Source: Shinella yambaruensis (GTDB taxonomy: Bacteria; Pseudomonadota; Alphaproteobacteria; Rhizobiales; Rhizobiaceae). Taken from it: a stretch of 64,000 nucleotides of DNA. The notes under the pieces were generated by a model that ran no database searches, was not told the origin of the DNA, and saw nothing but the letters and a program-made list of their open reading frames with translations. The translations under genes were made by a program, and so were the position numbers. The stretch is from contig NZ_JALJCK010000008.1 of assembly GCF_022899355.1 (NCBI RefSeq), forward strand, positions 124,001 to 188,000, read 5' to 3'. Positions 1 through 64,000 of the stretch are shown one piece after another. Position 1 is the first letter of the stretch. The number at the start of each line of letters is the position of its first letter.

Positions 1-365
1 AGCGCGACGCCGGCGGCGATGTTGCCGCCGGCCTCCTCGCCGCCGATGATGAGCGGCGACTTGCGGTCGCCGAGGCCGGCGCGCTTCTTGGCGAGATAGG
101 AAAACATGGAAAAGCCGACTTCGAGCGGCTTGGGAAAGACGCCGCCGCCCGGCGCGCCATAATCCAGCACCGCGACGATGGCGCCCGTGGAGGCGATGGC
201 CTCGGCGACGGGGGAGGGGCGAAGGCCCTCTTCCAGGAACGCGCCGCCATGGAAGTAGAGGAGGATCGGCGCGCCCTTGGCGAACTCCGCTCCCTGATAG
301 ACGCGCGCGGACACGGGGCCGATGGCCACCTTGTCGAACGTCATATCCTTGATCTCTACCGACAT
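1..365 (-). CDS. alpha/beta hydrolase (HSL/fold-3 type), 3' end outside window
   Basis: About 121 N-terminal residues are visible. They show the oxyanion-hole motif HGGAF (about residue 39) and then the nucleophile-elbow region of the hormone-sensitive-lipase/fold-3 family. In that family the elbow normally reads GDSAGG. Here it reads GEEAGGN (about residue 110), so the catalytic serine position is Glu. The ATG at 363-365 follows directly on a divergent intergenic region shared with a LysR gene, an arrangement typical of regulator and target. Family membership is fairly secure. Esterase activity is doubtful because of the Ser-to-Glu change. The Asp/His part of the triad lies outside the window. 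Confidence 0.75.
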   Translation of the reverse strand, partial: MSVEIKDMTFDKVAIGPVSARVYQGAEFAKGAPILLYFHGGAFLEEGLRPSPVAEAIASTGAIVAVLDYGAPGGGVFPKPLEVGFSMFSYLAKKRAGLGDRKSPLIIGGEEAGGNIAAGVA

Positions 366-410
366 TGCCGTGTCCTCGGGCCCCCTGGAATTAGGATGGG
401 GCCTCACCAT

Positions 411-439
411 TTATATCGTGCCTGATCTCTGCGATATAA
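411..439. promoter_or_regulatory. inverted repeat in hydrolase/lysR divergent promoter (LysR-box candidate)
   Basis: The arms TTATATCG (411-418) and CGATATAA (432-439) are perfect inverted repeats separated by 13 bases. They lie between the divergent hydrolase and LysR genes in an AT-rich patch. LysR regulators usually bind interrupted dyads of the T-N11-A type in this position. Binding is inferred from symmetry and place only. Confidence 0.45.
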
Positions 440-506
440 GTGCGCTAAAATTGACTTCACTATCCAGATTTTCGAACAATAGCAGCTTCCAACGTGGGAA
501 TGTTCC

Positions 507-1445
507 ATGGATCAGCTTTCCGCAATGCGTGCCTTCCTCCGCGTGGTGGAGACCGGCAACTTCACCCGGGCCTCCGCTGCGCTCGGCATGCCCAAGGCGA
601 CGGTGAGCAATCTCATCCAGAACCTCGAGACCCACCTCCAGACCAAGCTGCTCAACCGCACGACGCGCCGGGTGGTGGTGACGACGGACGGGGCGCTCTA
701 TTACGAACGGGCGATCCAGATCGTCGCGGAGATCGACGAACTGGACGGCAGCCTTTCCCATTCCCATGCAAGCCCGCGCGGGCGCCTGCGCGTCGAGATG
801 GCGGGGGCCTTCGCCGACCTGCTGGTCATCCCGCGGCTCGGCGATTTCCACAGGAAGTACCCCGACATCCATATCGACCTCGGCGTCGGCGACCGGATGG
901 TGGATTACCTGGCGGAGAATGTCGACTGCGCGCTGCGCGGCGGGGCGCCGGGCGACCAGTCGCTGATCGCCCGGCGCGTCGCCGAGATCGACGTCGTGAC
1001 CTGCGCCGCCCCCGCCTATATCGAGGCGTTCGGGGCGCCGGACCATCCGCTGGATCTCGGCGGGGAGCACCATTGCGTCAACTATTTCCTGGCGCAGGCC
1101 AATCGCATCATGCCCTTCGCTTTCGAGAAGGATGGCGAGAAGGTCGAGGTCAACGGCCGCTACATCGTCTCGGTCAACGACGCGCGCAGCTATCTTGCCG
1201 CGGCGCTCTCCGGCCTGGGCGTCGCGCCGCTGCCGCGGTTCATGGCGACGGAGGCACTGGCGAGCGGTGCGCTCGTGCCGGTGCTGCCGGGCTGGCGCTG
1301 CGAGCCGATCCCGCTCTATATCGTCTATCCGCCGAACCGGCACCTCTCCAACAAGGTCCGCGTCTTCGTCGACTGGCTGGTGCGGCTTCTCGCCGAGGCC
1401 GAGCTCGGCGCGCCGGCAAGGGCTGCGGGGCGGATGAAGGGGTGA
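507..1445 (+). CDS. LysR-family transcriptional regulator
   Basis: 312 residues, the normal length for the family. Residues 1-60 form the LysR winged helix-turn-helix (MDQLSAMRAFLRVVETGNFT, then ASAALGMPKATVSNLIQNLE), and residues about 92-300 form the periplasmic-binding-like effector domain. It belongs to the branch with the LNRTTRRV wing motif. The ATG at 507 gives the standard N-terminus. It is transcribed away from the alpha/beta hydrolase at 1-365, with a perfect inverted repeat between them, so control of that gene and of itself is likely. The effector cannot be told from sequence. Confidence 0.92.
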   Translation: MDQLSAMRAFLRVVETGNFTRASAALGMPKATVSNLIQNLETHLQTKLLNRTTRRVVVTTDGALYYERAIQIVAEIDELDGSLSHSHASPRGRLRVEMAGAFADLLVIPRLGDFHRKYPDIHIDLGVGDRMVDYLAENVDCALRGGAPGDQSLIARRVAEIDVVTCAAPAYIEAFGAPDHPLDLGGEHHCVNYFLAQANRIMPFAFEKDGEKVEVNGRYIVSVNDARSYLAAALSGLGVAPLPRFMATEALASGALVPVLPGWRCEPIPLYIVYPPNRHLSNKVRVFVDWLVRLLAEAELGAPARAAGRMKG

Positions 1446-1555
1446 TCCTGCGGGCTTGAAGCAGGCTTGTGGTGCGCGGGGACTACCCCTCTGTCCTCCG
1501 GGCATCTCCCCCACAAGGCAGGCGAATTGCATATGGAATGAGGCGACGCGTCTTG

Positions 1556-1679
1556 CCCCTTCTCCCCCGCGGGGAGAAGGTCGCGGTAGCGGGATGAGGG
1601 GGCGGCGCAGACGTCAGACGGTGTGCAAGCCCCCTCATCCGACCCTTCGGGCCACCTTCTCCCCGCGGGGGAGAAGGGG
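1556..1679. repeat. RIME-like palindromic repeat, family B
   Basis: The arms at 1556-1581 and 1654-1679 are near-perfect inverted repeats built on CCCCTTCTCCCCCGCGGGGA, with an inner gatgaggggg/ccccctcatc pair. The same unit recurs at 40221-40375 and in altered form at 7697-7868. It resembles Rhizobium intergenic mosaic elements (RIMEs). A fragment of family A follows at 1745-1786, and another (ctccgggcatctcccccaca) lies near 1495-1515. These repeats fill most of the 376-base gap before the MFS gene; no gene is visible there. Confidence 0.8.
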
Positions 1680-1821
1680 AAAGCAGCAGCGTGCTGCCCC
1701 TCACCAGCGTTGCGGTTTGAGCAAGTTTTCGCATCTTGCCGATCTTCCCCCTTGAGGGGGAGATGCCCGGCAGGGCAGAGGGGGGTGTAGCCGTAGCCCG
1801 CCGCCGCTCTCCCGCAACGCC

Positions 1822-3147
1822 TCAGTGCTGGTCGAGCACCCGTGTCAGGGTGAGGGCGGCGATGGTGCAGATGGCGCCGGAGATCAGGTAGCCGCCGATG
1901 AAGACGATGCCGAAGCTGGTGGCAAGGCCGAGCGCGACGAGCGGGGCGAAGCCCGCGCCGACGAGCCAGGCGAGGTCCGAGGTCAGCGCCGCGCCGGTGT
2001 AGCGGTAATGTTGCGTGAAGCGCGAGGAGACGGCGCCGGACGACTGGCCGAAGGTGAGGCCGAGGATGAAGAAGCCGATCAGGATATAGGCATCCTGCCC
2101 CTTGCCGCCGGCATCCAGCAGGAAGGGCGCGGAGAAGGAGAAGATCGCGATGAGGATGGCGCCGGCCATAAGCTGGTTGCGCCGGCCGATCCGGTCGGCG
2201 ATGACGCCCGACAGCACGATGCCGACCGCGCCGACGGCCGCGCCCGCCACCTGCACCCAGAGGAATTCCTGTACCGACTGGCCGCCGGTGAGCGTGATCC
2301 AGGACAGCGGGAAGATGGTGACGAGATGGAACATGGCGAAGCTTGCGAGCGGCACGAAGGCGCCGAGCACCACGTCCATGGCATGCTTGCTCAGCATTTC
2401 GAAGACCGGCCGGGCCTGCAGCTCCTGCGCCTCCATGGCCGCGCCGAACTCCTTGCTGGCGACGATGCGCAGGCGCGCGAAGAGCGCCACCACGTTAATG
2501 GCGAAGGCGACGAAGAACGGATAGCGCCAGCCCCAGGCGAGGAAATCCGCCTCGGACAGGCTGGTGACGAAATAGGCGAAGAGAACGCTGGCGAGCGCGA
2601 AGCCGATCGGCGCGCCGAGCTGCGGGATCATGGCGTACCAGCCGCGGCGGTTCTCCGGCGCGCTGAGGTTGAGCAGCGAGGCAAGCCCATCCCAGGCGCC
2701 GCCGAGCGCAAAACCCTGGCCCAGCCGGAAGAGCGCGAGCAGCGCGACGGCCCAGTAGCCGATCGTCTCGTAGCCCGGCAGGAAGGCGATGGAGGCGGTC
2801 GAGCCACCGAGGATGACCAGCGCCACCGTCAGCTTGGTGCCGCGGCCGTAGTTGCGGTCGATCCACATGAAGACGAAGGAGCCGACGGGGCGGGCGAGGA
2901 AGGCGAGCGGGAAGAGCGCGAAGGACATCAGCGTCGCGGCGACCGCGCTGCCGGCGAAGGGGAAGATCAGCTTCGGGAAGACCAGGATGGAGCCGAGGCC
3001 GTAGACGAAGAAATCGAAGAATTCGGAGGTGCGCCCGATCACCACGCCGATGGCGACGCTGCCGGGCGAAAGCGGCTTGTCGTCCGCATGCATGCGGCGG
3101 GCGTCCCGCTCGAGGCCCGAGGACGAAGGGTTAGCGACCGAACTCAT
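1822..3147 (-). CDS. MFS transporter, metabolite:H+ symporter (MHS) type
   Basis: 441 residues with about 12 hydrophobic segments. The N-terminus has the MHS-type GVVIGRTSEFFDFFVYGLGS (TM1), and MFS loop motifs follow at WIDRNYGRG (about residue 98) and VIADRIGRRN (about residue 318). The family imports organic acids, osmolytes or aromatic acids with protons across the inner membrane; the substrate here is not predictable. The ATG at 3145-3147 follows a 5' region that faces the cyo operon. No linked catabolic gene points to a substrate. Confidence 0.88.
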   Translation of the reverse strand: MSSVANPSSSGLERDARRMHADDKPLSPGSVAIGVVIGRTSEFFDFFVYGLGSILVFPKLIFPFAGSAVAATLMSFALFPLAFLARPVGSFVFMWIDRNYGRGTKLTVALVILGGSTASIAFLPGYETIGYWAVALLALFRLGQGFALGGAWDGLASLLNLSAPENRRGWYAMIPQLGAPIGFALASVLFAYFVTSLSEADFLAWGWRYPFFVAFAINVVALFARLRIVASKEFGAAMEAQELQARPVFEMLSKHAMDVVLGAFVPLASFAMFHLVTIFPLSWITLTGGQSVQEFLWVQVAGAAVGAVGIVLSGVIADRIGRRNQLMAGAILIAIFSFSAPFLLDAGGKGQDAYILIGFFILGLTFGQSSGAVSSRFTQHYRYTGAALTSDLAWLVGAGFAPLVALGLATSFGIVFIGGYLISGAICTIAALTLTRVLDQH

Positions 3148-3185
3148 GAATTTCTCCGAGCGATGTGCGCCATGTCGTTAGAGTG

Positions 3186-3214
3186 TTGACTATTCGGCGT
3201 CCAATATCAAGAAT
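3186..3214 (+). promoter_or_regulatory. possible sigma-70-type promoter upstream of cyo
   Basis: TTGACT (3186-3191) and AAGAAT (3209-3214) are separated by 17 bases and point toward cyoA. The resulting leader would be about 220 bases. The -10 matches only four of six consensus positions. The rest of the 296-base divergent region (3148-3443) shows no clear FNR box. Confidence 0.25.
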
Positions 3215-3443
3215 TAGGCGAAACGTGCGCGCTGCGGCAGGGTTGCGTCCGAACCTTCGACCCGACGCAGCGGGTGTGCGAGACCCGCGACGATTATTGC
3301 GCTAGATCAATTTTGCGGCGGCGGACAGCCCAAAAGTTTCTACCGCACTGCGACAGAATGCTGCGCTGCGACGAAGCACCTCACTTCCAAGCGCGACGAT
3401 GCCCGCTTATTGCCGACTAGACAGAACGCAAGTTGAGGCCGCA

Positions 3444-4538
3444 ATGCCGAAGCCATTCAGTTTAGCCCGAGTCTCGATCCTCCCCCTGATGCTGGTCCTG
3501 CTTTCCGGATGCAACATGGTCGTCATGTCGCCTTCCGGGGACATCGCCACGCAGCAACGGGACCTGATCGTCATCTCCACCATCCTCATGCTGGTCATCA
3601 TCATCCCGGTGATCGCCATGACGCTCTATTTCGCCTGGCATTACCGCCAGTCGAACACGGCGGCGAAGTATGATCCGGAGTGGCACCACTCGACGGGCCT
3701 GGAAGTCGCCATCTGGTCGGCCCCGCTCGCCATCATCATCGCGCTCGGCGCCATCACCTGGGTCAGCACCCACAAGCTCGATCCGTACCGGCCGCTGGAA
3801 CGGCTCGACGCGGCGCGGCCGGTGACGGAGGAGATGAAGCCGATCACCGTCGAGGTGGTGGCGCTCGATTGGAAATGGCTGTTCTTCTACCCGGACTACG
3901 GCATCGCCACGGTCAACGAGATGGCCGCCCCCGTCGACGTGCCGATCAACTTCAAGCTCACGGCCTCCTCCGTGATGAACTCCTTCTACGTGCCCGCGCT
4001 CGCCGGCATGATCTACACCATGCCCGGCATGGAAACGAAGCTGCACGCCGTCATCAACAGGCAGGGCGAATACGAGGGCCTGTCGTCCAACTACAGCGGC
4101 GACGGCTTCTCGCACATGCGCTTCAAGTTCCACGGGCTCGACCAGGCCGGTTTCGACGCCTGGATCGCGCGGGTGAAGCAGAACGGCACGGCGCTCAACC
4201 GCGACGCCTACCTGAAGCTCGAAAAGCCGAGCGCGAAGGAGCCCGTGCGCTACTATGCCACCGTCGACGACGGGCTCTACGAGGCCGTGCTCAACATGTG
4301 CGTGCGCGAAGGCCAGATGTGCATGAAAGACATGATGCATATCGACATGACGGGCGGGGCGGGCAAGGAGAGCCACGAGAACAAGGCCAAGCTCGAACAC
4401 GACAACCGCCATGCGAAGGACGAGGCGCCCGCCGCCACCTTCCCCGAGACCGGCAATCCCGCGCGCAGCGAGGAACCGGCCGAGGGCGTGGAGGAGAACC
4501 CGGCCACGATGAACCACGACGCGCACCAGTCGCACTAG
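3444..4538 (+). CDS. cyoA: cytochrome bo3-type quinol oxidase subunit II
   Basis: 364 residues from the ATG at 3444. This start is chosen because it gives a clean lipoprotein signal (SILPLMLVLLSGC, lipobox cysteine at residue 23). An upstream in-frame start would add 15 non-signal-like residues. Two TM helices follow (about 38-62 and 82-105), then the periplasmic cupredoxin domain (about 125-265). The CuA ligands of cytochrome c oxidases are absent, as expected for a quinol oxidase. The C-terminal tail (about 290-364) is polar and rich in His, Glu and Lys, making the protein longer than E. coli CyoA. It is the first gene of cyoABCD, which builds the proton-pumping terminal oxidase. Confidence 0.93.
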   Translation: MPKPFSLARVSILPLMLVLLSGCNMVVMSPSGDIATQQRDLIVISTILMLVIIIPVIAMTLYFAWHYRQSNTAAKYDPEWHHSTGLEVAIWSAPLAIIIALGAITWVSTHKLDPYRPLERLDAARPVTEEMKPITVEVVALDWKWLFFYPDYGIATVNEMAAPVDVPINFKLTASSVMNSFYVPALAGMIYTMPGMETKLHAVINRQGEYEGLSSNYSGDGFSHMRFKFHGLDQAGFDAWIARVKQNGTALNRDAYLKLEKPSAKEPVRYYATVDDGLYEAVLNMCVREGQMCMKDMMHIDMTGGAGKESHENKAKLEHDNRHAKDEAPAATFPETGNPARSEEPAEGVEENPATMNHDAHQSH

Positions 4539-4622
4539 CTTTCATTGCGCCCGCCGGCCGCGGCGGGCGCGCAAGGCCCTCGAATGCACCGGGCCGCCTA
4601 CGAAACGATATTGGACGATCCC

Positions 4623-6626
4623 ATGTTCGGCGACATCAGCCTCACGCAATTCCTCTTCGGACGGCTCACCTGGGAGGCAATCCCCTACCACGAGCCCATC
4701 CTCGTCGTGACCTTCGCGGTCGTGGCGCTGGGCGGCATCGCGCTTCTCGGCCTGATCACCAAATTCAAGCTCTGGGGCTATCTCTGGCACGAATGGTTCA
4801 CATCCGTCGATCACAAGAAGATCGGCATCATGTACATCATCCTCGCCATCATCATGCTGCTGCGCGGCTTTGCCGACGCCATCATGATGCGCATCCAGCA
4901 GGCGATCGCCTTCGGCGGCAACGAGGGCTACCTCAACCCGCACCACTACGACCAGATCTTCACCGCGCACGGCGTGATCATGATCTTCTTCGTGGCGATG
5001 CCCTTCGTCACCGGCTTCATGAACTATGTCGTGCCGCTGCAGATCGGCGCGCGCGACGTCTCCTTCCCCTTCCTCAACAACTTCTCCTTCTGGATGACGA
5101 CGGGCGGGGCGGTCATCATCATGATGTCGCTGTTCGTCGGCGAATTCGCCCGCACCGGCTGGCTGGCCTATCCGCCGCTCTCCGGCGCGGACTACAGTCC
5201 CGGCGTCGGCGTCGATTATTACATCTGGGGGCTGCAGGTCGCCGGCGTCGGGACGACGCTGTCGGGCATCAACCTCATCGCGACCATCGTGAAGATGCGC
5301 GCGCCGGGCATGACCTTCATGAAGATGCCGGTCTTCACCTGGACGTCGCTGTGCACCAACATCCTGATCGTCGCGACCTTCCCGATCCTGACGGCCACGC
5401 TCGCCCTCCTGTCGCTCGACCGCTATGTCGGCACGAACTTCTTCACGAACGACCTCGGCGGCAACCCGATGATGTACATCAACCTCATCTGGATCTGGGG
5501 CCATCCGGAGGTCTACATCCTCGTGCTGCCGGCCTTCGGCATCTTCTCCGAGGTGGTGGCGACCTTCTGCGGCAAGCGGCTCTTCGGCTATACGTCGATG
5601 GTCTACGCCACCTGCGTGATCATGATCCTCTCCTACATCGTCTGGCTGCACCACTTCTTCACCATGGGCTCGGGCGCCTCGGTGAACGCCTTCTTCGGCA
5701 TCACGACGATGATCATCTCGATCCCGACGGGCGCGAAGATGTTCAACTGGCTGTTCACCATGTATCGCGGCCGCATCCGCTACGAGGTGCCCATGCTGTG
5801 GACGGTCGGCTTCATGGTGACCTTCGTCATCGGCGGCATGACGGGCGTGATGCTGGCCATCCCGCCGGCCGATTTCGTGCTGCACAATTCGCTCTTCCTC
5901 ATCGCCCATTTCCACAACGTCATCATCGGCGGCGTGCTCTTCGGGCTGATGGCGGGCGTCGTCTACTGGTTCCCCAAGGCCTTCGGCTACAAGCTCGATC
6001 CGTTCTGGGGCAAGATGAGCTTCTGGTTCTGGCAGATCGGCTTCTTCTTCGCCTTCATGCCGCTCTACGTGCTGGGCCTCATGGGCGTCACCCGCCGCGT
6101 CAGCCAGTTCGAGGACCCGACCCTGCAGATCTGGTTCGTCATCGCCGCCTTCGGCGCGGCGCTGATCGCGCTCGGCATCGCCTCCTTCGTCATCCAGCTC
6201 GTCGTCAGCTTCTTCAAGCGCGACGAGCTGCGCGTCACCTCCGGCGATCCCTGGGACGGGCGCACGCTGGAATGGTCGACCTCCTCGCCGCCGCCGGACT
6301 ACAACTTCGCCTTCACCCCCGTCGTGCACGACCATGACAGCTGGTACGACATGAAGAGCCGCGGCTACGAGCGCCCGCTGGAAGGCTTCAAGCCGATCCA
6401 CATGCCGAAGAATACCGGCACGGGCGTCGTCCTGTCGGCCATCAGCGTCGTGCTCGCCTTCGCGCTGATCTGGTACATCTGGTGGCTGGCGGCGCTCTCC
6501 TTCATCGCGCTCATCGCGGTGTCGATCGCCCACACCTTCAACTACGACCGCGACTTCTTCATCTCCGCCGAGACCGTGACGGCGACCGAGGACGCGCGCA
6601 CGAAACTGCTTGCGGAACGGACCTGA
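4623..6626 (+). CDS. cyoB: cytochrome bo3-type quinol oxidase subunit I
   Basis: 667 residues from the ATG at 4623 (MFGDISLT), chosen by match to the usual CyoB N-terminus; earlier in-frame starts exist. It carries the haem-copper centre. His116 and His431 fit the low-spin haem ligands. His294, His343 and His344 fit CuB, His429 fits the o3 haem, and Lys372 fits the K-channel. The motif WGHPEVY holds the His-Tyr cross-link. It oxidises ubiquinol, reduces O2 to water and pumps protons. It lies 84 bases after cyoA and four bases before cyoC. Confidence 0.97.
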
Positions 6627-6630
6627 GCCC

Positions 6631-7254
6631 ATGAGCGCGACCCAAGTCCACGATACCGGCGAAAAGCCGACCTTCTACCTGACGGAAGACCATCATCCGG
6701 AAAACAGCACCATGCTGGGTTTCTGGCTCTACCTGATGAGCGACTGCCTGATCTTCGCCGTGCTCTTCGCAACGCATGGCGTGCTCGGCCGCAACTATGC
6801 GGCAGGGCCGTCGCCGGCCGATCTCTTCGACCTGTCGCTCGTCGCCATCAACACGGCGATGCTGCTCCTCTCCTCCATCACCTACGGCTTCGCGATGCTC
6901 CAGATGGAGCGCAACGCCAAGATGGAGACGCTCGTCTGGCTCGGCATCACCGGCGTCTTCGGCGCGGCCTTCCTGGCGCTGGAGCTCTACGAGTTCTACC
7001 ATCTGATCCATGAGGGCGCCGGGCCGACGCGCTCGGCCTTCCTGTCGTCCTTCTTCACGCTGGTCGGCACGCACGGCCTGCACGTCACCTTCGGCATCAT
7101 CTGGCTGGTCACGCTGATGGTGCAGGTCAGGAAGCACGGCCTCACCCATGAAAACCGCCGCCGGCTGATGTGCCTTTCCATGTTCTGGCACTTCCTCGAC
7201 GTCATCTGGATCGGCGTCTTCTCCTTCGTCTATCTCCTGGGAGTCCTCGGATGA
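6631..7254 (+). CDS. cyoC: cytochrome bo3-type quinol oxidase subunit III
   Basis: 207 residues and five TM helices, of the haem-copper oxidase subunit III family. The ATG at 6631 begins four bases after the cyoB stop and gives MSATQVHDTGEKPTFYL; an earlier in-frame start would add seven residues inside cyoB. It shows FLALELYEFYHLI and the final WHFLDVIWIGVFSFVYL typical of CyoC. It stabilises the oxidase core and overlaps cyoD by four bases (ATGA), implying translational coupling. Confidence 0.95.
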   Translation: MSATQVHDTGEKPTFYLTEDHHPENSTMLGFWLYLMSDCLIFAVLFATHGVLGRNYAAGPSPADLFDLSLVAINTAMLLLSSITYGFAMLQMERNAKMETLVWLGITGVFGAAFLALELYEFYHLIHEGAGPTRSAFLSSFFTLVGTHGLHVTFGIIWLVTLMVQVRKHGLTHENRRRLMCLSMFWHFLDVIWIGVFSFVYLLGVLG

Positions 7255-7649
7255 GCGCCCACCCCGCCCACGAAAACGCCGCCGAGGCCCACCACGCCCA
7301 TAGCCATGGCCACGATGCCGGCCACGGCTCGTTCAGGGGCTACATGATCGGCTTCGTGCTTTCGATCGTCCTGACGGCCATTCCCTTCTGGCTGGTCATG
7401 GGCGACGTCATCGACAGCAAGCTCTTCACCGCCGTGCTGGTCATGGGCATCGGCGTGGTGCAGATCGTCGTGCACATGGTCTACTTCCTGCACATGAACC
7501 CGCGCTCGGAAGGCGGCTGGACGCTGATGGCGCTGATCTTCACCCTCATCATCGTCGGCATCGCCATTGCCGGCTCGCTCTGGGTCATGCATCACCTCAA
7601 CACGAACATGATGCCGATGACCCACGAGATGATGAAGACCATGCCCTGA
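7251..7649 (+). CDS. cyoD: cytochrome bo3-type quinol oxidase subunit IV
   Basis: 132 residues with three TM helices, the standard CyoD fold (GSFRGYMIGFVLSIVLTAIP, then VVHMVYFLHMN). The ATG at 7251 overlaps the cyoC stop. The first 27 residues hold eight histidines, an unusual N-terminal tail that could bind metal. No cyoE (haem O synthase) follows here; a SURF1 gene comes next after a repeat-filled gap, so haem O synthesis must be encoded elsewhere. Confidence 0.92.
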   Translation: MSAHPAHENAAEAHHAHSHGHDAGHGSFRGYMIGFVLSIVLTAIPFWLVMGDVIDSKLFTAVLVMGIGVVQIVVHMVYFLHMNPRSEGGWTLMALIFTLIIVGIAIAGSLWVMHHLNTNMMPMTHEMMKTMP

Positions 7650-7696
7650 CCGGGGGATGTTATGGACAGGCAGGCACGGGACGGAGACGTCTCCCT

Positions 7697-7868
7697 CGGC
7701 CCCTCATCCGGCCTGCCGGCCACCTTCTCCCCGCTTGCGGGGCGAAGGGGATATGCCGCGCCGGTTTCCCCGAGAATTGCCCTTTCGTGGGCCGCGTCCC
7801 CTCTCCCCGCTTGCGGGGAGAGGGTCAGGGTGAGGGGCACTTTCCTGATGAGATGCCCGGCAGGGCAG
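7697..7868. repeat. RIME-like repeat cluster (family B variants plus family A fragment)
   Basis: This stretch holds two palindromic blocks, ccttctccccgcttgcgggg and cctctccccgcttgcgggga, followed by a fragment of family A (gatgcccggcagggcagaag). It fills the gap between cyoD and the SURF1 gene. Such repeats often sit inside operons in rhizobia and could fold in the mRNA. Confidence 0.7.
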
Positions 7869-7886
7869 AAGGGGGCGGCCTAGCCC

Positions 7887-8606
7887 ATGTCCGAGCCCTC
7901 CGCCCGCGCCCGGCGCCTCCTCACCGGCTTCCTCCTCGTCCTCGTCGCCGTCTTCCTCGCGCTCGGCACCTGGCAGGTGCAGCGCCTGTTCTGGAAGCTC
8001 GACCTCATCGCCCGTGTCGAAAGCCGCGTCCACGCCGACCCCGTGCCGGTCCCCGCCCGTGCCGAATGGCCGGCCGTCAGCCGGGAGGAGGACGAGTACC
8101 GCCGTGTCACCGCCACCGGCCTCTTCCAGCACGACAAGACGGTTTTGGTGCAGGCCGTGACGGAGCGCGGCGCCGGTTTCTGGGTGCTGACGCCGCTCCT
8201 GCTGCCGGATGAGACGGCCGTGCTGGTCAACCGCGGCTTCGTGCCGGCGGACCGGCGCGATCCGGCCGCGCGCGTGGCAAGCGAACTGGCCGCCGGTCCC
8301 GTCACGGTGACGGGGCTGCTGCGCCTCAGCGAACCCGGCGGCGCGTTCCTGCGCGCCAACGATCCGGCCGCCGACCGCTGGTTCTCCCGCGATGTCGCTG
8401 CGATTACCGCCGCGAAGGGCCTTTCCGGCGCGGCGCCCTATTTCATCGATGCGGATGCGACGCCCAATCCCGGCGGCCTGCCGGTCGGCGGGCTGACGGT
8501 CGTCGCCTTCCGCAACAGCCACCTCGTCTACGCGCTCACCTGGTATGCGCTGGCGGCGATGAGCGCGGCCGGCGCCTGGGCCGTCCATCGACGAAGGCTC
8601 GGCTGA
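7887..8606 (+). CDS. SURF1-family oxidase assembly protein
   Basis: 239 residues. TM1 lies near residues 11-32, followed directly by the family signature LGTWQVQRLFWKLDLI. A periplasmic domain comes next, with VLVNRGFVPADRRDPA, and then a C-terminal TM (HLVYALTWYALAAMSAAGAW). SURF1 proteins help insert haem into haem-copper oxidases. Its place directly after cyoABCD, on the same strand, supports a role in maturing this quinol oxidase. A RIME cluster separates it from cyoD. Confidence 0.9.
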   Translation: MSEPSARARRLLTGFLLVLVAVFLALGTWQVQRLFWKLDLIARVESRVHADPVPVPARAEWPAVSREEDEYRRVTATGLFQHDKTVLVQAVTERGAGFWVLTPLLLPDETAVLVNRGFVPADRRDPAARVASELAAGPVTVTGLLRLSEPGGAFLRANDPAADRWFSRDVAAITAAKGLSGAAPYFIDADATPNPGGLPVGGLTVVAFRNSHLVYALTWYALAAMSAAGAWAVHRRRLG

Positions 8607-8609
8607 CGC

Positions 8610-9206
8610 TCAGTCCAGACTTTTCGCCAGGATGCGGGCGAGGGCGGCGACCTCCCTTTCCAGGCGCTCCGGCGTGATCCCCACGAAACGGCCTTCCAGG
8701 CTGACGGCGATGACGCCGTGCACGGCGGAGAAGAAGGTGCGGGCGCGGATGGCGATGTCCTCGGCGGTCGCACCCGGCATGCGGCCGGCGAGCGGCCCGG
8801 CGATGAGGCCGATCAGGAAGGCATGTTCGGCAAGGTGCCAGTCCGGCACGGGCACGCCCTCCGGCATGCGGTGCTCGAAGAGGGCGGCCCAGAGGTTCTT
8901 CTCGGCCTGCGCGAAGCCGAGATAGGCAAGCGAGAGACTGAGGAAGGTCTGCTCGATGGTGGCGTCCGGCGGGATCGCGCGTTCCAGCGCCGCCTCCAGC
9001 CGCTTCAGCGTGCCGGAGTTCACGGCGAGGATCAGCCCGTCGAGATCGTCGAACACCGTATAGAGCCCGCCGAGCGCCGCGCCCGCGCGTTCGGCGATGT
9101 CGCGGGCGCGCAGGCCCTTCAGGCCCTGGTCGCGGATCAATTGTGTCCCGGCCGTGACCAGCCGCGTGCGCAAGTCCTCCTTCTTCGCCTGCCGCTTCGC
9201 TGTCAT
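8610..9206 (-). CDS. TetR-family transcriptional repressor
   Basis: 198 residues from the ATG at 9204-9206. The N-terminal TetR helix-turn-helix (about residues 10-60) includes GLKGLRARDIAERAGAALGG followed by LYTVFDDLDGLI. The C-terminal ligand domain carries the ALFEHRMPEG segment and FFSAVHGVIAVSLEGRF, features of the TetR_C_33/WHG-like group. It is divergent from the PspA-like gene, with three TGAAC-N3-GTTCA palindromes in the 105-base gap. That layout argues for control of itself and of the pspA-yiaAB pair. Confidence 0.92.
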   Translation of the reverse strand: MTAKRQAKKEDLRTRLVTAGTQLIRDQGLKGLRARDIAERAGAALGGLYTVFDDLDGLILAVNSGTLKRLEAALERAIPPDATIEQTFLSLSLAYLGFAQAEKNLWAALFEHRMPEGVPVPDWHLAEHAFLIGLIAGPLAGRMPGATAEDIAIRARTFFSAVHGVIAVSLEGRFVGITPERLEREVAALARILAKSLD

Positions 9207-9225
9207 CGATCCCGTTCTCCTGTTT

Positions 9226-9238
9226 TGAACGTTGTTCA
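9226..9238. promoter_or_regulatory. TetR operator candidate 1
   Basis: TGAACGTTGTTCA, the first of three 13-base TGAAC-N3-GTTCA palindromes between the TetR and PspA-like genes. It lies 20 bases upstream of the tetR start. Confidence 0.7.
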
Positions 9239-9248
9239 TTTTCTGTAT

Positions 9249-9261
9249 TGAACATCGTTCA
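9249..9261. promoter_or_regulatory. TetR operator candidate 2
   Basis: TGAACATCGTTCA, the middle copy, 23 bases (about two helical turns) from copy 1. Confidence 0.7.
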
Positions 9262-9281
9262 TTTTTATGCGACAAGATTAT

Positions 9282-9294
9282 TGAACATTGTTCA
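9282..9294. promoter_or_regulatory. TetR operator candidate 3
   Basis: TGAACATTGTTCA, a perfect palindrome around its central base, 33 bases (about three turns) from copy 2. It lies 17 bases upstream of the PspA-like start, partly covering its leader and ribosome-binding region. Confidence 0.7.
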
Positions 9295-9311
9295 TACAGG
9301 GAGAGAGAAAA

Positions 9312-9989
9312 ATGTTCAAACAGATCCTGACATTGGTGCGCGGCCGCGCGCACGAGGCGGAGGAAGCCTTTGGCGACCGCCATGCCCTTCCCGTCCTTGC
9401 CCAGCAGATCCGCGACGCGGCCCGCGGCGTCGAGGCGGCGCGCCGGGCGGTGGCCGTCGCCATCGCGCAGAACCGGCTGGAGGCGGAAAACGCCGAACGC
9501 CTCGCCGCCCGCATAAAGGATCTCGAAGCCCGCGCCATCGCCGCGCTCGAGAAGGGCCGCGAGGACCTTGCCATCGAAGCCGCCGGCTCGATCGCCCGCC
9601 TGGAGACCGAATTGCAGAATGCCCGCCAGGTCGAGGCCGAATTTTCCGGCGGCATCGACCGTCTGAGACAGGCGGTGCGGCAGAGCGAGATGCGGCTTTC
9701 GGCGCTGCGCCGCGGCGAGCGGCTCGCCTTGGCGCGCGACCGCACCCGCCGCCTCGCCCACGACGCGCCGGGTGAAAACACGCTTGCCGATGCCGAGGCG
9801 ACGCTTGCCCGGCTGGAGCGGCGCCAGCGCGAGGCGGAACTGACCGCCGAGGCCCTCGCCACGCTGGAGACCGGCCCGGACCCGGCCGCGCTCGCCGAAA
9901 AGCTCGCCGCCGCCGGCTGCGGCCGCCCGCTGGTGACAAGCGCCGACGAGGTGCTCCAGCGCCTGCGCAGCCGCATGAACGCCCACTGA
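9312..9989 (+). CDS. PspA/IM30-family protein
   Basis: 225 residues, almost entirely helical and charged. It begins MFKQILTLVRGRAHEAEE like PspA/IM30 proteins and carries long coiled coils (about residues 25-190). The ATG at 9312 has a strong ribosome site (gggagagag). PspA proteins coat the inner face of the membrane, remodel bilayers and limit proton leakage under envelope stress. The usual regulator PspF and partners PspBC are absent; a divergent TetR repressor and a downstream YiaAB protein replace them. Classification is secure at family level only. Confidence 0.85.
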   Translation: MFKQILTLVRGRAHEAEEAFGDRHALPVLAQQIRDAARGVEAARRAVAVAIAQNRLEAENAERLAARIKDLEARAIAALEKGREDLAIEAAGSIARLETELQNARQVEAEFSGGIDRLRQAVRQSEMRLSALRRGERLALARDRTRRLAHDAPGENTLADAEATLARLERRQREAELTAEALATLETGPDPAALAEKLAAAGCGRPLVTSADEVLQRLRSRMNAH

Positions 9990-10010
9990 CAAACGGAAGG
10001 GACCACTGCC

Positions 10011-10289
10011 ATGAACGACAGCCTGATGAAACATTCGCCCGCCTGGACGACCTTTTCCTATGCCAGCTTCGGCCTTGCCGCCTTCATGCTGGCGCTCGGC
10101 CTCTATCTCATGCCGCTCGATCTCTGGGGCAAGGGCTATCTCGCCATGGGCATCCTGATGCTGGTGCAGACGACGGTGAACGTCACGAAAACCCTGCGCG
10201 ACAACCAGGAAGCCGAGAAGCTGCTGCGCCGCATCGACGACGCCAAGACGGAAAAGCTGCTGCTCGGCATCAAGAGCGACGAGGCTTGA
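10011..10289 (+). CDS. YiaA/YiaB-family inner-membrane protein
   Basis: 92 residues with two TM helices (about 11-37 and 42-62), then a charged C-terminus (NQEAEKLLRRIDDAKTEKLL). This matches the YiaAB two-helix domain. It lies 21 bases after the PspA-like gene and shares its operators, so it may be the membrane partner for the PspA-like protein; that link is inferred from position. A terminator follows. Confidence 0.85.
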   Translation: MNDSLMKHSPAWTTFSYASFGLAAFMLALGLYLMPLDLWGKGYLAMGILMLVQTTVNVTKTLRDNQEAEKLLRRIDDAKTEKLLLGIKSDEA

Positions 10290-10300
10290 CCGGAAAATCG

Positions 10301-10341
10301 GCCCTGCCGCCCGATCGGTGAACGAAGCGGCAAGGCTTTTT
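10301..10341 (+). terminator. rho-independent terminator after yiaAB
   Basis: GCCCTGCCG (10301-10309) pairs with CGGCAAGGC (10328-10336) with one mismatch, and TTTTT follows at 10337-10341. It closes the pspA-yiaAB unit. Confidence 0.65.
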
Positions 10342-10342
10342 C

Positions 10343-10400
10343 CCTAGAGCAGTTCCAGCAAAAGCGCGCAGCGGTTTGCGTCCGGAATTGCGTAAGACAA
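10343..10400. repeat. rhizobial intergenic repeat fragment (TAGAGCAGTT type)
   Basis: The stretch starting ctagagcagttccagcaaaa and running through gtccggaattgcgtaa looks like a common dispersed rhizobial intergenic repeat. A related start, tctagagcagttt, occurs right after repC at 58085. The assignment rests on recognition of this motif, not on an alignment. Confidence 0.45.
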
Positions 10401-10464
10401 ACAGACAGGGCGTTTTCGCGAAAGCGGAAATGCGCGAGAAATCCCGCAGGATGGGAGACACGCC

Positions 10465-13400
10465 GTGCAACAGAACCTCATGACCTCCCGGCGCTTCGCG
10501 CCGCTCTTCTGGACCCAGTTCCTGTCGGCCTTCAACGACAACTTCCTGAAGAACACGCTGGTCTTCCTCATTCTCGCGACGATGGCGGCGGAGGAGGCGG
10601 GATCGCTGGTGACGCTCGCCGGCGCCGTCTTCATGGCGCCGTTCCTGCTGTTCTCCGCCCTCGGCGGCGAGCTTGCCGACAAGTTCGACAAGGCCGTCAT
10701 GGCCGAGCGGCTGAAGCGGGTGGAGCTCGCCGCCGCCGCCGTCGCGGTCGTCGGCCTCGCCTTCCACTCCGTCGCGGTGCTGATGGTGGCGCTCTTCCTC
10801 TTCGGCGTCATCTCCGCCTTGTTCGGCCCGGTCAAATACGGCATCCTGCCCGATCATCTGGAGCGCAGGGAGCTGCCGCGCGCCAATGCCTGGATCGAGG
10901 GCGCGACCTTCATCGCCATCCTCGGCGGCACGCTGGTCGCCGGCCTTGCCGCCGCCGATGGCGTCAACCCCTGGCTCTTCGGGCCGATGATGCTGGGCCT
11001 GGCGCTCGCCTGCTGGCTGTCGAGCCGCTTCATCCCCCGCGTCGGCGCGAAGGCCCCGGACCTTGCCGTCGAGCGCAACGTCTTCCGCTCCACCGGCCGC
11101 CTCGTCAATGCCCTGCGCGGCGACAAGCGGCTGTGGCGCGCGGCGCTGATGGCCGCCTGGTTCTGGCTGGTCGGCGCCATCGTGCTCTCGCTGCTGCCGC
11201 CCATGGTGAAGGGCAATCTCGGTGGCAGCGAGACGGCCATCACCGCCTATCTCGCCGTCTTCGCCGTCGCCGTCGGCGTCGGCTCGGCCATCGCCGCCTG
11301 GATGTCGGCCGGCCGCATCGTGCTGTTGCCGGCCCCGCTCGGCACGCTGATCATGGCGCTGTTCGGCCTCGATCTCGCCTGGAGCGTCGGCCATGCCGGC
11401 GCCGCCGCCCCGGCCGAAACGCTCGCCGCCTTCTTTTCCGGCCCCTATGCGATCCGCATCGCCATCGACCTTGCCGGCATGGCGATCGCCGGCGCCTTCC
11501 TCGTCGTGCCCACCTTCGCCGCGCTGCAGGCCTGGGCGGAGGAGGACCAGCGCTCCCGCGTCATCGGCGCGGCCAACGTGCTCTCCGCCGGCTTCATGAC
11601 GGTCGGCGGCGGCCTCGTCGCGGCCCTGCAGGCGGCGGGCGCCTCGACGCCGATGCTGCTCGCCGGCCTCGCGCTCGCCAATATCGCCGCCGCCTGGATC
11701 ATGCTGAAGACGCTGCCGACCAATGCCTTCCGCGATTTCATCTCCATCCTCTTCCGCGCCTTCCTGCGGCTGGAGGTGGACGGCCTCGACAACCTGAAGA
11801 AGGCCGGCAAGGCGCCGATCATCGCGCTCAACCACGTCTCCTTCCTCGACGGCGCGCTGGCTTTGGCCCTCACCGACGAGGAGCCGACCTTCGCCGTCGA
11901 CTACACTATCGCCAAGGCCTGGTGGGTGAAGCCCTTCCTCAAGATGTGCAACTTCCTGCCGCTCGACCCTTCCAAGCCGATGGCGACGCGCACGCTGATC
12001 AAGACCGTCAACAACGGCGAGCCGCTGGTCATCTTCCCGGAAGGCCGCATCACCGTCACGGGCGCGCTGATGAAGGTCTATGACGGCGCCGCCATGGTGG
12101 CCGACAAGACCGGCGCGATGGTCGTGCCCGTGCGCATCGACGGGCTGGAGAAGAGCTATTTTTCCCGCCTCTCCTCGCTGCATGTGCGCCGCCGGCTGTT
12201 CCCCAAGGTGAAGGTGACGATCCTGCCGCCGGTGCGCCTTTCCGTGCCGGCCGAGCTGAAGGGCCGCAAGCGCCGCATGGCGGCGGGCGCCGAGCTCTAC
12301 CAGGTCATGTCCATGCTGATGTTCAGCACCACGGACACCGGCACCACCGTGCTCGAAAAGGTCATCGAGACGGCGAAGGAACGCGGCATGCGGCGCCTTG
12401 CCGTGCAGGACCCCGTCACCGGCTCGCTCACCTATGGCAAGCTCCTGATCGGCGCCGCCGTGCTGGGCGCGAAATTCAGGGCGCTCTACCCGCAGGACAA
12501 GACCCTCGGCGTGCTGCTGCCTAACGCCAACGGCTCGGTCGCCACCCTCCTCGGCGTCATGTCCGCGGGCAAGGTGCCGGCCATGCTGAACTTCACGGCC
12601 GGCGCGGCGAACATCCTCTCGGCCTGCAGGGCCGCCGAGGTGCGCCGCGTGCTCACCTCCCGCGCCTTCGTCACCCAGGCCAAGCTCGGCCCCGTCGTCG
12701 AGGAGCTGGCCAAGGCGGTAGAGATCGTCTGGCTGGACGACCTGCGCCAGACCATCGGCGTCAGGGACAAGGCGCTCGGCTTCCTGCGCAGGGGCCGGCC
12801 GCTCGCCGGGCGCAAGGCGGACGACCCGGCCGTCGTGCTCTTCACCTCCGGCTCGGAGGGCACGCCGAAGGGCGTGGTGCTGACCCACCGCAACATCCTC
12901 TCCAACGCCGCGCAGGCCGCCTCCCGCATCGATTTCCATTCGGGCGACAAGGTGTTCAACATCCTGCCGGTCTTCCATTCCTTCGGGTTGACGGCGGGCA
13001 CCATCCTGCCGCTCGTCTCCGGCGTGCCGGTCTATTTCTACCCCTCGCCGCTGCACTACCGGATCATCCCGGAGCTGATCTATTCCTCCAACGCCACCAT
13101 CATCTTCGGCACGGACACCTTCCTCAACGGTTATGCCCGCACCGCGCATCCCTACGATTTCCGCTCGATCCGCTACTGCTTCGCCGGCGCCGAGCCGGTG
13201 CGCGCCACCACGCGCGCGCTCTACATGGAGAAGTTCGGCGTGCGCATCCTGGAAGGCTACGGCGTCACCGAGGCGGCCCCGGTCATCGCGCTCAACACGC
13301 CGATGTTCAACAAGGCCGGCAGCGTCGGCAAGATCATGCCCGGCATGGAATACCGGCTCGATCCCGTTCCCGGCGTCGAGGAAGGCGGCCGCCTCTTCGT

Positions 13401-13863
13401 GCGCGGCGCCAATGTCATGGCCGGCTATCTGCGCGCCGAAAACCCCGGCGTTCTGGAGCCGACGCCGGACGGCTGGCACGACACCGGCGACATCGTGACG
13501 GTCGACGAGGAGGGCTTCATCACCATCCGCGGCCGCGCCAAGCGCTTTGCCAAGATCGGCGGGGAAATGGTCTCGCTCGCCGCCGTCGAGGCGCTGGCCG
13601 GCGAACTCTGGCCGGGAAGGCTCTCCGTCGTCGTCTCCCTGCCGGATGCCAAGAAGGGCGAGCGCCTGGTCCTCCTCACCGACGCCCCCGACGCCACCCG
13701 CGCCGCCTTCCTGCGCTTCGCCAAGGAGAAGGGCGCGATGGACATGATGGTGCCTTCGGAGGTGACGGTCGGCCCGGTGCCGGTGCTCGGCTCCGGCAAG
13801 GTGGATTTCGTGACGGCGCAGAAGCTGCTGGCGGAACGGGCGAAGGCGGAAGCGGCGGCCTGA
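10465..13863 (+). CDS. fused lysophospholipid transporter / acyltransferase / acyl-ACP synthetase (LplT-Aas type)
   Basis: 1132 residues in three parts. Residues about 1-410 are a 12-TM MFS flippase like LplT (FWTQFLSAFNDNFLKNTLVF). Residues about 430-600 are a PlsC acyltransferase with NHVSFLDG (HX4D) and FPEGRIT. Residues about 640-1125 are an AMP-binding acyl-ACP synthetase with LFTSGSEGTPKGV and a C-terminal GRAKRFAKIGGEM. E. coli has LplT and Aas as separate proteins. The protein should import lysophospholipids and re-acylate them at the inner membrane. The GTG start has a GGGAG ribosome site seven bases away. It stands alone after the PspA module. Confidence 0.9.
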   Translation: MQQNLMTSRRFAPLFWTQFLSAFNDNFLKNTLVFLILATMAAEEAGSLVTLAGAVFMAPFLLFSALGGELADKFDKAVMAERLKRVELAAAAVAVVGLAFHSVAVLMVALFLFGVISALFGPVKYGILPDHLERRELPRANAWIEGATFIAILGGTLVAGLAAADGVNPWLFGPMMLGLALACWLSSRFIPRVGAKAPDLAVERNVFRSTGRLVNALRGDKRLWRAALMAAWFWLVGAIVLSLLPPMVKGNLGGSETAITAYLAVFAVAVGVGSAIAAWMSAGRIVLLPAPLGTLIMALFGLDLAWSVGHAGAAAPAETLAAFFSGPYAIRIAIDLAGMAIAGAFLVVPTFAALQAWAEEDQRSRVIGAANVLSAGFMTVGGGLVAALQAAGASTPMLLAGLALANIAAAWIMLKTLPTNAFRDFISILFRAFLRLEVDGLDNLKKAGKAPIIALNHVSFLDGALALALTDEEPTFAVDYTIAKAWWVKPFLKMCNFLPLDPSKPMATRTLIKTVNNGEPLVIFPEGRITVTGALMKVYDGAAMVADKTGAMVVPVRIDGLEKSYFSRLSSLHVRRRLFPKVKVTILPPVRLSVPAELKGRKRRMAAGAELYQVMSMLMFSTTDTGTTVLEKVIETAKERGMRRLAVQDPVTGSLTYGKLLIGAAVLGAKFRALYPQDKTLGVLLPNANGSVATLLGVMSAGKVPAMLNFTAGAANILSACRAAEVRRVLTSRAFVTQAKLGPVVEELAKAVEIVWLDDLRQTIGVRDKALGFLRRGRPLAGRKADDPAVVLFTSGSEGTPKGVVLTHRNILSNAAQAASRIDFHSGDKVFNILPVFHSFGLTAGTILPLVSGVPVYFYPSPLHYRIIPELIYSSNATIIFGTDTFLNGYARTAHPYDFRSIRYCFAGAEPVRATTRALYMEKFGVRILEGYGVTEAAPVIALNTPMFNKAGSVGKIMPGMEYRLDPVPGVEEGGRLFVRGANVMAGYLRAENPGVLEPTPDGWHDTGDIVTVDEEGFITIRGRAKRFAKIGGEMVSLAAVEALAGELWPGRLSVVVSLPDAKKGERLVLLTDAPDATRAAFLRFAKEKGAMDMMVPSEVTVGPVPVLGSGKVDFVTAQKLLAERAKAEAAA

Positions 13864-13920
13864 GGCTTCGGCGGTCGGTCGCAGCCCAGGCGGGTTCCGG
13901 CAGAGAGATCCGCAACCCGC

Positions 13921-14012
13921 TCCGCCGTCATGGTCGGGCTTGCTGTAAAGCCCGACCATCCACAGGCCGCGGGTGCCGCGTGGATCCTCGGGGCAAGCCC
14001 GAGGATGACGCT
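13921..14012. repeat. intergenic palindromic repeat (CTCGGG...CCCGAGGATGACG type)
   Basis: This stretch has two hairpins, tggtcgggcttg/aagcccgacca and a ctcgggg/cccgagg unit ending in gaggatgacg. The second unit is shared with the larger palindrome at 53335-53416. It lies between the convergent Aas-like and nitroreductase-like genes. Confidence 0.6.
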
Positions 14013-14052
14013 GGTGGGTGAGGGGAGGGGCTTCGAAAACGGAACCGCCTCT

Positions 14053-15060
14053 TTACGGCGGTTGGTCCAGCACAAGCTCCCCCGCCGGCAAGCGATATTT
14101 CGGCAGCATGACAGGCGCCGGGCCGACGCGCAGCACGTTGACCAGCCGGTGGTTCGCCGGCAGTGCGAAACGCCGGCGCAGGGTCTCGGCGGCTTCGGGC
14201 ACGTCGGCGAGAACCGCCATCGGCCAGCCGGCAAGGCCGAAGCGGGTGAAATCCAGCCAGAACCGATAGAAGGCCCGGCCCGTCGCGACCGGGCTTTCGT
14301 CTTGCGGGCGGTGGAACAGCAGGCAGGCCGCCGCGGTCATCGTCCTGCCGGCCTCGGAGACCAGCGTCCTGGCAAGGCCGAGGCGGTCGGCGAGGGCGAA
14401 GAGCGGCGAGGCGAGCACCGTGCCCGCCACGGCGCCCTCCAGCCGGCCCATGCGCAGGGCCTCGAGATTGAGGCCGTCGAGGGCATAGGCGGGGTGGCGC
14501 GGCGAAAGGCGCATCCAGAGGACGAGTTCGTCGCGGAAAGGCCGCCCGCGCATGACGGTCAGGCTCGCCTCGTCGTTGAGCGCGGCGATGAAGGCGAGGG
14601 TGTCCTTTCCGCCGGCGAAGGCCACGTCGTCCCTCCGCCCTGCCCAGCCCTCGAGGCTTGCCGGCGTCTCCGGCGGTGCGGGCGAGAAGGCGCCGCGCCA
14701 GGTGAAGCGTTTCTCCGTCCATGCGGCGAGCGGCGAGGGCGCCGCGTCCCCGCCCGGGGTGACGCGGGCGGCCAGCCGGTAGCCGGGGCGCCATTGGGCG
14801 TCTTCCGCCCAAAAATCCTCCACCGCGGCCCCGAGACCGCGCCCGGCGAGCGCCATCACCAGCCCCTCCAGCGCCGCGCCGCAGGAAAGGCCCATGTCGC
14901 GGTTCGTCGGATCGCCGATGGCGAGGCGCCGGGAAAGATCGGCGAGGACCAGGATGCGGCCCTCCGCGTCCAGCGCAAAGCGCGCCGGCTGGGTGTTGTG
15001 CGTGGAGGGCGCGCGGTTCGCCTCGGCGGCGAGGGGTGTCAGCGTGGCGCGGTCGATCAC
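14053..15060 (-). CDS. nitroreductase-like FMN protein (Acg/MoeY-type)
   Basis: 335 residues. The N-terminal RAPSTHNTQPARF (residues 16-28) is the FMN/phosphate-binding signature of nitroreductase-fold proteins, especially the Acg branch. The C-terminal third (PANHRLVNVLRVGPAP) keeps the family's end motif. No clear substrate is suggested. The ATG overlaps the stop of the GNAT-like gene upstream by four bases, so it is the last gene of a five-gene coupled operon containing an E1-like enzyme. The mycobacterial protein annotated MoeY joins a ThiF domain and a nitroreductase domain in one chain, so a joint role with the E1-like protein is plausible. Confidence 0.78.
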   Translation of the reverse strand: MIDRATLTPLAAEANRAPSTHNTQPARFALDAEGRILVLADLSRRLAIGDPTNRDMGLSCGAALEGLVMALAGRGLGAAVEDFWAEDAQWRPGYRLAARVTPGGDAAPSPLAAWTEKRFTWRGAFSPAPPETPASLEGWAGRRDDVAFAGGKDTLAFIAALNDEASLTVMRGRPFRDELVLWMRLSPRHPAYALDGLNLEALRMGRLEGAVAGTVLASPLFALADRLGLARTLVSEAGRTMTAAACLLFHRPQDESPVATGRAFYRFWLDFTRFGLAGWPMAVLADVPEAAETLRRRFALPANHRLVNVLRVGPAPVMLPKYRLPAGELVLDQPP

Positions 15061-16160
15061 AGCGTCCTCCCGAAAAGATGCAGCCGGTGCAGCGGGCGGG
15101 CGCCGGCCTTTTCGGCCTGGCGCAGGCTCGCGGCATTGGCATCGGCGATCCAGGTGCCGCCGGCGGTCTCATAACCGGCGGCTTTCATTTCGCCGAGGAT
15201 GTGGGCGAGCATCAGCGGGTTGAGGCCGCGGCCCTGATAGGCCGGCTTGACGCCCTGGAAGATGACGACGGCGCGGCGGCGCCGGAGGCGATGCTTGAGG
15301 AGATGCCAGGGCGCGGAAAGGCCGAGGCGCGACCCCATCGCCTTCAGCATCGGGTTGACATCGGGAATGGCGATGACCGCGCCCGCCGGCGCGCCGTCCT
15401 TTTCCGCGACGGCGGAGATACGCGGGTCCATGATCCACTTCATCTCCTTCGCCTGGAATTCGTATTCCGCGCGGCTGACGGGCACGAACATCGGGTTGCC
15501 GGCAAAGCTCTCGTTGAGGATGAGCCGCGAATCCTCCAGCCGGCGGTCCAGCGTTTTCCGCCGGATCGGCGAGAAGGAGAAGCCGTCGGCGCGCAGCGCC
15601 CGCATCTCCGCGCCGTCGAGAATGCCGCCGAGCGGCGCGGCGCGGATGTCGATCTCGAAGGTGGTCATGGGAAAGGACGGCGAGTAGCCGCGCTTTTCCA
15701 GAAGGCGCGGCAGGTGCGGCGGTCCCCAGACCTGGTCCGTATAGGGCGCGTGCTCGAAGCCGCCGGTCATGATGCCGACCTGCTGCATGGCCGTGAGGTT
15801 GAAATTGCCGAGGATCTCGGAAAAGCCCCTCTGCCGCGCCCAATCCTCCGCCCGTTCGAGAAGGGCGGCGGCGACGCGCTCGTCGTCGGCGCAGTCGAAA
15901 TAGCCGAAGTAGCCGCGTTTCAGGCCGAAGCGGGCATTGGCGGCGCGGTGCACATGGGCGGTGATGCGGCCGCGCACCGCGCCGTTCTCATGGGCGGTGA
16001 AGACGGCGAAATCATCCGGCGCTTCGAAGAGCGGGTTCGTCTTCGCCGACAGGAAGCGCTTGAGGTCGCTCCGCATCGGAGAGACATAGGGCGTGTCCGC
16101 ATAGACCGCGAAGGGCGCGGCGAAGAAGGCGTCGATATCGCCCTCACGGATCTCGATCAT
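15057..16160 (-). CDS. GNAT-like acyltransferase, 367 residues
   Basis: The C-terminal part shows a GNAT acyl-CoA loop (VKPAYQGRGLNPLMLAHILG, about residue 302) followed by the usual late strand and helix (TWIADANAASLRQAEKAGAR). The N-terminal half (about 1-190) looks like a second, degenerate GNAT lobe with GYFGYFDCADDERVAAALLE. Such two-lobed proteins are found beside peptide-like and glycan pathways, but the acceptor here is unknown. It overlaps the membrane-protein gene upstream by 17 bases and the nitroreductase-like gene downstream by four. I do not recognise a named family beyond GNAT. Confidence 0.7.
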   Translation of the reverse strand: MIEIREGDIDAFFAAPFAVYADTPYVSPMRSDLKRFLSAKTNPLFEAPDDFAVFTAHENGAVRGRITAHVHRAANARFGLKRGYFGYFDCADDERVAAALLERAEDWARQRGFSEILGNFNLTAMQQVGIMTGGFEHAPYTDQVWGPPHLPRLLEKRGYSPSFPMTTFEIDIRAAPLGGILDGAEMRALRADGFSFSPIRRKTLDRRLEDSRLILNESFAGNPMFVPVSRAEYEFQAKEMKWIMDPRISAVAEKDGAPAGAVIAIPDVNPMLKAMGSRLGLSAPWHLLKHRLRRRRAVVIFQGVKPAYQGRGLNPLMLAHILGEMKAAGYETAGGTWIADANAASLRQAEKAGARPLHRLHLFGRTL

Positions 16161-17346
16161 GTGTTCTCTCCGAAATCAGGAGCGCCATGCGCTGGACGAC
16201 CTTCAGCTCCGCCTCGGCGCCCGGCGTGGCGGAGACGGAGGGCATGTTGAGCGCGATCAGCCGGAAGGGCTTCCGCGAGACCAGCATCACATGGGTCGCC
16301 TCGTATTTCTCGGTCAGCCAGGCGAGCTGCTCGGCGTCCGCTTCCGAAAGGCCGGATGTCTCCGTGGCGCGCAGCAGCGGGCGGGCGGCGGTGAGTTCCT
16401 TCAGGCCGGCAAGGTCGAGATCGGCGAGCTCCGCCTCCTCGAGCAGGAGCGCGCCCTCGACCAGCGGATGGTTCTGCAGTTCCTTCAGGAAGCCCAGCGT
16501 GTCGTCGATGCGGTCCTCGGCAAGGTGCCGGATGAGGCTCTGGCGGCGCTGCTCGGTTCTGAGGCCGATGCCGTCCTTCCAGATGACGCCGAGCAGCGCC
16601 GCCGCCGTGACGACGCTGGCGGTGCGGGCGAGCGCGGCGGCGTCAAGGTCGTTCTCGATGCCGATGGCAAGCGCGGCGATGAGGGCGACGGCGGTGAGGA
16701 TGACGAAGGAGACGACGGTGTCGCGGTGGCCGACGGCGCGTTGGCCGAGGCTGATCAGCAGCCAGCAGAGGAAGAGGATGGCAAGACCGCCGAGCCGCAC
16801 CGGCAGGTCCACATAAGCCGAGCGGAAATCCGTGACGAGCAGCGGCAGGATGAGCAGCAGCGACAGGGCGATGCGGTCCACCGCCTGGTTTTCCGCCCGG
16901 GAGAGGCTCTTTCGGTCGCGCGTGACGGCCATGTGGCCGGCGAGCGCGAAGGTGACGAGCTGGTAGAGGAAGAGGCCCACCAGCCGCCAGGGATCGGCAA
17001 GGGAGGCGGGCAGGAAGGCGAGGACGGCGAAGGCGGCCGCGCCGCCCGCGGCGATCCATTTGGTGAGGCGCGGGGCGTGGCGGCGCATCAGGCCCTCGGC
17101 GACGAGCACCGTGGCGAGCGGCACGAGGCCGGCGGCGACGATCGTCGCGGCCTCGAAGAGGAAGAGGCCGGTCCACCAGGCAAGGACGCGGCCGATCATC
17201 AGCGCGGCGAGCACCTTGAGGCCGAAGAGGAAGCGGCGCGTCAGCGGGCTTCCGGCATCGAAGGTGCGGATGGCGCGGATCAGCACGACGAGCCCCAGAA
17301 AGGCGGCGAGCGAGATGAACGTGTCGGCGACGGTCGGCGCGATCAT
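16144..17346 (-). CDS. multi-TM membrane protein with cytosolic C-terminal domain, unknown function
   Basis: 400 residues from the ATG at 17344-17346, which overlaps the stop of the E1-like gene (ATGA). Residues about 8-245 hold seven or eight hydrophobic helices. Residues about 255-400 are soluble, beginning with a coiled stretch (RTEQRRQSLIRHLAEDRIDD) and ending in a mixed alpha/beta region (YEATHVMLVSRKPFRLIALN). The plan resembles the sensor half of a membrane-bound signalling protein, but no kinase, GGDEF or HD motif is visible. It is the middle gene of the five-gene operon. Function not assigned. Confidence 0.75.
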   Translation of the reverse strand: MIAPTVADTFISLAAFLGLVVLIRAIRTFDAGSPLTRRFLFGLKVLAALMIGRVLAWWTGLFLFEAATIVAAGLVPLATVLVAEGLMRRHAPRLTKWIAAGGAAAFAVLAFLPASLADPWRLVGLFLYQLVTFALAGHMAVTRDRKSLSRAENQAVDRIALSLLLILPLLVTDFRSAYVDLPVRLGGLAILFLCWLLISLGQRAVGHRDTVVSFVILTAVALIAALAIGIENDLDAAALARTASVVTAAALLGVIWKDGIGLRTEQRRQSLIRHLAEDRIDDTLGFLKELQNHPLVEGALLLEEAELADLDLAGLKELTAARPLLRATETSGLSEADAEQLAWLTEKYEATHVMLVSRKPFRLIALNMPSVSATPGAEAELKVVQRMALLISERTHDRDP

Positions 17347-18215
17347 GGCGCGGCGAGCCGGTTGAGGAAGCGCCGCACCAGGGGGCGCAGGAGCGCGGCG
17401 ACGAGGGCGCTCCGCGGACGCTCGACGCGGCCGGCATAAGGATTGAAGAACCAGCCGCGGCAATCGGCGCCGTGCTTCCTGCCGAGCACGGCGTTGATCG
17501 CCTCATAGGCCATCAGCATGCCCGTCGAGATGACCATGGGCGCGAAGGACATGCGGCTGCGCGTGCCGGCCACCACCTCGCCGGCAAGCTTGAGGTCGAC
17601 ATGGTGGCGGGAGGAGGAATGCACCATCACATGCTCCGCCTCGCGCAGGAAGGCCTGCGCGCGCTGGTCGGGCGTGAGCGCGTTCCAGGCGGTGCCCGTC
17701 GTCGGGTAGCCGAGGCGCTCCTCCGGCATCGGGTCCGCGGGGCGCGTCACATAGACGGAGGGCAGCGGCGCGGCATAGGCGTCGATCACCGTCTTTTCGT
17801 GGCGGCGGGCGGTGCGGTAGAGGAGCAGGCTCGCGCCGAGATCGTCCGTGCCGTTGATCACCACGTCGGCGCCGGACACGATTTCTTCCGCATGCTCCGT
17901 CCAGTCGGGGCCGAAGACGGTGATGGCGAGCGCGGGATTGATCTTCAGGCACAGGTCGCGTGTCGCCTCGGCCTTCGGCTGGCCGACCGTGTCGGTGAAG
18001 CAGAAGACCTGCCGGTTGAGGTTGGACACTTCGAAACGGTCGATATCGGCAAGCACCAGGCGGCCGATGCCGGCGCGCGCCAGGGCCTGGATGGCCGCGC
18101 CGCCCATGCCGCCGGTGCCGCAGATAAAGACGGTGGCGCCCTGCAGCCGGCGCTGCTCCGCCGCGCTGACGAAGCCGATGTTGCGGGTGGTGAAGGTCTC
18201 GTAGGAAAAGCTCAT
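17343..18215 (-). CDS. E1-like adenylyltransferase (ThiF/MoeB/HesA family)
   Basis: 290 residues from the ATG at 18213-18215. The Rossmann nucleotide motif CGTGGMGGAAIQALARAGIG (about residues 31-50) is followed by LADIDRFEVSNLNRQVF, with the Arg that contacts ATP, and INGTDDLGASLLLY, with the Mg-binding Asp. The two CXXC zinc pairs of MoeB/ThiF are absent, as is an obvious catalytic cysteine, so it probably activates a carboxylate by adenylation without a ubiquitin-like sulfur step. No ubiquitin-like or ThiS-like gene is nearby. It is coupled by overlaps to the GNAT-like gene upstream and the membrane protein downstream. Confidence 0.85.
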   Translation of the reverse strand: MSFSYETFTTRNIGFVSAAEQRRLQGATVFICGTGGMGGAAIQALARAGIGRLVLADIDRFEVSNLNRQVFCFTDTVGQPKAEATRDLCLKINPALAITVFGPDWTEHAEEIVSGADVVINGTDDLGASLLLYRTARRHEKTVIDAYAAPLPSVYVTRPADPMPEERLGYPTTGTAWNALTPDQRAQAFLREAEHVMVHSSSRHHVDLKLAGEVVAGTRSRMSFAPMVISTGMLMAYEAINAVLGRKHGADCRGWFFNPYAGRVERPRSALVAALLRPLVRRFLNRLAAP

Positions 18216-19156
18216 CGGGAAGGCCTCAGGATGCCCCATTGGCGGCGGCCGTCCGCCCAGTGCATGAGGGGCAGCACCAGCCGCTGCACGAGGATGACGA
18301 AGCTTGCCACCGCGAGCCGGCCGAGCGCATTGCGCGGCACGCTTTCGAGGAGGTAGCGCTGGGCGGCGTTGAGATCGAGCTGGCCGATCTGCAGGAGGTC
18401 GTCGCCGCGGTCGTAGTCGAGTTCGGCGGCGCAGAAATCGTTGTACTCGGCCTTGCGGTGTTTCGGTGCCGCCTCGAATGTCTTCTTCAGGTTGTCCGAG
18501 CCGCCGGTATAGGCATCGGTGATGACGAAGCGGTCGGCATCGAAGCCGGCCTCCTTGCCGACGCCGAAGACATGGCGATGGCCGGCCATGATCTCCGTCG
18601 CGATCAATTGCTGGCGCAGCGAGCGCCGCGCGCCGCGGGTGGGCGAGGGAAAGACGTCGGAGAAGGTCTCGGCCACCATGCCGGCGACGGCGGGCACCTG
18701 GGTGACGTTGGAAATCCAGAGCGGGCGCAGCTGGTTGCGCAGGAAGAGCAGGAAGCAGGTGAGGCCGTAGAGCACCCACGAAAGGCCCTGGCTGCGCACG
18801 GCGGGGTCGATCATGACGAGGCCGAGATGCAGCACCTCGACCGGCTTTCCCGACAGCGAGAGCGAGATGACCGGCAGCGCATTGAAGGCGACGGGCGTGC
18901 CGTCGGAAACGCGGTAGACGAGCGTGACGATGGTGCGCTGGAGCACGTCCTCGCGCTCGGAGAAGACGCCGTAGTCGAGATCGCCGCCCGGCACCGCCCG
19001 CCCCGCCACCTTGCGCAGCTCCGCCCGCAGCCCGGCGATCTCCCGCTCGGCCATCCACAGGCCGGGAAACTCGACGATCCGGGCGCGAAAATCGGACGAG
19101 GTCTTGAAATCGAGGTCGAGGCGCTTCTTCAGGACGACCGAGATGAGATTGTACAA
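18212..19156 (-). CDS. putative acyltransferase (GNAT-like), first gene of the E1 operon
   Basis: 314 residues. The central part (VLHLGLVMIDPAVRSQGLSW, about residue 110-130) resembles the strand 4 and acyl-CoA loop of GNAT enzymes, with RSQGLS in place of the usual RxxGxG/A. The C-terminal part (residues about 215-314) is a separate region ending in a hydrophobic stretch (LAVASFVILVQRLVLPLM) that may touch the membrane. Family assignment is tentative. The start at 19154-19156 lies just downstream of a RIME-like repeat, and the stop overlaps the E1-like start by four bases. Confidence 0.6.
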   Translation of the reverse strand: MYNLISVVLKKRLDLDFKTSSDFRARIVEFPGLWMAEREIAGLRAELRKVAGRAVPGGDLDYGVFSEREDVLQRTIVTLVYRVSDGTPVAFNALPVISLSLSGKPVEVLHLGLVMIDPAVRSQGLSWVLYGLTCFLLFLRNQLRPLWISNVTQVPAVAGMVAETFSDVFPSPTRGARRSLRQQLIATEIMAGHRHVFGVGKEAGFDADRFVITDAYTGGSDNLKKTFEAAPKHRKAEYNDFCAAELDYDRGDDLLQIGQLDLNAAQRYLLESVPRNALGRLAVASFVILVQRLVLPLMHWADGRRQWGILRPSR

Positions 19157-19290
19157 GGGACCGATCCGATGAACGAGGACACGCGCTGGCCGCAGTGTGG
19201 CGGCCGAGAGGTAAGATTTGGTTTAACGCGGCGGGTAGGTGGTTTGTAAGGGGGTATTGTGTGAAACGCATGGAGCGGGTGCACGGCTGC

Positions 19291-19445
19291 ACCCCCCTCT
19301 GCCCTGCCGGGCATCTCCCCCACAAGGGGGGAGATCGGCAGGAGGCAAGAGCCTTGCCCGATCGGCAACACTGGAGATGGGCGAAACGGCCCTCCATCCA
19401 ATCTCCCCCCTTGTGGGGGAGATGCCCGGCAGGGCAGAGGGGGGT
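19291..19445. repeat. RIME-like palindromic repeat, family A (copy 1)
   Basis: A 155-base element bounded by ACCCCCCTCTGCCCTGCCGG and its perfect reverse complement, with inner arms ctcccccacaagggggg and ccccccttgtgggggag. It fills the 327-base gap between the metallophosphoesterase and the E1 operon. Full copies also occur at 25053, 30634 and 34943. Confidence 0.85.
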
Positions 19446-19483
19446 ATCAGCGTGCACCACGCCCTATCGGGCAGAACGCCCGC

Positions 19484-21109
19484 CTACCTCGACGCCCGCG
19501 CGAGGCTGCGGCCGAGGACGCCGAGGAAGATGGCGAAGAACCGCCTCGGCCCGTCCTCGGCCGCCGGCGTGAGGTCGCCGAAGTGCGCGGCAAGGGACCG
19601 GTAGCAGGCGAGCCTGCCGGGGGCGACATAGGCGGGAGCCGCCGCGGGGGACTGGCGCAGGCAATACCAGTCGACGACGAGATCGAGGAGGGGGATGGCC
19701 TCCAGCAGGCCCGTATCGAGGCTGCCCGGCGGCGTGCCGTCCGCCATCAGCCGGGAGAGATCGGCGAGCGTCATGCGCCGCGCCATGTCCGCCATGTCCG
19801 CCGGCCACTCCTTCGGCAGGAAGCGGTGGACGACGAGGGCGCGCATGTGGCGGTGCAGGAAGTCGCCGTAGTCGCGGGCGGCGAGCGCCGGGTCCGGGGC
19901 ATGGCCGGCACGGGCCTGCTCGGCCCGGTAGAGCGCGAGGAGATCGTCATCGAGCGGCGTTTCGGCAAGCGAGACGGTCTCGACGGACGGCGCCCCATCC
20001 CCCGTCCCGATCACGACGAAGCCGGCGGGAAAGGCGACGAGCGAGGGCACGGCGATGTTGACGAGGCGGCGGCCACCGGCATCGTGGCACGAGCGGGCCT
20101 CGACATGCAGGTGCCCGCTGAAATGCAGCGACAGGCCGGCGGCGGCAAGCGTTTCGGCGACGAGCGGGCGGGGCGTGCGCTTCGCGACGGTCGTTTCACC
20201 GAAGAGCGCGCGCTCGCTGTCCGTCTCGTCCTCGAAGGGATCGAGCACGGGATAGTGGGAGAAGGCGAGGAGCGTCTTGCCCTTGCGCGCCGCCCGCGCC
20301 GCGACATCGGCGATCCAGGCGAGGAGATAGGGTTTGACACGCAGGAGCGCGTTCCAGCCGGCATCGGAACTGTCGAGGAAGGCCTTCTTGCGGGCGATGT
20401 CGCGCCGGCCGTTGCGCGGCTCGAAGACATTGGCGTCGATCATCAGGAGCCACAGGCCGTCCTCCGGCTCGACCAGGTAGGAGGCGTCCACCAGCCGCCG
20501 CACGGTGCCGCCGTCGGCGGAGCGGAGGTCGTGCTCGCGCGCGGCGGGCGCGTCATCGGCGCCGAAGGGCGTTTCGAAATGAAGGTCGCCGGGGCGGCGG
20601 AAATAGCCGAAATCGCCGAGCGCGCGGATGCCTGCCGGCACGCCGTCGCAATACATCTTCTCCGTCACGACCGGATGGCCCGGATCCTCCGCGGCCTTCT
20701 CCGCATCGCTCGTCACCAGCACCGTGCCGCCCCCGGCATGCACATAGCGGGTGTCGCGGTGCTTGCCGAGCGGGCCGAACACGTCGTGGTTGCCCGGTGT
20801 GGCGTAGAAGTTGAGGCCGTGGCGGTCGCGATAGGCGGCAAGCAGCCGCACGAGGCTCGCCACCGTGCCGCGCTGGCCGTCGTCGGTATAGTCGCCGAGC
20901 AGGACGACGTGGCGGATGCCCATGGCGACGATCCGGTCGAGCGCCGCGGGGAGGGCGGTAAAACTCTCGTTGAAGACGCGGGTGGAGCGGACGGTGTCGG
21001 CGAAGGTGCGCACCGTCAGCCTGCGCCCGTTCACGACGATGCCGGGAAAATCGTAGTCGCCTTCGATATCGTGGAAATGGGCGTCCGCGATGACGGCGAC
21101 GCGGGCCAT
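19484..21109 (-). CDS. calcineurin-like metallophosphoesterase
   Basis: 541 residues with all metal-binding motifs of the family in order: DAH (residues 9-11), GDYTDDGQ (about 72), GNHD (about 106), SHYP (about 284) and GHLH (about 330). A helical C-terminal extension of about 150 residues is not part of the catalytic fold. The substrate is unknown; candidates in this context are a nucleotide-sugar or a phosphorylated glycan intermediate. It starts five bases after the methyltransferase stop and is probably co-transcribed with it and the UDP-sugar dehydrogenase. Confidence 0.85.
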   Translation of the reverse strand: MARVAVIADAHFHDIEGDYDFPGIVVNGRRLTVRTFADTVRSTRVFNESFTALPAALDRIVAMGIRHVVLLGDYTDDGQRGTVASLVRLLAAYRDRHGLNFYATPGNHDVFGPLGKHRDTRYVHAGGGTVLVTSDAEKAAEDPGHPVVTEKMYCDGVPAGIRALGDFGYFRRPGDLHFETPFGADDAPAAREHDLRSADGGTVRRLVDASYLVEPEDGLWLLMIDANVFEPRNGRRDIARKKAFLDSSDAGWNALLRVKPYLLAWIADVAARAARKGKTLLAFSHYPVLDPFEDETDSERALFGETTVAKRTPRPLVAETLAAAGLSLHFSGHLHVEARSCHDAGGRRLVNIAVPSLVAFPAGFVVIGTGDGAPSVETVSLAETPLDDDLLALYRAEQARAGHAPDPALAARDYGDFLHRHMRALVVHRFLPKEWPADMADMARRMTLADLSRLMADGTPPGSLDTGLLEAIPLLDLVVDWYCLRQSPAAAPAYVAPGRLACYRSLAAHFGDLTPAAEDGPRRFFAIFLGVLGRSLARASR

Positions 21110-21114
21110 GGGGC

Positions 21115-21600
21115 CTACGCCCGCCTGCGGTAGAGGAAGTAGCGCTTGCTGTCGACGGTGGCGGGCAGCGCCAGGGGCTCCAGCGCCGCGTGGTCGAGCG
21201 GCAGGCCGCTGATGGCGATGCCGCCGGCGCCGAGCGCGCGGGCGACGATGTCGGGCAGCCAGGTCAGCGTGACCGCGTCCTTGTCGTCATAGCCGGTGCC
21301 GATATCGGCGTGGACGAGCGCGGCATCCGTGCCGGCAAAGGCCCTTGCCGTCTCGACGATCTCGCCGAGCACCAGGTCGCCCGGCGGCGGCGTGGAGGAG
21401 GCATGCGCGCCGAGCGCCCGGTCGAAGGCGACGATGCGCCGGCCGGGGAATTTCTCGCGCAGGTGATCGAAGGTCCGGCCGTTGCCGAGGCCGATCTCGA
21501 GGATCGCGCCGTCCTCCGGCAATGGCAGGGCCTGCGCGACATGGTCGATGACGTCGCGCTGGGCGGACATGCGGCGGATGAAGCTTTCGAGGCGGCTCAT
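21115..21600 (-). CDS. SAM-dependent methyltransferase, class I
   Basis: 161 residues from the ATG at 21598-21600. The SAM-binding motif I is EIGLGNGRTFDHL (residues about 35-47), and motif II is FPGRRIVAFDRALG. The protein ends in a short strand (KRYFLYRRRA) and is small for the class. It lies eight bases after the UDP-sugar dehydrogenase and just before the metallophosphoesterase, so the acceptor may be a sugar or lipid head group; this is inferred from neighbours only. Confidence 0.8.
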   Translation of the reverse strand: MSRLESFIRRMSAQRDVIDHVAQALPLPEDGAILEIGLGNGRTFDHLREKFPGRRIVAFDRALGAHASSTPPPGDLVLGEIVETARAFAGTDAALVHADIGTGYDDKDAVTLTWLPDIVARALGAGGIAISGLPLDHAALEPLALPATVDSKRYFLYRRRA

Positions 21601-21608
21601 GCGGGATC

Positions 21609-22952
21609 TCAGGCCTTGAGGATCGTGTCGGCGGCGATGCCGCGCCGGGCGAAGACGTTGCGCGTGTCGACGATCAGCGCGCCCCATTCGGCCAGCGCCG
21701 CATAGTCGACATCGTCATGGTCGGTAGCGATCAGGATCGCGTCGAAGGCGCGGATATCCGCCTCGTCCCAGGCGACCGACGGGCGGCCGCGGAAGGCGCC
21801 GTATTCGCGGGTCGGCGGGATTTCCGGCACATGCGGATCATAGTAGCTCGCCGCGCCGCCGCGCTCCTCGATCAGCTCGATCAGCTTCAGCGACGGGCTT
21901 TCGCGGATGTCGGGCACGTTCTTCTTGTAGGCGAGGCCGATCACCAGCACCTTCGAGCGGCTCAGCGCCTTGCCGGCGCGCCGGTCGAGCGCCTCGGCCA
22001 GCCTGCCCACCACATGGCGGGGCATGGAAGAGTTGATCTCGCCGGCCAGCTCGATGAAGCGGGTCGGCAGCTCGTGGGCGCGCGAGGCCCAGGTGAGGTA
22101 GAAGGGATCGATCGGGATGCAATGGCCGCCAAGGCCCGGGCCGGGATAGAAGGGCATGTAGCCGAAGGGTTTTGAGCTTGCGGCGTCGATCACCTCCCAA
22201 ATGTCGATGCCCATGGCCTCGTAGACGACCTTCAGCTCGTTCACCAGGGCGATGTTCACCGCGCGGAAAATGTTCTCCGTCAGCTTCACCGCTTCGGCCG
22301 TGGCGGTGGAGGAGACGGGCACGACCGTCTTGACCACCGCGCCGTAGAAGGCGGTGACGAGCGCCTGCGCCGCCGCGCCGTCGCCGGCGACGACCTTCGG
22401 GATGGTCGAGGTCTGGAACTGGCGGTTGCCGGGATCCTCGCGCTCCGGCGAGAAGCCGAGGAAGAAATCCGTGCCGGACGTCAGGCCGCCGGCCTCCAGT
22501 GTGCGGCGCACCAGGCCGTCGGTCGTGCCGGGATAGGTGGTCGATTCCAGGACGACGAGCTGGCCGGGGCGCAGCGTCGCGGCGATGTCGCGGCAAGTCT
22601 GCTCCACATAGCGCATGTCGGGGTCGCGGTGGCGCGTCAGCGGCGTCGGCACGCAGATGGCGATGACGTCGCATGCGCCGAGCCTTGAGAAATCGCTCGT
22701 CGCGGCAAAGCGGCCGGCGCGGTGCTCGGCGGCAAGGATATCGCTCGGCACCGCCTCGATATAGCTGCGCCCGGCCTCGATCGCGGTGATCTTGCCGGGA
22801 TCGATGTCGAAACCCGTCACGGCAAAGCCGGCGCGGGCGGCGGTGATGGCGAGCGGCAGGCCGACATAGCCGAGGCCGATGACGCCGACGCGCGCTTCAC
22901 GAGACGTTATTCGGGCCAGCAGCGTCTCGTGGGAAAGCAAGGCAGTTGGCAT
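21609..22952 (-). CDS. nucleotide-sugar dehydrogenase, UDP-HexNAc (WbpA/Tuv-like) type
   Basis: 447 residues from the ATG at 22950-22952. The NAD-binding motif is GVIGLGYVGLPLA (residues 23-35). The catalytic cysteine sits in GPGLGGHCIPIDPFY (about residue 277). Conserved blocks include FSPEREDPGN and KVLVIGLAYKKNVPDIRESP. The GHCIPIDP and NVPDIRESP variants are typical of UDP-N-acetylhexosamine 6-dehydrogenases rather than UDP-glucose dehydrogenase. It makes a UDP-uronic acid for a polysaccharide. It is divergent from a GT4 glycosyltransferase. Confidence 0.88.
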   Translation of the reverse strand: MPTALLSHETLLARITSREARVGVIGLGYVGLPLAITAARAGFAVTGFDIDPGKITAIEAGRSYIEAVPSDILAAEHRAGRFAATSDFSRLGACDVIAICVPTPLTRHRDPDMRYVEQTCRDIAATLRPGQLVVLESTTYPGTTDGLVRRTLEAGGLTSGTDFFLGFSPEREDPGNRQFQTSTIPKVVAGDGAAAQALVTAFYGAVVKTVVPVSSTATAEAVKLTENIFRAVNIALVNELKVVYEAMGIDIWEVIDAASSKPFGYMPFYPGPGLGGHCIPIDPFYLTWASRAHELPTRFIELAGEINSSMPRHVVGRLAEALDRRAGKALSRSKVLVIGLAYKKNVPDIRESPSLKLIELIEERGGAASYYDPHVPEIPPTREYGAFRGRPSVAWDEADIRAFDAILIATDHDDVDYAALAEWGALIVDTRNVFARRGIAADTILKA

Positions 22953-23118
22953 CGGCACTCCGCGCACATATACAGGACCGCGCGTTGAGATGGGAGAGTT
23001 TGGCCGGCCTGTCAACCCTTGCCGTCCGGCCCCGCCGGGCGCGCAGCATGGTGGGCCGCAAAGCCGTGCCGCGGTTCGCGGCGCCAGGGCGACGATGAGA
23101 AAGGGCCTGCGGGCGAGC

Positions 23119-24216
23119 ATGAAGATCGCGTTCTACGCCCCGCTGAAATCGCCGGACCATGCCGTGCCCTCGGGCGACCGGCTGATGGCCCGCCAGCTTA
23201 TGGACTGCCTGAGGCATGCCGGCCATGCGGTCACGCTCGCCTCGCAGCTGCGCGCCTTTTGCGGCGACAGCGACGATGCGGCGGCCTATGCGGCGCTCGG
23301 CACGCGGGCGGCGGCGGAGGTCGAGCGGCTTTCGGCGCGCTGGCGGGCGGAGCGCTTGCCGGACCTCTGGTTCTGCTACCATCCCTATTACAAGGCGCCG
23401 GACCTGATCGGCCCTCCGCTCTGCAAGCGCTTCGGCGTCGCCTATGCCACGGCGGAGGCCTCCTATTCCGGGCGCCGCAATGTCGGCATCTGGCGCGACA
23501 TGCAGGCGCGGGTGCTGGAGGCGGTGCGCGGCGCGGCCGTCAATATCGGGTTCACCGCCCGCGACCGGGCGGGCCTTGCCGCCGCCGCGCCGGATGCGGT
23601 CATTGCGCCGCTGAAGCCCTTCATCGACGCGGCGCCGTTCGCCGGGCAGGCCGCACGGCCGGAGCCGGGCCACCTCGTCACGGTGGCGATGATGCGGGCC
23701 GGCGACAAGCTGGAGAGCTTTCGCGCGCTCTCTGCGGCGCTGCGGCTGATCGAGGATCGGCCCTGGCGCCTTTCGGTGGTCGGCGACGGGCCGCTCAGGG
23801 CCGAGGTGGAAGCGCTGTTTTCCGGCTTTGGCGACGGGCGCATCGCCTGGCTCGGGCAGAAGCCGCAGACCGCGGTGGCGGAGGTCCTGGCCGGGGGCGC
23901 GCTCTATGTCTGGCCGGGCTGCGGCGAAGCCTATGGGCTCGCCTATCTGGAGGCGCAGGCCGCCGGCCTTCCGGTCGTCGCCTGGCGGACGGCGGGCGTT
24001 CCGGAAGTGGTCGAGGACGGCGAGACGGGGCGCCTCACCGCGCCGGGCGATCCCGCCGCCTATGCGGCGGCCATCGCGGCCCTCCTGGACGACGCGGCGG
24101 AGCGCCGGCGCCTTGCGGAAAAGGCCCGCGCCCGCGTGCTTGCCGACCATTCGCTACCGGCCGCCGCCGCGGCGCTGGATGCCATCGTGCGGAACACTGT
24201 GGGAGAGACGGGATGA
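23119..24216 (+). CDS. GT4-family glycosyltransferase
   Basis: 365 residues from the ATG at 23119 (MKIAFYAPLKSPDHAVPSGD); another in-frame ATG at 23095 would add eight residues. The C-terminal half has the GT4 donor site with an EX7E pattern (GEAYGLAYLEAQAAGLPVVA, about residue 272) and VPEVVEDGETG. It should add a sugar from a nucleotide donor at the cytoplasmic face. Its stop overlaps the deacetylase-like start (ATGA). Divergence from the UDP-HexNAc dehydrogenase suggests a shared glycan. Confidence 0.88.
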   Translation: MKIAFYAPLKSPDHAVPSGDRLMARQLMDCLRHAGHAVTLASQLRAFCGDSDDAAAYAALGTRAAAEVERLSARWRAERLPDLWFCYHPYYKAPDLIGPPLCKRFGVAYATAEASYSGRRNVGIWRDMQARVLEAVRGAAVNIGFTARDRAGLAAAAPDAVIAPLKPFIDAAPFAGQAARPEPGHLVTVAMMRAGDKLESFRALSAALRLIEDRPWRLSVVGDGPLRAEVEALFSGFGDGRIAWLGQKPQTAVAEVLAGGALYVWPGCGEAYGLAYLEAQAAGLPVVAWRTAGVPEVVEDGETGRLTAPGDPAAYAAAIAALLDDAAERRRLAEKARARVLADHSLPAAAAALDAIVRNTVGETG

Positions 24217-24947
24217 CGCTGCCTGCCTGCGCAAGACCCCTTACGGACGAGATCGCCCGCCGGGCTGCGGCGGGCAGACCGCTCCGGCTGTGGCTGCGCG
24301 ACGACGATGCGGTGGCGCCGACCGCGGCGCTCGACACGCTCCTGGCGCTGACGGCGCGCCACGCAGTGCCCGTGCTCATCGCCGTCATCCCGGCCTTCAC
24401 CGGCGCGGCGCTGGCGGCGCGGCTGGCCGAGGCCGCGCTGGCGCGCGTGGCGGTGCACGGCTGGGCGCATGAGAACCATGCGGGACCCGGCGAGAAGAGC
24501 CAGGAGCTCGGCGCCCACCGGCCGGCGGAGGCGGTGCTTGCCGAGCTTGGCCGGGGCTTCGAACGGCTTTCCGCGCTCCATGCCGAGCGCTTCGTGCCCA
24601 TGCTGGTGCCGCCGTGGAACCGCATCGCGCCGGCTGTCGTCGACGGCCTGCCGTCCCTTGGCTTCAAGGCACTCTCCGTCTTCGGCCCGGAAAAGCCCGC
24701 GCCGCTCGCCGTGTGCAATACCCATGTCGACATCATCGACTGGCGCGGCACGCGGGGTGCCCGGCCGGCCGAGGCGGTGATCGCCGATCTCGTGCGCGTC
24801 TCGCAGACCCATGACGGCCCGATCGGCCTCCTGACCCACCACCTCGTGCACGACGCGGCGGCCTGGGCGCTGATGGCGCTGATTTTCGAGGCGACGGCCG
24901 GGCAGGCGGGGTGCGTCTGGGAGCGTGCGGAGGATCTGGTCAGATAG
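24213..24947 (+). CDS. polysaccharide deacetylase-like protein (NodB fold)
   Basis: 244 residues, overlapping the GT4 gene by four bases. The motif RLWLRDDDAV (about residue 27) places the catalytic/metal Asp pair, VAVHGWAHENH (about 85) the metal histidines, and LVPPWNR (about 132) the active-site loop. Strand order fits the NodB-homology fold, though the motifs depart from chitin-deacetylase consensus. No signal peptide is present, so a cytosolic sugar or lipid-linked substrate is likely. The same glycosyltransferase-deacetylase pairing is common in rhizobia. Confidence 0.78.
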   Translation: MTLPACARPLTDEIARRAAAGRPLRLWLRDDDAVAPTAALDTLLALTARHAVPVLIAVIPAFTGAALAARLAEAALARVAVHGWAHENHAGPGEKSQELGAHRPAEAVLAELGRGFERLSALHAERFVPMLVPPWNRIAPAVVDGLPSLGFKALSVFGPEKPAPLAVCNTHVDIIDWRGTRGARPAEAVIADLVRVSQTHDGPIGLLTHHLVHDAAAWALMALIFEATAGQAGCVWERAEDLVR

Positions 24948-25052
24948 GGCGGCGGGTTGCCGGGGGCCTCCTCCAGCGCCGCTTTGCCCTTCTGGCGCCG
25001 CTTGCAAGGGCGGTGGGTTGGCGTGCCGGAAAGAGGCGAGGGCGCCATGACC

Positions 25053-25206
25053 ACCCCCCTCTGCCCTGCCGGGCATCTCCCCCTCAAGGGGGGAGATCGG
25101 CAAGAGGTGAAAGCCTCGCTTCATCAGCAGCGCTGGAAAGGGCGAAACGGCTCTCCATCCAATCTCCCCCCTTGAGGGGGAGATGCCCGGCAGGGCAGAG
25201 GGGGGT
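25053..25206. repeat. RIME-like palindromic repeat, family A (copy 2)
   Basis: About 154 bases bounded by ACCCCCCTCTGCCCTGCCGG and its reverse complement; the inner arms read ctccccctcaagggggg and ccccccttgagggggag. It lies downstream of the deacetylase-like gene. Confidence 0.85.
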
Positions 25207-25585
25207 GCCCGCCGCCTGTCGCGCCGCAGGAAACGACTCCCGCAAGTAGCCCACCGTTCCTGCATTGCGCTACATGCCCAGATCGCAGCCTTCGCAGGCA
25301 GCGAGCGGATGATCACAGAAATATGAAGGCGCAAGAGCGCGGCGAAGGCGGCTAGTCCCTTGTTTCTGCCGCAATTCCTTGGCAAATCCAGCCGGCGCCG
25401 CAAGGTGCTTCGCGGAACGGGGTCCTCCCGCCGCAACGGCGGAAAATCCGGCAATGGAACGCCTTTGCAGCGCGCGAAAGGGCTTTCGGAAAAGGATGAG
25501 GAAAGAGGCCGCACGCAGCAGCCATCCGGTCGGCCCGAAAGGGACGTTCAGGAGATGCCGGCAGTAAAGGCCGACGGAGCGGTCC
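25207..25585. other. 379-base stretch without a convincing gene
   Basis: The region lies between a RIME copy and the end of the cyclic-nucleotide-binding gene. Short open frames exist, but none shows domain features or a good ribosome site. No promoter, tRNA or terminator was recognised. Confidence 0.5.
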
Positions 25586-26005
25586 TCAGTGCGCGGTGGC
25601 GAGCCGTTCGCCCATCACGCGCATGGTTTCGGCCATGCTGCGGGGGCAGGACGAGAGGACCTTGAGGAAGCAGTCCTTGCGGATGCGCAGTGCTTCCACG
25701 ACCGTGGAGGCCTTGACGGTGGCATTGCGGGTCGTGCCGCAAAGGATGGCGATCTCGCCGACGACCGAGCAGCTGCCGGTCGATGCGATCTTCTCGTCTC
25801 CCGAGGGCCCTTCCTTGTAGACGTCGACGACGCCCGAAAGGACGACATAGGCGGCATCGCCCTCATCGCCCTGGTGGAAGAGTTCCTGGCCTTCACGGTA
25901 GCTCACCCGGTCCGAAGCGAAGGCGAGCAGTTTCAGCTTGCCTGCATCGATGCCCGAGAACAGCGGGACCCGTCGTAACATCTGCACTTCGTCGTTCAAG
26001 ATCAT
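25586..26005 (-). CDS. cyclic-nucleotide-binding-domain protein
   Basis: 139 residues from the ATG at 26003-26005, preceded by a GAGGCGG ribosome site. The whole protein is one CAP-type beta-roll: VPLFSGIDAGKLKLLAFASD, YREGQELFHQGDEGDAAYVV, then the phosphate-binding-cassette region (CSVVGEIAILCGTTRNATVK). In the cassette, GEIAIL and RNATV match the GE...RxA pattern. There is no DNA-binding domain, so it is a stand-alone sensor or a regulatory subunit. It follows the ABC-exporter-like gene by 47 bases and is the last gene of the nine-gene block. Confidence 0.85.
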   Translation of the reverse strand: MILNDEVQMLRRVPLFSGIDAGKLKLLAFASDRVSYREGQELFHQGDEGDAAYVVLSGVVDVYKEGPSGDEKIASTGSCSVVGEIAILCGTTRNATVKASTVVEALRIRKDCFLKVLSSCPRSMAETMRVMGERLATAH

Positions 26006-26052
26006 AACAGTCAACCGCCTCGAATTCCGGTTATCTGATCACTTCATACCAG

Positions 26053-28764
26053 TCATGCTATCAGTTGCTTGTATACCGTACCGCTTTCGACGATCGTGTC
26101 GTAGGTTCCGTCTTCCACCAAACTTCCGCCATCAAAAGCAAGCACCCTTTTAAAGTGTTTTGCAAGCGGGGTATTTGACAAAACCCAGACAACAGCCGGA
26201 TTATCACCGCTCTTGGCCAGGAACGCAAGGGCGGCCTCCACGATGTGCTCCTGCAGGTGGTGGTCGACGCCCGAGAACGCACGGTTGAAGATGTAGTAGT
26301 CCGAGCGGCGGATGAGGGCGCGGGCCAGGCCCAGCTTCAGGCGCTGCAGGTTGTTCAATCGCCGGCCGCCGGCCCCGATATTCGATTCCAGCCCCAGCGC
26401 CATCAACGCGCGGTAGAGTTCCGGCCGCTTGGCCAGAAGCTCCCCGCCGATCTCCCTCAGCTTGGAAATCGCGTCGCTGAAGCGATGGTTGAGCTTGCCG
26501 AACACGATATTGTCCACCAGCGTTCCCGATGTCAGATAGGCATCCGGATTGTAACGTTCAATGTGGGCCTGGAGTTCGACCGGCAGGTTCGCGTGGAACT
26601 GGTGGCGCACCTCGACGATCTTGCGCATCAGTTTCTCGTCGAGCACGCCGAAACGGTGCCGCGGCTCGACATAGAAGAAGCTGAGCTTGATCAGCGCGAT
26701 CCGGTCCTCCTCGCTCGGTGCGGCATTGTGCCGCAGCTTCTGCAGCAGGTGCTGATAGGTCGGGATCTCCTCCGCCCGCATGAAGGTCAGCTGCTCGAAG
26801 AACGGGTGGTCGGGCGGCAGGTCCTTGAAGAGTTCCACCGTGCTCTCGGCGATGGCCTTGCCCATTTCGAACAGCGCCGTGCCGAGGCCGCTCTCGCGCA
26901 TGATGTTGCGGAAATAGGGCGTTTTGACGATCGCCTTGGTGGAGGCCTTCGGGTCGGGCATCATGCCGAAGAACAGGTTCTCGGCGACCGGCGCCTCGGT
27001 GTTGTACTCGTTGTCGCGGAACGGCACGATGAGGTTGTTGAGGTCGCGGCGGTCCAGCTCCTCGCGCAGGTCATGGCGCATCTCGACGATCTGGGCGGCG
27101 ACGTCCGGGTCGTTGTTGACCGCGATCGAGGAATGCAGCGCCAGCTGCAGCACGTCGTCGGACAGTTCCACCACGTCCAGCACGGCCATCATCGCGCCGA
27201 ACAGCCCGTCCTTGCCGTTGGCATTGAGCGTGGCGAGGTCGATCCAGTTGCCGTTGAGGTCGAAGTCCGGATTGCCGGAGCGGCGCGCCTCCAGCACGTC
27301 CCATTTGCGCTGGTCGGCGGCCTGGCCCTTGTAGGCGGCCGGCTCGATCGGCGCGTGCTTGAGGCCGTAGAGCAGGTTGTCCTTCAGGCTGCCGTGGAAG
27401 AAATAGGCCTCGGGCGAGGCATAGGAGATGCGCCGGCCGGTCACGGCCTCCGGCAGGGCGAAGAGGTCGTCGTCGCCCGCCGTCACCTTGCCGCCGGCCG
27501 GCCAGACGACGCGCGCCAGCGCCTCGGCGAGGCGATCGCCGCCGCTGGCCGCCGTGCCGATGATGGCGACGGTCTCGCCGGGGGCGATCTTGACCGTCAC
27601 ATGCTCCAAGGCCCGCCCGCCGATATCGTCGTCGACCAGCAGGTTCGTGGTGCTGAGCGGATGGTGCAGCACCGGCTCGTTCCCCGCGTCGATGGCCTGG
27701 ATCTCGGGGGCGATCATCTCGTCGGCCTCGAACTGCTCGACGACCTGCTCGTATTTGACCTGCACGTCCTGGCGCACCAGCTCCCAGTCGATCAGCTCCT
27801 TCAGCGGGCCGGGCAGTTCCTTGTAGGCGTTGATGACGGCGACGAGCTGGCCGACGTCCAGCTTGCCGACGATCGTGAGGTAGCCGCCGATGCAGTAGAA
27901 CAGGAACGGCGTCAGCTGGGCGAGGAAGTTGTTGAGGAACTTGACCAGGAATTTCCACTGGTAGATGTCGTAGCGGATCTTGAAGATGCGGCCGAGCCGG
28001 GCGGCGATGTCGGCGCGCTCGTAGTTGGAGGTGTCGTAGGCGTGGATCGTGCCGATGCCGTCGACGATCTCCGCCACGCGGCCGGCGAGCTGGCGGGCGG
28101 TGAGCTGGCGCTCGCGGCCGAGCTCGATGAGCCGGCGGCGCATGCGCGGGATGATGCCGACCTGGATGGCGGCCATGGCGAAGGCGATGAAGCCGAGCCA
28201 GAAATGCTGGATGAAGATGAAGACCAGCGCCGTCAGCGCCTGGCCGCCGAGCAGTGCCGGCTGCACGAAGGCATCCGCGGTGAAGCCGCCGAGCGGCTCC
28301 ACCTCGTCCTTGACCATCGAGGAGACCTCGCCGGCCTTGATGTGCTTGAAGTAGCGCGGCGGGAAGCGAAGGATGCGGTCGACCAGCTCGTAGCGGATGC
28401 GCCGCAGCAGCCGCTCGCCGAGACGCCCCTTGTAGGTGTTGATGAAATACTTGAACAGGCCGTTGATGATGACGAGCACGAGGAACGTCAGGCTGAGGGC
28501 GAGCAGCGAGGGCATGCGCTCCAGCGGCAGGCCGGCGAAAAGCTCGACATGGCCGAAGAACGGCAGGTCGAAGGCGATCGGCATGAAGAGCTGGGTGTTG
28601 CCGGGCTGCTCGAACCCCGTTCCCTGGATCGGGCCGTTGACGATCTGCTTGGGCAGGTCGAAGGCCATGTAGTAGGGGATCATGGACAGGGCGACGATCA
28701 GCAGGATGAAGAGCTGCTGCGGCCGGGTGTGATCCCAAATGTACCGGGCGAGACTTTTTTCCAT
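26053..28764 (-). CDS. ABC-exporter-like protein with degenerate nucleotide-binding domain
   Basis: 903 residues. The N-terminal half (about 15-370) is an ABC type-1 exporter membrane domain (RLLRRIRYELVDRILRFPPR, YFKHIKAGEVSSMV). The nucleotide-binding part has lost its key residues. The Walker A position reads GTAASGGDR (about 400), without Lys. The signature reads RRLNNLQR instead of LSGGQ (about 806). Walker B reads YYIFNRAFSGVD, with the Asp-Glu pair replaced by Asn-Arg (about 828). The H-loop position reads VLSNTP. Between them lie about 330 extra residues with repeated post-Q-loop-like pieces (HGSLKDNLLYG, APVAENLFFG, SGTLVDNIVFG). The frame is intact, so this looks like a maintained pseudo-ATPase. 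Confidence 0.85.
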   Translation of the reverse strand: MEKSLARYIWDHTRPQQLFILLIVALSMIPYYMAFDLPKQIVNGPIQGTGFEQPGNTQLFMPIAFDLPFFGHVELFAGLPLERMPSLLALSLTFLVLVIINGLFKYFINTYKGRLGERLLRRIRYELVDRILRFPPRYFKHIKAGEVSSMVKDEVEPLGGFTADAFVQPALLGGQALTALVFIFIQHFWLGFIAFAMAAIQVGIIPRMRRRLIELGRERQLTARQLAGRVAEIVDGIGTIHAYDTSNYERADIAARLGRIFKIRYDIYQWKFLVKFLNNFLAQLTPFLFYCIGGYLTIVGKLDVGQLVAVINAYKELPGPLKELIDWELVRQDVQVKYEQVVEQFEADEMIAPEIQAIDAGNEPVLHHPLSTTNLLVDDDIGGRALEHVTVKIAPGETVAIIGTAASGGDRLAEALARVVWPAGGKVTAGDDDLFALPEAVTGRRISYASPEAYFFHGSLKDNLLYGLKHAPIEPAAYKGQAADQRKWDVLEARRSGNPDFDLNGNWIDLATLNANGKDGLFGAMMAVLDVVELSDDVLQLALHSSIAVNNDPDVAAQIVEMRHDLREELDRRDLNNLIVPFRDNEYNTEAPVAENLFFGMMPDPKASTKAIVKTPYFRNIMRESGLGTALFEMGKAIAESTVELFKDLPPDHPFFEQLTFMRAEEIPTYQHLLQKLRHNAAPSEEDRIALIKLSFFYVEPRHRFGVLDEKLMRKIVEVRHQFHANLPVELQAHIERYNPDAYLTSGTLVDNIVFGKLNHRFSDAISKLREIGGELLAKRPELYRALMALGLESNIGAGGRRLNNLQRLKLGLARALIRRSDYYIFNRAFSGVDHHLQEHIVEAALAFLAKSGDNPAVVWVLSNTPLAKHFKRVLAFDGGSLVEDGTYDTIVESGTVYKQLIA

Positions 28765-28834
28765 GAAGAGCTTCTGTGCGTGAACGGCCGCTGTCGCGTG
28801 TGAAGATTATAAGACAGCCGCAATACCGCAAGAG

Positions 28835-29986
28835 CTAGGAAGTCACCCGCCGTTTTAGTAGGTCCCTCAGGATTTTCGCGGTACGATTGGCGCCATCCAG
28901 TTGCAAAACAGGCACATTTTTCTCCGTCTCGGCCTCTTCGGCCCGCAAGATTGCGTCCGCCAGCGTTTCCCCGGAAAGAATGTCCTCGCGCAGCACGACC
29001 GCCCGGCCGAGCCGTTCCAGCCGCTCGGCGCGCGCCGTCTGCTCGCTCTCGCCGCCCGAGGCGAAGGGCACCAGCACCGCGCCGCAGCCAGCCTGCAGCA
29101 CGTCGCAGACCGTGTTGTAGCCGGCCTGCGAGACCGAGAGCCTTGCCGCCGCCAGCAGGTTGCGGAAGTCGGTGCGGAAGCGCACGAGATCGACATGCGC
29201 GGGGCGCGCGGCGGACAGCTGCGCGAAATCGGCCTGCGGCAGGTTGGGACCGGTGATGACCAGCCAGCGGCCGCTGCCGGTGCGGCGGCCGGATGCCGCG
29301 AGCGCGGCCTCCACGAGGCCGGCGCCCACCGCCCCGCCGCCGGCCGAGACGACGACGTCGTAGCGTTCCGCGGCGGGTTCTGCCGCCGGGCTGCCGACGA
29401 GGCCGGTATAGACCACGCGTCCGGCAATGGCATCGGCCAGCGGAAAGGTGTCCTCCAGGCGCACGAAGGCGGGGTCGCCATGCACGAGCACCCCGTCGAA
29501 ATGGCGCAGCACGAGGTCGATCGTCTCCTCGTCGCGGCCGGGCTTGGCGCGCTCCTGCAGGATGTCGCGCAGCGAGGTGAGGAGGAGGGGACGCGGCGTG
29601 CTCGCCTCGATCGCCGCGATCAGCGGCAGGAGCTCGAAGCGCACCTGGCGGCGGCCGAAGGGGAAGGCCTCGACGATGACGATGTCGGGCCGCATGGCGT
29701 GATAGGCGGCGAGCAGCCGGTCGCGCCGCGCGGCCTTGAAGGCCTCGTCGATGACCGTGCCGTTCGCGTCGACGAGCGCGGAAAAACCGCCGTCGCCCAC
29801 CGCGATGGCCGGCAGGGCGACATGGTCGATGCCGGGGCCGGGAAAGCCGTCGACCGGCATGCCGCCGGTGACGAGGGTGACGGCAAAGCCGTCGTCGACG
29901 AGCGCGCGCACGATGCGGCTGGCGCGGGCGAGATGGCCGATGCCGAGCAGGTGCTGGACGTAGAAGAGGACGCGCGGGCCGCTCAT
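28835..29986 (-). CDS. MurG-like (GT28-type) glycosyltransferase
   Basis: 383 residues. The N-terminus GPRVLFYVQHLLGIGHLARA carries the GxGH motif of GT-B enzymes, and the C-terminal donor site reads SQAGYNTVCDVLQAGCGAVL followed by VPFASGGESEQT. It is related to the 432-residue enzyme two genes upstream. Its ATG overlaps the GT4 stop (ATGA). It should act at the inner face of the membrane on a nucleotide-sugar donor. The ABC-exporter-like gene follows after 70 bases. Confidence 0.85.
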   Translation of the reverse strand: MSGPRVLFYVQHLLGIGHLARASRIVRALVDDGFAVTLVTGGMPVDGFPGPGIDHVALPAIAVGDGGFSALVDANGTVIDEAFKAARRDRLLAAYHAMRPDIVIVEAFPFGRRQVRFELLPLIAAIEASTPRPLLLTSLRDILQERAKPGRDEETIDLVLRHFDGVLVHGDPAFVRLEDTFPLADAIAGRVVYTGLVGSPAAEPAAERYDVVVSAGGGAVGAGLVEAALAASGRRTGSGRWLVITGPNLPQADFAQLSAARPAHVDLVRFRTDFRNLLAAARLSVSQAGYNTVCDVLQAGCGAVLVPFASGGESEQTARAERLERLGRAVVLREDILSGETLADAILRAEEAETEKNVPVLQLDGANRTAKILRDLLKRRVTS

Positions 29987-31443
29987 CGGCGGGCTCCGGT
30001 CGTAAACAGCGCCTTCAGCTGCGCGATGCTGGTATGGTGGTCGAAGCTCCCGCGCACCTTCGCCTCGGCGGCCGCGCCGAGCCTGTGGCGAAGGGCGGGA
30101 TCGCGGATCGCCCGCTCCAGCGCGCGGGAAAACGCCGCCGCATCCTCGGAGGGCACGAGCAGGCCGTTCTCCTCGGTCTCGAAAAGCTCGGGAATGCCGG
30201 AAATGTCGGTCGCCACGCAGGCGAGCTGCTGGCTTGCCGCCTCCACCAGCACGTTCGGCAGGCCGTCGCGGTCGCCGTCCGGCGTGATGCGGCAGGCGAG
30301 CGCGAAGATATCGGCGCGGCGATAGGCGGCGAGCACGTCCTTCTGGTCGACCGCGCCGAGCCAGGTGATCTTTTGCGCGATGCCGAGTTCGTCGGCGAGC
30401 TTTTGCAGCTTCGCCCGCTCCCCGCCGTCGCCGGCATGGACGAAACGCCAGTGCAAATCCCCGGGAAGCCGGGCGAGGGCCTCCAGCAGGATGTCATAGC
30501 CCTTCTTCGGCACCGCGCGCCCGACGCTGATGATGGTGACGGGATTTTCCGGGTCGGAGCCGTCGCGGGGCGGGCGGGGGTTTGCGGCCCCGGCGCAGTC
30601 GCAGGCTTCCGGATGCGGGGCGTGGCGTGCGTCACCCCCCTCTGGCCTGCCGGCCATCTCCCCCTCAGGGGGGGAGATTGGCTGGGAGTGAAACCCTTGC
30701 TCAATCGGCAACGTCGGAGATGGGCGGGACGTTTCCCCATCCGATCTCCCCCCCTGAGGGGGAGATGGCCGGCAGGCCAGAGGGGGGTAGGCCCCGTCCT
30801 CCAGCGGCGGAAAGCGGTCGAGATCGAGGCCGTGGTAGCTGAGATGCACCCGGTCGCGGTTCGGGCCGGCGAGCGCCTGGAGGTGGGCGTGGCCGGATTT
30901 GGTGCAGGTCACCGCCCAGTCGGCGGTCGAGAGCTTGTCGGCGAGTTCCCAGTCCTTCGACGTCCAGATGTCCTTGGCATGGGCCGAGACCGAGAAGGGC
31001 AGGGCGAGCATGCGGGCCGCGTAATTGGCGACGGAGGCGGGCGTGTGGATGAAATGGGCGTGCAGCCAGCCGCCGGCCTCGGGAAATTCACCGACGAGCA
31101 CCGCCGCCTGGCCGAAGCGGCGGAACCGGTTGCGGCTGAAGTCCCGCGGCAGGTCCTTCAGGAACTGGCGGATGGCCGCGCCGAAGCCGGGCGCGCGAAG
31201 ACTCTTGAACAGGCCGCGCAGCACGCGCAAAGGCTCTTCATGCAGGTATTCCGGCAGGTAGGACACCGGGGCCTTGATCTCGTCGTGCACGGGATGGCGT
31301 TTCTTGTCCGTCGGGCGGCGGAGCGAGACGAGCACGAGGTCGAGCCCGGCGCGCTCCAGCCCGAGCAGTTCCTGGGCGATGAAGGTCTCCGAAAGGCGCG
31401 GATAGCCCTTCAGCAGCACGACGATCTTATGCGGCAGCGACAC
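29983..31443 (-). CDS. GT4-family glycosyltransferase carrying an in-frame RIME insertion
   Basis: 486 residues from a GTG at 31441-31443. Residues about 1-215 are the acceptor domain (LKGYPRLSETFIAQELLGLE, WLHAHFIHTPASVANYAA). Residues about 300-480 are the donor domain (IISVGRAVPKKGYDILLEAL, EX7E-like LPNVLVEAASQQLACVATDI). The linker between them contains about 52 residues rich in Pro and Gly, encoded by the RIME copy at 30634-30788. Without it the protein would be about 434 residues. The reading frame passes through the repeat without a stop, and the insertion falls between the two Rossmann domains, so activity may be kept. Confidence 0.85.
   Translation of the reverse strand: MSLPHKIVVLLKGYPRLSETFIAQELLGLERAGLDLVLVSLRRPTDKKRHPVHDEIKAPVSYLPEYLHEEPLRVLRGLFKSLRAPGFGAAIRQFLKDLPRDFSRNRFRRFGQAAVLVGEFPEAGGWLHAHFIHTPASVANYAARMLALPFSVSAHAKDIWTSKDWELADKLSTADWAVTCTKSGHAHLQALAGPNRDRVHLSYHGLDLDRFPPLEDGAYPPLACRPSPPQGGRSDGETSRPSPTLPIEQGFHSQPISPPEGEMAGRPEGGDARHAPHPEACDCAGAANPRPPRDGSDPENPVTIISVGRAVPKKGYDILLEALARLPGDLHWRFVHAGDGGERAKLQKLADELGIAQKITWLGAVDQKDVLAAYRRADIFALACRITPDGDRDGLPNVLVEAASQQLACVATDISGIPELFETEENGLLVPSEDAAAFSRALERAIRDPALRHRLGAAAEAKVRGSFDHHTSIAQLKALFTTGARR
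30634..30788. repeat. RIME-like palindromic repeat, family A (copy 3), inside a coding sequence
   Basis: A 155-base element bounded by ACCCCCCTCTGGCCTGCCGG and its reverse complement. It differs from the intergenic copies mainly by GG/CC swaps in the arms. It lies wholly within the GT4 gene and is translated on the minus strand as a Pro/Gly-rich linker (for example RPSPPQGGRSDG and PISPPEGEMAGR). Confidence 0.88.
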
Positions 31444-31459
31444 GGCGGGCGTGGCCTCT

Positions 31460-32758
31460 TCAAGCGACGGAGGGCGGGGTGAGCTCCCGCGCGGAAAGCT
31501 CCTCGCCGACGATGCGGGCGATGTTGCGCAGGCCTTCGAGCCGGAGCTCCGGGTTGCCGCTGGAGGGCGGGCGGCGTTCCGGCAGGGTCCTCAGCGCGGC
31601 GGCAAGGCGCGCGGGATCGGCCGATTCCTCCGGCAGCAGCATGTCGACGAGGCCGAGCTCGGCGGCGCGGGTGGCGCGGATGAGCTGTTCCTCGCGCGGC
31701 TGCACGCGCGGCACGATGAGCGCCGGCTTGTCGAAGGAGAGGATCTCGCAATAGGTGTTGTAGCCGCCCATCGCCACCACCGCCTTCGCGCCGGCGACGA
31801 GATCCTCCATGCGCGAATCGAACTCGATCACCTCGACATAGGGGATCTTCGCGGCTTCCTGCGTCAGCTTGGTGCGCTCGCCCTGCGGCATGTAGGGGCC
31901 GAGCACGATGAGGGCGCGGTGGGTGAGGCCGGCATCGTGCCGGTAGGCGCGCAGCACGTCCTCCACCAGCTCCGCCCCGTCGCCGCCGCCGCCGGTGGTC
32001 ACCAGGATGTAGTCGCCCGACGGCTGGTACTGGGCGCGGTCCATCTTCAGCGCGTTGCGCTGCAGGAAGCCGACGAAGTTCAGCCTGTCGCGCACGCTCT
32101 GCGGCACGTCGAGGCCGACCAGCGGATCGTAGAAATCCGGCGGGCCGTAGACCCAGATGTCGTCGTAGAACCGCGCGATCTTGTGCATGACGTCCTTGCG
32201 CTTCCACTCGGCGTCGAGCAGGTGCGGGGAATCCATCACCTCGCGCAGGCCGAGGATCAGCCGCGTGCCGCGGCCCTTCAGGTAGGCGAGCGTCTCCTCC
32301 ACCTCGCCGGAAAGGCCCATCGGCTCCTTGTCGATGATGAAGATGTCCGGATTGAACGTCTCGGCCGTGTGGCGGATGATCGACCGGCGCATGGTCAGCG
32401 TGTCCTCCAGGTCGATATGGCGCTCCAGCGAGGTGTATTCGCCGTTGCGCAGCTTGATGACGCTGGGGATCTTCACGAAGTCGACGCGGGCGCGATAATC
32501 GAAGGCGCCGGCGATCGTCGCGCCGGAGATGATGAGGACGTTGAGGCCGCGATATTCCTCCACCAGCGCATGGGCGATCGTGCGGCAGCGGCGCAGGTGC
32601 CCGAGGCCGAACGTGTCGTGGCTGTACATGAGGATGCGGGCGTGCTCGAAACTGCGGCTCAAGGGCACGACCTCCCGGTATCCGCCGGGCCCGCCGTCGA
32701 GGAGGGGCGATTCTTCTGCATTCGTAATCCCGATTTCACTTATAGGGGTCAGCCGCAT
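31460..32758 (-). CDS. MurG-like glycosyltransferase (paralogue of the gene at 28835)
   Basis: About 432 residues from the ATG at 32756-32758; the start is uncertain because this ATG lies 23 bases inside the preceding permease gene and other in-frame starts exist. The core begins HARILMYSHDTFGLGHLRRC (GxGH motif), and the donor site reads AMGGYNTYCEILSFDKPALI with VPRVQPREEQLIRA. The conserved block ILGLREVMDSPHLL is shared in pattern with its paralogue. It starts the glycosyltransferase part of the operon immediately after the YejE-like permease. Confidence 0.83.
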   Translation of the reverse strand: MRLTPISEIGITNAEESPLLDGGPGGYREVVPLSRSFEHARILMYSHDTFGLGHLRRCRTIAHALVEEYRGLNVLIISGATIAGAFDYRARVDFVKIPSVIKLRNGEYTSLERHIDLEDTLTMRRSIIRHTAETFNPDIFIIDKEPMGLSGEVEETLAYLKGRGTRLILGLREVMDSPHLLDAEWKRKDVMHKIARFYDDIWVYGPPDFYDPLVGLDVPQSVRDRLNFVGFLQRNALKMDRAQYQPSGDYILVTTGGGGDGAELVEDVLRAYRHDAGLTHRALIVLGPYMPQGERTKLTQEAAKIPYVEVIEFDSRMEDLVAGAKAVVAMGGYNTYCEILSFDKPALIVPRVQPREEQLIRATRAAELGLVDMLLPEESADPARLAAALRTLPERRPPSSGNPELRLEGLRNIARIVGEELSARELTPPSVA

Positions 32759-33911
32759 CACGCAGTCCATCGCCAAGGAAGTTGAAAGCCAGAATGACCA
32801 AAACGACGGGTACCACCGGAAAGAGCAGCCAAGGATAGAGAGCGATAATGTTGATGCTGCGGGCTTCCGTCAGCAGGATGCCCCAACTGGTGATGGGCGG
32901 CCTGAGGCCGAGCCCGAGGAAACTCAGTGCCGTCTCCCCGAGGATCATGCCCGGAATGGTCAGCGTCGCGCTGGCGATCAGGTGGGACATGAAGCCGGGT
33001 ATGAGATGGCGGCGGATGATGCGGGCGCTGCCCGCGCCCATGACCTGGGCCGCCAATACATAATCTTCCTCGCGCAAGGCAAGAAGTTTCGAGCGCACGG
33101 CGCGCGCAAGTCCGGTCCAGTCGAGCATGCCGAGGATGATCGTAATGCCGATATAGACGAGAATGGGGCTCCAGGTGACGGGGATGATCGCGGCGAGCGC
33201 CATCCACAGGGGAATACTGGGGATCGATTGCAACACCTCGATGACGCGCTGCACGACGAGGTCGAAGACGCCGCCGTGATAGCCGGCAAGCCCGCCGATG
33301 ACGATGCCCAGCACGAAGCTCATGGCAACGCCGAGCGCGCCGATGGTGAGCGAGATGCGCGCGCCGTAGAGGATGCGCGAGAGCATGTCGCGCCCCAGCC
33401 GGTCGGTGCCGAGGAAGAAGAACTGGCCGTCTTTCGCCGGGCAGACGAGGTGGACGTCGGAGGTGAAGAGGCCCCAGAACCTGTACCTGTCGCCGCGGCA
33501 GAAGAAGCGCAGCTTCTGCACGTCCGTCCTGTCGTCGGTGTAGACGCGCCGGAGGTTGTCCATGTCGAGCGTCATCTTCTGGCCGTAGACGAAGGGACCG
33601 ACGAACCGGCCCTCATGCATGAAGCGCAGGGTCTGCGGCGGGGAATAGATGAAGTCGATGTTGCGGGTGTGCAGGTTGTAGGGCGCCAGGAACTCGCTGA
33701 CGGCGATCATCAGGTAGATGACGATGAGGAAGATGCCGGAGACCAGCGCCATCCGGTGGCGGCGGAACTGCCACCACATCAGCTGGAACTGCGAGGCCTG
33801 GGCGACCTTCTTCAGCTCCTCGGTCTTGCGCTCGGCGGCATAGGGATCGAACGGCTTGTCCGAGACGAAATGGCCGAGCGGGGCGCCGGGTTCGGGAAGG
33901 GGCGTCTTCAC
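32736..33911 (-). CDS. ABC transporter permease, YejE/OppC-like
   Basis: 391 residues. An N-terminal TM (about 56-74) is followed by a long periplasmic loop, then the binding-protein-dependent permease domain (about 190-385), beginning LGTDRLGRDMLSRILYGARI. The EAA loop reads VMGAGSARIIRRHLIPGFMS. The order of genes and the fused ATPase match YejABEF importers, which take up peptides and peptide-like compounds in E. coli. It overlaps the partner permease upstream by four bases. Confidence 0.9.
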   Translation of the reverse strand: MKTPLPEPGAPLGHFVSDKPFDPYAAERKTEELKKVAQASQFQLMWWQFRRHRMALVSGIFLIVIYLMIAVSEFLAPYNLHTRNIDFIYSPPQTLRFMHEGRFVGPFVYGQKMTLDMDNLRRVYTDDRTDVQKLRFFCRGDRYRFWGLFTSDVHLVCPAKDGQFFFLGTDRLGRDMLSRILYGARISLTIGALGVAMSFVLGIVIGGLAGYHGGVFDLVVQRVIEVLQSIPSIPLWMALAAIIPVTWSPILVYIGITIILGMLDWTGLARAVRSKLLALREEDYVLAAQVMGAGSARIIRRHLIPGFMSHLIASATLTIPGMILGETALSFLGLGLRPPITSWGILLTEARSINIIALYPWLLFPVVPVVLVILAFNFLGDGLRDAADPYK

Positions 33912-34906
33912 TTGCGGGCGCCTCCGCCGAGCCGGATGCGCGGGTCGAGGATGGCAAGCGCGATATCGGAGACCAGCACGCCGATGACGGTCAGGAAGGC
34001 GAGGAACATCAGGAAGGAGCCGGCGAGATACATGTCCTGCGTCTGCAGGGCCTTGATCAGCATGGGACCGGTCGTCTCGAGCGACAGCACGATGGCGGTC
34101 ACCTCCGCGCCGGAGATGATCGAGGGCAGGATGGAGCCGATGTCGGAGATGAAGAAGTTGAGCGACATGCGCAGCGGATATTTGGTGAGGACCCGCATCG
34201 GATGCAGGCCCTTGGACCGCGCGGTCACCACATATTGCTTGTTGAGCTCGTCGAGCAGGTTGGCGCGCAGGCGCCGCACCATCGCCGCCGTGCCCGCCGT
34301 GCCGATGATGATGACCGGGATCCAGATATGCGAGAGGATGGAGCGGAACTTTTCCCAGCTCATCGGCGCGCCGAGGAACTGGCGGTCCATCAGCCCGCCG
34401 ATCGAGACGCCGAACCAGATATTGGCGAAATACATGACGACCAGCGCCAGCATGAAGTTCGGCACGGCGATGCCGATGAGGCCGGCGAGCGTCAGGCCGT
34501 AGTCGCCCCAGCTGTACTGGTGGGTGGCGGAGTAGATGCCGATCGGGAAGGCGATGAGCCAGGTGAAGATGATCGTGACGAACGAGACCAGCACCGTCAG
34601 CCAGAGCCGGTCGCCCACCACCTCGGAGACGGGCAGGCGGTATTCGAAGGAATAGCCGAAATCGCCGGTGAGCATGCCGCCGACCCAGTAGACATAGCGC
34701 AGCGCCGGCGGCTTGTCGAAGCCGTAGCGCTCGCGCAGCTCCTCGATCTCGGCCATGTCGGTGGCCTCGCCCATGGCGCGCAGCTCGGCGATGTAGCTCT
34801 CGAAATAGTCGCCCGGCGGCAGTTCGATGATGGTGAAGACCAGCACCGAGATGAGCGCCAGCGTCGGAACCATGACGGCGATGCGCCAGAGGATGTAGCG
34901 GATCAT
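33908..34906 (-). CDS. ABC transporter permease, YejB/OppB-like
   Basis: 332 residues from the ATG at 34904-34906 (MIRYILWRIAVMVPTLALIS). Six TM helices. The EAA motif region reads ARSKGLHPMRVLTKYPLRMS. It forms the transmembrane channel with the OppC-like protein encoded by the next gene, which overlaps it by four bases. A RIME copy lies in the gap to the binding-protein gene. Confidence 0.9.
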   Translation of the reverse strand: MIRYILWRIAVMVPTLALISVLVFTIIELPPGDYFESYIAELRAMGEATDMAEIEELRERYGFDKPPALRYVYWVGGMLTGDFGYSFEYRLPVSEVVGDRLWLTVLVSFVTIIFTWLIAFPIGIYSATHQYSWGDYGLTLAGLIGIAVPNFMLALVVMYFANIWFGVSIGGLMDRQFLGAPMSWEKFRSILSHIWIPVIIIGTAGTAAMVRRLRANLLDELNKQYVVTARSKGLHPMRVLTKYPLRMSLNFFISDIGSILPSIISGAEVTAIVLSLETTGPMLIKALQTQDMYLAGSFLMFLAFLTVIGVLVSDIALAILDPRIRLGGGARK

Positions 34907-34942
34907 CGGGCGGGCTCCTGGGCAGCGCGTGTGATGGTCAGC

Positions 34943-35098
34943 ACCCCCCTCTGCCCTGCCGGGCATCTCCCCCACAGGGGGGGAGATTGGATGGAGTGGG
35001 GGGCCTGCCTCACTGCAACATGGCGATGTGAGCCATGGCCCGGCCTCTTGCCGATCTCCCCCCCTGTGGGGGAGATGCCCGGCAGGGCAGAGGGGGGT
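34943..35098. repeat. RIME-like palindromic repeat, family A (copy 4)
   Basis: 156 bases bounded by ACCCCCCTCTGCCCTGCCGG and its reverse complement, placed inside the transporter operon between the binding-protein gene and the first permease gene. In the mRNA it would form a long hairpin and could set relative expression of the binding protein and permeases. Confidence 0.85.
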
Positions 35099-35132
35099 AA
35101 TGCGGCGTTGCACCCCATGTTCGCAACCGCCA

Positions 35133-37037
35133 TCACGCCTCCTCCTCGTACCAGAACGTGTCCGGCATGTAGACGCCGAGGAAGCTGGTCGGCTGGAAGC
35201 CGCAGAGGGCCTTTTCCGGCATGTTGCGCAGCCGGCGCGACCGCACGACGGGCTGCGAGATGCCGTTGACGGTGCCGATGGTGAAGACCTGGTCGGCGTG
35301 GTGGGCGAGCATGTCGTGCCAGATCGCCGCGCGCTCCTCCTCCGTCGTCGTCATTTCCCAGGCGGCGAGCTTGTCGACGAGATATTGCACCTCGGGCATG
35401 TCCGGCGGCTCGCCCTTGGTCTTCACGGTCGCGTAATACATGCCCCAGACCGGCCACTGGTACTGGTCGTCGGCGCTCGGGGCGAGCTCGGCGGGCGACA
35501 TTTCCGGCGTCGGCACGCCGTTGTCGAGCCCGTACCAGACGGACATCACCACCTCGCCGCCGATGGCGCGGCTGCGGAAGATGTCGCGCTGGGAGACGCG
35601 CACGAAGAGGCCGAGGCCGATCTCGCGGAAATAGTCGGTGACGAGCTCCAGCACGTCGGTTTCCAGCGTGCTCTCCCCGGCGCTCTCGATGACGACATGG
35701 GCGGGGCGGCCGTCCGGCAGGAGGCGCGTGCCTTCCTCGTCGCGCTTGTCGAGGCCGGCCGCGTCGAGCAGGCGGTTGGCTTCCTCCGGGTCATAGCCGG
35801 CATAGGCCCTGGCATAGTCCGGCTTGAAGAGGGGGCTTTCGGGCAGCACCGTGTTGGCGCTTTCCTGGCCGAGGCCGTAGAACACGGCCTTGTTGATCTC
35901 CGTGCGGTTGATGGCGAGCGACATCGCCCGGCGCACGCGCACGTCGCGCAGCATGTCGCGCCAGCCCTTGTCGCCGCAGTTGAGATTGGGGATCAGGGCG
36001 ACGCGCGAGCCGAGCGTGCGCTTCCACAGCATCACCTTGATCGGATACATCGTCTCTGCGTTCTTCAGCAGCGTGTAGTCGGTGAAGTCGAGATTGGCGA
36101 GCTGGAGGTCGCTCTCGCCCGTCGCCGTCTTGGCCGAGATGAGGTCCGGCGAGGAGACGTTCAGCACCAGCCGGTCGACATAGGGCAGCTGCGTCCCGTT
36201 CTCGTCGACGCGGTGGAAGAACGGATTGCGCTCGAAGATGAACTGCTCGGCCGGCGGTGCGGTGCGCGGCCGCCAGGCCTCCAGCGTCGGCAGGTCCGGG
36301 TTTTCCGGGCGCGTCTGGCGCGACATCTTGATGTGCAGGCCGCGCCAGTCGTCGACGCGCTGCGTCTTGATGTGCTTTTCCAGCTCCTCCGCGGTCTGGA
36401 ACTTCTTGTGGAACTGCCGCATGTAGGCGGACGGCAGCGCCAGCACCAGCGGAATGGGCGAGGCGAGCTTCGGCAGGAAGTCCGGGATCGGCTTCTCCCA
36501 GGTGTAGCGCACCGTGACGGGGTCGATCACCTCGAAGGCCGGCGGCTTGCCCTCGACGAGCAGGTCGGTCGGTGGGCCGCCCTTCAGGAGCTCGCGGTTG
36601 AGGATGACCTCCTCCCAGCAATAGCGGAAATCCTCCGCCGTGAAGGGATCGCCGCTCGACCATCTGTGCCCTTCGCGCAGGCGGAAGGTGAAGATGCGCT
36701 CCTCCTCCACCGTGAAGCTCTCGAGGATGTCCGCCTGGAGCTTCAGGTCCCGGTCGTAGCCGACGAGGCGCGAATAGCTGTTGATCGGCACGAGGCGCAC
36801 GTCGCGCTGGCCGCCGATCAGGATGCGCAGCCTGCCGCCCTGGATGCCGGGGGCACCGCCGAGCGCGGCGGTGTCGATGACGCGCGGCACCTTCGGCAGC
36901 CGCTCGGCGACCGGCGGCAGCTCGCCCGCCGCGATCTTCTCCTTGAAATAGGCGGTGTCGCCGGCGGCGGCGCCGCGGGCAAGGCCCGGAACGAAGGCGG
37001 TGGCCAGGAGGCCGAGGGTGGCGCGGCGCGTGATCAC
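35133..37037 (-). CDS. extracellular solute-binding protein family 5, YejA-like
   Basis: 634 residues from a GTG at 37035-37037 that overlaps the ATPase stop. The N-terminus [20 protein letters not shown] is a signal peptide with a Tat-like twin arginine. The family-5 core follows: FTVEEERIFTFRLREGHRWS, GDPFTAEDFRYCWEEV, DVRVRRAMSLAINRTEINKA. Length and composition are close to YejA of the microcin C/peptide importer rather than to OppA or DppA. It would capture the imported ligand in the periplasm. Confidence 0.9.
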   Translation of the reverse strand: MITRRATLGLLATAFVPGLARGAAAGDTAYFKEKIAAGELPPVAERLPKVPRVIDTAALGGAPGIQGGRLRILIGGQRDVRLVPINSYSRLVGYDRDLKLQADILESFTVEEERIFTFRLREGHRWSSGDPFTAEDFRYCWEEVILNRELLKGGPPTDLLVEGKPPAFEVIDPVTVRYTWEKPIPDFLPKLASPIPLVLALPSAYMRQFHKKFQTAEELEKHIKTQRVDDWRGLHIKMSRQTRPENPDLPTLEAWRPRTAPPAEQFIFERNPFFHRVDENGTQLPYVDRLVLNVSSPDLISAKTATGESDLQLANLDFTDYTLLKNAETMYPIKVMLWKRTLGSRVALIPNLNCGDKGWRDMLRDVRVRRAMSLAINRTEINKAVFYGLGQESANTVLPESPLFKPDYARAYAGYDPEEANRLLDAAGLDKRDEEGTRLLPDGRPAHVVIESAGESTLETDVLELVTDYFREIGLGLFVRVSQRDIFRSRAIGGEVVMSVWYGLDNGVPTPEMSPAELAPSADDQYQWPVWGMYYATVKTKGEPPDMPEVQYLVDKLAAWEMTTTEEERAAIWHDMLAHHADQVFTIGTVNGISQPVVRSRRLRNMPEKALCGFQPTSFLGVYMPDTFWYEEEA

Positions 37038-38944
37038 GAGGAGAGTTCCCGCATGTCGGCATTCTTGCGGGCGAGCACGAAATGGCCGCCGCCGAGATCG
37101 GCCGGCGCCAGGCCCTCGCTGCCCTCCTCGTCGCGGAAGACGCGCGCCCAGCTCTCGCGCGAGACGGCGCTGGTCCGGCCGGCCGTCTCGAAGTTCAAGG
37201 GGCGCTCGAGGTCGGGGAAGGGCACGGCATCGAGCAGCGCCCGCGTATAGGGATGCACCGGCGCGGTCATGATGATCTCGCGCGGCGCGATCTCGACGAT
37301 GCGCCCGGCCCACATCACGGCGACCCGGTCGGCCATGTAGTCGACAACGGCGAGGTTGTGCGAGATGAAGAGATAGGTGAGCCCGAGATCCTTCTGGAGG
37401 TCCTTGAGGAGGTTGAGGATCTGCGCCTGCACGGAGACGTCGAGTGCGGAGACCGGCTCGTCGCAGATGATCATGCTGGGCCCCAGCGCCAGCGCCCGGG
37501 CGATGCCGATGCGCTGGCGCTGGCCGCCGGAAAAGCTGTGCGGATAGCGCTTCAGCGAGGCCTCGTCGAGGCCGATGGCGCGGATCAGCGCCTTGGAGGC
37601 CATCCTGCGCTTGGCCGCATCGCCATAGTCGTGGATGTCGAGGGGCTCGCGCAGGATGTCGCCGACCGTCATGCGCGGCGAGAGCGAGGATTGCGGGTCC
37701 TGGAACACCATCTGCATGCGCGTGCGCAGCGATTGCAGCTCCGCGCCGCTGGCATTCAAGACGTCGACCGGCCCCTTGCCGTCGTCGAACAGCACGGAGC
37801 CGGCATCCGGCTTTATGGCGCGCATCAGGATCTTGCTGACGGTGGTCTTGCCGCAGCCGCTTTCGCCGACGAGGCCGAGACATTCGCCGCGCCGGATGTC
37901 GAAGCTGACGCCGTCGACGGCCGGCCGGGGCTTTTCCTTGTGCCGGCCCGGCAGGCCCCAGTTGTCCTTGCGGGTCGCGAAGGTCTTGCTGAGGTCGCGG
38001 ACCGACAGGATGATATCCGGCCCGGTGCGGGCCTGGTATTTCTTGGAAAGCAGGCTGTCCTGGTCGACCTCGATCTCGCGCAGCGGCTTCAGCCGGTCGC
38101 CGCGCTGCATGCCGAAATGCGGGATCGCCGCCATCAGGCCCTTGAGATAGGGATGGGCGGGCCGGTGGAAGATCGTCTCGACCGGCCCCGCCTCCATGAT
38201 CTCGCCCTGGTAGATCACCACCACCTCGTCGGCGATGTTGGCGACGACGCCGAGATCGTGCGTGACGAGCAGCACGGCCATGTCCATCTGCTGCTGCAGG
38301 TCGCGCAGGAGTTTGAGGATCTGTGCCTGGATGGTCACGTCGAGCGCCGTGGTCGGCTCGTCGGCGATGAGGAGCGCCGGGCCGCAGACGAGCGCCATGG
38401 CGATCATCGCGCGCTGGCGCATGCCGCCCGACAGCTCGAAGGAGTACATGTCGTAGACCTTGCGCGGGTCGGCAAAGCCGACGCGCGACAGCATGTCCTC
38501 GCAGCGTTCGCGCATCTCCGCGCCGGCAAGGCCGCTGTGGATGGCAAGGGACTCGCTGATCTGGTCGCCGATCGTGTGCAGCGGCGAAAACGAGGTCATC
38601 GGCTCCTGGAAGATCATGCCCATGCGCCCGCCGCGGATGGAGCGGATCTTCCGGCCGTCGCGCGGCAGGGGCAGGATGTCGATGGGGCCCTCGTCGGAGA
38701 GCGGGTCGTCGAAGAGGATCCTGCCGGAAACGCGCGCGGTCGGCGGCTGCAGGCCCATGGCGGTCTGGCTGATGACGGACTTGCCGGAGCCGGATTCGCC
38801 CACCAGGGCGGTCACCTTTCCGGGCAACACCCTGAGACTTGCGCCCCTGACGGCGGTGATCCTCGCGCCCATCAGGGAGAAGGAGACGTGCAGGTCTTCG
38901 ATCCGCAGCAGGTCCCTCGGCCGGCGCCTCGCATTCGAGTTCAT
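37034..38944 (-). CDS. ABC transporter ATP-binding protein with two ATPase domains, YejF-like
   Basis: 636 residues from the ATG at 38942-38944. Two full nucleotide-binding domains: the first has GESGSGKS (about 47), LSGGMRQ and [12 protein letters not shown]; the second has GESGCGKTT (about 358), FSGGQRQR and [11 protein letters not shown]. Each is followed by the oligopeptide-type C-terminal signature ([15 protein letters not shown]). It energises the two permeases. It is the first gene of the nine-gene block and is divergent from the GT32 gene across 247 bases. Confidence 0.93.
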
Positions 38945-39191
38945 ATGTGCTTTCTCGCCTGACGGATTTTTATCCACGCGGCCTTTTCTTGATGTTCCCC
39001 ACAGTGACACTAGCGCGCGCACTTTTTTCTGTCCACGCCTTACTCCGGGCAAGGTTGGGGGGTTGTCGTTGCTTCGGCCGGGGCCGAATATGAAGGAACG
39101 TCTCCGGCGGGCGACCTCGCTCTTGCCTTGCCCCCGGCGCCGGATGCAAAACCGCGTCGCACTTTTGCCGGACTTCCTCTAGGACAGCTTG

Positions 39192-40154
39192 ATGTCAGCC
39201 AAGCAACGATTGAACGAACAACTGGAAAAAGCCGCCGAATATCGCGAGGCCGGCGATTTCGGCGCCGCCTGGCAGGTGCTGGAAGAGGTCTCCGCCGATC
39301 CCGAGCGGGCCGCCCTCGGGCCGGAAACGGCGCTCGGCCTGCCGCGCCGCCTGCATTCGGCCTTCCTCAAGCTCGCAAAGGCCGAGGGCGATCCCCTCGA
39401 GCGCATCGGCTATCAGTATCACCTCGTGCCCGATCCGGACCTGCTGTCCGCGCACGGACGCTTCTCCTCGGCCGAGCGGCGGGCGATCGCCGAGGCGAAC
39501 CGCGCCGCGATCCCGCCCGTCATCCACCAGGTCTGGATCGGGGAAGGGGCCGTGCCGCCCGCGGCCAAGGCCTGGGAGCAGCACGCCAAGGCCCATGGCT
39601 ACGGCCATTTCCTCTGGCGGGAAAAGGACCTGGAAGAGGCCGGCATCCATGAGAACACGGCGTTCCGCGCCATGCTGGAGCGGGGGGACTATCCCGGCGC
39701 CGTCGATATCGCGCGCTACCTGCTCGTCGAGCAGGAGGGCGGCGTCTACCTCGACTGCGACTGGTATCCCGCCCGCGCCGACATCAGCTTCCACGATCTC
39801 CTGCCGATGACCGGGCTGACCGCCATGGCGGAGGACATTCCGCGCAAGACCGGCCGCGGCAGCCTGCTGCTCGCCAATTCCTTCCTGGCAGCGCCGGCCC
39901 ATCATCCGGTCCTGGTGCGCCTCAACGCCGTGCTGCCCGAGGTCGTCGCGGCGATGCCCGGGGCGCCCGCCTGGTGGTCCACCGGCCCGCTGATCTTCAC
40001 CGTCGTCGCCCGCGGCGGCGCCGTCACGCTCGCCGATGCCGGGCTGGTCGCCGGCACCCTGCCGCGCGGCGCGCCGCCTGCCGATGTCGAGGCAGCCTGC
40101 CGGGCGGCCGAGCGTGATGATGGCGGGTTGTTGCTGGCGTGGAAGTCGTGGTGA
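39192..40154 (+). CDS. GT32-like glycosyltransferase (DXD sugar-binding)
   Basis: 320 residues from the ATG at 39192. The core has IPPVIHQVWIGEGAVPP (about 107), then VDIARYLLVEQEGGVYLDCD with the DXD motif in LDCDWYP (about 187). That is the pattern of Gly_transf_sug/GT32 capsule and mannosyl transferases. The N-terminal 60 residues are helical (EQLEKAAEYREAGDFGAAWQ), like a TPR-type helical pair. It is divergent from the YejF-like gene and lies upstream of the UDP-glucuronate genes. Confidence 0.82.
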   Translation: MSAKQRLNEQLEKAAEYREAGDFGAAWQVLEEVSADPERAALGPETALGLPRRLHSAFLKLAKAEGDPLERIGYQYHLVPDPDLLSAHGRFSSAERRAIAEANRAAIPPVIHQVWIGEGAVPPAAKAWEQHAKAHGYGHFLWREKDLEEAGIHENTAFRAMLERGDYPGAVDIARYLLVEQEGGVYLDCDWYPARADISFHDLLPMTGLTAMAEDIPRKTGRGSLLLANSFLAAPAHHPVLVRLNAVLPEVVAAMPGAPAWWSTGPLIFTVVARGGAVTLADAGLVAGTLPRGAPPADVEAACRAAERDDGGLLLAWKSW

Positions 40155-40220
40155 GGCATTTTCTGGCCTGCCGGATATCTTCCCTGAGGGGCAGGCTACT
40201 TGCCTGTGGACGGAAACCGT

Positions 40221-40375
40221 TGCCCCATCCCCTTCTCCCCCGGGGGGAGAAGGTGCCGGCAGGCGGATGAGGGGGAGACCGAAGGCGTAAATGATTGCAA
40301 TATCGCACCTGCCTCACCCCCTCATCCGACCCTTCGGGCCACCTTCTCCCCCCGGGGGGAGAAGGGGATGGGGCA
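40221..40375. repeat. RIME-like palindromic repeat, family B (full copy)
   Basis: 155 bases bounded by TGCCCCATCCCCTTCTCCCC and its reverse complement; the inner part includes gatgaggggg and ccccctcatc. A family A fragment (gagatgcccggcaggccaga) follows at about 40403-40425. Together they fill most of the 425-base gap before the UDP-glucose dehydrogenase gene. Confidence 0.82.
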
Positions 40376-40579
40376 TCGTCCTGCCCCTATACCTGTCTTC
40401 AAGGGGAGATGCCCGGCAGGCCAGAAGGGGTGGCAAAGGCCGGGACCTCTTCCTGGATAACCGCCCGCATTGCCCTTGAAGCCGGCCCTGTTCCGTGCTT
40501 TGCCCGGCACCATATTCCATCTGTGACGAATGACGGCCAGGACAGCCGCGACAAAGGTCCCATCCGGAGAAGAAGCACC

Positions 40580-41923
40580 ATGAAGATCGCGATGATCGGT
40601 TCGGGTTATGTCGGCCTGGTATCGGGCGCCTGTTTTGCCGATTTCGGCCACACCGTCGTGTGCATCGACAAGGCCGAGGCGAAGATCGAGGCGTTGAAGC
40701 GCGGCGAGATGCCGATCTTCGAGCCGGGCCTGGAGGCGCTGGTGGCGGAGAACGTCAAGGCGGGGCGGCTCTCCTTCACCACCGAGTTCGCGGGGCCTGT
40801 CGGCGAGGCCGACGTCGTCTTCATCGCGGTCGGCACGCCCTCGCGGCGGGGCGACGGCCATGCGGACCTTTCCTATGTCTACGCCGCCGCCCGCGAGATC
40901 GCCCGGTCGGTCAAGGGCTTCACCGTCGTCGTGACGAAATCGACCGTGCCCGTCGGCACCGGCGACGAGGTGGAGCGCATCCTGCGCGAGACCCGCCCCG
41001 AGGCGGACATCGCCGTCGTGTCGAACCCGGAATTCCTGCGCGAGGGCGCGGCGATCGGCGATTTCAAGCGGCCGGACCGCATCGTCGTCGGCATCGAGGA
41101 CGAGCGGGCGCGCGAGGTGATGACCGAGGTCTACCGGCCGCTCTATCTCAACCAGTCGCCGCTGCTCTTCACCACCCGCCGCACCTCCGAGCTGATCAAA
41201 TACGCCGCCAACGCCTTCCTCGCCATGAAGATCACCTTCATCAACGAGATCGCGGACCTGTGCGAGAAGGTCGGCGCGGACGTGCAGCAGATCTCGCGCG
41301 GCATCGGCCTTGACGGGCGCATCGGCGCGAAGTTCCTGCATGCCGGCCCCGGCTATGGCGGCTCGTGCTTCCCGAAGGACACGCTGGCGCTGGTCAAGAC
41401 CGCGCAGGACAATGACAGCCCCGTGCGGCTGATCGAGACCACCATCGCCATCAACGACACGCGCAAGCGCGCCATGGCCCGCAAGGTCGTCGCGGCGCTC
41501 GGCGGCGAGGTGCGCGGCAAGAAGATCGCCGTGCTCGGCCTCACCTTCAAGCCGGAGACCGACGACATGCGCGACGCCCCGTCGATCTCCATCATCCAGG
41601 CCCTGCAGGACGGCGGCGCGAAGATCTTCGCCTACGATCCCGAGGGCATGGAGGCCTCGAGGGCCGTGCTCGACGACGTGACCTACGGCGCCTCGCCCTA
41701 CGACATCGCCGAGGGCGCGGAGGCGCTGGTCATCGTCACGGAATGGAACCAGTTCCGCGCGCTCGATTTCCAGCGGCTGAAGGCGAGCATGGCAAGGCCC
41801 GTCCTGGTGGACCTGCGCAATGTCTACAAGCCGGAGGAGGTGGCCCGCCACGGCTTTGCCTATTCGAGCATCGGCCGCGGCACATGCGCCATGGTCGCGC
41901 CGGTCTGCGAGGCGGCGGAATGA
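40580..41923 (+). CDS. rkpK: UDP-glucose 6-dehydrogenase
   Basis: 447 residues from the ATG at 40580, with a GGAGAAG ribosome site. NAD motif [18 protein letters not shown] (residues 7-24). The catalytic cysteine is in [14 protein letters not shown] (about 260). [20 protein letters not shown] is the conserved substrate helix. It oxidises UDP-glucose to UDP-glucuronate, the precursor for the epimerase encoded by the overlapping next gene. Sequence style matches rhizobial RkpK/Ugd. The gene symbol is by family resemblance. Confidence 0.92.
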
Positions 41924-42933
41924 CGCATTTCCTCGTCACCGGCACCGCGGGCTTCATCGGCTTCCACCTCGCGCGGCGCCTGCTTGCGGACGGCCACACG
42001 GTCACCGGCTTCGACGGCATGACGCCCTATTACGACGTCACGCTGAAGGAACAGCGCCTCGCGCTGCTCACGCCCCACGAGGGCTTCCATCAGGTCACGG
42101 GCCGGCTGGAGGACCGCGCCGCGCTCGATGCCGCGGCCGCGCTGAAGGCGCCCGACGTCATCCTCCACCTCGCCGCGCAGGCCGGCGTGCGCTACAGCCT
42201 GGAAAATCCCGGCGCCTATGTGGACTCCAACCTCGTCGGCTCGTGGAACGTGCTGGAACTGGCAAGGGCTCTGCAGCCGAAACACCTGCTGCTCGCCTCG
42301 ACCTCGTCGATCTACGGCGCCAACGAGAAGATCCCCTTCGCCGAGGCCGACCGCGCCGACGAGCCGATGACGCTCTATGCCGCCTCGAAGAAATCCATGG
42401 AGCTGATGGCGCATTCCTACGCCCATCTCTACGCGGTGCCGACGACGGCCTTCCGCTTCTTCACGGTCTATGGTCCCTGGGGCAGGCCCGACATGGCGCC
42501 GATCAAGTTCTCCGACGCCATCCTCTCCGGCCGCCCGATCGACGTCTATGGCGAGGGGAAGATGAGCCGCGACTTCACCTATGTCGACGATATCGTCGAG
42601 GCGATCGTGCGGCTCGTCGACGTCGTGCCGCGGGAGGAAAGCCGCGTCACGGCACCCGGCATCCTCGACACGCTCTCGGCCGGCGCGCCCTTCCGCACCG
42701 TCAATATCGGCGGCGGCCAGCCTGTCGGGCTGATGACCTTCATCGAGACGATCGAGAGGGCGCTCGGCCGGCCCGCCCTGCGCAACTACCTGCCGATGCA
42801 GCCCGGCGACGTGCCCCGCACCTTCGCCTCCACCGAGCTCCTCGCCCATCTCACCGGCTTTTCCCCGCGCGTGACGCTGGAGGAGGGCATCGCGGCCTTC
42901 GCGGCCTGGTATCTGGAGTGGCGGGCCCGGTAG
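41920..42933 (+). CDS. lspL: UDP-glucuronate 4-epimerase (LspL-like)
   Basis: 337 residues; the ATG at 41920 overlaps the rkpK stop. Extended SDR fold with [15 protein letters not shown] (residues about 7-21), the pattern [20 protein letters not shown] seen in UDP-GlcA epimerases, [14 protein letters not shown], and the catalytic Tyr-Lys pair in [12 protein letters not shown] (about 154). It converts UDP-glucuronate to UDP-galacturonate for surface polysaccharides or lipopolysaccharide. Coupling with the dehydrogenase makes a two-step pathway. Confidence 0.92.
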
Positions 42934-43203
42934 CGCCCGCACCGCCCGTTGCCGCAGGCCGCCCGTCGAACGGGACGCCGCCCGGCCCGGTCACGGGTTG
43001 CATAAGGCGATTTATGGAACTGCCCGCCGCCAGGCCCTTATCGTCCCGGCAAGCCCGGCCGGCGGCGGGAAAAGGCTTTTTCGAAATTAGTCTATATAGA
43101 TGATAGAATTCCTATGCCCGGTGGCCGGACGCTGTATCCTCCCGATATGCCGTCGCCCGCGGCGATCCCCGCCGTGGCGCCTGGAAAGGCAAAGGAGGCC
43201 GCC

Positions 43204-43839
43204 ATGCCGTCGCTCGATATTCCCGTCGATACGCTCATCCTGCCGGGCCTCAACGGCTCGCCGGAGGCGCACTGGCAGCGTCACTGGGCGCGCGACAACC
43301 TGGAGAGCCGTGTCGTCGAGCAGCATGACTGGTCCTGCCCGGAGCAGCGGGACTGGCTCGTGCGGCTGGAGCGGGTGGTGGAGATGGTCGGCAACGACGT
43401 CTGGCTGGTCGCCCACAGCCTCGGCTGCCTCCTGGCGGCGCATTTCGCCGAAAGCCGGCTGGCCGGGCGCATCCGCGGCGCGCTGCTGGTGGCGCCCTGC
43501 GACCTTGAGACGACGGAGGCGCTGCATCCCTGTATCGTCAGGTTCGGCGCCATGCCGGCGCGGCGGCTGCCCTTTCCCTCGCTCGTCGTCGGCAGCCTCG
43601 ACGATCCCTACATGCCGGTCGAGCGGCTGCGCCAGACGGCGCGCGCCTGGGGCAGCGACCTCGTCGATATCGGCCATGCCGGCCATATCAACATCGCCAG
43701 CGGTTTCGGCCGCTGGACGGCCGGCTATGATTTCCTCGACCTCCTGAAGACGCGGGCGAGCGACGCGGACTTCGGCCGCATTCCCCTTCCCCTCCCCTCC
43801 CCCGCGGCCCTTGCCGGCAGCGGGCCGGTTCCCCACTGA
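43204..43839 (+). CDS. RBBP9/YdeN-type serine hydrolase
   Basis: 211 residues from the ATG at 43204, chosen for its strong ribosome site (aaaggagg); an upstream in-frame start lacks one. The alpha/beta hydrolase begins DTLILPGLNGSPEAHWQRHW. The nucleophile is in VAHSLGCLLAAH (about 79), the Asp in GSLDDPYMP (about 139) and the His in GHAGHINIASGFG (about 160). The substrate is unknown. The 270 bases upstream hold an AT-rich patch (ctatatagatgatag) but no clear promoter. It is convergent with hipA. Confidence 0.85.
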   Translation: MPSLDIPVDTLILPGLNGSPEAHWQRHWARDNLESRVVEQHDWSCPEQRDWLVRLERVVEMVGNDVWLVAHSLGCLLAAHFAESRLAGRIRGALLVAPCDLETTEALHPCIVRFGAMPARRLPFPSLVVGSLDDPYMPVERLRQTARAWGSDLVDIGHAGHINIASGFGRWTAGYDFLDLLKTRASDADFGRIPLPLPSPAALAGSGPVPH

Positions 43840-43891
43840 ACGGCGCGTGCGGCCTTGACGCATGCCGCGCAAAAGTATGCGGCGGTTCTGC

Positions 43892-45172
43892 TCAGCCCCG
43901 CGCCTCGCGCACCAGCGCCAGCGTTTCGAGCCGCGTGATCAGGCGCTCCGCCCGCGCGGCGCCGAGATGGTCTCGCGCGGCCGCCGGCCAGAGGTCGAGC
44001 GCCAGGAGCACGGTCTCGCGCACCTCCCGCTCGATCCAGTCCGGATCGAGCCCGAGAAACGCGGCGACGCGGCGAAAGCGATGCAGCGTGACGGCGGCGA
44101 AGGCATGGGTGCCGACGAAGCGCAGCGCCAGCTGGTCGGCCGGCGCGAAGAGCACGGTCGGCACGATGTCGTAGGCCGGCGACAGGCGCACCGCCCCGCC
44201 CCCGGGAAACAGGAAGGACCAGTTCTTCAGGTGGTTGTCGCCATTGCCGACGAGCACGTCGGCGACGATGCGGCGGATGCCCTCCAGCACGTCGGCGCGC
44301 CAGTCGGTGCTGAAGCGGCGGATCATGTTGAGGATCGTCTCGTAGGTCGCCATCGTGTATTTGCGCTCGCCGACGGCGCCCACCACCTGGCCGGCATCCT
44401 CCATGTGCAGGCGCCTGCCCTCCCCCGGTCGGTCGAAGCGGTCGATGGAAAGCGCCATCGCGCCGCCCGGGAGGAAGCCCGCCGGCAGGCCGTCGATCGC
44501 GTCCACCGGCACCAGCCGGCAATCGGCCGTCGTCACGCCGATCATCCGGCAGAGCGTCATGGCGGCGAACTCGGCCTCCGGCAGGCCGGGATAGCGCGCC
44601 GCCGGCACCTTGAGGATCGCCCTCCCCTCCCCTCCCCGTGCCGGCACGGTCAGCCGCGCGCCGGCGGGGGCGGCGGAGAATTTCAGCTGCACGCCGGCCA
44701 GCGAGAATTTTATCAGCCCCTCCGGCTGCGGCAGGTCGAGCCCGGCGAGCCGTTCGAGATGGAGCGGGCCGGCGGTCTCGGGCGGGGCCGTCTCGGGCGT
44801 CACCAGCACGGCGCCGGGCAGGTCCGCGCCGAGCCGCGTCAGGAGGTCGAACTGGTCGTGCCGGCCCGGCCCCATCTCGGCGAGCACGAGGTCGCGCAGC
44901 GCCCCTTCCGGCAAGAGCCCGGCAAACCAGGGCGGCAGGTGGCCGTTGAGGCCGATCTTGTCGCCGCGCGCGGCAAGCCGGCCGCGCGTCGCCGCCGCGT
45001 CGCCCGGCACCTGCCAGCCGAGGCTCAGCACCGGCCGCGCCGGATCGCGCAGATAGGCCTCGTCGATAAGGAAGGCCGTCGCCCCCTCCCCGTCGCGCGT
45101 CAGCGTGCCGACCCGCCGGGGCAGGCCTGCAGGATCGAGGAGATGCACCCCGAGCACCGCCGCGCGCGCCAT
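43892..45172 (-). CDS. hipA: HipA-family serine/threonine kinase toxin
   Basis: 426 residues from the ATG at 45170-45172, overlapping the hipB stop by four bases. The HipA N-lobe is followed by the ATP loop SLAGVQLKFSAAP (about 158), the catalytic loop VGNGDNHLKNWSFL (about 307) and the metal site SPAYDIVPT (about 328). HipA kinases phosphorylate translation targets such as glutamyl-tRNA synthetase in E. coli and cause dormancy; HipB-type partners restrain them. The target here is not known. All key residues appear intact. Confidence 0.9.
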   Translation of the reverse strand: MARAAVLGVHLLDPAGLPRRVGTLTRDGEGATAFLIDEAYLRDPARPVLSLGWQVPGDAAATRGRLAARGDKIGLNGHLPPWFAGLLPEGALRDLVLAEMGPGRHDQFDLLTRLGADLPGAVLVTPETAPPETAGPLHLERLAGLDLPQPEGLIKFSLAGVQLKFSAAPAGARLTVPARGGEGRAILKVPAARYPGLPEAEFAAMTLCRMIGVTTADCRLVPVDAIDGLPAGFLPGGAMALSIDRFDRPGEGRRLHMEDAGQVVGAVGERKYTMATYETILNMIRRFSTDWRADVLEGIRRIVADVLVGNGDNHLKNWSFLFPGGGAVRLSPAYDIVPTVLFAPADQLALRFVGTHAFAAVTLHRFRRVAAFLGLDPDWIEREVRETVLLALDLWPAAARDHLGAARAERLITRLETLALVREARG

Positions 45173-45513
45173 CACGCCTCTCCGTCGGAAAGATCGACGA
45201 AGACGTCGTCGAAGGCGGTGCCGCCGGGGGCCGCCGCGCCCTCCCCCGCCTCGGCGGGCGCAAGCAGCGCCTGCACGGCCGCCAGCCTTTCGGCCGGCAC
45301 CAGTACGGGCGCAAGATCCAGCGCGTCGCAGATCTCCAGGAGCAGCGCCAGCCGGTCGCGCCCGCGGCGGGCCTGCAGGAGGTCGCGCTCCAGCTCCGAA
45401 ATGCGCGCCCTGTCCCGTCCCAGCCGCGCCGCCAGCGCCGGCTGGGTGAGGTCGCGGCCCTTGCGGGCCCGGCGCAGCTGCGCGCCCAGTTGTTCTGCTA
45501 TCGGTGACTTCAT
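45172..45513 (-). CDS. hipB: HipB-like antitoxin, Xre-family DNA-binding protein
   Basis: 113 residues from the ATG at 45511-45513; an alternative upstream start would add 16 residues encoded inside the operator region. Residues about 6-65 form an Xre helix-turn-helix (LGAQLRRARKGRDLTQPALA, then RDRARISELERDLLQA). The C-terminal 40 residues are acidic (FDDVFVDLSDGEA). It should repress its own promoter through the three GCGGAATTCCGC palindromes just upstream and neutralise HipA. Confidence 0.88.
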   Translation of the reverse strand: MKSPIAEQLGAQLRRARKGRDLTQPALAARLGRDRARISELERDLLQARRGRDRLALLLEICDALDLAPVLVPAERLAAVQALLAPAEAGEGAAAPGGTAFDDVFVDLSDGEA

Positions 45514-45542
45514 GCGGAAAAGCGCTCTTTTTCTGAGAACAA

Positions 45543-45554
45543 GCGGAATTCCGC
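45543..45554. promoter_or_regulatory. HipB operator candidate 1
   Basis: A perfect 12-base palindrome, GCGGAATTCCGC, 29 bases upstream of the hipB start. Confidence 0.7.
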
Positions 45555-45580
45555 ATATCATGAAAAAGGTCGCCGCAGAA

Positions 45581-45592
45581 GCGGAATTCCGC
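45581..45592. promoter_or_regulatory. HipB operator candidate 2
   Basis: The second identical palindrome GCGGAATTCCGC, 38 bases from the first. Confidence 0.7.
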
Positions 45593-45609
45593 TTTCTAGA
45601 ACAATAAGA

Positions 45610-45621
45610 GCGGAATTCCGC
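45610..45621. promoter_or_regulatory. HipB operator candidate 3
   Basis: The third identical palindrome GCGGAATTCCGC, 29 bases from the second and 17 bases past the choX stop codon. Confidence 0.7.
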
Positions 45622-45638
45622 ATGTTATTGGGAATTTT

Positions 45639-46601
45639 CTATCCGTTCAGCAACCCGTTCACCGCCTCCGCCGCAGGCCGGCCGTCCAGCGTGGTCACGC
45701 CGTCGAGCCAGGGCTTCACAGCGTCGGGATGGGCCTTCAGCCATTCGGTGGCGGCGTCCTTGGCGTCCTTGCCGTCGTTCAGGATGGCGCCCATGATCTC
45801 GTTTTCCATGTCGAGCGTGAAGCGCAGGTTGGTCACGAACCGCGCGGCGTTCGGGCATTCCTGCGCGTAGCCGGCACGGATATTGGTGTAGATGTCGGCG
45901 CCGCCGTAATTGGGGCCGAAATAGTCGTCGCCGCCGGAAAGATAGTCGATGGCGTAGACCGAGTTCATCGGATGCGGCGCCCAGCCGAGGAAGACGATCC
46001 ACTGCTTCTCGCCGATCGCCCGGCCGACCTCGGCCAGCATGCCCTGCTCCGAGCTCTCGACGAGCTCCCAGCCGCCGAGGCCGAAGGCCTTCTTCTCGAT
46101 CATCTCGGTGATCATGCGGTTGCCGTTGTTGCCGGGCTCGATGCCGAAGATCTTGCTGCCGAACTTCTCGGCGAATTTCTGCAGGTCGGAAAAATCCCTG
46201 ACGCCGGCATCGGCGACGTATTTCGGCACGGCGAAGGTGTATTTGGCGCCCGTCAGGTTCGGGCCGAAGACCTCGATCGACTTGTCCTCGAGGAAGGGCT
46301 TGCGGTCGGCCTCCATGCTCGGCTGCCAGTCGCCGAGATAGACGTCGATGTCCTTGTTCTTCATGCTGGTATAGGTGACGGGGATGGAGAGCAGCTTGCT
46401 CTCCGGCGCATAGCCGAGCGCTTCCAGGATCGCCGAGGCGACGGCGGTCGTCGAGGTGATGTCGGTCCAGCCGACATCGGAGAAGCGCACCGCCTTGCAG
46501 CTTTCCGGATCGGCCGCCTCGGCCGCGCCGAGGGGCGCAAGCAGGCCGGCGGCCATGGCGAGGGTCAGTCGGGCAAGCGTCATTGTCCTCAGTCTGTACA
46601 T
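45639..46601 (-). CDS. choX: choline ABC transporter substrate-binding protein
   Basis: 320 residues with a signal peptide (about 1-29, ending GAAEAAD). The ligand domain is the ChoX/ProX-type II fold: VRFSDVGWTDITSTTAVASA, DIDVYLGDWQPSMEADRKPF, GIEPGNNGNRMI, FLGWAPHPMNS. Trp and Tyr residues in these blocks form the cage for the quaternary amine. The permease and ATPase genes (choW, choV) usually linked to it are not here; hipBA follows instead, so it is an orphan binding protein or serves a transporter encoded elsewhere. Confidence 0.9.
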   Translation of the reverse strand: MYRLRTMTLARLTLAMAAGLLAPLGAAEAADPESCKAVRFSDVGWTDITSTTAVASAILEALGYAPESKLLSIPVTYTSMKNKDIDVYLGDWQPSMEADRKPFLEDKSIEVFGPNLTGAKYTFAVPKYVADAGVRDFSDLQKFAEKFGSKIFGIEPGNNGNRMITEMIEKKAFGLGGWELVESSEQGMLAEVGRAIGEKQWIVFLGWAPHPMNSVYAIDYLSGGDDYFGPNYGGADIYTNIRAGYAQECPNAARFVTNLRFTLDMENEIMGAILNDGKDAKDAATEWLKAHPDAVKPWLDGVTTLDGRPAAEAVNGLLNG

Positions 46602-46646
46602 CTGCTGTTCCCTTTCTTGTTTCTCCGTTTCATGCGAAAGGGCGGC

Positions 46647-47477
46647 TCACCAGAGTGCGCCGCCCGAGATCTGTATGTTCTCCATGGTGATGCCCCTGGC
46701 CCCCTCCCCCGAGAGGAAGACGGCAAGGGCGGCGATTTCGCTCGGCTGGATGATGCGGTTCTGCGGGTTCTGCCGGGCGATGTCGGCCATGGCGTCCTCC
46801 AGCGTGCGCCCGCCGCCCTCCCGGTCGATGACCTGCTGCACGTTGCGGCGCATCAGCTCCGTCTCCACCCAGGTCGGGCTGATCATCACCGCCGTCACGC
46901 CGTGCGGCGCGCCCTCCAGCGCCACGCAGCGGGTGAGCCCGAGCAGGCCGGCCTTCGAGGCGCAATAGGCCGGGTTGTCCTTCCAGCCGACCGTCGCCGC
47001 CGTCGAGCCGATATTGATCACCCTGCCCCAACCGCGCGCCATCATGCCCGGCAGGTAGGTCCGGATCATGCGGAAGGCGCCGTTGAGGTTGGTGTCGATG
47101 ATCTTCAGCCAGAGCTCGTCCGAATGGCCGCTGACCGGCTGCTCGGCCGTCGTGCCGGCGGCGTTGACGAGGATGTCCGCCGGCCCGCAGGCGGCCTCCG
47201 CCGCCGCCGCGAAACCGGCGATACCCGCCGCGTCGCGCACGTCGAGATGGCCGGCATGGACCTTCGTGCCGAAGCGCTCCAGCCTCTCCCGCACGGCGAG
47301 GATCTCCCCCGGGTCCGGATAGGCGGCGGCATCGCCCTGCCGCCCCGCCGCCTCGCGCACGAAGGAGCCGACCGCGACATTGGCGCCCGCCCCGGCAAGG
47401 GCCTCGGCGATCGCCAGCCCCTGCCCCGTCAGCCCGCCGGTGATGACCGCGCTGCGGCCCGCAAGATGGTCCGTCAT
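46647..47477 (-). CDS. short-chain dehydrogenase/reductase
   Basis: 276 residues from the ATG at 47475-47477. Cofactor motif TGGLTGQGLAIAEAL, NAAG at about residue 108, and catalytic Ser-Tyr-Lys in NIGSTAATVG and PAYCASKAG (about 172). The substrate is not determined. It overlaps the acetone carboxylase gamma gene by four bases and is therefore probably co-expressed with it. A role in feeding acetone (for example secondary alcohol oxidation) or handling acetoacetate is plausible but inferred from context. Confidence 0.85.
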   Translation of the reverse strand: MTDHLAGRSAVITGGLTGQGLAIAEALAGAGANVAVGSFVREAAGRQGDAAAYPDPGEILAVRERLERFGTKVHAGHLDVRDAAGIAGFAAAAEAACGPADILVNAAGTTAEQPVSGHSDELWLKIIDTNLNGAFRMIRTYLPGMMARGWGRVINIGSTAATVGWKDNPAYCASKAGLLGLTRCVALEGAPHGVTAVMISPTWVETELMRRNVQQVIDREGGGRTLEDAMADIARQNPQNRIIQPSEIAALAVFLSGEGARGITMENIQISGGALW

Positions 47478-47983
47478 GCCGTCTCCTTCCCCGGTTTGCC
47501 CAGGGGTTTTCCAAGCCAGTCGCGGTAGAAGCCCTCGAGGTCCGGCTGGAAGTCGTGCACGATGGGATAGCCGGGCGCGGCCGCCTCCACCTCGTGCAGA
47601 TGGGCGCAGGCAGGGCAGAAGAACTCGCGGATCTCCATCCAGTCCGGGTCCGGCAGGTCGGAATTGGGATAGATCTCGCGCAGGCTCGCCTCGGTGTTGC
47701 GCACGTTGATCACGGCCTTCAGCTTCCAGTTCTCCCGGTAGTCGCCGAAGGAATGGCCGCATTCGCAGCGGGTCACCCGCCCCTCCCCGCCGTCGCAGAT
47801 GAACAGCCGGTCGCCGACGGGCAGCAGGATCGGGTCGTCCCATGCCACGCGGTCCTGCAACACACTGATATATTTATCGAATCTGTCGTCGTCCTTGTAG
47901 GCGCTCATGATCCGGCGGGTCTGCGGCCAGGGCAAGGTGCCCTCGACCAGCTCGCGGATGACATCCTTGGAATAGGCACTCAT
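47474..47983 (-). CDS. acxC: acetone carboxylase gamma subunit
   Basis: 169 residues, matching the size of known gamma subunits. Two cysteine pairs, CECGHSFGD (about 74) and FFCPACAHLHE (about 124), form a likely zinc site. Conserved blocks include RFDKYISVLQDRV and WKLKAVINVRNTEASLREIY. It is the small subunit of the ATP-dependent enzyme that carboxylates acetone to acetoacetate. It follows acxB closely and overlaps the SDR gene. Confidence 0.92.
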   Translation of the reverse strand: MSAYSKDVIRELVEGTLPWPQTRRIMSAYKDDDRFDKYISVLQDRVAWDDPILLPVGDRLFICDGGEGRVTRCECGHSFGDYRENWKLKAVINVRNTEASLREIYPNSDLPDPDWMEIREFFCPACAHLHEVEAAAPGYPIVHDFQPDLEGFYRDWLGKPLGKPGKETA

Positions 47984-47986
47984 GGC

Positions 47987-50185
47987 TCACGTCTCCCCGG
48001 CAAAGGCATAATCGGCGTCAAGACCCCAGAAGCTTTTGAATTCGCTGGCGAATCTCGGTGAAAGCTGCATCGCGCTGCGATACATCCTGGTGACCTCCGG
48101 CGCAAAGTCCTGCCGCTTCACGCGCGCGGCCTCCCCGGCGATCCAGTCGGATACGGGAATGGCCTTTTCCAGCCGCGCCCTGCGCATCTCGGCCCGCCGC
48201 GCGACGGTGGCGTCGATATCGGCCTGCGGATAGCCGTCCGCGTCGTCCCCGAGGATGATGCCGAAGACCGTCTCCGCCGCCTCGCGGGTGAGGAAGCCGT
48301 TTTCCACGTCCAGGGCCGTCTTCACCGGATCGCGCTCCAGCACGTCGCCGAAGCCGCCGCCGCCATTGTAGGCATGGCTGAAGATGTCGCCCGACTTGTG
48401 CGGCCGGGTGATGTAGGGCCCCTCCTCGAAGACCTGCTCGCCCTTGTAGGCGCGCTCGAAATCCGAGGTGACGGGATCGGTGCCCGGCCCATGCGCCAGC
48501 GCCTCGCCGCGTGCGGCCTTCTCGAAGATGTCCGAGCCGCGCACGGCATGGTGCTTCTCGCAGGTCGGCGCCGGATAGCCGCCGCACAGGCCGCCATTGT
48601 CGAAGACGCGGGAGGAGTGTTCCGAGGTGACGAGCCGCAGGTGCTCCGTCTTGTTGATCAGCCAGGTCGAGGAGAAGGCGCAGCCGCCGCGATATTTGCC
48701 CGCCCCCCCGGAATTGGGCACGATCGAGCGGCCGATATAGACCATCGGCATGTTCTGTTCCCAGATCTCGATATTGCCCATGTCGGATTCCGGGTTCCAG
48801 CCGACATAGGCCGTGTCGAGCCCGTCCTTGATGGCGAGCGCGCCGGAGCCGGCGGCCGCGCATTCGAAATGCGCCATGCCGAACTGCGTGCCGTACTGGC
48901 TGATGCCGCCCATCTCGATCATCGGCGAGTTCACCTGCCCGACGAAGGCCTCCTCCACGAAGCCGCGGGCGATGAAGCCGCGCGACAGGAGCCGCTGGAA
49001 GACGCCGTAGGCCGGCAGCAGCAGCGCCCAGGAGGTGGCGGTCGCCGCCATCTCGTTGTCGGGGTTGGTCCAGGTGCCGTGCGGGATGTTGATCTCCGTC
49101 GCCATCCAGGCGCCGTCATTGACGAGGCCCTCGAAATTCATGTGCTGGGTCAGCGTCACGAACATGCCGCCGTCCATGCCGGCCGGCGTGCAGTTCATCG
49201 AGTGGTAGCCCCAGGGCTGGGTGCCGTCGAAATCCATGCGGATCTTGCCCTCCGCGGTGATCTCCATCTCGATCGGGATGTTGTAGAGCCAGTTCGGCGG
49301 GCCGAGCGGCTGGAAGCCGGGCTTGCCCTCCGTCACATGGCCGTAGAAGGTGTGGCCGCGATAGATGCCGGGCACGGTGAGCTGGCGGGTGCGGGCGAGC
49401 TGCGCCCGCCTGCCCTCCTCGATGAACTCCTTCGACAGCCGCTGCCAGTAGTCAAGGCCGATCTCGGAAATCAGCGTCTTGACGCTCTCGCGCATGTCGA
49501 TGCAGGCCGCGACCTTGGCCTTCTCGTCCAGCACCCAGTAGATCGGCATGCGCAGGTTGCGCTCGCAGCGGATGACGTAGTCGCGGCGCAGCTCGTCGTT
49601 CTCGCCGACCTTCTCCGCGCAGACGAACAGGCCCTCGGTGAAGCGCTCCTGCGCCAGGCACACGTCGCCGCCCGGCGTGATGCCGCCGGCCTCGAGCTCG
49701 TGGCAGACCGCGCCCGCCCAGCCGACCAGCGTGCCCTCATGGAAGATCGGCACGACATCCATCACGTCGGGCACCTGCACGGTGCCGATGAAGGCGTCGT
49801 TGTTGGCGAAGATGTCGCCGTCGCGGATGGCGGGGTTCTCCTCGTAGCCGTTGCGGATCATCCATTTGATGAAGCGGCTCATCGTGTGCACATGCACCAT
49901 GATGCCGTTGGACAGCGCGATCGCGTCGCCTTCCGGCGTGTAGATGGCGACGACCATCTCGCCGACCTCGCGCACGCCGGGCGAAGCGGAGATGCGGCGG
50001 GCCATTTCGCGGGCCGAGACGCAATAGGCGCGCAGCTTGGTGTGCAGCGTCTCGAACTTCAGCGGGTCCTGCCGGCGCAGCGTCAGTTCGGTGATGCCGT
50101 CGTAGCAGCCGGTTTCCTCCATCAGCCGCTCGGATTCGAGAAGGCGCGAACGGAGGGGATTTGCGGTCTTGTCCAGCATGGTCAT
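47987..50185 (-). CDS. acxB: acetone carboxylase alpha subunit (hydantoinase B/oxoprolinase family)
   Basis: 732 residues of the HyuB family. Conserved blocks include REMARRISASPGVREVGEMV, DGDIFANNDAFIGTVQVPDV and NYGGGGFGDVLERDP-type glycine-rich C-terminal sequence. The subunit contributes the carboxylation site with manganese in characterised enzymes. It lies between acxA (nine bases upstream) and acxC (three bases downstream). Length is slightly below that of the best-known alpha subunits. Confidence 0.93.
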   Translation of the reverse strand: MTMLDKTANPLRSRLLESERLMEETGCYDGITELTLRRQDPLKFETLHTKLRAYCVSAREMARRISASPGVREVGEMVVAIYTPEGDAIALSNGIMVHVHTMSRFIKWMIRNGYEENPAIRDGDIFANNDAFIGTVQVPDVMDVVPIFHEGTLVGWAGAVCHELEAGGITPGGDVCLAQERFTEGLFVCAEKVGENDELRRDYVIRCERNLRMPIYWVLDEKAKVAACIDMRESVKTLISEIGLDYWQRLSKEFIEEGRRAQLARTRQLTVPGIYRGHTFYGHVTEGKPGFQPLGPPNWLYNIPIEMEITAEGKIRMDFDGTQPWGYHSMNCTPAGMDGGMFVTLTQHMNFEGLVNDGAWMATEINIPHGTWTNPDNEMAATATSWALLLPAYGVFQRLLSRGFIARGFVEEAFVGQVNSPMIEMGGISQYGTQFGMAHFECAAAGSGALAIKDGLDTAYVGWNPESDMGNIEIWEQNMPMVYIGRSIVPNSGGAGKYRGGCAFSSTWLINKTEHLRLVTSEHSSRVFDNGGLCGGYPAPTCEKHHAVRGSDIFEKAARGEALAHGPGTDPVTSDFERAYKGEQVFEEGPYITRPHKSGDIFSHAYNGGGGFGDVLERDPVKTALDVENGFLTREAAETVFGIILGDDADGYPQADIDATVARRAEMRRARLEKAIPVSDWIAGEAARVKRQDFAPEVTRMYRSAMQLSPRFASEFKSFWGLDADYAFAGET

Positions 50186-50194
50186 GTCTCCCGC

Positions 50195-52345
50195 TCAGGC
50201 GTGAATGTAGTGGAGCAGCGTCCATTCATCGATGAAGACGCGGTCGTCCGGATGCACGACCAGCGTCGTTGCCGGGTGCTCGATGATGGCCGGACCGGCC
50301 ACCTCGTGGCCGGGCTCGAGCAGGTCCATCTCGTAGAGGTTCGCCCTGTGCCAGCGCCCGCCGATATAGGCCTCGCGCACGCCCTTGTGGGCGCTTGCCG
50401 GGTTGGCGGTGCCGAGCGGGCGCCGCACGAGCGTCGGCTTGATCTTGTCGGCCGTGGCGATGACGCCGAGCTCCATCAGCGAGAAGCCGGCCTCGCCATA
50501 TTTCGAGACGCGGTGGTTGGCCTTGGCATAGACCTCCTCGAACCGGGCGAGCACGGTGCGCATGTCGTCGGCCGAGTTGACAGCTGGCAACGGCGCGATG
50601 ACCTCGACGTCCTCGAGCTGGCCGGTATAGCGCGCCATGAAGAAGGGCACGGTCCTGATCTTCTCGCGCGCATGGCCGTCGGCCAGCATCTCGTCGACCG
50701 CCGCCCTTTCGAGGTCCTGCCAAACGCCGGTGATCTGGCTGCCGGCGGCGGCCAGCGCGTCGTCGGAGGCGCGGGCGGCGATGTCGATCTGGGTGGAGAC
50801 CGAATGGCGGCGCATGTAGTCCGCCGTGGTGCAGCCGAAGGCGGAGAAGCCGGCGGCGAACTGGAAGGTGATGATGTCCTTGAAGCCGATGCCCCTCGCG
50901 CAGCCGGCCAGATGCAGCGGGCCGGAGCCGCCATAGGAGAGCAGGGTGAATTCCGAGGGGTGGATGCCCTGGCCGGAGATCACCCGGCGCAGCGCGTTGT
51001 TGGCGTCCGCCTCCAGCATCTCGATCATGCCCTCGGCCGCTTCCTCCACGCCGACGCCGAGCACGTCGGCGCATTTCGCCTTGAAGGCGGCGCGCGCCTT
51101 CTCCACCTGCAGCTTCACCTTGCCGCCGAGGAAATAGTCCGGGTTCAGCCGGCCGAGGATCGCGTCGCAATCGGCGATGGTCGGCTCGGTGCCGCCGCGG
51201 TCGAAGCAGATCGGGCCGGGATCGGAGCCGGCGCTCTCCGGCCCGAGCGAGATCTTCCGCGTCAGCGGATCGACCTTCAGGATCATGCCGGCGCCCGCGC
51301 CGATCGTGTCGAGATGCAGCGTCGGCACGTTGAGCTTGAAGCGGTCCATCAGGGGCTCGTTCTCGATGCGCGTCTGGCCGCGCGAGATGACGCCCATGTC
51401 GAAAGAGGTGCCGCCCATGTCGGAGCAGATGAGGCTGTCATTGCCGATCAGCTTGCCGATATAGGCCGCGCCCAGGATGCCGCCGATCGGGCCGGAGATC
51501 ATCGTCTCGTGCAGGCGGGGGTGGTTGATCGAGGTGAGGCCGCCGAAGGAGAGCAGGGTCTGCACGCCGTATTTGAAGCCGTATTTCTTCGAGGCGTCCT
51601 CGATGCCGCGCAGCTGCCTGCGGCCGCGCGAGGTGGCATAGGCCTCGATCAGCACCGAGTTCAGCCGCGACTGCTCGCGGATGACGGGGCGCACCTCGTG
51701 GCTGGTATAGACGGCGATCTCCGCGCCCGCCCTGTCGATCTCCTGCCGGCAGATCTCGGCGATGCGCTTCTCGTGCACGGGGTTCACATGGGAGAAGATC
51801 GTCATGATGCAGATCGCGTCGACCTTGTCCCTTATGAGGGCGCGGGCAGCTGTAACGACATCGGCGTCGTAGAGCGGCAGCACGACATCGCCGAAATGGT
51901 CGATGCGTTCCGTCACGCCGTGCGTGCGCCGGCGCGGCACCAGCGGATCGGGATGGGCGTGGGTGACGGCGTGCAGGCGGTCGGCATAGGAATAGTCGGC
52001 CCAGGCCTGCAGGCCGCGGCCCATCAGGATCATGTCCTCCATGCCCTTGGTGGTGATGAGGCCGAGGCGCCGGCCGGTGCGCGACAGCAGCGTGTTGAGC
52101 ATGCCGGTGCCCGAATAGAGCACGACGTCGACGCCGGAGAACAGGCTTTCCAGCGAGATGCCCCAGGCCTCCGCCGCATCGAGCGAGGAGGCGAGGAACC
52201 CCTCCGCCTCGTCCTTCGGCGTCGTCGCCGCCTTGCCGATCTTGAAGTGTCCGTGCTTATCGACGAGGATCGTGTCGGTCATGGTGCCGCCCGCGTCGAT
52301 GCCAATCACAATCGGGTTTTCCAAGTCCTTGCCCTCCTGAGACAT
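50195..52345 (-). CDS. acxA: acetone carboxylase beta subunit (hydantoinase A/oxoprolinase family)
   Basis: 716 residues from the ATG at 52343-52345, matching the usual beta subunit length; an upstream in-frame start would add 14 residues. The N-terminal nucleotide-binding motif is GIDAGGTMTDTILVD. HyuA blocks follow: SDMGGTSFDMGVISRGQTRI, SAGSDPGPICFDRGGTEPTI, LLSYGGSGPLHLAGCARGIG. It activates acetone and bicarbonate with ATP. First gene of acxABC, divergent from a LuxR-type regulator. A parS-like 16-mer with one mismatch lies inside it at 50576-50591. Confidence 0.93.
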   Translation of the reverse strand: MSQEGKDLENPIVIGIDAGGTMTDTILVDKHGHFKIGKAATTPKDEAEGFLASSLDAAEAWGISLESLFSGVDVVLYSGTGMLNTLLSRTGRRLGLITTKGMEDMILMGRGLQAWADYSYADRLHAVTHAHPDPLVPRRRTHGVTERIDHFGDVVLPLYDADVVTAARALIRDKVDAICIMTIFSHVNPVHEKRIAEICRQEIDRAGAEIAVYTSHEVRPVIREQSRLNSVLIEAYATSRGRRQLRGIEDASKKYGFKYGVQTLLSFGGLTSINHPRLHETMISGPIGGILGAAYIGKLIGNDSLICSDMGGTSFDMGVISRGQTRIENEPLMDRFKLNVPTLHLDTIGAGAGMILKVDPLTRKISLGPESAGSDPGPICFDRGGTEPTIADCDAILGRLNPDYFLGGKVKLQVEKARAAFKAKCADVLGVGVEEAAEGMIEMLEADANNALRRVISGQGIHPSEFTLLSYGGSGPLHLAGCARGIGFKDIITFQFAAGFSAFGCTTADYMRRHSVSTQIDIAARASDDALAAAGSQITGVWQDLERAAVDEMLADGHAREKIRTVPFFMARYTGQLEDVEVIAPLPAVNSADDMRTVLARFEEVYAKANHRVSKYGEAGFSLMELGVIATADKIKPTLVRRPLGTANPASAHKGVREAYIGGRWHRANLYEMDLLEPGHEVAGPAIIEHPATTLVVHPDDRVFIDEWTLLHYIHA

Positions 52346-52421
52346 TCGATGGGGGAAGACTAGGATCGCGCCGGGGCGCGGCGCCATATGCCGAAAGGCA
52401 CAATGACGGCGGGGAGGGGAC

Positions 52422-53216
52422 GTGCTAGACGAGGATATGCGCGGAGAAAACGCCTGGCAGACCTTCGCCGCCGCGATCAGCGCGACGGGAACGGACGATC
52501 ACGTCGACCGGCTGATCGACATGATCGGCACCATCGTCTCGCCCGACCTCATCACCGTCACGCGCTATTCGGCGACCCGCCGGCCGGAATTCGTCAAGCA
52601 TCGCGGCTATTCCGAGGCGATGGTCGCGCGCTACCTGGAGACCTATTACGTCTTCGACCCCTTCTATGCCCATTGGCGGGGCGAGCGGCGCACCGGCATC
52701 GTGCCGCTCAAGAGCCTTGCCGGCGACCGCATGAAGCGCGGCCGCTACATCGCCGAGTTCCTCGCCCAGTCGGAGATCTGCGACGAGATCGGCGTGCTCC
52801 TGGAGGATGGCGACGACTGGTGCCTCGGCATCTTCCTCGACCGTTCGCGCCAGCCCTTCCGCGATGCCGATATCGACCTGCTCCGCGAACGCTTCCCGGT
52901 CTTCGCCGCCCTGCACGCGCTCGACACGAGGACGCGCCAGCCCTCCTACCGCCGCAGCGCCGCGCCCGCCCTGCCGGGCGCCGTTCCGGCCAACGGCCCG
53001 GTGCTGTCCGCCGCCCTCTGGCCGGAGCTTTCCGCCCGCGAGATGGAGCTGGTCGAGCTGGTGCTGAACGGCCACCCGACCGCCACCGTCGCCGCCCGGC
53101 TCGGCATTGCGCCCGGCACGGTGAAGAACCATCGCGCCCGCATCTACGAGAAGCTCGACATCACCACCGAGCGCGAGCTCTTCCTGCAGTTCTTCCAGCG
53201 CAGCCAGCCCCATTGA
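52422..53216 (+). CDS. LuxR-family transcriptional regulator
   Basis: 264 residues from a GTG at 52422 just after a purine-rich ribosome site; an ATG at 52437 would also serve. The C-terminal LuxR helix-turn-helix is LSAREMELVELVLNGHPTAT, then VAARLGIAPGTVKNHRARIY. The N-terminal 190 residues resemble a PAS/GAF-like sensor and not clearly an acyl-homoserine-lactone domain. It is divergent from acxA with only 76 bases between, so it probably controls acetone use. Characterised acetone carboxylase regulators are sigma-54 activators, so this would be a different type of control. Confidence 0.85.
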   Translation: MLDEDMRGENAWQTFAAAISATGTDDHVDRLIDMIGTIVSPDLITVTRYSATRRPEFVKHRGYSEAMVARYLETYYVFDPFYAHWRGERRTGIVPLKSLAGDRMKRGRYIAEFLAQSEICDEIGVLLEDGDDWCLGIFLDRSRQPFRDADIDLLRERFPVFAALHALDTRTRQPSYRRSAAPALPGAVPANGPVLSAALWPELSAREMELVELVLNGHPTATVAARLGIAPGTVKNHRARIYEKLDITTERELFLQFFQRSQPH

Positions 53217-53220
53217 GGCC

Positions 53221-53236
53221 GTTGACAGCTGTCAAC
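53221..53236. promoter_or_regulatory. parS-type centromere site 1 (repABC family)
   Basis: A perfect 16-base palindrome, GTTGACAGCTGTCAAC, which fits the repABC parS pattern GTTNNNNGCNNNNAAC. It starts four bases after the LuxR stop and about 1.07 kb upstream of repA. RepB should bind here. Confidence 0.85.
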
Positions 53237-53334
53237 GCCGCGCGGCTGCCCATGGCTCTCTGGCTCTCCGGCTCCCTGGCTGTTGTCCGATCTTCCACGC
53301 GCCCACCTCCACGTCCACGACCGTCCCGACCTCC

Positions 53335-53416
53335 CTCCGTCATCCTCGGGCTTGACCCGAGGATCCATGTGCCACCGAGATTGTGGATCCCCGGGTCAAG
53401 CCCGAGGATGACGGAG
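53335..53416. repeat. intergenic palindromic repeat (hairpin, about 82 bases)
   Basis: The arms at 53335-53367 and 53384-53416 (ctccgtcatcctcgggcttg and its complement) are near-perfect inverted repeats around a 16-base loop. A related unit is at 13921-14012. It lies in the 318-base stretch between the LuxR gene and the WGR gene; apart from parS site 1, nothing else is visible there. Confidence 0.75.
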
Positions 53417-53534
53417 GAGAGGTTGGCGGGCTTGGCGGGCGGCCTTTACCTCCGCGGTCCGTCTCTGTGCCGGCCGCTGCCTTGGCGTTCATTGCCGCCG
53501 GCTGGGTTCGACCCCTTTGCCGCCGTTCCACGTT

Positions 53535-53780
53535 TCACTCCCCGACCGGCACATAGCCGCGCCGGCATTTTTGCGCCGCAAGCCGCTCGGCATCCCGCCA
53601 TGCGTCCGCAAGGCTTCGCTTCTCCTCCGCGCGCTCGCGCGAGAAGACGCCGATCCGGCCCCATTCGCGCAGCAGGAGCACGGTGCCGAACAGGTCGCGC
53701 GTCACCGTCAGGCGATAGAAGCGCTGCATGTTGCGGGCCGCATCGCGGCGTTCGAAATGGCTTGACCGCGTCTCTTCCAT
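53535..53780 (-). CDS. WGR-domain protein
   Basis: 81 residues from the ATG at 53778-53780. Almost the whole protein is one WGR domain: RFYRLTVTRDLFGTVLLLRE followed by WGRIGVFSRERAEEKRSLAD and an AERLAAQKCRRGYVPV tail. WGR domains bind nucleic-acid ends in other proteins such as PARPs. A stand-alone WGR gene between two parS sites and next to repABC suggests a plasmid-linked DNA-binding role, but its function is unknown. Confidence 0.85.
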   Translation of the reverse strand: MEETRSSHFERRDAARNMQRFYRLTVTRDLFGTVLLLREWGRIGVFSRERAEEKRSLADAWRDAERLAAQKCRRGYVPVGE

Positions 53781-53871
53781 GGGGCGAGTCTCGCCGGCGG
53801 GGCGAATCCCGTCCAACGACTTTTTGGAATCCGTGGCGGCGCATCGATTCACGATGCTGATGGATCGGGCG

Positions 53872-53887
53872 GTTGACAGCTGTCAAC
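53872..53887. promoter_or_regulatory. parS-type centromere site 2 (repABC family)
   Basis: GTTGACAGCTGTCAAC, identical to site 1 and 651 bases from it, about 400 bases upstream of repA. Confidence 0.85.
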
Positions 53888-54062
53888 GCGGGCCACGGTG
53901 GGGAAGGGCGGGGAAGAGAATCGGCGGCGGCGGCAGGGGATTTCTCGCCGGCCCGGCGGAACGGCCGTCCGGCGCGCCGCGGGGCGGAGTCAGAATCCGG
54001 TGGATGACGCGCCGCGGCAAGCCGCCGGAGTCCTGATTCTCCGGGATTCCGGCCTCTTCCCG

Positions 54063-54078
54063 TTAAGGTTTCGTTAAC
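54063..54078. promoter_or_regulatory. CtrA-box candidate upstream of repA
   Basis: TTAA (54063-54066), seven bases, then TTAAC (54074-54078): an exact match to the TTAA-N7-TTAAC consensus of the cell-cycle regulator CtrA in alphaproteobacteria. It lies about 208 bases before the repA start. Confidence 0.6.
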
Positions 54079-54285
54079 CAAAAAACGCTTGACGCGACTC
54101 GGAACCTGTCCCACCGTCTGTTACGGAACCGGGCGAAGATTGTGATTTTCGCCGTAACTGCCAGAAGCCTCTGTAGATTTTCCCGCCCGCGCATTTCCCC
54201 GGGGTGGAGAATCGGAGAGAGTATAGGCAAGGCGATCCACCGGGCATGAGGGCCCTTCGGATCGGGGAATGAACGGAGACTGCCG

Positions 54286-55539
54286 ATGGCCAAGCCGTCG
54301 CACACAGCCCTTGGAGAATCCATGTCGACGCTTCGCCCGGCCGACGAAACCATTGCGGAGGATGCGCAGGCGCTTTCCGTGCAGCTCCAGGCCATGCGCG
54401 ACCGGCTGTTCCCGCCGACCTCGCAGAAGACGCTGCGCAGCTTCACCTCGGGCGAGGCGGCGCGGCTGATCGGCGTCTCGGACGGCTACCTCAGGCAGAT
54501 CTCGCTGGCGGGGGAGGGGCCGGAGCTCGCCACCGGCCCGGGCGGGCGGCGCATGTATTCGCTCGCCGACATCGACGCATTGCGCCATCACCTCGCCGAG
54601 CAGGCGCGCGCCAAGGGCAATGCGGCAAAGGCCCGCTCCTATGTGAAATGGCGCGATCCGGCGCGCGGCGAGCACCTGCAGGTCATCTCCGTCACCAATT
54701 TCAAGGGCGGTTCCGGCAAGACGACCTCGTCCGTGCATCTCGCCCAGCACCTCGCCATGACCGGCCACCGGGTGCTGGCCATCGATCTCGACCCGCAGGC
54801 CTCGCTCTCGGCGCTCTTCGGCTACCAGCCGGAGCTCGACCTTGCCGGCAACGACACGATCTACGGCGCGATCCGCTATGACGGCGAGGCCCGCCTCTTG
54901 TCCGCCATCGTGCGAAAAACCTATTTCCACAATCTCGACCTCGTGCCGGGCAATCTGGAACTGCAGGAATTCGAGCATGCGACGCCGCGCGCGCTCGCCG
55001 AGCGGCGGGCAGGGGAGGCGCACGGCCTGTTCTTCACCCGCGTGCAGGCGGCGCTCGCCTCGGTCGCCGACGACTACGACGTCGTCGTCATCGACTGCCC
55101 GCCGCAGCTCGGCTACCTGACGCTGTCGGCGCTGTGCGCCTCCACCTCGGTCATCGTCACCGTGCATCCGCAGATGCTCGACGTCGCCTCGATGAGCCAG
55201 TTCCTGTTCATGACCTCGGACCTGCTCGGCGTGGTGCGCGAGGCGGGCGGCCAGCTGAACTTCGATTTCCTGCGCTACCTCGTCACCCGCTACGAGCCGC
55301 ATGACGGGCCGCAGGCGCAGATCGTCGGCTTCCTGCGCTCGCTCTTCGGCAACCGCGTGCTGACATCGACCATGCTGAAATCCACCGCCGTCTCCGATGC
55401 CGGCCTCACCAAGCAGACGCTCTACGAGGTCGGCCGCGAGAATTTCTCCCGCGGAACGTACGACCGGGCGATGGATTCGCTGGAAGCCGTCAACAGCGAG
55501 ATCGCCCAGCTCGTCCACACCGCATGGGGACGCGCATGA
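54286..55539 (+). CDS. repA: plasmid partitioning ATPase RepA
   Basis: 417 residues from the ATG at 54286 (GGAGA ribosome site); a second possible start is the ATG at 54322. An N-terminal HTH region (FTSGEAARLIGVSDGYLRQI, about 55-74) precedes the ParA deviant Walker A in NFKGGSGKTTSSVHLA (about 137) and VVVIDCPPQLGYL. RepA segregates the replicon with RepB and represses the repABC promoter. Its stop overlaps the repB start. Divergence from other rep alleles defines the incompatibility group but needs database comparison. Confidence 0.97.
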   Translation: MAKPSHTALGESMSTLRPADETIAEDAQALSVQLQAMRDRLFPPTSQKTLRSFTSGEAARLIGVSDGYLRQISLAGEGPELATGPGGRRMYSLADIDALRHHLAEQARAKGNAAKARSYVKWRDPARGEHLQVISVTNFKGGSGKTTSSVHLAQHLAMTGHRVLAIDLDPQASLSALFGYQPELDLAGNDTIYGAIRYDGEARLLSAIVRKTYFHNLDLVPGNLELQEFEHATPRALAERRAGEAHGLFFTRVQAALASVADDYDVVVIDCPPQLGYLTLSALCASTSVIVTVHPQMLDVASMSQFLFMTSDLLGVVREAGGQLNFDFLRYLVTRYEPHDGPQAQIVGFLRSLFGNRVLTSTMLKSTAVSDAGLTKQTLYEVGRENFSRGTYDRAMDSLEAVNSEIAQLVHTAWGRA

Positions 55540-56603
55540 TGACCGGCCGCGACCGCAAGAATTCGATCAAGGCGCTGTTCGGCGGGGACATCCTGCCGGC
55601 CGGAACCGAGCGGGCGCCCGAGACGAAGTCGCTGCCGCCGTCCGCCGAGACGCCCAGCCCGCCGGGTCGCGCCGCCTCCGGCGCCGTGAAGGCGATGGGC
55701 CTGACGCTCTCCTCCATCACCCGCGAGGCGGAGGAGGCGCGCGCGCTGCGCCAGGCCCTGGAGGAGGGCGAGCGCATCGTCGCGCTCGACACCGGCTCGA
55801 TCGACGCCTCCTTCGTCAGCGACCGGCTCTCCGACGAGGAGCGCGACGATCCGGACTTCCTCGCGCTCGTCGAGAGCATGCGCGCGAACGGCCAGCAGGT
55901 GCCGATCCTCGTGCGCCCGGCGGCGGACGGGGCAGGGGAGGGGCGCTACCAGGTTGCCTACGGTCACCGCCGCCTGAAGGCGGCCCGCCGCCTCGGCGTC
56001 AAGGTCAAGGCGATCGTGCGGCCGCTCACCGACGACGAGCTGGTGCTCGCCCAGGGCAAGGAGAATGCCGAGCGGCGCAATCTCAGCTTCATCGAGCGCG
56101 CGCTCTTTGCCCATACGCTGGTCGCGCGCGGCTTCGAGCGCCGGCTCGTCGGCGATGCGCTGGCGGTGCAGAAGAGCGAGCTGTCGCGGCTGCTCCAGGT
56201 GGCCGAGGCCGTGCCGCTGCGCTTCATCTACGCCATCGGCCCGGCGCCGAAGGCGGGGCGCGAGCGCTGGATGGCGCTCGGCGCGCTGTTTTCGGCCGGC
56301 AACGGGGCGGAGATCGAGAAGGCGGACGACGAGACGACCTCGCAGCGCTTTGCGGCGGCGGCGAGCGACGAGCGCTTCCAGATGCTGTTCGACCGGCTGC
56401 TGCGCCCGGCGCGGAAGGCGGCGCCGGCGGCCGAGGAGATCGTGCGGGCCGACGGCGCGCTGCTCGCCAAGCTCGAGCGGAAGGGCAAGGCGGTGCGCCT
56501 TTCCTTCGCGAAGGATGTCGATCCGGCCTTCATTGCGGCGCTGACGGGCCGCCTGCGGGAGGATTATGCGGTCTTTCTTGCCGAAAAGGCGCAGAGGGAC
56601 TGA
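55536..56603 (+). CDS. repB: plasmid partitioning protein RepB (ParB family)
   Basis: 355 residues from the ATG at 55536, overlapping the repA stop. The N-terminus MMTGRDRKNSIKALFG is typical of RepB. ParB/Srx-like motifs include RANGQQVPILVRP and YQVAYGHRRLKAARRLG (the GxRR nucleotide box), and a helix-turn-helix covers GDALAVQKSELSRLLQVAEA. It binds parS and bridges to RepA. The two GTTGACAGCTGTCAAC sites upstream are its likely targets. Confidence 0.97.
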   Translation: MMTGRDRKNSIKALFGGDILPAGTERAPETKSLPPSAETPSPPGRAASGAVKAMGLTLSSITREAEEARALRQALEEGERIVALDTGSIDASFVSDRLSDEERDDPDFLALVESMRANGQQVPILVRPAADGAGEGRYQVAYGHRRLKAARRLGVKVKAIVRPLTDDELVLAQGKENAERRNLSFIERALFAHTLVARGFERRLVGDALAVQKSELSRLLQVAEAVPLRFIYAIGPAPKAGRERWMALGALFSAGNGAEIEKADDETTSQRFAAAASDERFQMLFDRLLRPARKAAPAAEEIVRADGALLAKLERKGKAVRLSFAKDVDPAFIAALTGRLREDYAVFLAEKAQRD

Positions 56604-56681
56604 GCGGAAAGCCACCTGATTCGGCCGTGTGAGCGGCCGGCAAAGACCTGAGAAACCAGCGAAAGGAAACGCGGAGACAAG

Positions 56682-56717
56682 AAAAAAGGCCCCCAAAACG
56701 TCACCATTTCGGAAGCC
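56682..56717 (-). terminator. intrinsic terminator of the ctRNA
   Basis: On the minus strand GGCTTCCGAAA (56717-56707) pairs over 11 positions, with G-U pairs, with TTTTGGGGGCC (56698-56688) around an eight-base loop. Six T residues follow (56687-56682). Confidence 0.7.
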
Positions 56718-56740
56718 CTCTTCTATGTAGCAATTCGAGA
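56682..56740 (-). ncRNA. repABC counter-transcribed RNA (incA-type ctRNA)
   Basis: The repB-repC gap (56604-56864) has the usual repABC organisation, with a small RNA read from the minus strand. Its 3' end is marked by an intrinsic terminator, and a TTGACT hexamer on the minus strand (56761-56766) could be the -35, though the matching -10 (TTCTCT) is poor. The transcript would be about 50-60 nt, as for known ctRNAs. It base-pairs with the repABC mRNA leader of repC and limits RepC synthesis. The 5' end is approximate. Confidence 0.6.
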
Positions 56741-56864
56741 GAATCACTTCCGACAGTCAAAGTCAAGAGTCGTCCGGCCGAGGTGCCGCGCGAAACGAAG
56801 AACTTCGTCTGCCTGATGGCCGGCGTTGACGGGACCTCCTTGCCTCGGAAAAGGGGACCCGACA

Positions 56865-58088
56865 ATGATGGAGCAGATTGCAACGACGCCTTTCGGCGGC
56901 GGACGGATGAGCGCGCGCCTTTTCCTGAGGCAGCGCGCGGCGGCCGAGCGGCAGGAGAAGCTGCGCGCCGGCGCGGGCGGCAATGACGGCGGGCGGGCCG
57001 ACAAGTGGCAGCTCATGCGCGCCGTGACGGAGGCCCGGCGGGCCTACGGCATCGGCGACCGCACGATCAGCGTGCTGGAGGCGCTCGTCTCCTTCGCCAG
57101 CGAGCGCGAGCTCGACGGCACGGCGCCGATCATCGTCTTTCCCTCCAATCGCGAGCTTTCGCTGCGCGCGCGCGGCATGGCCCCGGCGACGATCCGGCGC
57201 CATCTTGCGGCGCTCGTCGAGGCCGGCCTGATCTTCCGCCGCGACAGCGCCAACGGCAAGCGCTTCTGCCGCCGCGACGAGACGGGCGGGCTGGAGGATG
57301 CCTTCGGCTTCGACCTCGCGCCGCTGGCGCTGCGGGCCGGCGAGATCTTCGAGGCGGCGGAGGCCGTCCGGGCGGAGGACCGGGCACAGCGGGCCCTGCG
57401 CGGCGAGGTGACGCTGCACCAGCGCGACATCGCCAAGATCATCGCCACGGCCCTGGAGGAGGGCAGGGGCGGCGACTGGCTCGATTATTCCGCGCGCCTG
57501 GCGGCGCTTGCCGCCGGGCTCGGCCGCCGCGCCGCCCTGGGTCTCCTCACGGATCGGCGCACGGCCTTGCAGCGCCTTCGGGCCGAGGTGGAAAACGCTT
57601 ATCTCTCAAGCCTTTCGGAAGAAGAAATGAGCGGCAGTGACCTTCAGACTGAGCAGCATATACAGAATTCAAACACAGACCAGAATCTTGAATCCTGCGG
57701 CCGAGAAACTCAAACGGCGAAGGCCGTGAACGCGGCAAGGCCCGCGCCGGAGCAGAAGATGGCGATCAGCCTCGACCGGCTGATCAGGCTTTGCCCGGAT
57801 ATCGCCGATTACGGGCGGGACGGGGTGACGAGCTGGGCCGATCTCCTGGCGGCGGCCGATCTCGTGCGCGCCATGCTGGGCATTTCGCCCGATGCCTGGC
57901 GGAAGGCCAAGGCGGCGATGGGCGAGCAGGCGGCCGCGGTGGTGATCGCCGCCCTCCTGCAACGCGGCGAGGCGATCCGCTCGCCCGGCGGATACCTGCG
58001 CGATCTCACGGAAAAGGCCGGCCGCGGGGCGTTCAGCATCTATCCGATGCTGCAGGCGCTGGAACGGGGGGAGGGCAGGCGCATCTAG
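56865..58088 (+). CDS. repC: replication initiator RepC
   Basis: 407 residues from the ATG at 56865 (MMEQIATTPFGGGRM), with an AAGGGGA ribosome site. The N-terminal domain (about 30-170) has winged-helix features (VFPSNRELSLRARGMAPATI, RRHLAALVEAGLIFRRDSAN). The C-terminal domain (about 305-407) reads WADLLAAADLVRAMLGISPD and ends with YLRDLTEKAGRG. A polar linker (about 245-285) is encoded by an AT-rich stretch that is the likely origin. RepC initiates replication in cis. It is controlled by the ctRNA upstream. Confidence 0.97.
   Translation: MMEQIATTPFGGGRMSARLFLRQRAAAERQEKLRAGAGGNDGGRADKWQLMRAVTEARRAYGIGDRTISVLEALVSFASERELDGTAPIIVFPSNRELSLRARGMAPATIRRHLAALVEAGLIFRRDSANGKRFCRRDETGGLEDAFGFDLAPLALRAGEIFEAAEAVRAEDRAQRALRGEVTLHQRDIAKIIATALEEGRGGDWLDYSARLAALAAGLGRRAALGLLTDRRTALQRLRAEVENAYLSSLSEEEMSGSDLQTEQHIQNSNTDQNLESCGRETQTAKAVNAARPAPEQKMAISLDRLIRLCPDIADYGRDGVTSWADLLAAADLVRAMLGISPDAWRKAKAAMGEQAAAVVIAALLQRGEAIRSPGGYLRDLTEKAGRGAFSIYPMLQALERGEGRRI
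57590..57720. other. AT-rich origin (oriV) candidate inside repC
   Basis: This stretch is clearly lower in GC than its surroundings (for example cagcatatacagaattcaaa near 57654). It encodes a polar, poorly ordered linker of RepC. In studied repABC replicons the origin lies within repC at an AT-rich segment, so this is the best candidate. Confidence 0.6.
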
Positions 58089-58130
58089 AGCAGTTTGCCT
58101 TTCCTCGGATCGCGGAAAGGCATCCGGATG
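58085..58130. repeat. rhizobial repeat fragment with hairpin after repC
   Basis: The stretch starts tctagagcagttt like the repeat at 10343. TGCCTTTCC (58096-58104) and GGAAAGGCA (58114-58122) then form a perfect nine-pair stem with a nine-base loop. There is no T-run, so it is not a standard terminator. Confidence 0.5.
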
Positions 58131-58157
58131 CCCGTTGCCAGCCTCGGCCCGAGGCGG

Positions 58158-58406
58158 TCATGCGCGCCAGGCGAGGATCGTCATGACGACAGGTGTGCCG
58201 ACCACGGTGCCGACGATGGTGAACAGGGGCCCATAGATCAGCGCGCTCAGGACGACGAGGGACGCGCATTGCCCGATCCCGTCCTTCAGGCAGTTGTGCG
58301 GATCGCCCTCGAAGAGGCCATAGACGGGAAGAAACAGCCCCGCGACGACCAGGCTGGCGACGAAGGCGAGGATGGCGGACAGGAGCAGGAGACCCAGGGT
58401 GCGCAT
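58158..58406 (-). CDS. small two-TM membrane protein, unknown function
   Basis: 82 residues from the ATG at 58404-58406. Two hydrophobic helices (about 3-30 and 47-78) flank a short polar loop with two cysteines (PHNCLKDGIGQCASL) that could form a disulfide in the periplasm. No family recognised. It is convergent with repC. Confidence 0.6.
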   Translation of the reverse strand: MRTLGLLLLSAILAFVASLVVAGLFLPVYGLFEGDPHNCLKDGIGQCASLVVLSALIYGPLFTIVGTVVGTPVVMTILAWRA

Positions 58407-58979
58407 CCTGCCGGGATATAGCGCTTTTGCGCGCCGATCAACGATCGGCCGCCGCCTTTCGAAAGCAAGGCCTCCTGCCGGGCAGCGGCGGTTGCGCGTC
58501 AACGGAACGGTAATCTGTTTGGGCAAACATGGCTTCCGGGATTGCGCAAACCGACGCCGGCCCGAAGACGGCAGCCAAGGCCGCTTCCCGCGGCATTCCG
58601 CGCTTTGCCTGGCTGTTCCTGCCAATGAAGGATAAGGCAACGTTATCCGCTCTTATTGGGTTTGGACGAGCCGTGCGGAATCTCTCGCTTTTATAATGAA
58701 AAGCGCACTACTCGGTACGCCTGGCCGGAAGCGGCCACGGCTGGATTTGCGCGCACCGTCCTCTGCATCGATCGCTTCGCAGACACGGACTGTCCGGATG
58801 GGGCTTCGGACTGCCGGTGCCGGAACGTTCGGCATGGGGGCTTTGCGGACGCGACGGGCAGGTCGGCGGTGGCGGGGCGGCCTTCCTGAAAAAAGACGGG
58901 GCCGCAGATCCCGTATGTTGCGGGCGGCGCGTTGCGGACCAATATAGAGGGCAAGTTCAACCCGCATTTGGAGCCGGTC
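58407..58979. other. 573-base stretch without a convincing gene
   Basis: It contains an inverted repeat CGCTTTT/AAAAGCG (58686-58705) around ATAATG and scattered short open frames with unusual composition. No clear promoter, RNA or repeat family was recognised. The cbpA promoter probably lies in it. Confidence 0.4.
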
Positions 58980-59876
58980 GTGACAAGTCCCTATGATGTT
59001 CTCGGCGTTTCGCCCGGCGCGACGGCGGCCGAGATCCAGAGTGCGTATCGCAAGCTTGCCAAGAAGCTGCACCCGGACCTCAATCCGGGCGACAAGGCAG
59101 CGGAGGACAAGTTCAAGGAGGTCGCCGCGGCCTATGACCTTTTGGGCGATGCGGACAAGCGCAAGCGCTTCGACGCGGGCGAGATCGACGCCGCCGGCGC
59201 CGAGCGCCCGCCGCGCCAGGGCTATTACCGCGACTATGCCGGCGGGCCGGCGGACCATCCCTATGCGGATGCCTCGGCCTATGCCGACTTCATGGACGGC
59301 GACGACATCTTCGCCGACCTCCTGCGCCGCAGCCAGAAGGGGCGGGCGAACCGGCGCGGCGCGGACCTGCACTACCGGTTGGAGATCGCCTTTGCCGATT
59401 CCATTGCCGGGGCGACGCGGCGCATCACGCTGCCGGACGGCGGCACGCTGGACGTGAAGATCCCGCCGGGCCTGGTCAGCGGCCAGGTGATCCGGCTGAA
59501 GGGCAAGGGGGCGCCGGGCGGCGGCGGGGCGGGCGATGCGCTGATCGAGGTGGAGGTGCTGGCCGATCCGCGCTTCACGCGGGAGGGCGACGACATCACG
59601 CTCGAGCTGCCGGTCTCGCTGGGCGAGGCGGTTCTGGGCGGCCGGGTGCGGGTTCCGACGGCCACGGGCGCGGTGACGATGACGGTTCCGAAGGGCTCGA
59701 ACACGGGCACGACGCTGCGGCTGAAGGGCAAGGGGGCGCCGCGCCGGGGCGGGGGCTTCGGCGACCAGCTGGTGCGTCTGAAGGTGGTTCTGCCGAGCCC
59801 GCCGGACCCGGCGCTGGAGGCCTTCGTGGCCGGCTGGGCGAAGGGGCAGGCGTTCAATCCGCGTGAGGAGGCCTGA
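58980..59876 (+). CDS. cbpA: CbpA-like DnaJ-family co-chaperone
   Basis: 298 residues from a GTG at 58980 (GGAG ribosome site). The J domain comes first (YDVLGVSPGATAAEIQSAYR, with HPD in KKLHPDLNPGDK, about residue 36). A Gly/Tyr/Asp-rich linker with no zinc-finger cysteines follows, then two DnaJ C-terminal beta domains (IAFADSIAGATRRITLPDGG, LPVSLGEAVLGGRVRVPT). This is the class II/CbpA layout. It stimulates DnaK and may bind curved DNA in E. coli. The next gene encodes its modulator. Confidence 0.9.
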   Translation: MTSPYDVLGVSPGATAAEIQSAYRKLAKKLHPDLNPGDKAAEDKFKEVAAAYDLLGDADKRKRFDAGEIDAAGAERPPRQGYYRDYAGGPADHPYADASAYADFMDGDDIFADLLRRSQKGRANRRGADLHYRLEIAFADSIAGATRRITLPDGGTLDVKIPPGLVSGQVIRLKGKGAPGGGGAGDALIEVEVLADPRFTREGDDITLELPVSLGEAVLGGRVRVPTATGAVTMTVPKGSNTGTTLRLKGKGAPRRGGGFGDQLVRLKVVLPSPPDPALEAFVAGWAKGQAFNPREEA

Positions 59877-59878
59877 TC

Positions 59879-60160
59879 ATGGCGATGAGCAAGGAGGCGT
59901 TCCTGGAGAGCGCCGGGCTGAAGGGGCAGGTTGTGGACGTGTGGATCGCGCAGGAATGGCTGGTGCCCGAGCAGACGCCGTCGGGCCCGCGGTTCCGGGA
60001 GATCGACATCGCCCGGGCACGTCTGATCCTGGAGCTGCGCGCGGGCCTCGGCGCGAACGATGCCGGCATCGACGTCATCCTGCACCTGATGGACCAGCTG
60101 CACGGCATGCGCCAGGCGCTCGACGCCCTGCGAAGGCACGTCGGCGAGACTAGGGACTGA
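59879..60160 (+). CDS. cbpM: CbpM-like chaperone modulator
   Basis: 93 residues starting two bases after the cbpA stop. The helical MerR-like fold reads FRE​IDIARARLILELRAGLG, then DVILHLMDQLHGMRQALDAL, as in CbpM proteins that bind the J domain of CbpA and block its action on DnaK. Two ATG codons (59879, 59885) could start it. Assignment is by position, size and pattern. Confidence 0.85.
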   Translation: MAMSKEAFLESAGLKGQVVDVWIAQEWLVPEQTPSGPRFREIDIARARLILELRAGLGANDAGIDVILHLMDQLHGMRQALDALRRHVGETRD

Positions 60161-60181
60161 CGGCGCGCAGCCGCGGCTGAC

Positions 60182-60280
60182 GGAGGGGAGCGGGAATCGA
60201 ACCCACCCGGGACAGGCGCGCTGCCCCGACCGGATTTGACATCCGGCCCCGCGCGACTTCAGGCAGGGCCTTGCGTCTCC
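60182..60280 (-). tRNA. selC-like tRNA-Sec sequence, probably degenerate
   Basis: On the minus strand the 3' two thirds closely follow bacterial tRNA-Sec. A stem GCCGGA/TCCGGT encloses a loop with anticodon TCA. A seven-pair long variable arm (GGGGCAG/CTGTCCC) follows, then a T arm GTGGG-TTCGATT-CCCGC and an acceptor strand TCCCCTCC. Departures are G in place of the universal U33, GTCA in place of a G-CCA end, and a 5' half (GGAGACGC onward) that pairs only partly with the acceptor strand and forms a poor D stem. It may be a pseudogene or a remnant. Confidence 0.5.
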
Positions 60281-60388
60281 ATCCGGCGGATGCAGGGCGG
60301 ACTGGTCTGTCGATCTGATCGAAATGGACGCTGCCCCGCGGTCCGGTCCGCGATAGGAAGGGCCGAGGCACGGGGAGTGGATCGGCAG

Positions 60389-62005
60389 ATGGATGAATTC
60401 GACTATGTGATCGTCGGCGCGGGCTCGGCGGGCTGCGTGCTGGCGAACCGCCTTTCCGACGGCGGGCGCCACCGCGTGGCGCTGCTGGAGGCCGGCGGCA
60501 GCGACCTGAACTTCTGGGTGCGCATGCCGATCGGCTACGGCAAGGCCTTCTATCACCGGACGCTGAACTGGAAGTACCTGACGGAGCCGGTGCCGGGCTT
60601 CGACGGCCGCCAGTCCTACTGGCCGCGCGGCAAGGTGGTCGGCGGATCCAGTTCGATCAACGCCATGGTGTTCATCCGCGGGCAGGCCGAGGATTTCGAC
60701 GGCTGGCGCGCGCTCGGCAATCCGGGATGGGGCTATCAGGACGTGCTGCCGCTGTTCCGGCGCATGGAGGACAATGCCGCCGGCGCCGATGAATGGCGCG
60801 GCAAGGGCGGGCCGCTGACCGTCACCAATATCGAGGATGTCGTGCACCCGCTCTGCCGGAACTATCTTGCCGGCGGCGTCGAGGCCGGCCTGCCGCGCAA
60901 TCCGGATTTCAACGGCGCGACGCAGGAGGGCATCGGCATCTACCAGATCACGACGCGCAACGGCTTCCGCTGCTCGGCGGCGACCGCCTATCTCGCCCCC
61001 GCCCGCAGGCGGGCGAACCTGCGCGTGATCACGGCCGCGCAGGCGACGCGCGTGCTGTTCGACGGCAAGCGGGCGGTCGGCGTCGAATACCGGCAGGGCG
61101 GAGAGACCCGCCAGGTCCGCGCGCGGCGCGCGGTCATCCTGTCGGCCGGCGCGGTCAACACGCCCCAGCTGCTCCAGCTTTCCGGCGTCGGCGATCCGGA
61201 CCTCCTGAAGCGCCACGGCATCGATGTCGTGCATGCTGCGCCGTCGGTCGGGCGCAACCTGCAGGACCATATCGGCTTCGACCATCTCTACAGGAGCCGC
61301 CAGCCGACGCTCAACGACGTGCTGCGGCCCTGGTGGGGGCGGCTGCGGGTGGGGCTGCGCTATGTGCTGACGCGGGGCGGCCCGCTCTCGCTCAGCGTGA
61401 ACCAGGGCGGCGGCTTCTTCCGCACCGGCCCGGAGCGCACGCGCCCGAACATGCAGCTCTATTTCTCCCCCGTCAGCTATACCCGCGCCCTTCCCGGCCG
61501 GCGGGCGCTGATGAGCCCGGATCCCTTTCCCGGCTTCCTCGTCGGCGTGTCCAATTGCCACCCGACGAGCCGCGGGCAGCTCGCCATCCGCTCCGCCGAT
61601 CCCTTCGCCGCGCCGGAAATCCAGCCGAACTACCTTTCGACGGAAGAGGACGTGCAGGAGCTATTGGAGGCCGCGCATTTCCTGCGGCGCCTTTCGCGGA
61701 CCGGCCCGATGCGCGAGATCATCGAGGAGGAGATTCGCCCGGGTGCCGGGATTCTTGACGACGAGGCGCTGATCGCCGACATCCGCGCGCGCTCCGGCTC
61801 GGTGTTCCATCCCTGCGGCACCTGCGCCATGGGGCCGGATGCGGCGGCGGCCGTGGTCGATCCGCGCCTGCGCGTCCACGGGCTGGAGGCGCTGCGCGTC
61901 GTTGATGCCTCGGTCTTCCCGCGCATCACCGCGGGAAACCTCAACGCACCGACCATCATGGTGGGCGAAAAGGGAGCCGACCTCATCCTTGCCGATGCGC
62001 GCTGA
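60389..62005 (+). CDS. GMC-family oxidoreductase (choline/alcohol dehydrogenase-like)
   Basis: 538 residues from the ATG at 60389. FAD motif FDYVIVGAGSAGCVLANRLS (residues 4-23), GMC signature region PRGKVVGGSSSINAMVFIRG (about 80), and the C-terminal catalytic area with FHPCGTCAMGP (His about 473) and NLNAPTIMVGEKGADLI, where Asn takes the second catalytic position as in many family members. Length fits BetA/AlkJ-type enzymes. The substrate is likely an alcohol; choline cannot be claimed because no betaine genes are adjacent. It faces the MocR regulator. Confidence 0.88.
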   Translation: MDEFDYVIVGAGSAGCVLANRLSDGGRHRVALLEAGGSDLNFWVRMPIGYGKAFYHRTLNWKYLTEPVPGFDGRQSYWPRGKVVGGSSSINAMVFIRGQAEDFDGWRALGNPGWGYQDVLPLFRRMEDNAAGADEWRGKGGPLTVTNIEDVVHPLCRNYLAGGVEAGLPRNPDFNGATQEGIGIYQITTRNGFRCSAATAYLAPARRRANLRVITAAQATRVLFDGKRAVGVEYRQGGETRQVRARRAVILSAGAVNTPQLLQLSGVGDPDLLKRHGIDVVHAAPSVGRNLQDHIGFDHLYRSRQPTLNDVLRPWWGRLRVGLRYVLTRGGPLSLSVNQGGGFFRTGPERTRPNMQLYFSPVSYTRALPGRRALMSPDPFPGFLVGVSNCHPTSRGQLAIRSADPFAAPEIQPNYLSTEEDVQELLEAAHFLRRLSRTGPMREIIEEEIRPGAGILDDEALIADIRARSGSVFHPCGTCAMGPDAAAAVVDPRLRVHGLEALRVVDASVFPRITAGNLNAPTIMVGEKGADLILADAR

Positions 62006-62019
62006 GGCGCGGGCGCGGT

Positions 62020-63540
62020 TCAGGCGCCGATGCGGCTGCGGCCTTCCGCCTTGCGCATGTCCTTCAGGACCGCGCCGAGCGTTTGCGCCGCGCCTGCGAT
62101 CATGCGCGGCGGGGCGGAGCTGAAGCCGAGGACGAGGCCGCGCTGGCGCACCGGCGTGATGGCGAAGCGGCCGATCGGCGAGACGAGCACGTTGCGCTCG
62201 GCCGCGCGACGGGCGACGGCAAATTCGTCAAGGCCCTCCGCCAGGCGGCCGATCGTGTGGAAGCCCGTTTCGGTGGGCGCGACCTCCAGGAGGCCCGCCA
62301 TGTGGCGCGCCGCCCCGTCGAGCAGCGCCTCCAGCCGTTCGGCGTAGACGCGCCGCATGCGGCGGATATGGCTGGCGAAATGCCCGCATTCGATGAAGCT
62401 GGCGACGACCGATTGCAGGCTGGCGGGCGAGCCCTGCAGGGTCGCCCCGGCGATGCGGTAGAAGACGTCGACCAGGCCCGGCGGCGCGACGACATAGCCG
62501 AGGCGCAGCGCCGCGAACAGCGTCTTCGAGAAACTGCCGACATAGATGACGCGGCCGGACGTATCGACGCTCTTCAGCGTCGGCGGCGGATGGCCGGCAT
62601 AGTGGAACTCGCCGACATAGTCGTCCTCGATGATCCAGGCGCCGGCCCGTTCGGCGGCGCGCAGCAGCTCGAAGCGGCGCTGCAGGCTCATCGTCACGCC
62701 GAGCGGATGCTGGTGGGCCGGCGTCACGAAGGCGAGGCGGAAATCCGGCGCCACCTCCAGCCCCTCGGCGACGTTGATGCCCTCCTCGTCGATGCCGAGC
62801 GGCACCAGCCGCGCGCCGGACGAGATCAGGCTGTTGCGCGCGCCGATCGCGCCGGGATTCTCGATCCAGACGGCATCGCCGGGGTCGAGCAGGGTGTTGC
62901 CGATGCGGTTGAAGGCGTCCTGCGCGCCGTTGAAGATGAAGACCTGTTCCGGCTCGCAGGTGATGCCCCGGTTGGCGCGCAGATGCATCGCCACGGCCCG
63001 GCGCAGCTCCATCAGCCCCTCGGCCGGCGGATAGCCGAGCAGGAGGTTGCGCGGCTGGCGCCAGTAGCGCGCGACCATGCTCGCCCACAGCGCCATCGGG
63101 AATTCGTCGAAGGCCGGGATGCCGGTGATGAAGGGGCGCGGGTTCTCCGGATGGGCGAGGCGGGGAAAATAGTGCTCGGAGGCGTCCGCGCTGAGCTGGG
63201 CAAGGCGCGGCGGGCTGCGGATCTCGTCTCCGGCCGGGCTTGCCGGGACCGCGGCCGGCCGGCCGTCGCGCAGCGTGTCCGTGACATAGGCGCCGGCGCC
63301 GATGCTGGAGCGGAGCAGCCCCTCGGCGGCAAGCTGCTCGTAGACGCTGATCGCCGTGGTGCGCGAGACGCCGTGGTCCTTCGCCAGCGTGCGGCTGGAG
63401 GGCAGGCGCTCGCCCGGCTGCAGCTTTCCCGAAAGGATCATGTCGCGCAGCGCCGAAGAGAGCTGGGCGCTGATGGGCGTGCGCGAACCGCGGTCGAACT
63501 GCAGCGTGGGCAGCAGCGCGCCGCCCGGATATTTTACCAT
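62020..63540 (-). CDS. MocR/PdxR-type regulator (GntR wHTH plus aminotransferase fold)
   Basis: 506 residues from the ATG at 63538-63540, with a GGAGGGCGAG ribosome site. The N-terminal GntR winged helix (about 20-85) includes ALRDMILSGKLQPGERLPSS and GVSRTTAISVYEQLAAEGLL. A class I aminotransferase domain follows (about 150-500) with the PLP lysine in YVGSFSKTLFAALRLGYV (about 337). Such proteins sense PLP-linked ligands and regulate an adjacent divergent gene, here an enolase-superfamily gene. GGACC-type repeats lie between them. Confidence 0.92.
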   Translation of the reverse strand: MVKYPGGALLPTLQFDRGSRTPISAQLSSALRDMILSGKLQPGERLPSSRTLAKDHGVSRTTAISVYEQLAAEGLLRSSIGAGAYVTDTLRDGRPAAVPASPAGDEIRSPPRLAQLSADASEHYFPRLAHPENPRPFITGIPAFDEFPMALWASMVARYWRQPRNLLLGYPPAEGLMELRRAVAMHLRANRGITCEPEQVFIFNGAQDAFNRIGNTLLDPGDAVWIENPGAIGARNSLISSGARLVPLGIDEEGINVAEGLEVAPDFRLAFVTPAHQHPLGVTMSLQRRFELLRAAERAGAWIIEDDYVGEFHYAGHPPPTLKSVDTSGRVIYVGSFSKTLFAALRLGYVVAPPGLVDVFYRIAGATLQGSPASLQSVVASFIECGHFASHIRRMRRVYAERLEALLDGAARHMAGLLEVAPTETGFHTIGRLAEGLDEFAVARRAAERNVLVSPIGRFAITPVRQRGLVLGFSSAPPRMIAGAAQTLGAVLKDMRKAEGRSRIGA

Positions 63541-63573
63541 CTCGCCCTCCGGCCTGTCGTCCCGCCGCAATAA

Positions 63574-63637
63574 TGGTCCGCTACGAAAAGCAAAGTGGAC
63601 CTTCTCGCCCGAATATTTTCCGATGATTGTCGGACCA
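63574..63637. promoter_or_regulatory. candidate MocR operator region (three GGACC/GGTCC sites)
   Basis: TGGTCCG (63574-63580), GTGGACC (63595-63601) and CGGACCA (63631-63637) lie in the 160-base divergent gap. The second and third are direct repeats 36 bases apart, and the first is inverted to the third. The middle site sits in AAAGTGGACCT, similar to the AAAGTGG half of the motif reported for corynebacterial PdxR. Confidence 0.45.
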
Positions 63638-63700
63638 GTTCGCGGCGTCAAGGGTCTATCCGCCCAAGGCGCCTTCGCCCACCAGACAGACCGGACCGCC

Positions 63701-64000
63701 ATGAAGATCAAGCGCATCGAGACCTTCTGCAACCGCCATGTCGGCTTCGTCCGCATCACCGACGAGACCGGCGCGACCGGCTGGGGCCAGGTCTCGACCT
63801 ACAATGCCGACATCACATCCGAGGTGCTGCACCGCCAGGTCGCGCCCTATACGGTCGGCGCCGAGATCGCCGATCTCGACGATCATCTCGACCGCATCTT
63901 CGAGCGCGAGCACAAGTTCCCGGGCTCCTATCTCTGCCGCGCCTTCTGCGGCCTCGACACGGCGATCTGGGACCTGCGCGGCAAGCTGGCGGAAAAGCCC
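63701..64000 (+). CDS. enolase-superfamily (mandelate racemase/muconate lactonizing) protein, 3' end outside window
   Basis: The first 100 residues are visible. The N-terminal capping domain reads MKIKRIETFCNRHVGFVRIT, then GATGWGQVSTYNADITSEVL and FCGLDTAIWDLRGKLAEKP, the usual start of the TIM-barrel domain in mandelate-racemase-type sugar acid dehydratases. Catalytic residues lie beyond the window. It is divergent from a MocR regulator that probably controls it. Confidence 0.85.
   Translation, partial: MKIKRIETFCNRHVGFVRITDETGATGWGQVSTYNADITSEVLHRQVAPYTVGAEIADLDDHLDRIFEREHKFPGSYLCRAFCGLDTAIWDLRGKLAEKP

Follow-up and report, generated by a model that had tools for sequence, protein, structure and literature searches.

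A conserved alphaproteobacterial gene system combining glycosyltransferases, an importer and an exporter-type ABC protein with a cyclic-nucleotide-binding partner

Related importers and the block in Shinella

The YejABEF importer of microcin C and peptides comprises a double ATPase, two permeases and an SBP_bac_5 binding protein. In Sphingomonas sp. A1, the cluster-C binding protein SPH1118 is encoded beside the Opp-type importer genes SPH1114-SPH1116; excerpts of the published work report that it binds pectin (PMC9314435), that the importer genes look like oligopeptide-importer genes and that peptide medium induces them (PMC7055323), and that protein and importer serve pectin chemotaxis and uptake, perhaps of peptides as well (PMC7055323, PMC9314435). 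The same excerpts do not mention a glycosyltransferase or counterparts of the exporter-type protein (pABC) and cyclic-nucleotide-binding protein (CNB) considered here.

Components related to both systems occur in a contiguous run of nine minus-strand open frames on a Shinella plasmid, at 25586-38944 of the window, the 64,000-nucleotide stretch of S. yambaruensis DNA that was analysed (Table 1). Reading of the frames and Pfam searches found the expected domains, in agreement with the gene order, domain calls and coordinates of a previous sequence-only reading. Spacing recomputed from the coordinates likewise reproduces its description of overlaps or short gaps interrupted by a single 226-base gap, between A and B. 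F/A, B/E and GT4a/GTb each overlap by 4 bases, and gaps of 16, 70 and 38 bases separate GTa-GT4a, GTb-pABC and pABC-CNB; E and GTa overlap by 41 bases if GTa begins at a TTG, or lie 73 bases apart if the GTa start follows the annotation of peSHIWSC3, a near-identical plasmid. Predicted promoters numbered 2 against 1.5 expected, and terminators 10 against 6.4 (sd 2.9). The conserved unit extends past CNB, and past the limit of the earlier description, to two plus-strand genes (23119-24947) encoding GT4b and a deacetylase-like protein of NodB/CE4 fold, DAC.

Table 1. Genes and repeat copies of the Shinella locus, in window coordinates.
Feature	Coordinates	Strand	Basis
F: double ABC ATPase, Opp/Yej-type importer	37034..38944	-	Pfam ABC_tran x2 + oligo_HPY
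A: periplasmic binding protein	35133..37037	-	Pfam SBP_bac_5, PDB sequence search; start by correspondence with peSHIWSC3
RIME-like repeat, A-B gap	34942..35099		blastn within window
B: permease of importer	33908..34906	-	Pfam BPD_transp_1
E: permease of importer	32736..33911	-	Pfam BPD_transp_1 + OppC_N
GTa: MurG/MJ1255-like glycosyltransferase	31460..32776	-	Pfam Glyco_tran_28_C; peSHIWSC3-annotated start about 32662
GT4a: GT4 glycosyltransferase with in-frame RIME-like insert	29983..31443	-	Pfam Glycos_transf_1
RIME-like repeat inside GT4a coding sequence	30633..30789		blastn within window; comparison with L036, L037
GTb: MurG-like glycosyltransferase	28835..29986	-	Pfam Glyco_tran_28_C; TIGR01133 48.9 vs 250 bits
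pABC: ABC-exporter-type membrane domain + degenerate, insert-expanded NBD	26053..28764	-	Pfam, model, motif counts
CNB: stand-alone cyclic-nucleotide-binding domain; pABC-fused in some relatives	25586..26014	-	Pfam cNMP_binding
RIME-like repeat between CNB and DAC	25052..25206		blastn within window
DAC: NodB/CE4-fold deacetylase-like protein, convergent with block	24213..24947	+	AF2, Foldseek, motifs
GT4b: second GT4 glycosyltransferase	23119..24216	+	Sequence; Pfam on relative; peSHIWSC3 annotation
UGDH: nucleotide sugar dehydrogenase	21609..22952	-	Clustering, domain search, peSHIWSC3 annotation; start by correspondence with peSHIWSC3
MT17: SAM methyltransferase	21115..21600	-	Methyltransf_17 in relative; peSHIWSC3 annotation
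MPE: calcineurin-like metallophosphoesterase	19484..21109	-	Clustering, domain search, peSHIWSC3 annotation

The repeat previously placed in the A-B gap was recovered there. Further copies, including that in frame within GT4a, had gone unremarked; besides those in Table 1, they lie at 19290-19446 and about 1644-1787. The GT4a insert region is empty in the relatives L036 and L037. An Rfam search of positions 18000-42000 gave no match, and 'RIME' is the label of the sequence-only reading.

The description of the importer as YejABEF-like holds for its composition, and two Walker A motifs occur in 24 of 25 high-scoring F frames from other loci. The components nevertheless fall far below the curated yej and microcin C cut-offs, with 482.9 against 834 bits for YejF, 107.3 against 445 for YejB and 114.4 against 439 for the microcin C permease, while F exceeds those of some general dipeptide and nickel ATPase models. 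The only solved chains matched by window A at E <= 1e-20 in a PDB sequence search are 5ipw, labelled as oligopeptide-binding, putative, and two forms of SPH1118 (E 5e-57). With the family profile, alpha-galactoside-binding 6epy (8e-50) and chitin-oligosaccharide-binding 1zty (8e-25) precede dipeptide-binding 1dpe (3e-20). Residue R466 of SPH1118 is kept in 15 of 16 sequences and an aromatic residue stands at W594 in all 16; most of the residues with which SPH1118 contacts its ligand are substituted or have no counterpart. A resembles, in sequence, the pectin-binding protein more than the classical peptide binders. The earlier proposal of peptide import is weakened by these nearest relatives and the missed yej models, and retains support from the dipeptide models passed by F and from the reported oligopeptide-type character and peptide induction of the SPH1118 importer genes (excerpt of PMC7055323).

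The exporter-type protein, its partner and linked enzymes

The membrane domain of pABC has the transmembrane fold of an exporter (Pfam ABC_membrane, 95.3 bits, cut-off 28), whereas its nucleotide-binding domain (NBD) falls below the ABC_tran cut-off (23.3 against 25 bits). This NBD had been called dead, and its motifs are indeed degenerate: GTAASGGD occupies the Walker A position and IFNR the Walker B/catalytic position, such that neither Walker motif is intact and the Lys, Asp and Glu of the ATP site are all replaced. The NBD of this strain is predicted to have little or no capacity for ATP binding and hydrolysis, and the ATPase activity of pABC has presumably been lost. Among 104 pABC frames with scores over 690 bits, each from a different locus though including close relatives, the pattern GxxxxGK[ST] occurs in 3, the Walker A lysine is retained in 37, Asn replaces the Walker B Asp in 76 and a Glu is present at the catalytic position in 45. 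The signature helix is well conserved, and within a large insert in the NBD the Asn of an N-x-x-[YF]-G element recurs at three places in 96 frames. The predicted model is moderate (pLDDT 73, pTM 0.60); with it, Foldseek matches PCAT1 at E 4e-13 with a TM-score of 0.36, and scores by query to half-transporters are low, at about 0.33-0.39.

In 87 of 103 loci CNB is encoded on the pABC strand, no more than 2.5 kb downstream of pABC, and in a further 7 the two form a single fusion protein, so that joint action of CNB and pABC is very probable; in 2 others CNB lies elsewhere in the locus, and in the remaining 7 it was not found. Fusions additionally occur in Azospirillum lipoferum 4B and Ruegeria TM1040. 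The window CNB has 142 residues and a single Pfam match (PF00027, residues 37-122), with no DNA-binding helix-turn-helix detected by Pfam after the domain, which sets it apart from CRP-type transcription factors. Ligand binding is predicted from the phosphate-binding cassette consensus of 90 members, VGEIAIL...RTATV, in which the Glu is conserved in at least 85% and the Arg in at least 95%; this consensus, like those for DAC, the cyclases and the MBL-fold hydrolase, was drawn up under per-family score floors.

DAC has a confident model (AF2, pLDDT 94.6) with the CE4/NodB deacetylase fold (Foldseek to the CE4 enzyme 7fbw, E 2e-8, TM 0.59/0.74) and strongly conserved DDD, HGxxxH-like and PPWNR stretches that resemble metal-site motifs, from which deacetylase activity is predicted; its relative in L036 has no Pfam match. 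The GTa profile matched no solved chain at E <= 0.01. Clustering of 44 sequences yielded 23 gene families recurring in three or more, and part of the relatives add a UDP-sugar dehydrogenase, a polysaccharide lyase (PF14099, 6 of 44 sequences), class III cyclases and an MBL-fold hydrolase to the unit; MPE is linked in 9 of 44. Pfam identified no Wzx/Wzy or Wzm/Wzt family among the nine block genes and ten linked-family members.

Two linked class III cyclase families, of nine members each, keep the metal-binding Asp, GDG and N-x3-R motifs (Pfam Guanylate_cyc), and of ten more distant frames matching the cyclase profiles all nine that were tested are Guanylate_cyc. The linked MBL family also keeps its motifs. 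The MBL protein, perhaps a phosphodiesterase, scores higher with the ribonuclease Z model (85.6 against 293 bits) than with the cyclic-nucleotide phosphodiesterase model (42.8 against 400), below cut-off in both cases. The window has no linked cyclase or MBL gene. Elsewhere in the Shinella genome, other contigs encode a CyaC-like cyclase and a DUF3095 protein, and no MBL match was found at E <= 1e-20. DUF3095 carries DIVGST and FGGDGA stretches, and its hhalign match to class III cyclases is weak (probability 12.8 percent, E 0.0022).

Distribution across the Alphaproteobacteria

Of 26 named loci, from Rhizobiales and Rhodobacterales, 15 share the nine-gene order (L056, of 3.7 kb, was excluded from locus counts). 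Among 385 alphaproteobacterial genomes, pABC is found in about a third (130), GTa in 126 and SBP, the binding protein, in 126, or 124 once G116 and G291, with paralogue-level matches only, are dropped. Relatedness ignored, the three coincide almost without exception: pABC and GTa are both present in 124 genomes, occur alone in 6 and 2 and are both absent from 253; for pABC and SBP the corresponding numbers are 120, 10 and 4, and 251. In 33 of the 124 genomes the two genes lie more than 40 kb apart or on different contigs, which in part may reflect assembly breaks. Four near-complete genomes (G104, G229, G270, G326) have pABC but lack both GTa and SBP. The comparison for co-occurrence is the broader MBL family (overlap 0.62): 118 of the 130 genomes with pABC have an MBL homologue, as do 61 of the 255 that lack it. 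The contig set, relatives and class-wide sample partly overlap.

Of 35 flanks, 32 encode the importer components F, B and E in the next 9.5-10.5 kb past the GT/DAC run, and 30 encode A too; of the 34 loci listed, L110, L127 and L144 were left out of this extension. In L110 SBP is far from GTa, and in L206 the importer lies in the flank without directly adjoining DAC; more generally, importer placement relative to the glycosyltransferases varies between lineages, and some genomes keep the parts apart. The tie previously proposed between importer, glycan synthesis and cyclic-nucleotide protein is supported by this distribution: the groups are adjacent in many relatives and co-occur when apart, and importer and glycosyltransferase/ABC genes, far from being rarely adjacent, are commonly neighbours. 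Distance correlations over 52 loci (pABC-GTa r 0.82, pABC-CNB 0.70, all pairs 0.33-0.82) were calculated without species-tree control and are not used as evidence.

Two symbionts, Sinorhizobium meliloti and Rhizobium leguminosarum, carry the system, and near-complete islands occur in Mesorhizobium WSM1497 (by annotation) and on pSymB of S. meliloti 2011 (by profile). Excerpts of work on S. meliloti report that smb20804 and smb20805 affect K polysaccharide (PMC5539429), that a sequence variant carried by SMb20811 does not seem to matter (PMC6180224) and that SMb20813 is an msbA homologue (PMC10945364); the pSymB record, which has no gene table, does not link these numbers to the system locus, and no conclusion here draws on them.

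A proposed glycan pathway and its relation to known systems

The block is best read, with a probability of slightly over one half (about 0.53), as the form that a single conserved system takes in Shinella, one in which an oligosaccharide or short glycan is made, trimmed and taken back under cyclic-nucleotide control exerted through pABC. GTa, GT4a, GT4b and GTb would build the chain in the cytoplasm and DAC would strip acetyl groups; where present, UGDH would provide a uronic-acid donor and the polysaccharide lyase would cleave the product, fragments of which the F-A-B-E importer would bring back into the cell. pABC, its ATP site largely lost, would be the membrane element, its state set by cyclic nucleotide on CNB, either docked as a separate subunit or fused. 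In some relatives the linked cyclases and MBL-fold hydrolase would write, and perhaps erase, the signal. We infer the order of this chemistry, the acidic nature of the glycan, gating by CNB and the direction of any transport through pABC. A more far-reaching version, offered tentatively and as doubtful, is that pABC-CNB represents a novel class of ABC-fold membrane proteins in which control by cyclic nucleotide replaces the ATP cycle, and which handle a glycan as a gated flippase, channel or scaffold; together with the cyclases and MBL hydrolase it would constitute a post-translational second-messenger pathway for glycan export or recycling across the Alphaproteobacteria. The control of cellulose and alginate by c-di-GMP is a counterpart of such a pathway.

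If A instead binds a peptide or muropeptide, the locus could couple import of a peptide or cell-wall ligand to export of a small glycan by pABC, helped by an active ATPase. This would suit an Opp/Yej-type importer, the label of 5ipw and several family-profile matches labelled peptide-binding, the dipeptide and nickel models passed by F and the induction of the SPH1118 importer in peptide medium (excerpt of PMC7055323). It is made rather unlikely by the pectin binding of the nearest functionally studied binding protein (excerpt of PMC9314435), by the ranking of 6epy and 1zty above 1dpe, and by the 23 recurring families, among which a domain search of part recognised no further ABC exporter. A further alternative is that pABC works as an ATP-driven exporter, normal or slow, with motif decay tolerated in Rhizobiales and CNB a simple activity switch: the lysine and glutamate retained in part of the frames and the well-kept signature helix would be expected, but the scarcity of GxxxxGK[ST], the prevalent Asp to Asn change and the wholly replaced ATP-site residues of the window protein render it unlikely.

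Mere neighbourhood, by chance or through a shared envelope theme, with no single function, would explain why importer placement differs by lineage and why some genomes hold the parts apart, and the co-occurrence overlap is without a matched control family; yet co-occurrence survives the loss of close linkage in the 33 genomes described above, part of them perhaps assembly breaks, and such an explanation seems quite improbable. A Pycsar-like phage defence, with an infection-triggered cyclase signal and pABC-CNB as membrane effector, is more improbable still. PADLOC matches CNB to the PycTIR model (E 1.8e-10) and a linked Mesorhizobium cyclase to PycC (E 1.9e-17), but these matches fall in shared superfamily domains, and a system that co-occurs with glycosyltransferases and importer, comes with cyclases of several types and spans the class does not resemble a compact defence island.

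The sequence-only reading knew of no described system of this composition, and none was found among the matches listed from an open-licence library with queries of which some addressed the whole system and others were narrow in their terms; the system, of about eleven core genes and with pABC as marker in 130 of 385 sampled Alphaproteobacteria, appears to be undescribed and to lack a name, a known product and a known signal. If the glycan reading is true, cyclic nucleotides gain a direct, non-transcriptional membrane target in these bacteria, and pABC provides a natural case of an ABC-exporter fold operating largely without ATP. A defined effector would make some S. meliloti adenylate cyclases testable, and what the system produces may be a surface or periplasmic glycan that has escaped recognition.

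The excerpted PMC10463352 counts 28 adenylate cyclases in S. meliloti and calls their signalling chains unclear. One of these cyclases, the redox-responsive CyaC, shares Fer2 and Guanylate_cyc domains with a family of linked cyclases present in 8 of the 44 clustered sequences (domains from one member); according to the same excerpt its gene, smc01818, adjoins cycR, outside the system locus. Pycsar anti-phage systems have a class III cyclase and a CNB domain in common with the present system, which differs in its accompanying glycan and import genes; no other defence model matched among the ten proteins scanned with PADLOC. TIGR03896 bacteriocin-type transport-associated proteins, whose name implies an association with transport, also have a CNB domain, but the window CNB lies far below their cut-off (25.1 against 161 bits). 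With type IV ABC exporters such as PCAT1, TmrAB, MsbA and ChvA, pABC shares the membrane domain and a signature-like helix, and it is unlike them in its degenerate Walker motifs, its large NBD insert and its attached CNB domain.

Composition and conservation of the unit

The contig carrying the window is 348,706 bases long, and peSHIWSC3 of Shinella sp. WSC3-e, a complete plasmid of 348,572 bases, is near-identical to it (pABC identity 99.9 percent); hence a Shinella plasmid is the likely source of the window. The sequence-only reading had listed nine minus-strand genes here, and all nine frames are open, with domains that match its list: importer genes F (double ATPase), A (binding protein) and B and E (permeases), the MurG-like glycosyltransferases (GTs) GTa and GTb, the GT4-family GT4a, the ABC-exporter-like pABC and the cyclic-nucleotide-binding CNB. 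The 903 aa of pABC give a good Pfam match to the ABC transmembrane domain and a sub-threshold one to the nucleotide-binding domain (NBD). CNB, the last gene of the block, encodes 142 aa with one cyclic-nucleotide-binding domain, and a Pfam search found no second domain. The repeat region of GT4a varies between relatives: it is occupied throughout in Shinella lacus (L035) and in part in peSHIWSC3 (L171) and L034, almost nothing stands there in L033, and nothing in L036 and L037; 81 matching genome places are listed for the repeat, many of which are both strands of one palindrome.

Coordinates of features in the window and in L172, a locus on S. meliloti 2011 pSymB
Position	Strand	Feature	Remarks
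10465-13863		1132-aa protein joining MFS, acyltransferase and AMP-binding domains	counterpart annotated on peSHIWSC3 as acyl-[ACP]--phospholipid O-acyltransferase
14053-19156	minus	five genes in a run, downstream of a metallophosphoesterase	peSHIWSC3 annotation in order: hypothetical, GNAT, hypothetical, ThiF-family, hypothetical
23119-24216	plus	GT4b (GT4 glycosyltransferase)	convergent with the nine-gene block
24213-24947	plus	DAC (NodB/CE4-fold deacetylase-like)	convergent with the nine-gene block
30633-30789		RIME-like palindromic repeat	in frame within GT4a, between its two domains
39189-41923	opposite to F	DXD-type glycosyltransferase (weak match) and a second UDP-sugar dehydrogenase	immediately upstream of F; homologues of the glycosyltransferase adjoin F in loci L041 and L044 too
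L172:2-4357		export-type genes by eye only: polysaccharide flippase, outer-membrane export protein, initiating sugar transferase	about 812-816 kb of pSymB, ~6 kb upstream of the island
L172:13485-14696		DUF3095 protein	DIVGST and FGGDGA motifs

Neighbour clustering and profile maps identify GT4b and DAC as further regular members of the unit. Pfam gave no match for the relative of DAC tested; the DAC model (pLDDT 94.6) has the CE4 deacetylases 7fbw, 2cc0 and 3rxz among its closest solved folds. The locus sets used for the different counts share part of their members. A pABC scan of named bacterial genomes yielded 26 loci, in which the nine proteins were then placed by tblastn; the full order F-A-B-E-GTa-GT4a-GTb-pABC-CNB was recovered in 15, belonging to the Rhizobiales (four Shinella, three Sinorhizobium, Rhizobium sp. 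18065 and one Rhizobiales bacterium) and to the Rhodobacterales (three Paracoccus, Rhodobacter maris, Kandeliimicrobium roseum and one uncultured Rhodobacteraceae). The three Sinorhizobium have a gene on the opposite strand between GTb and pABC. Among 60 alphaproteobacterial loci sampled, GTa adjoins pABC divergently in 40, and the run DAC-GTb-GT4b-GT4a-GTa is complete and divergent from pABC-CNB in 28. The next 9.5-10.5 kb past this run were studied in 35 flanks, from 31 of the 34 class loci having GTb or DAC and four from relatives: F, B and E are present in 32, A too in 30, and all four are absent from this distance in L179, L205 and L207. By annotation, one island of Mesorhizobium WSM1497 combines the importer, pABC and CNB with three GTs and a further GT4; a polysaccharide deacetylase family protein, an MBL-fold hydrolase, a cyclase-domain protein, a nucleotide sugar dehydrogenase and DUF3095 lie in it as well. 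In R. leguminosarum WSM1325 the importer and three GTs stand together with pABC, CNB, a cyclase and a dehydrogenase, and the similar island on S. meliloti 2011 pSymB includes a polysaccharide lyase (by profile).

The association of pABC, GTs and importer proposed from the window alone is also borne out at the level of whole genomes. Across 385 Alphaproteobacteria genomes, the pABC profile is positive in 130 (E <= 1e-80), GTa is found in 126, and SBP, the family of A, in 126, or 124 once two with only paralogue-level scores are dropped. Both pABC and GTa occur in 124 genomes, pABC only in 6, GTa only in 2 and neither in 253 (Fisher p 8.7e-91, relatedness ignored); the corresponding figures for pABC and SBP are 120, 10, 4 and 251. 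Some exceptions are incomplete assemblies (G315, G352, G131 and G085, respectively 63, 78, 82 and 86 percent complete), while four genomes that are 97 to 100 percent complete (G104, G229, G270 and G326) have pABC without GTa or SBP. Close linkage (same contig, at most 40 kb apart) of pABC and GTa is missing in 33 of the 124 genomes: five have the two far apart on a single contig and 28 have them on separate contigs, some of these maybe through assembly breaks. Linkage alone therefore does not account for the overlap. This pattern of co-occurrence suggests that pABC, GTa and SBP are mutually dependent. In a phylum sample, pABC was detected in 31 of 388 genomes (E <= 1e-60), 30 of them Alphaproteobacteria; the sole match outside the class covers the transmembrane part only, and in four of the 30 (G343, G565, G572 and G687) the match is limited to the second half of the protein. 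Two atypical copies were also seen: genome G004 has a second and more diverged pABC on contig 17 (L075), accompanied by a CNB of its own and a class III cyclase, no linked GTs being seen in 19.8 kb, and L049 of Rhizobium populisoli, whose other pABC locus is L041, has a copy without visible linked CNB or GTs.

The degenerate exporter-like protein and its probable cyclic-nucleotide-binding partner

The window pABC has other residues in place of the Walker A Lys, the Walker B Asp and the catalytic Glu. Of 104 pABC sequences, 37 retain the Walker A Lys, and the residue after this position is mostly Glu or Asp across the family; GxxxxGK[ST] occurs only in three (L118, L164 and L168), and Asn replaces the Walker B Asp in 76, the signature helix being well kept. 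The N-x-x-[YF]-G element of ordinary exporters is single and follows the Q-loop; in pABC it stands at three NBD places, and 96 of 104 sequences have the Asn in every one of them, as though part of the NBD had undergone two duplications. The AlphaFold model of pABC is moderate (pLDDT 73, pTM 0.60), its best PDB matches being the type IV exporters PCAT1, TmrAB and MsbA (E about 1e-13 to 1e-11, low TM-scores). Given the degenerate NBD, these exporter-type matches and the lack of any other recognised exporter gene in the recurring neighbour families, we favour a pABC homodimer whose state would be set by CNB instead of ATP.

In 87 of 103 loci CNB follows pABC on the same strand, at most 2.5 kb downstream; in seven it is fused to the pABC C-terminus, in two it stands elsewhere in the locus, and in the other seven it was not found. 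Pfam too detects a fused CNB domain in the pABC of Azospirillum lipoferum 4B and Ruegeria TM1040. The domain stands alone in some species and is part of pABC in others, which argues strongly that CNB and pABC would form a physical complex. In the phosphate-binding cassette of 90 CNB members, the Glu is kept in at least 85 percent and the Arg in at least 95 percent.

Possible sources of the signal are linked in part of the relatives. The linked cyclases carry the metal Asp, GDG and N-x3-R elements, and ten further frames in distant flanks match cyclase profiles, with Guanylate_cyc in all nine that were domain-searched. One linked cyclase family has a ferredoxin domain ahead of the cyclase domain, a likeness to CyaC, which carries a ferredoxin-type cluster. 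Passages of PMC10463352 describe CyaC as redox-responsive. The DUF3095 proteins, an unnamed Pfam family, show DIVGST and FGGDGA motifs resembling those of a diverged class III cyclase; comparing their profile with the linked cyclases gave a probability of 12.8 percent (E 0.0022). An MBL-fold protein that keeps HxHxDH is present in 118 of 130 pABC genomes versus 61 of 255 others; none of its model matches reaches the cut-off, the best being ribonuclease Z, with a cyclic-nucleotide phosphodiesterase scoring lower. Cyclase and MBL-fold protein are both absent from the window locus. Other contigs of the Shinella genome encode a CyaC-like cyclase (37 percent identity) and a DUF3095 protein, with no MBL match at E <= 1e-20, and the Shinella signal would have to originate outside the locus.

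Ligand, proposed working and known systems

The importer looks like a Yej/Opp type. The only solved-structure matches of the window A at E <= 1e-20 are 5ipw and SPH1118, a pectin-binding protein of Sphingomonas sp. A1 according to passages of PMC9314435. Of the ligand residues given in those passages, R466 is kept in 15 of 16 SBP members and W594 is aromatic (12 Trp, 4 Phe); N53 is Arg in 15 of 16, and most others checked are changed or lacking. A UDP-sugar dehydrogenase and a PF14099 lyase are linked to the unit in part of the loci. From these linked genes and the SPH1118 relationship, we take an oligosaccharide, which may be acidic, to be a likelier ligand of A than a peptide. An importer of peptides or cell-wall ligands coupled to small-glycan export, as first proposed, would agree with the genes beside SPH1118, which PMC7055323 reports to be similar to those of oligopeptide importers and to respond to peptide medium by induction; set against the pectin-binding relative and the sugar-related neighbours, it seems unlikely.

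The reading preferred here, drawn from sequence comparison and structure prediction throughout, is of oligosaccharide synthesis and recycling under cyclic-nucleotide control through pABC-CNB, to which we assign a probability of about 0.53. The GTs and DAC would build and modify a glycan chain, which pABC, controlled by cyclic nucleotide via CNB, would move or present at the inner membrane; the lyase or ordinary turnover would free fragments, and F-A-B-E would recover them. The earlier joining of importer, glycan and cyclic nucleotide is thus retained in outline, with sugar replacing peptide as ligand, a wider unit, and CNB placed on pABC itself.

No described system of this composition was found among the matches listed from open-licence PubMed Central papers, in line with the sequence-only reading. 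For pABC, CNB and the GTs, no NCBIfam model reached its cut-off among the matches listed (in two longer lists, the best 25 of 60 and the best 25 of 26). The block differs from Wzx/Wzy and Wzm/Wzt systems in that none of these families is listed by Pfam for its genes. The parts of the system are known folds, whose control principle could be new.
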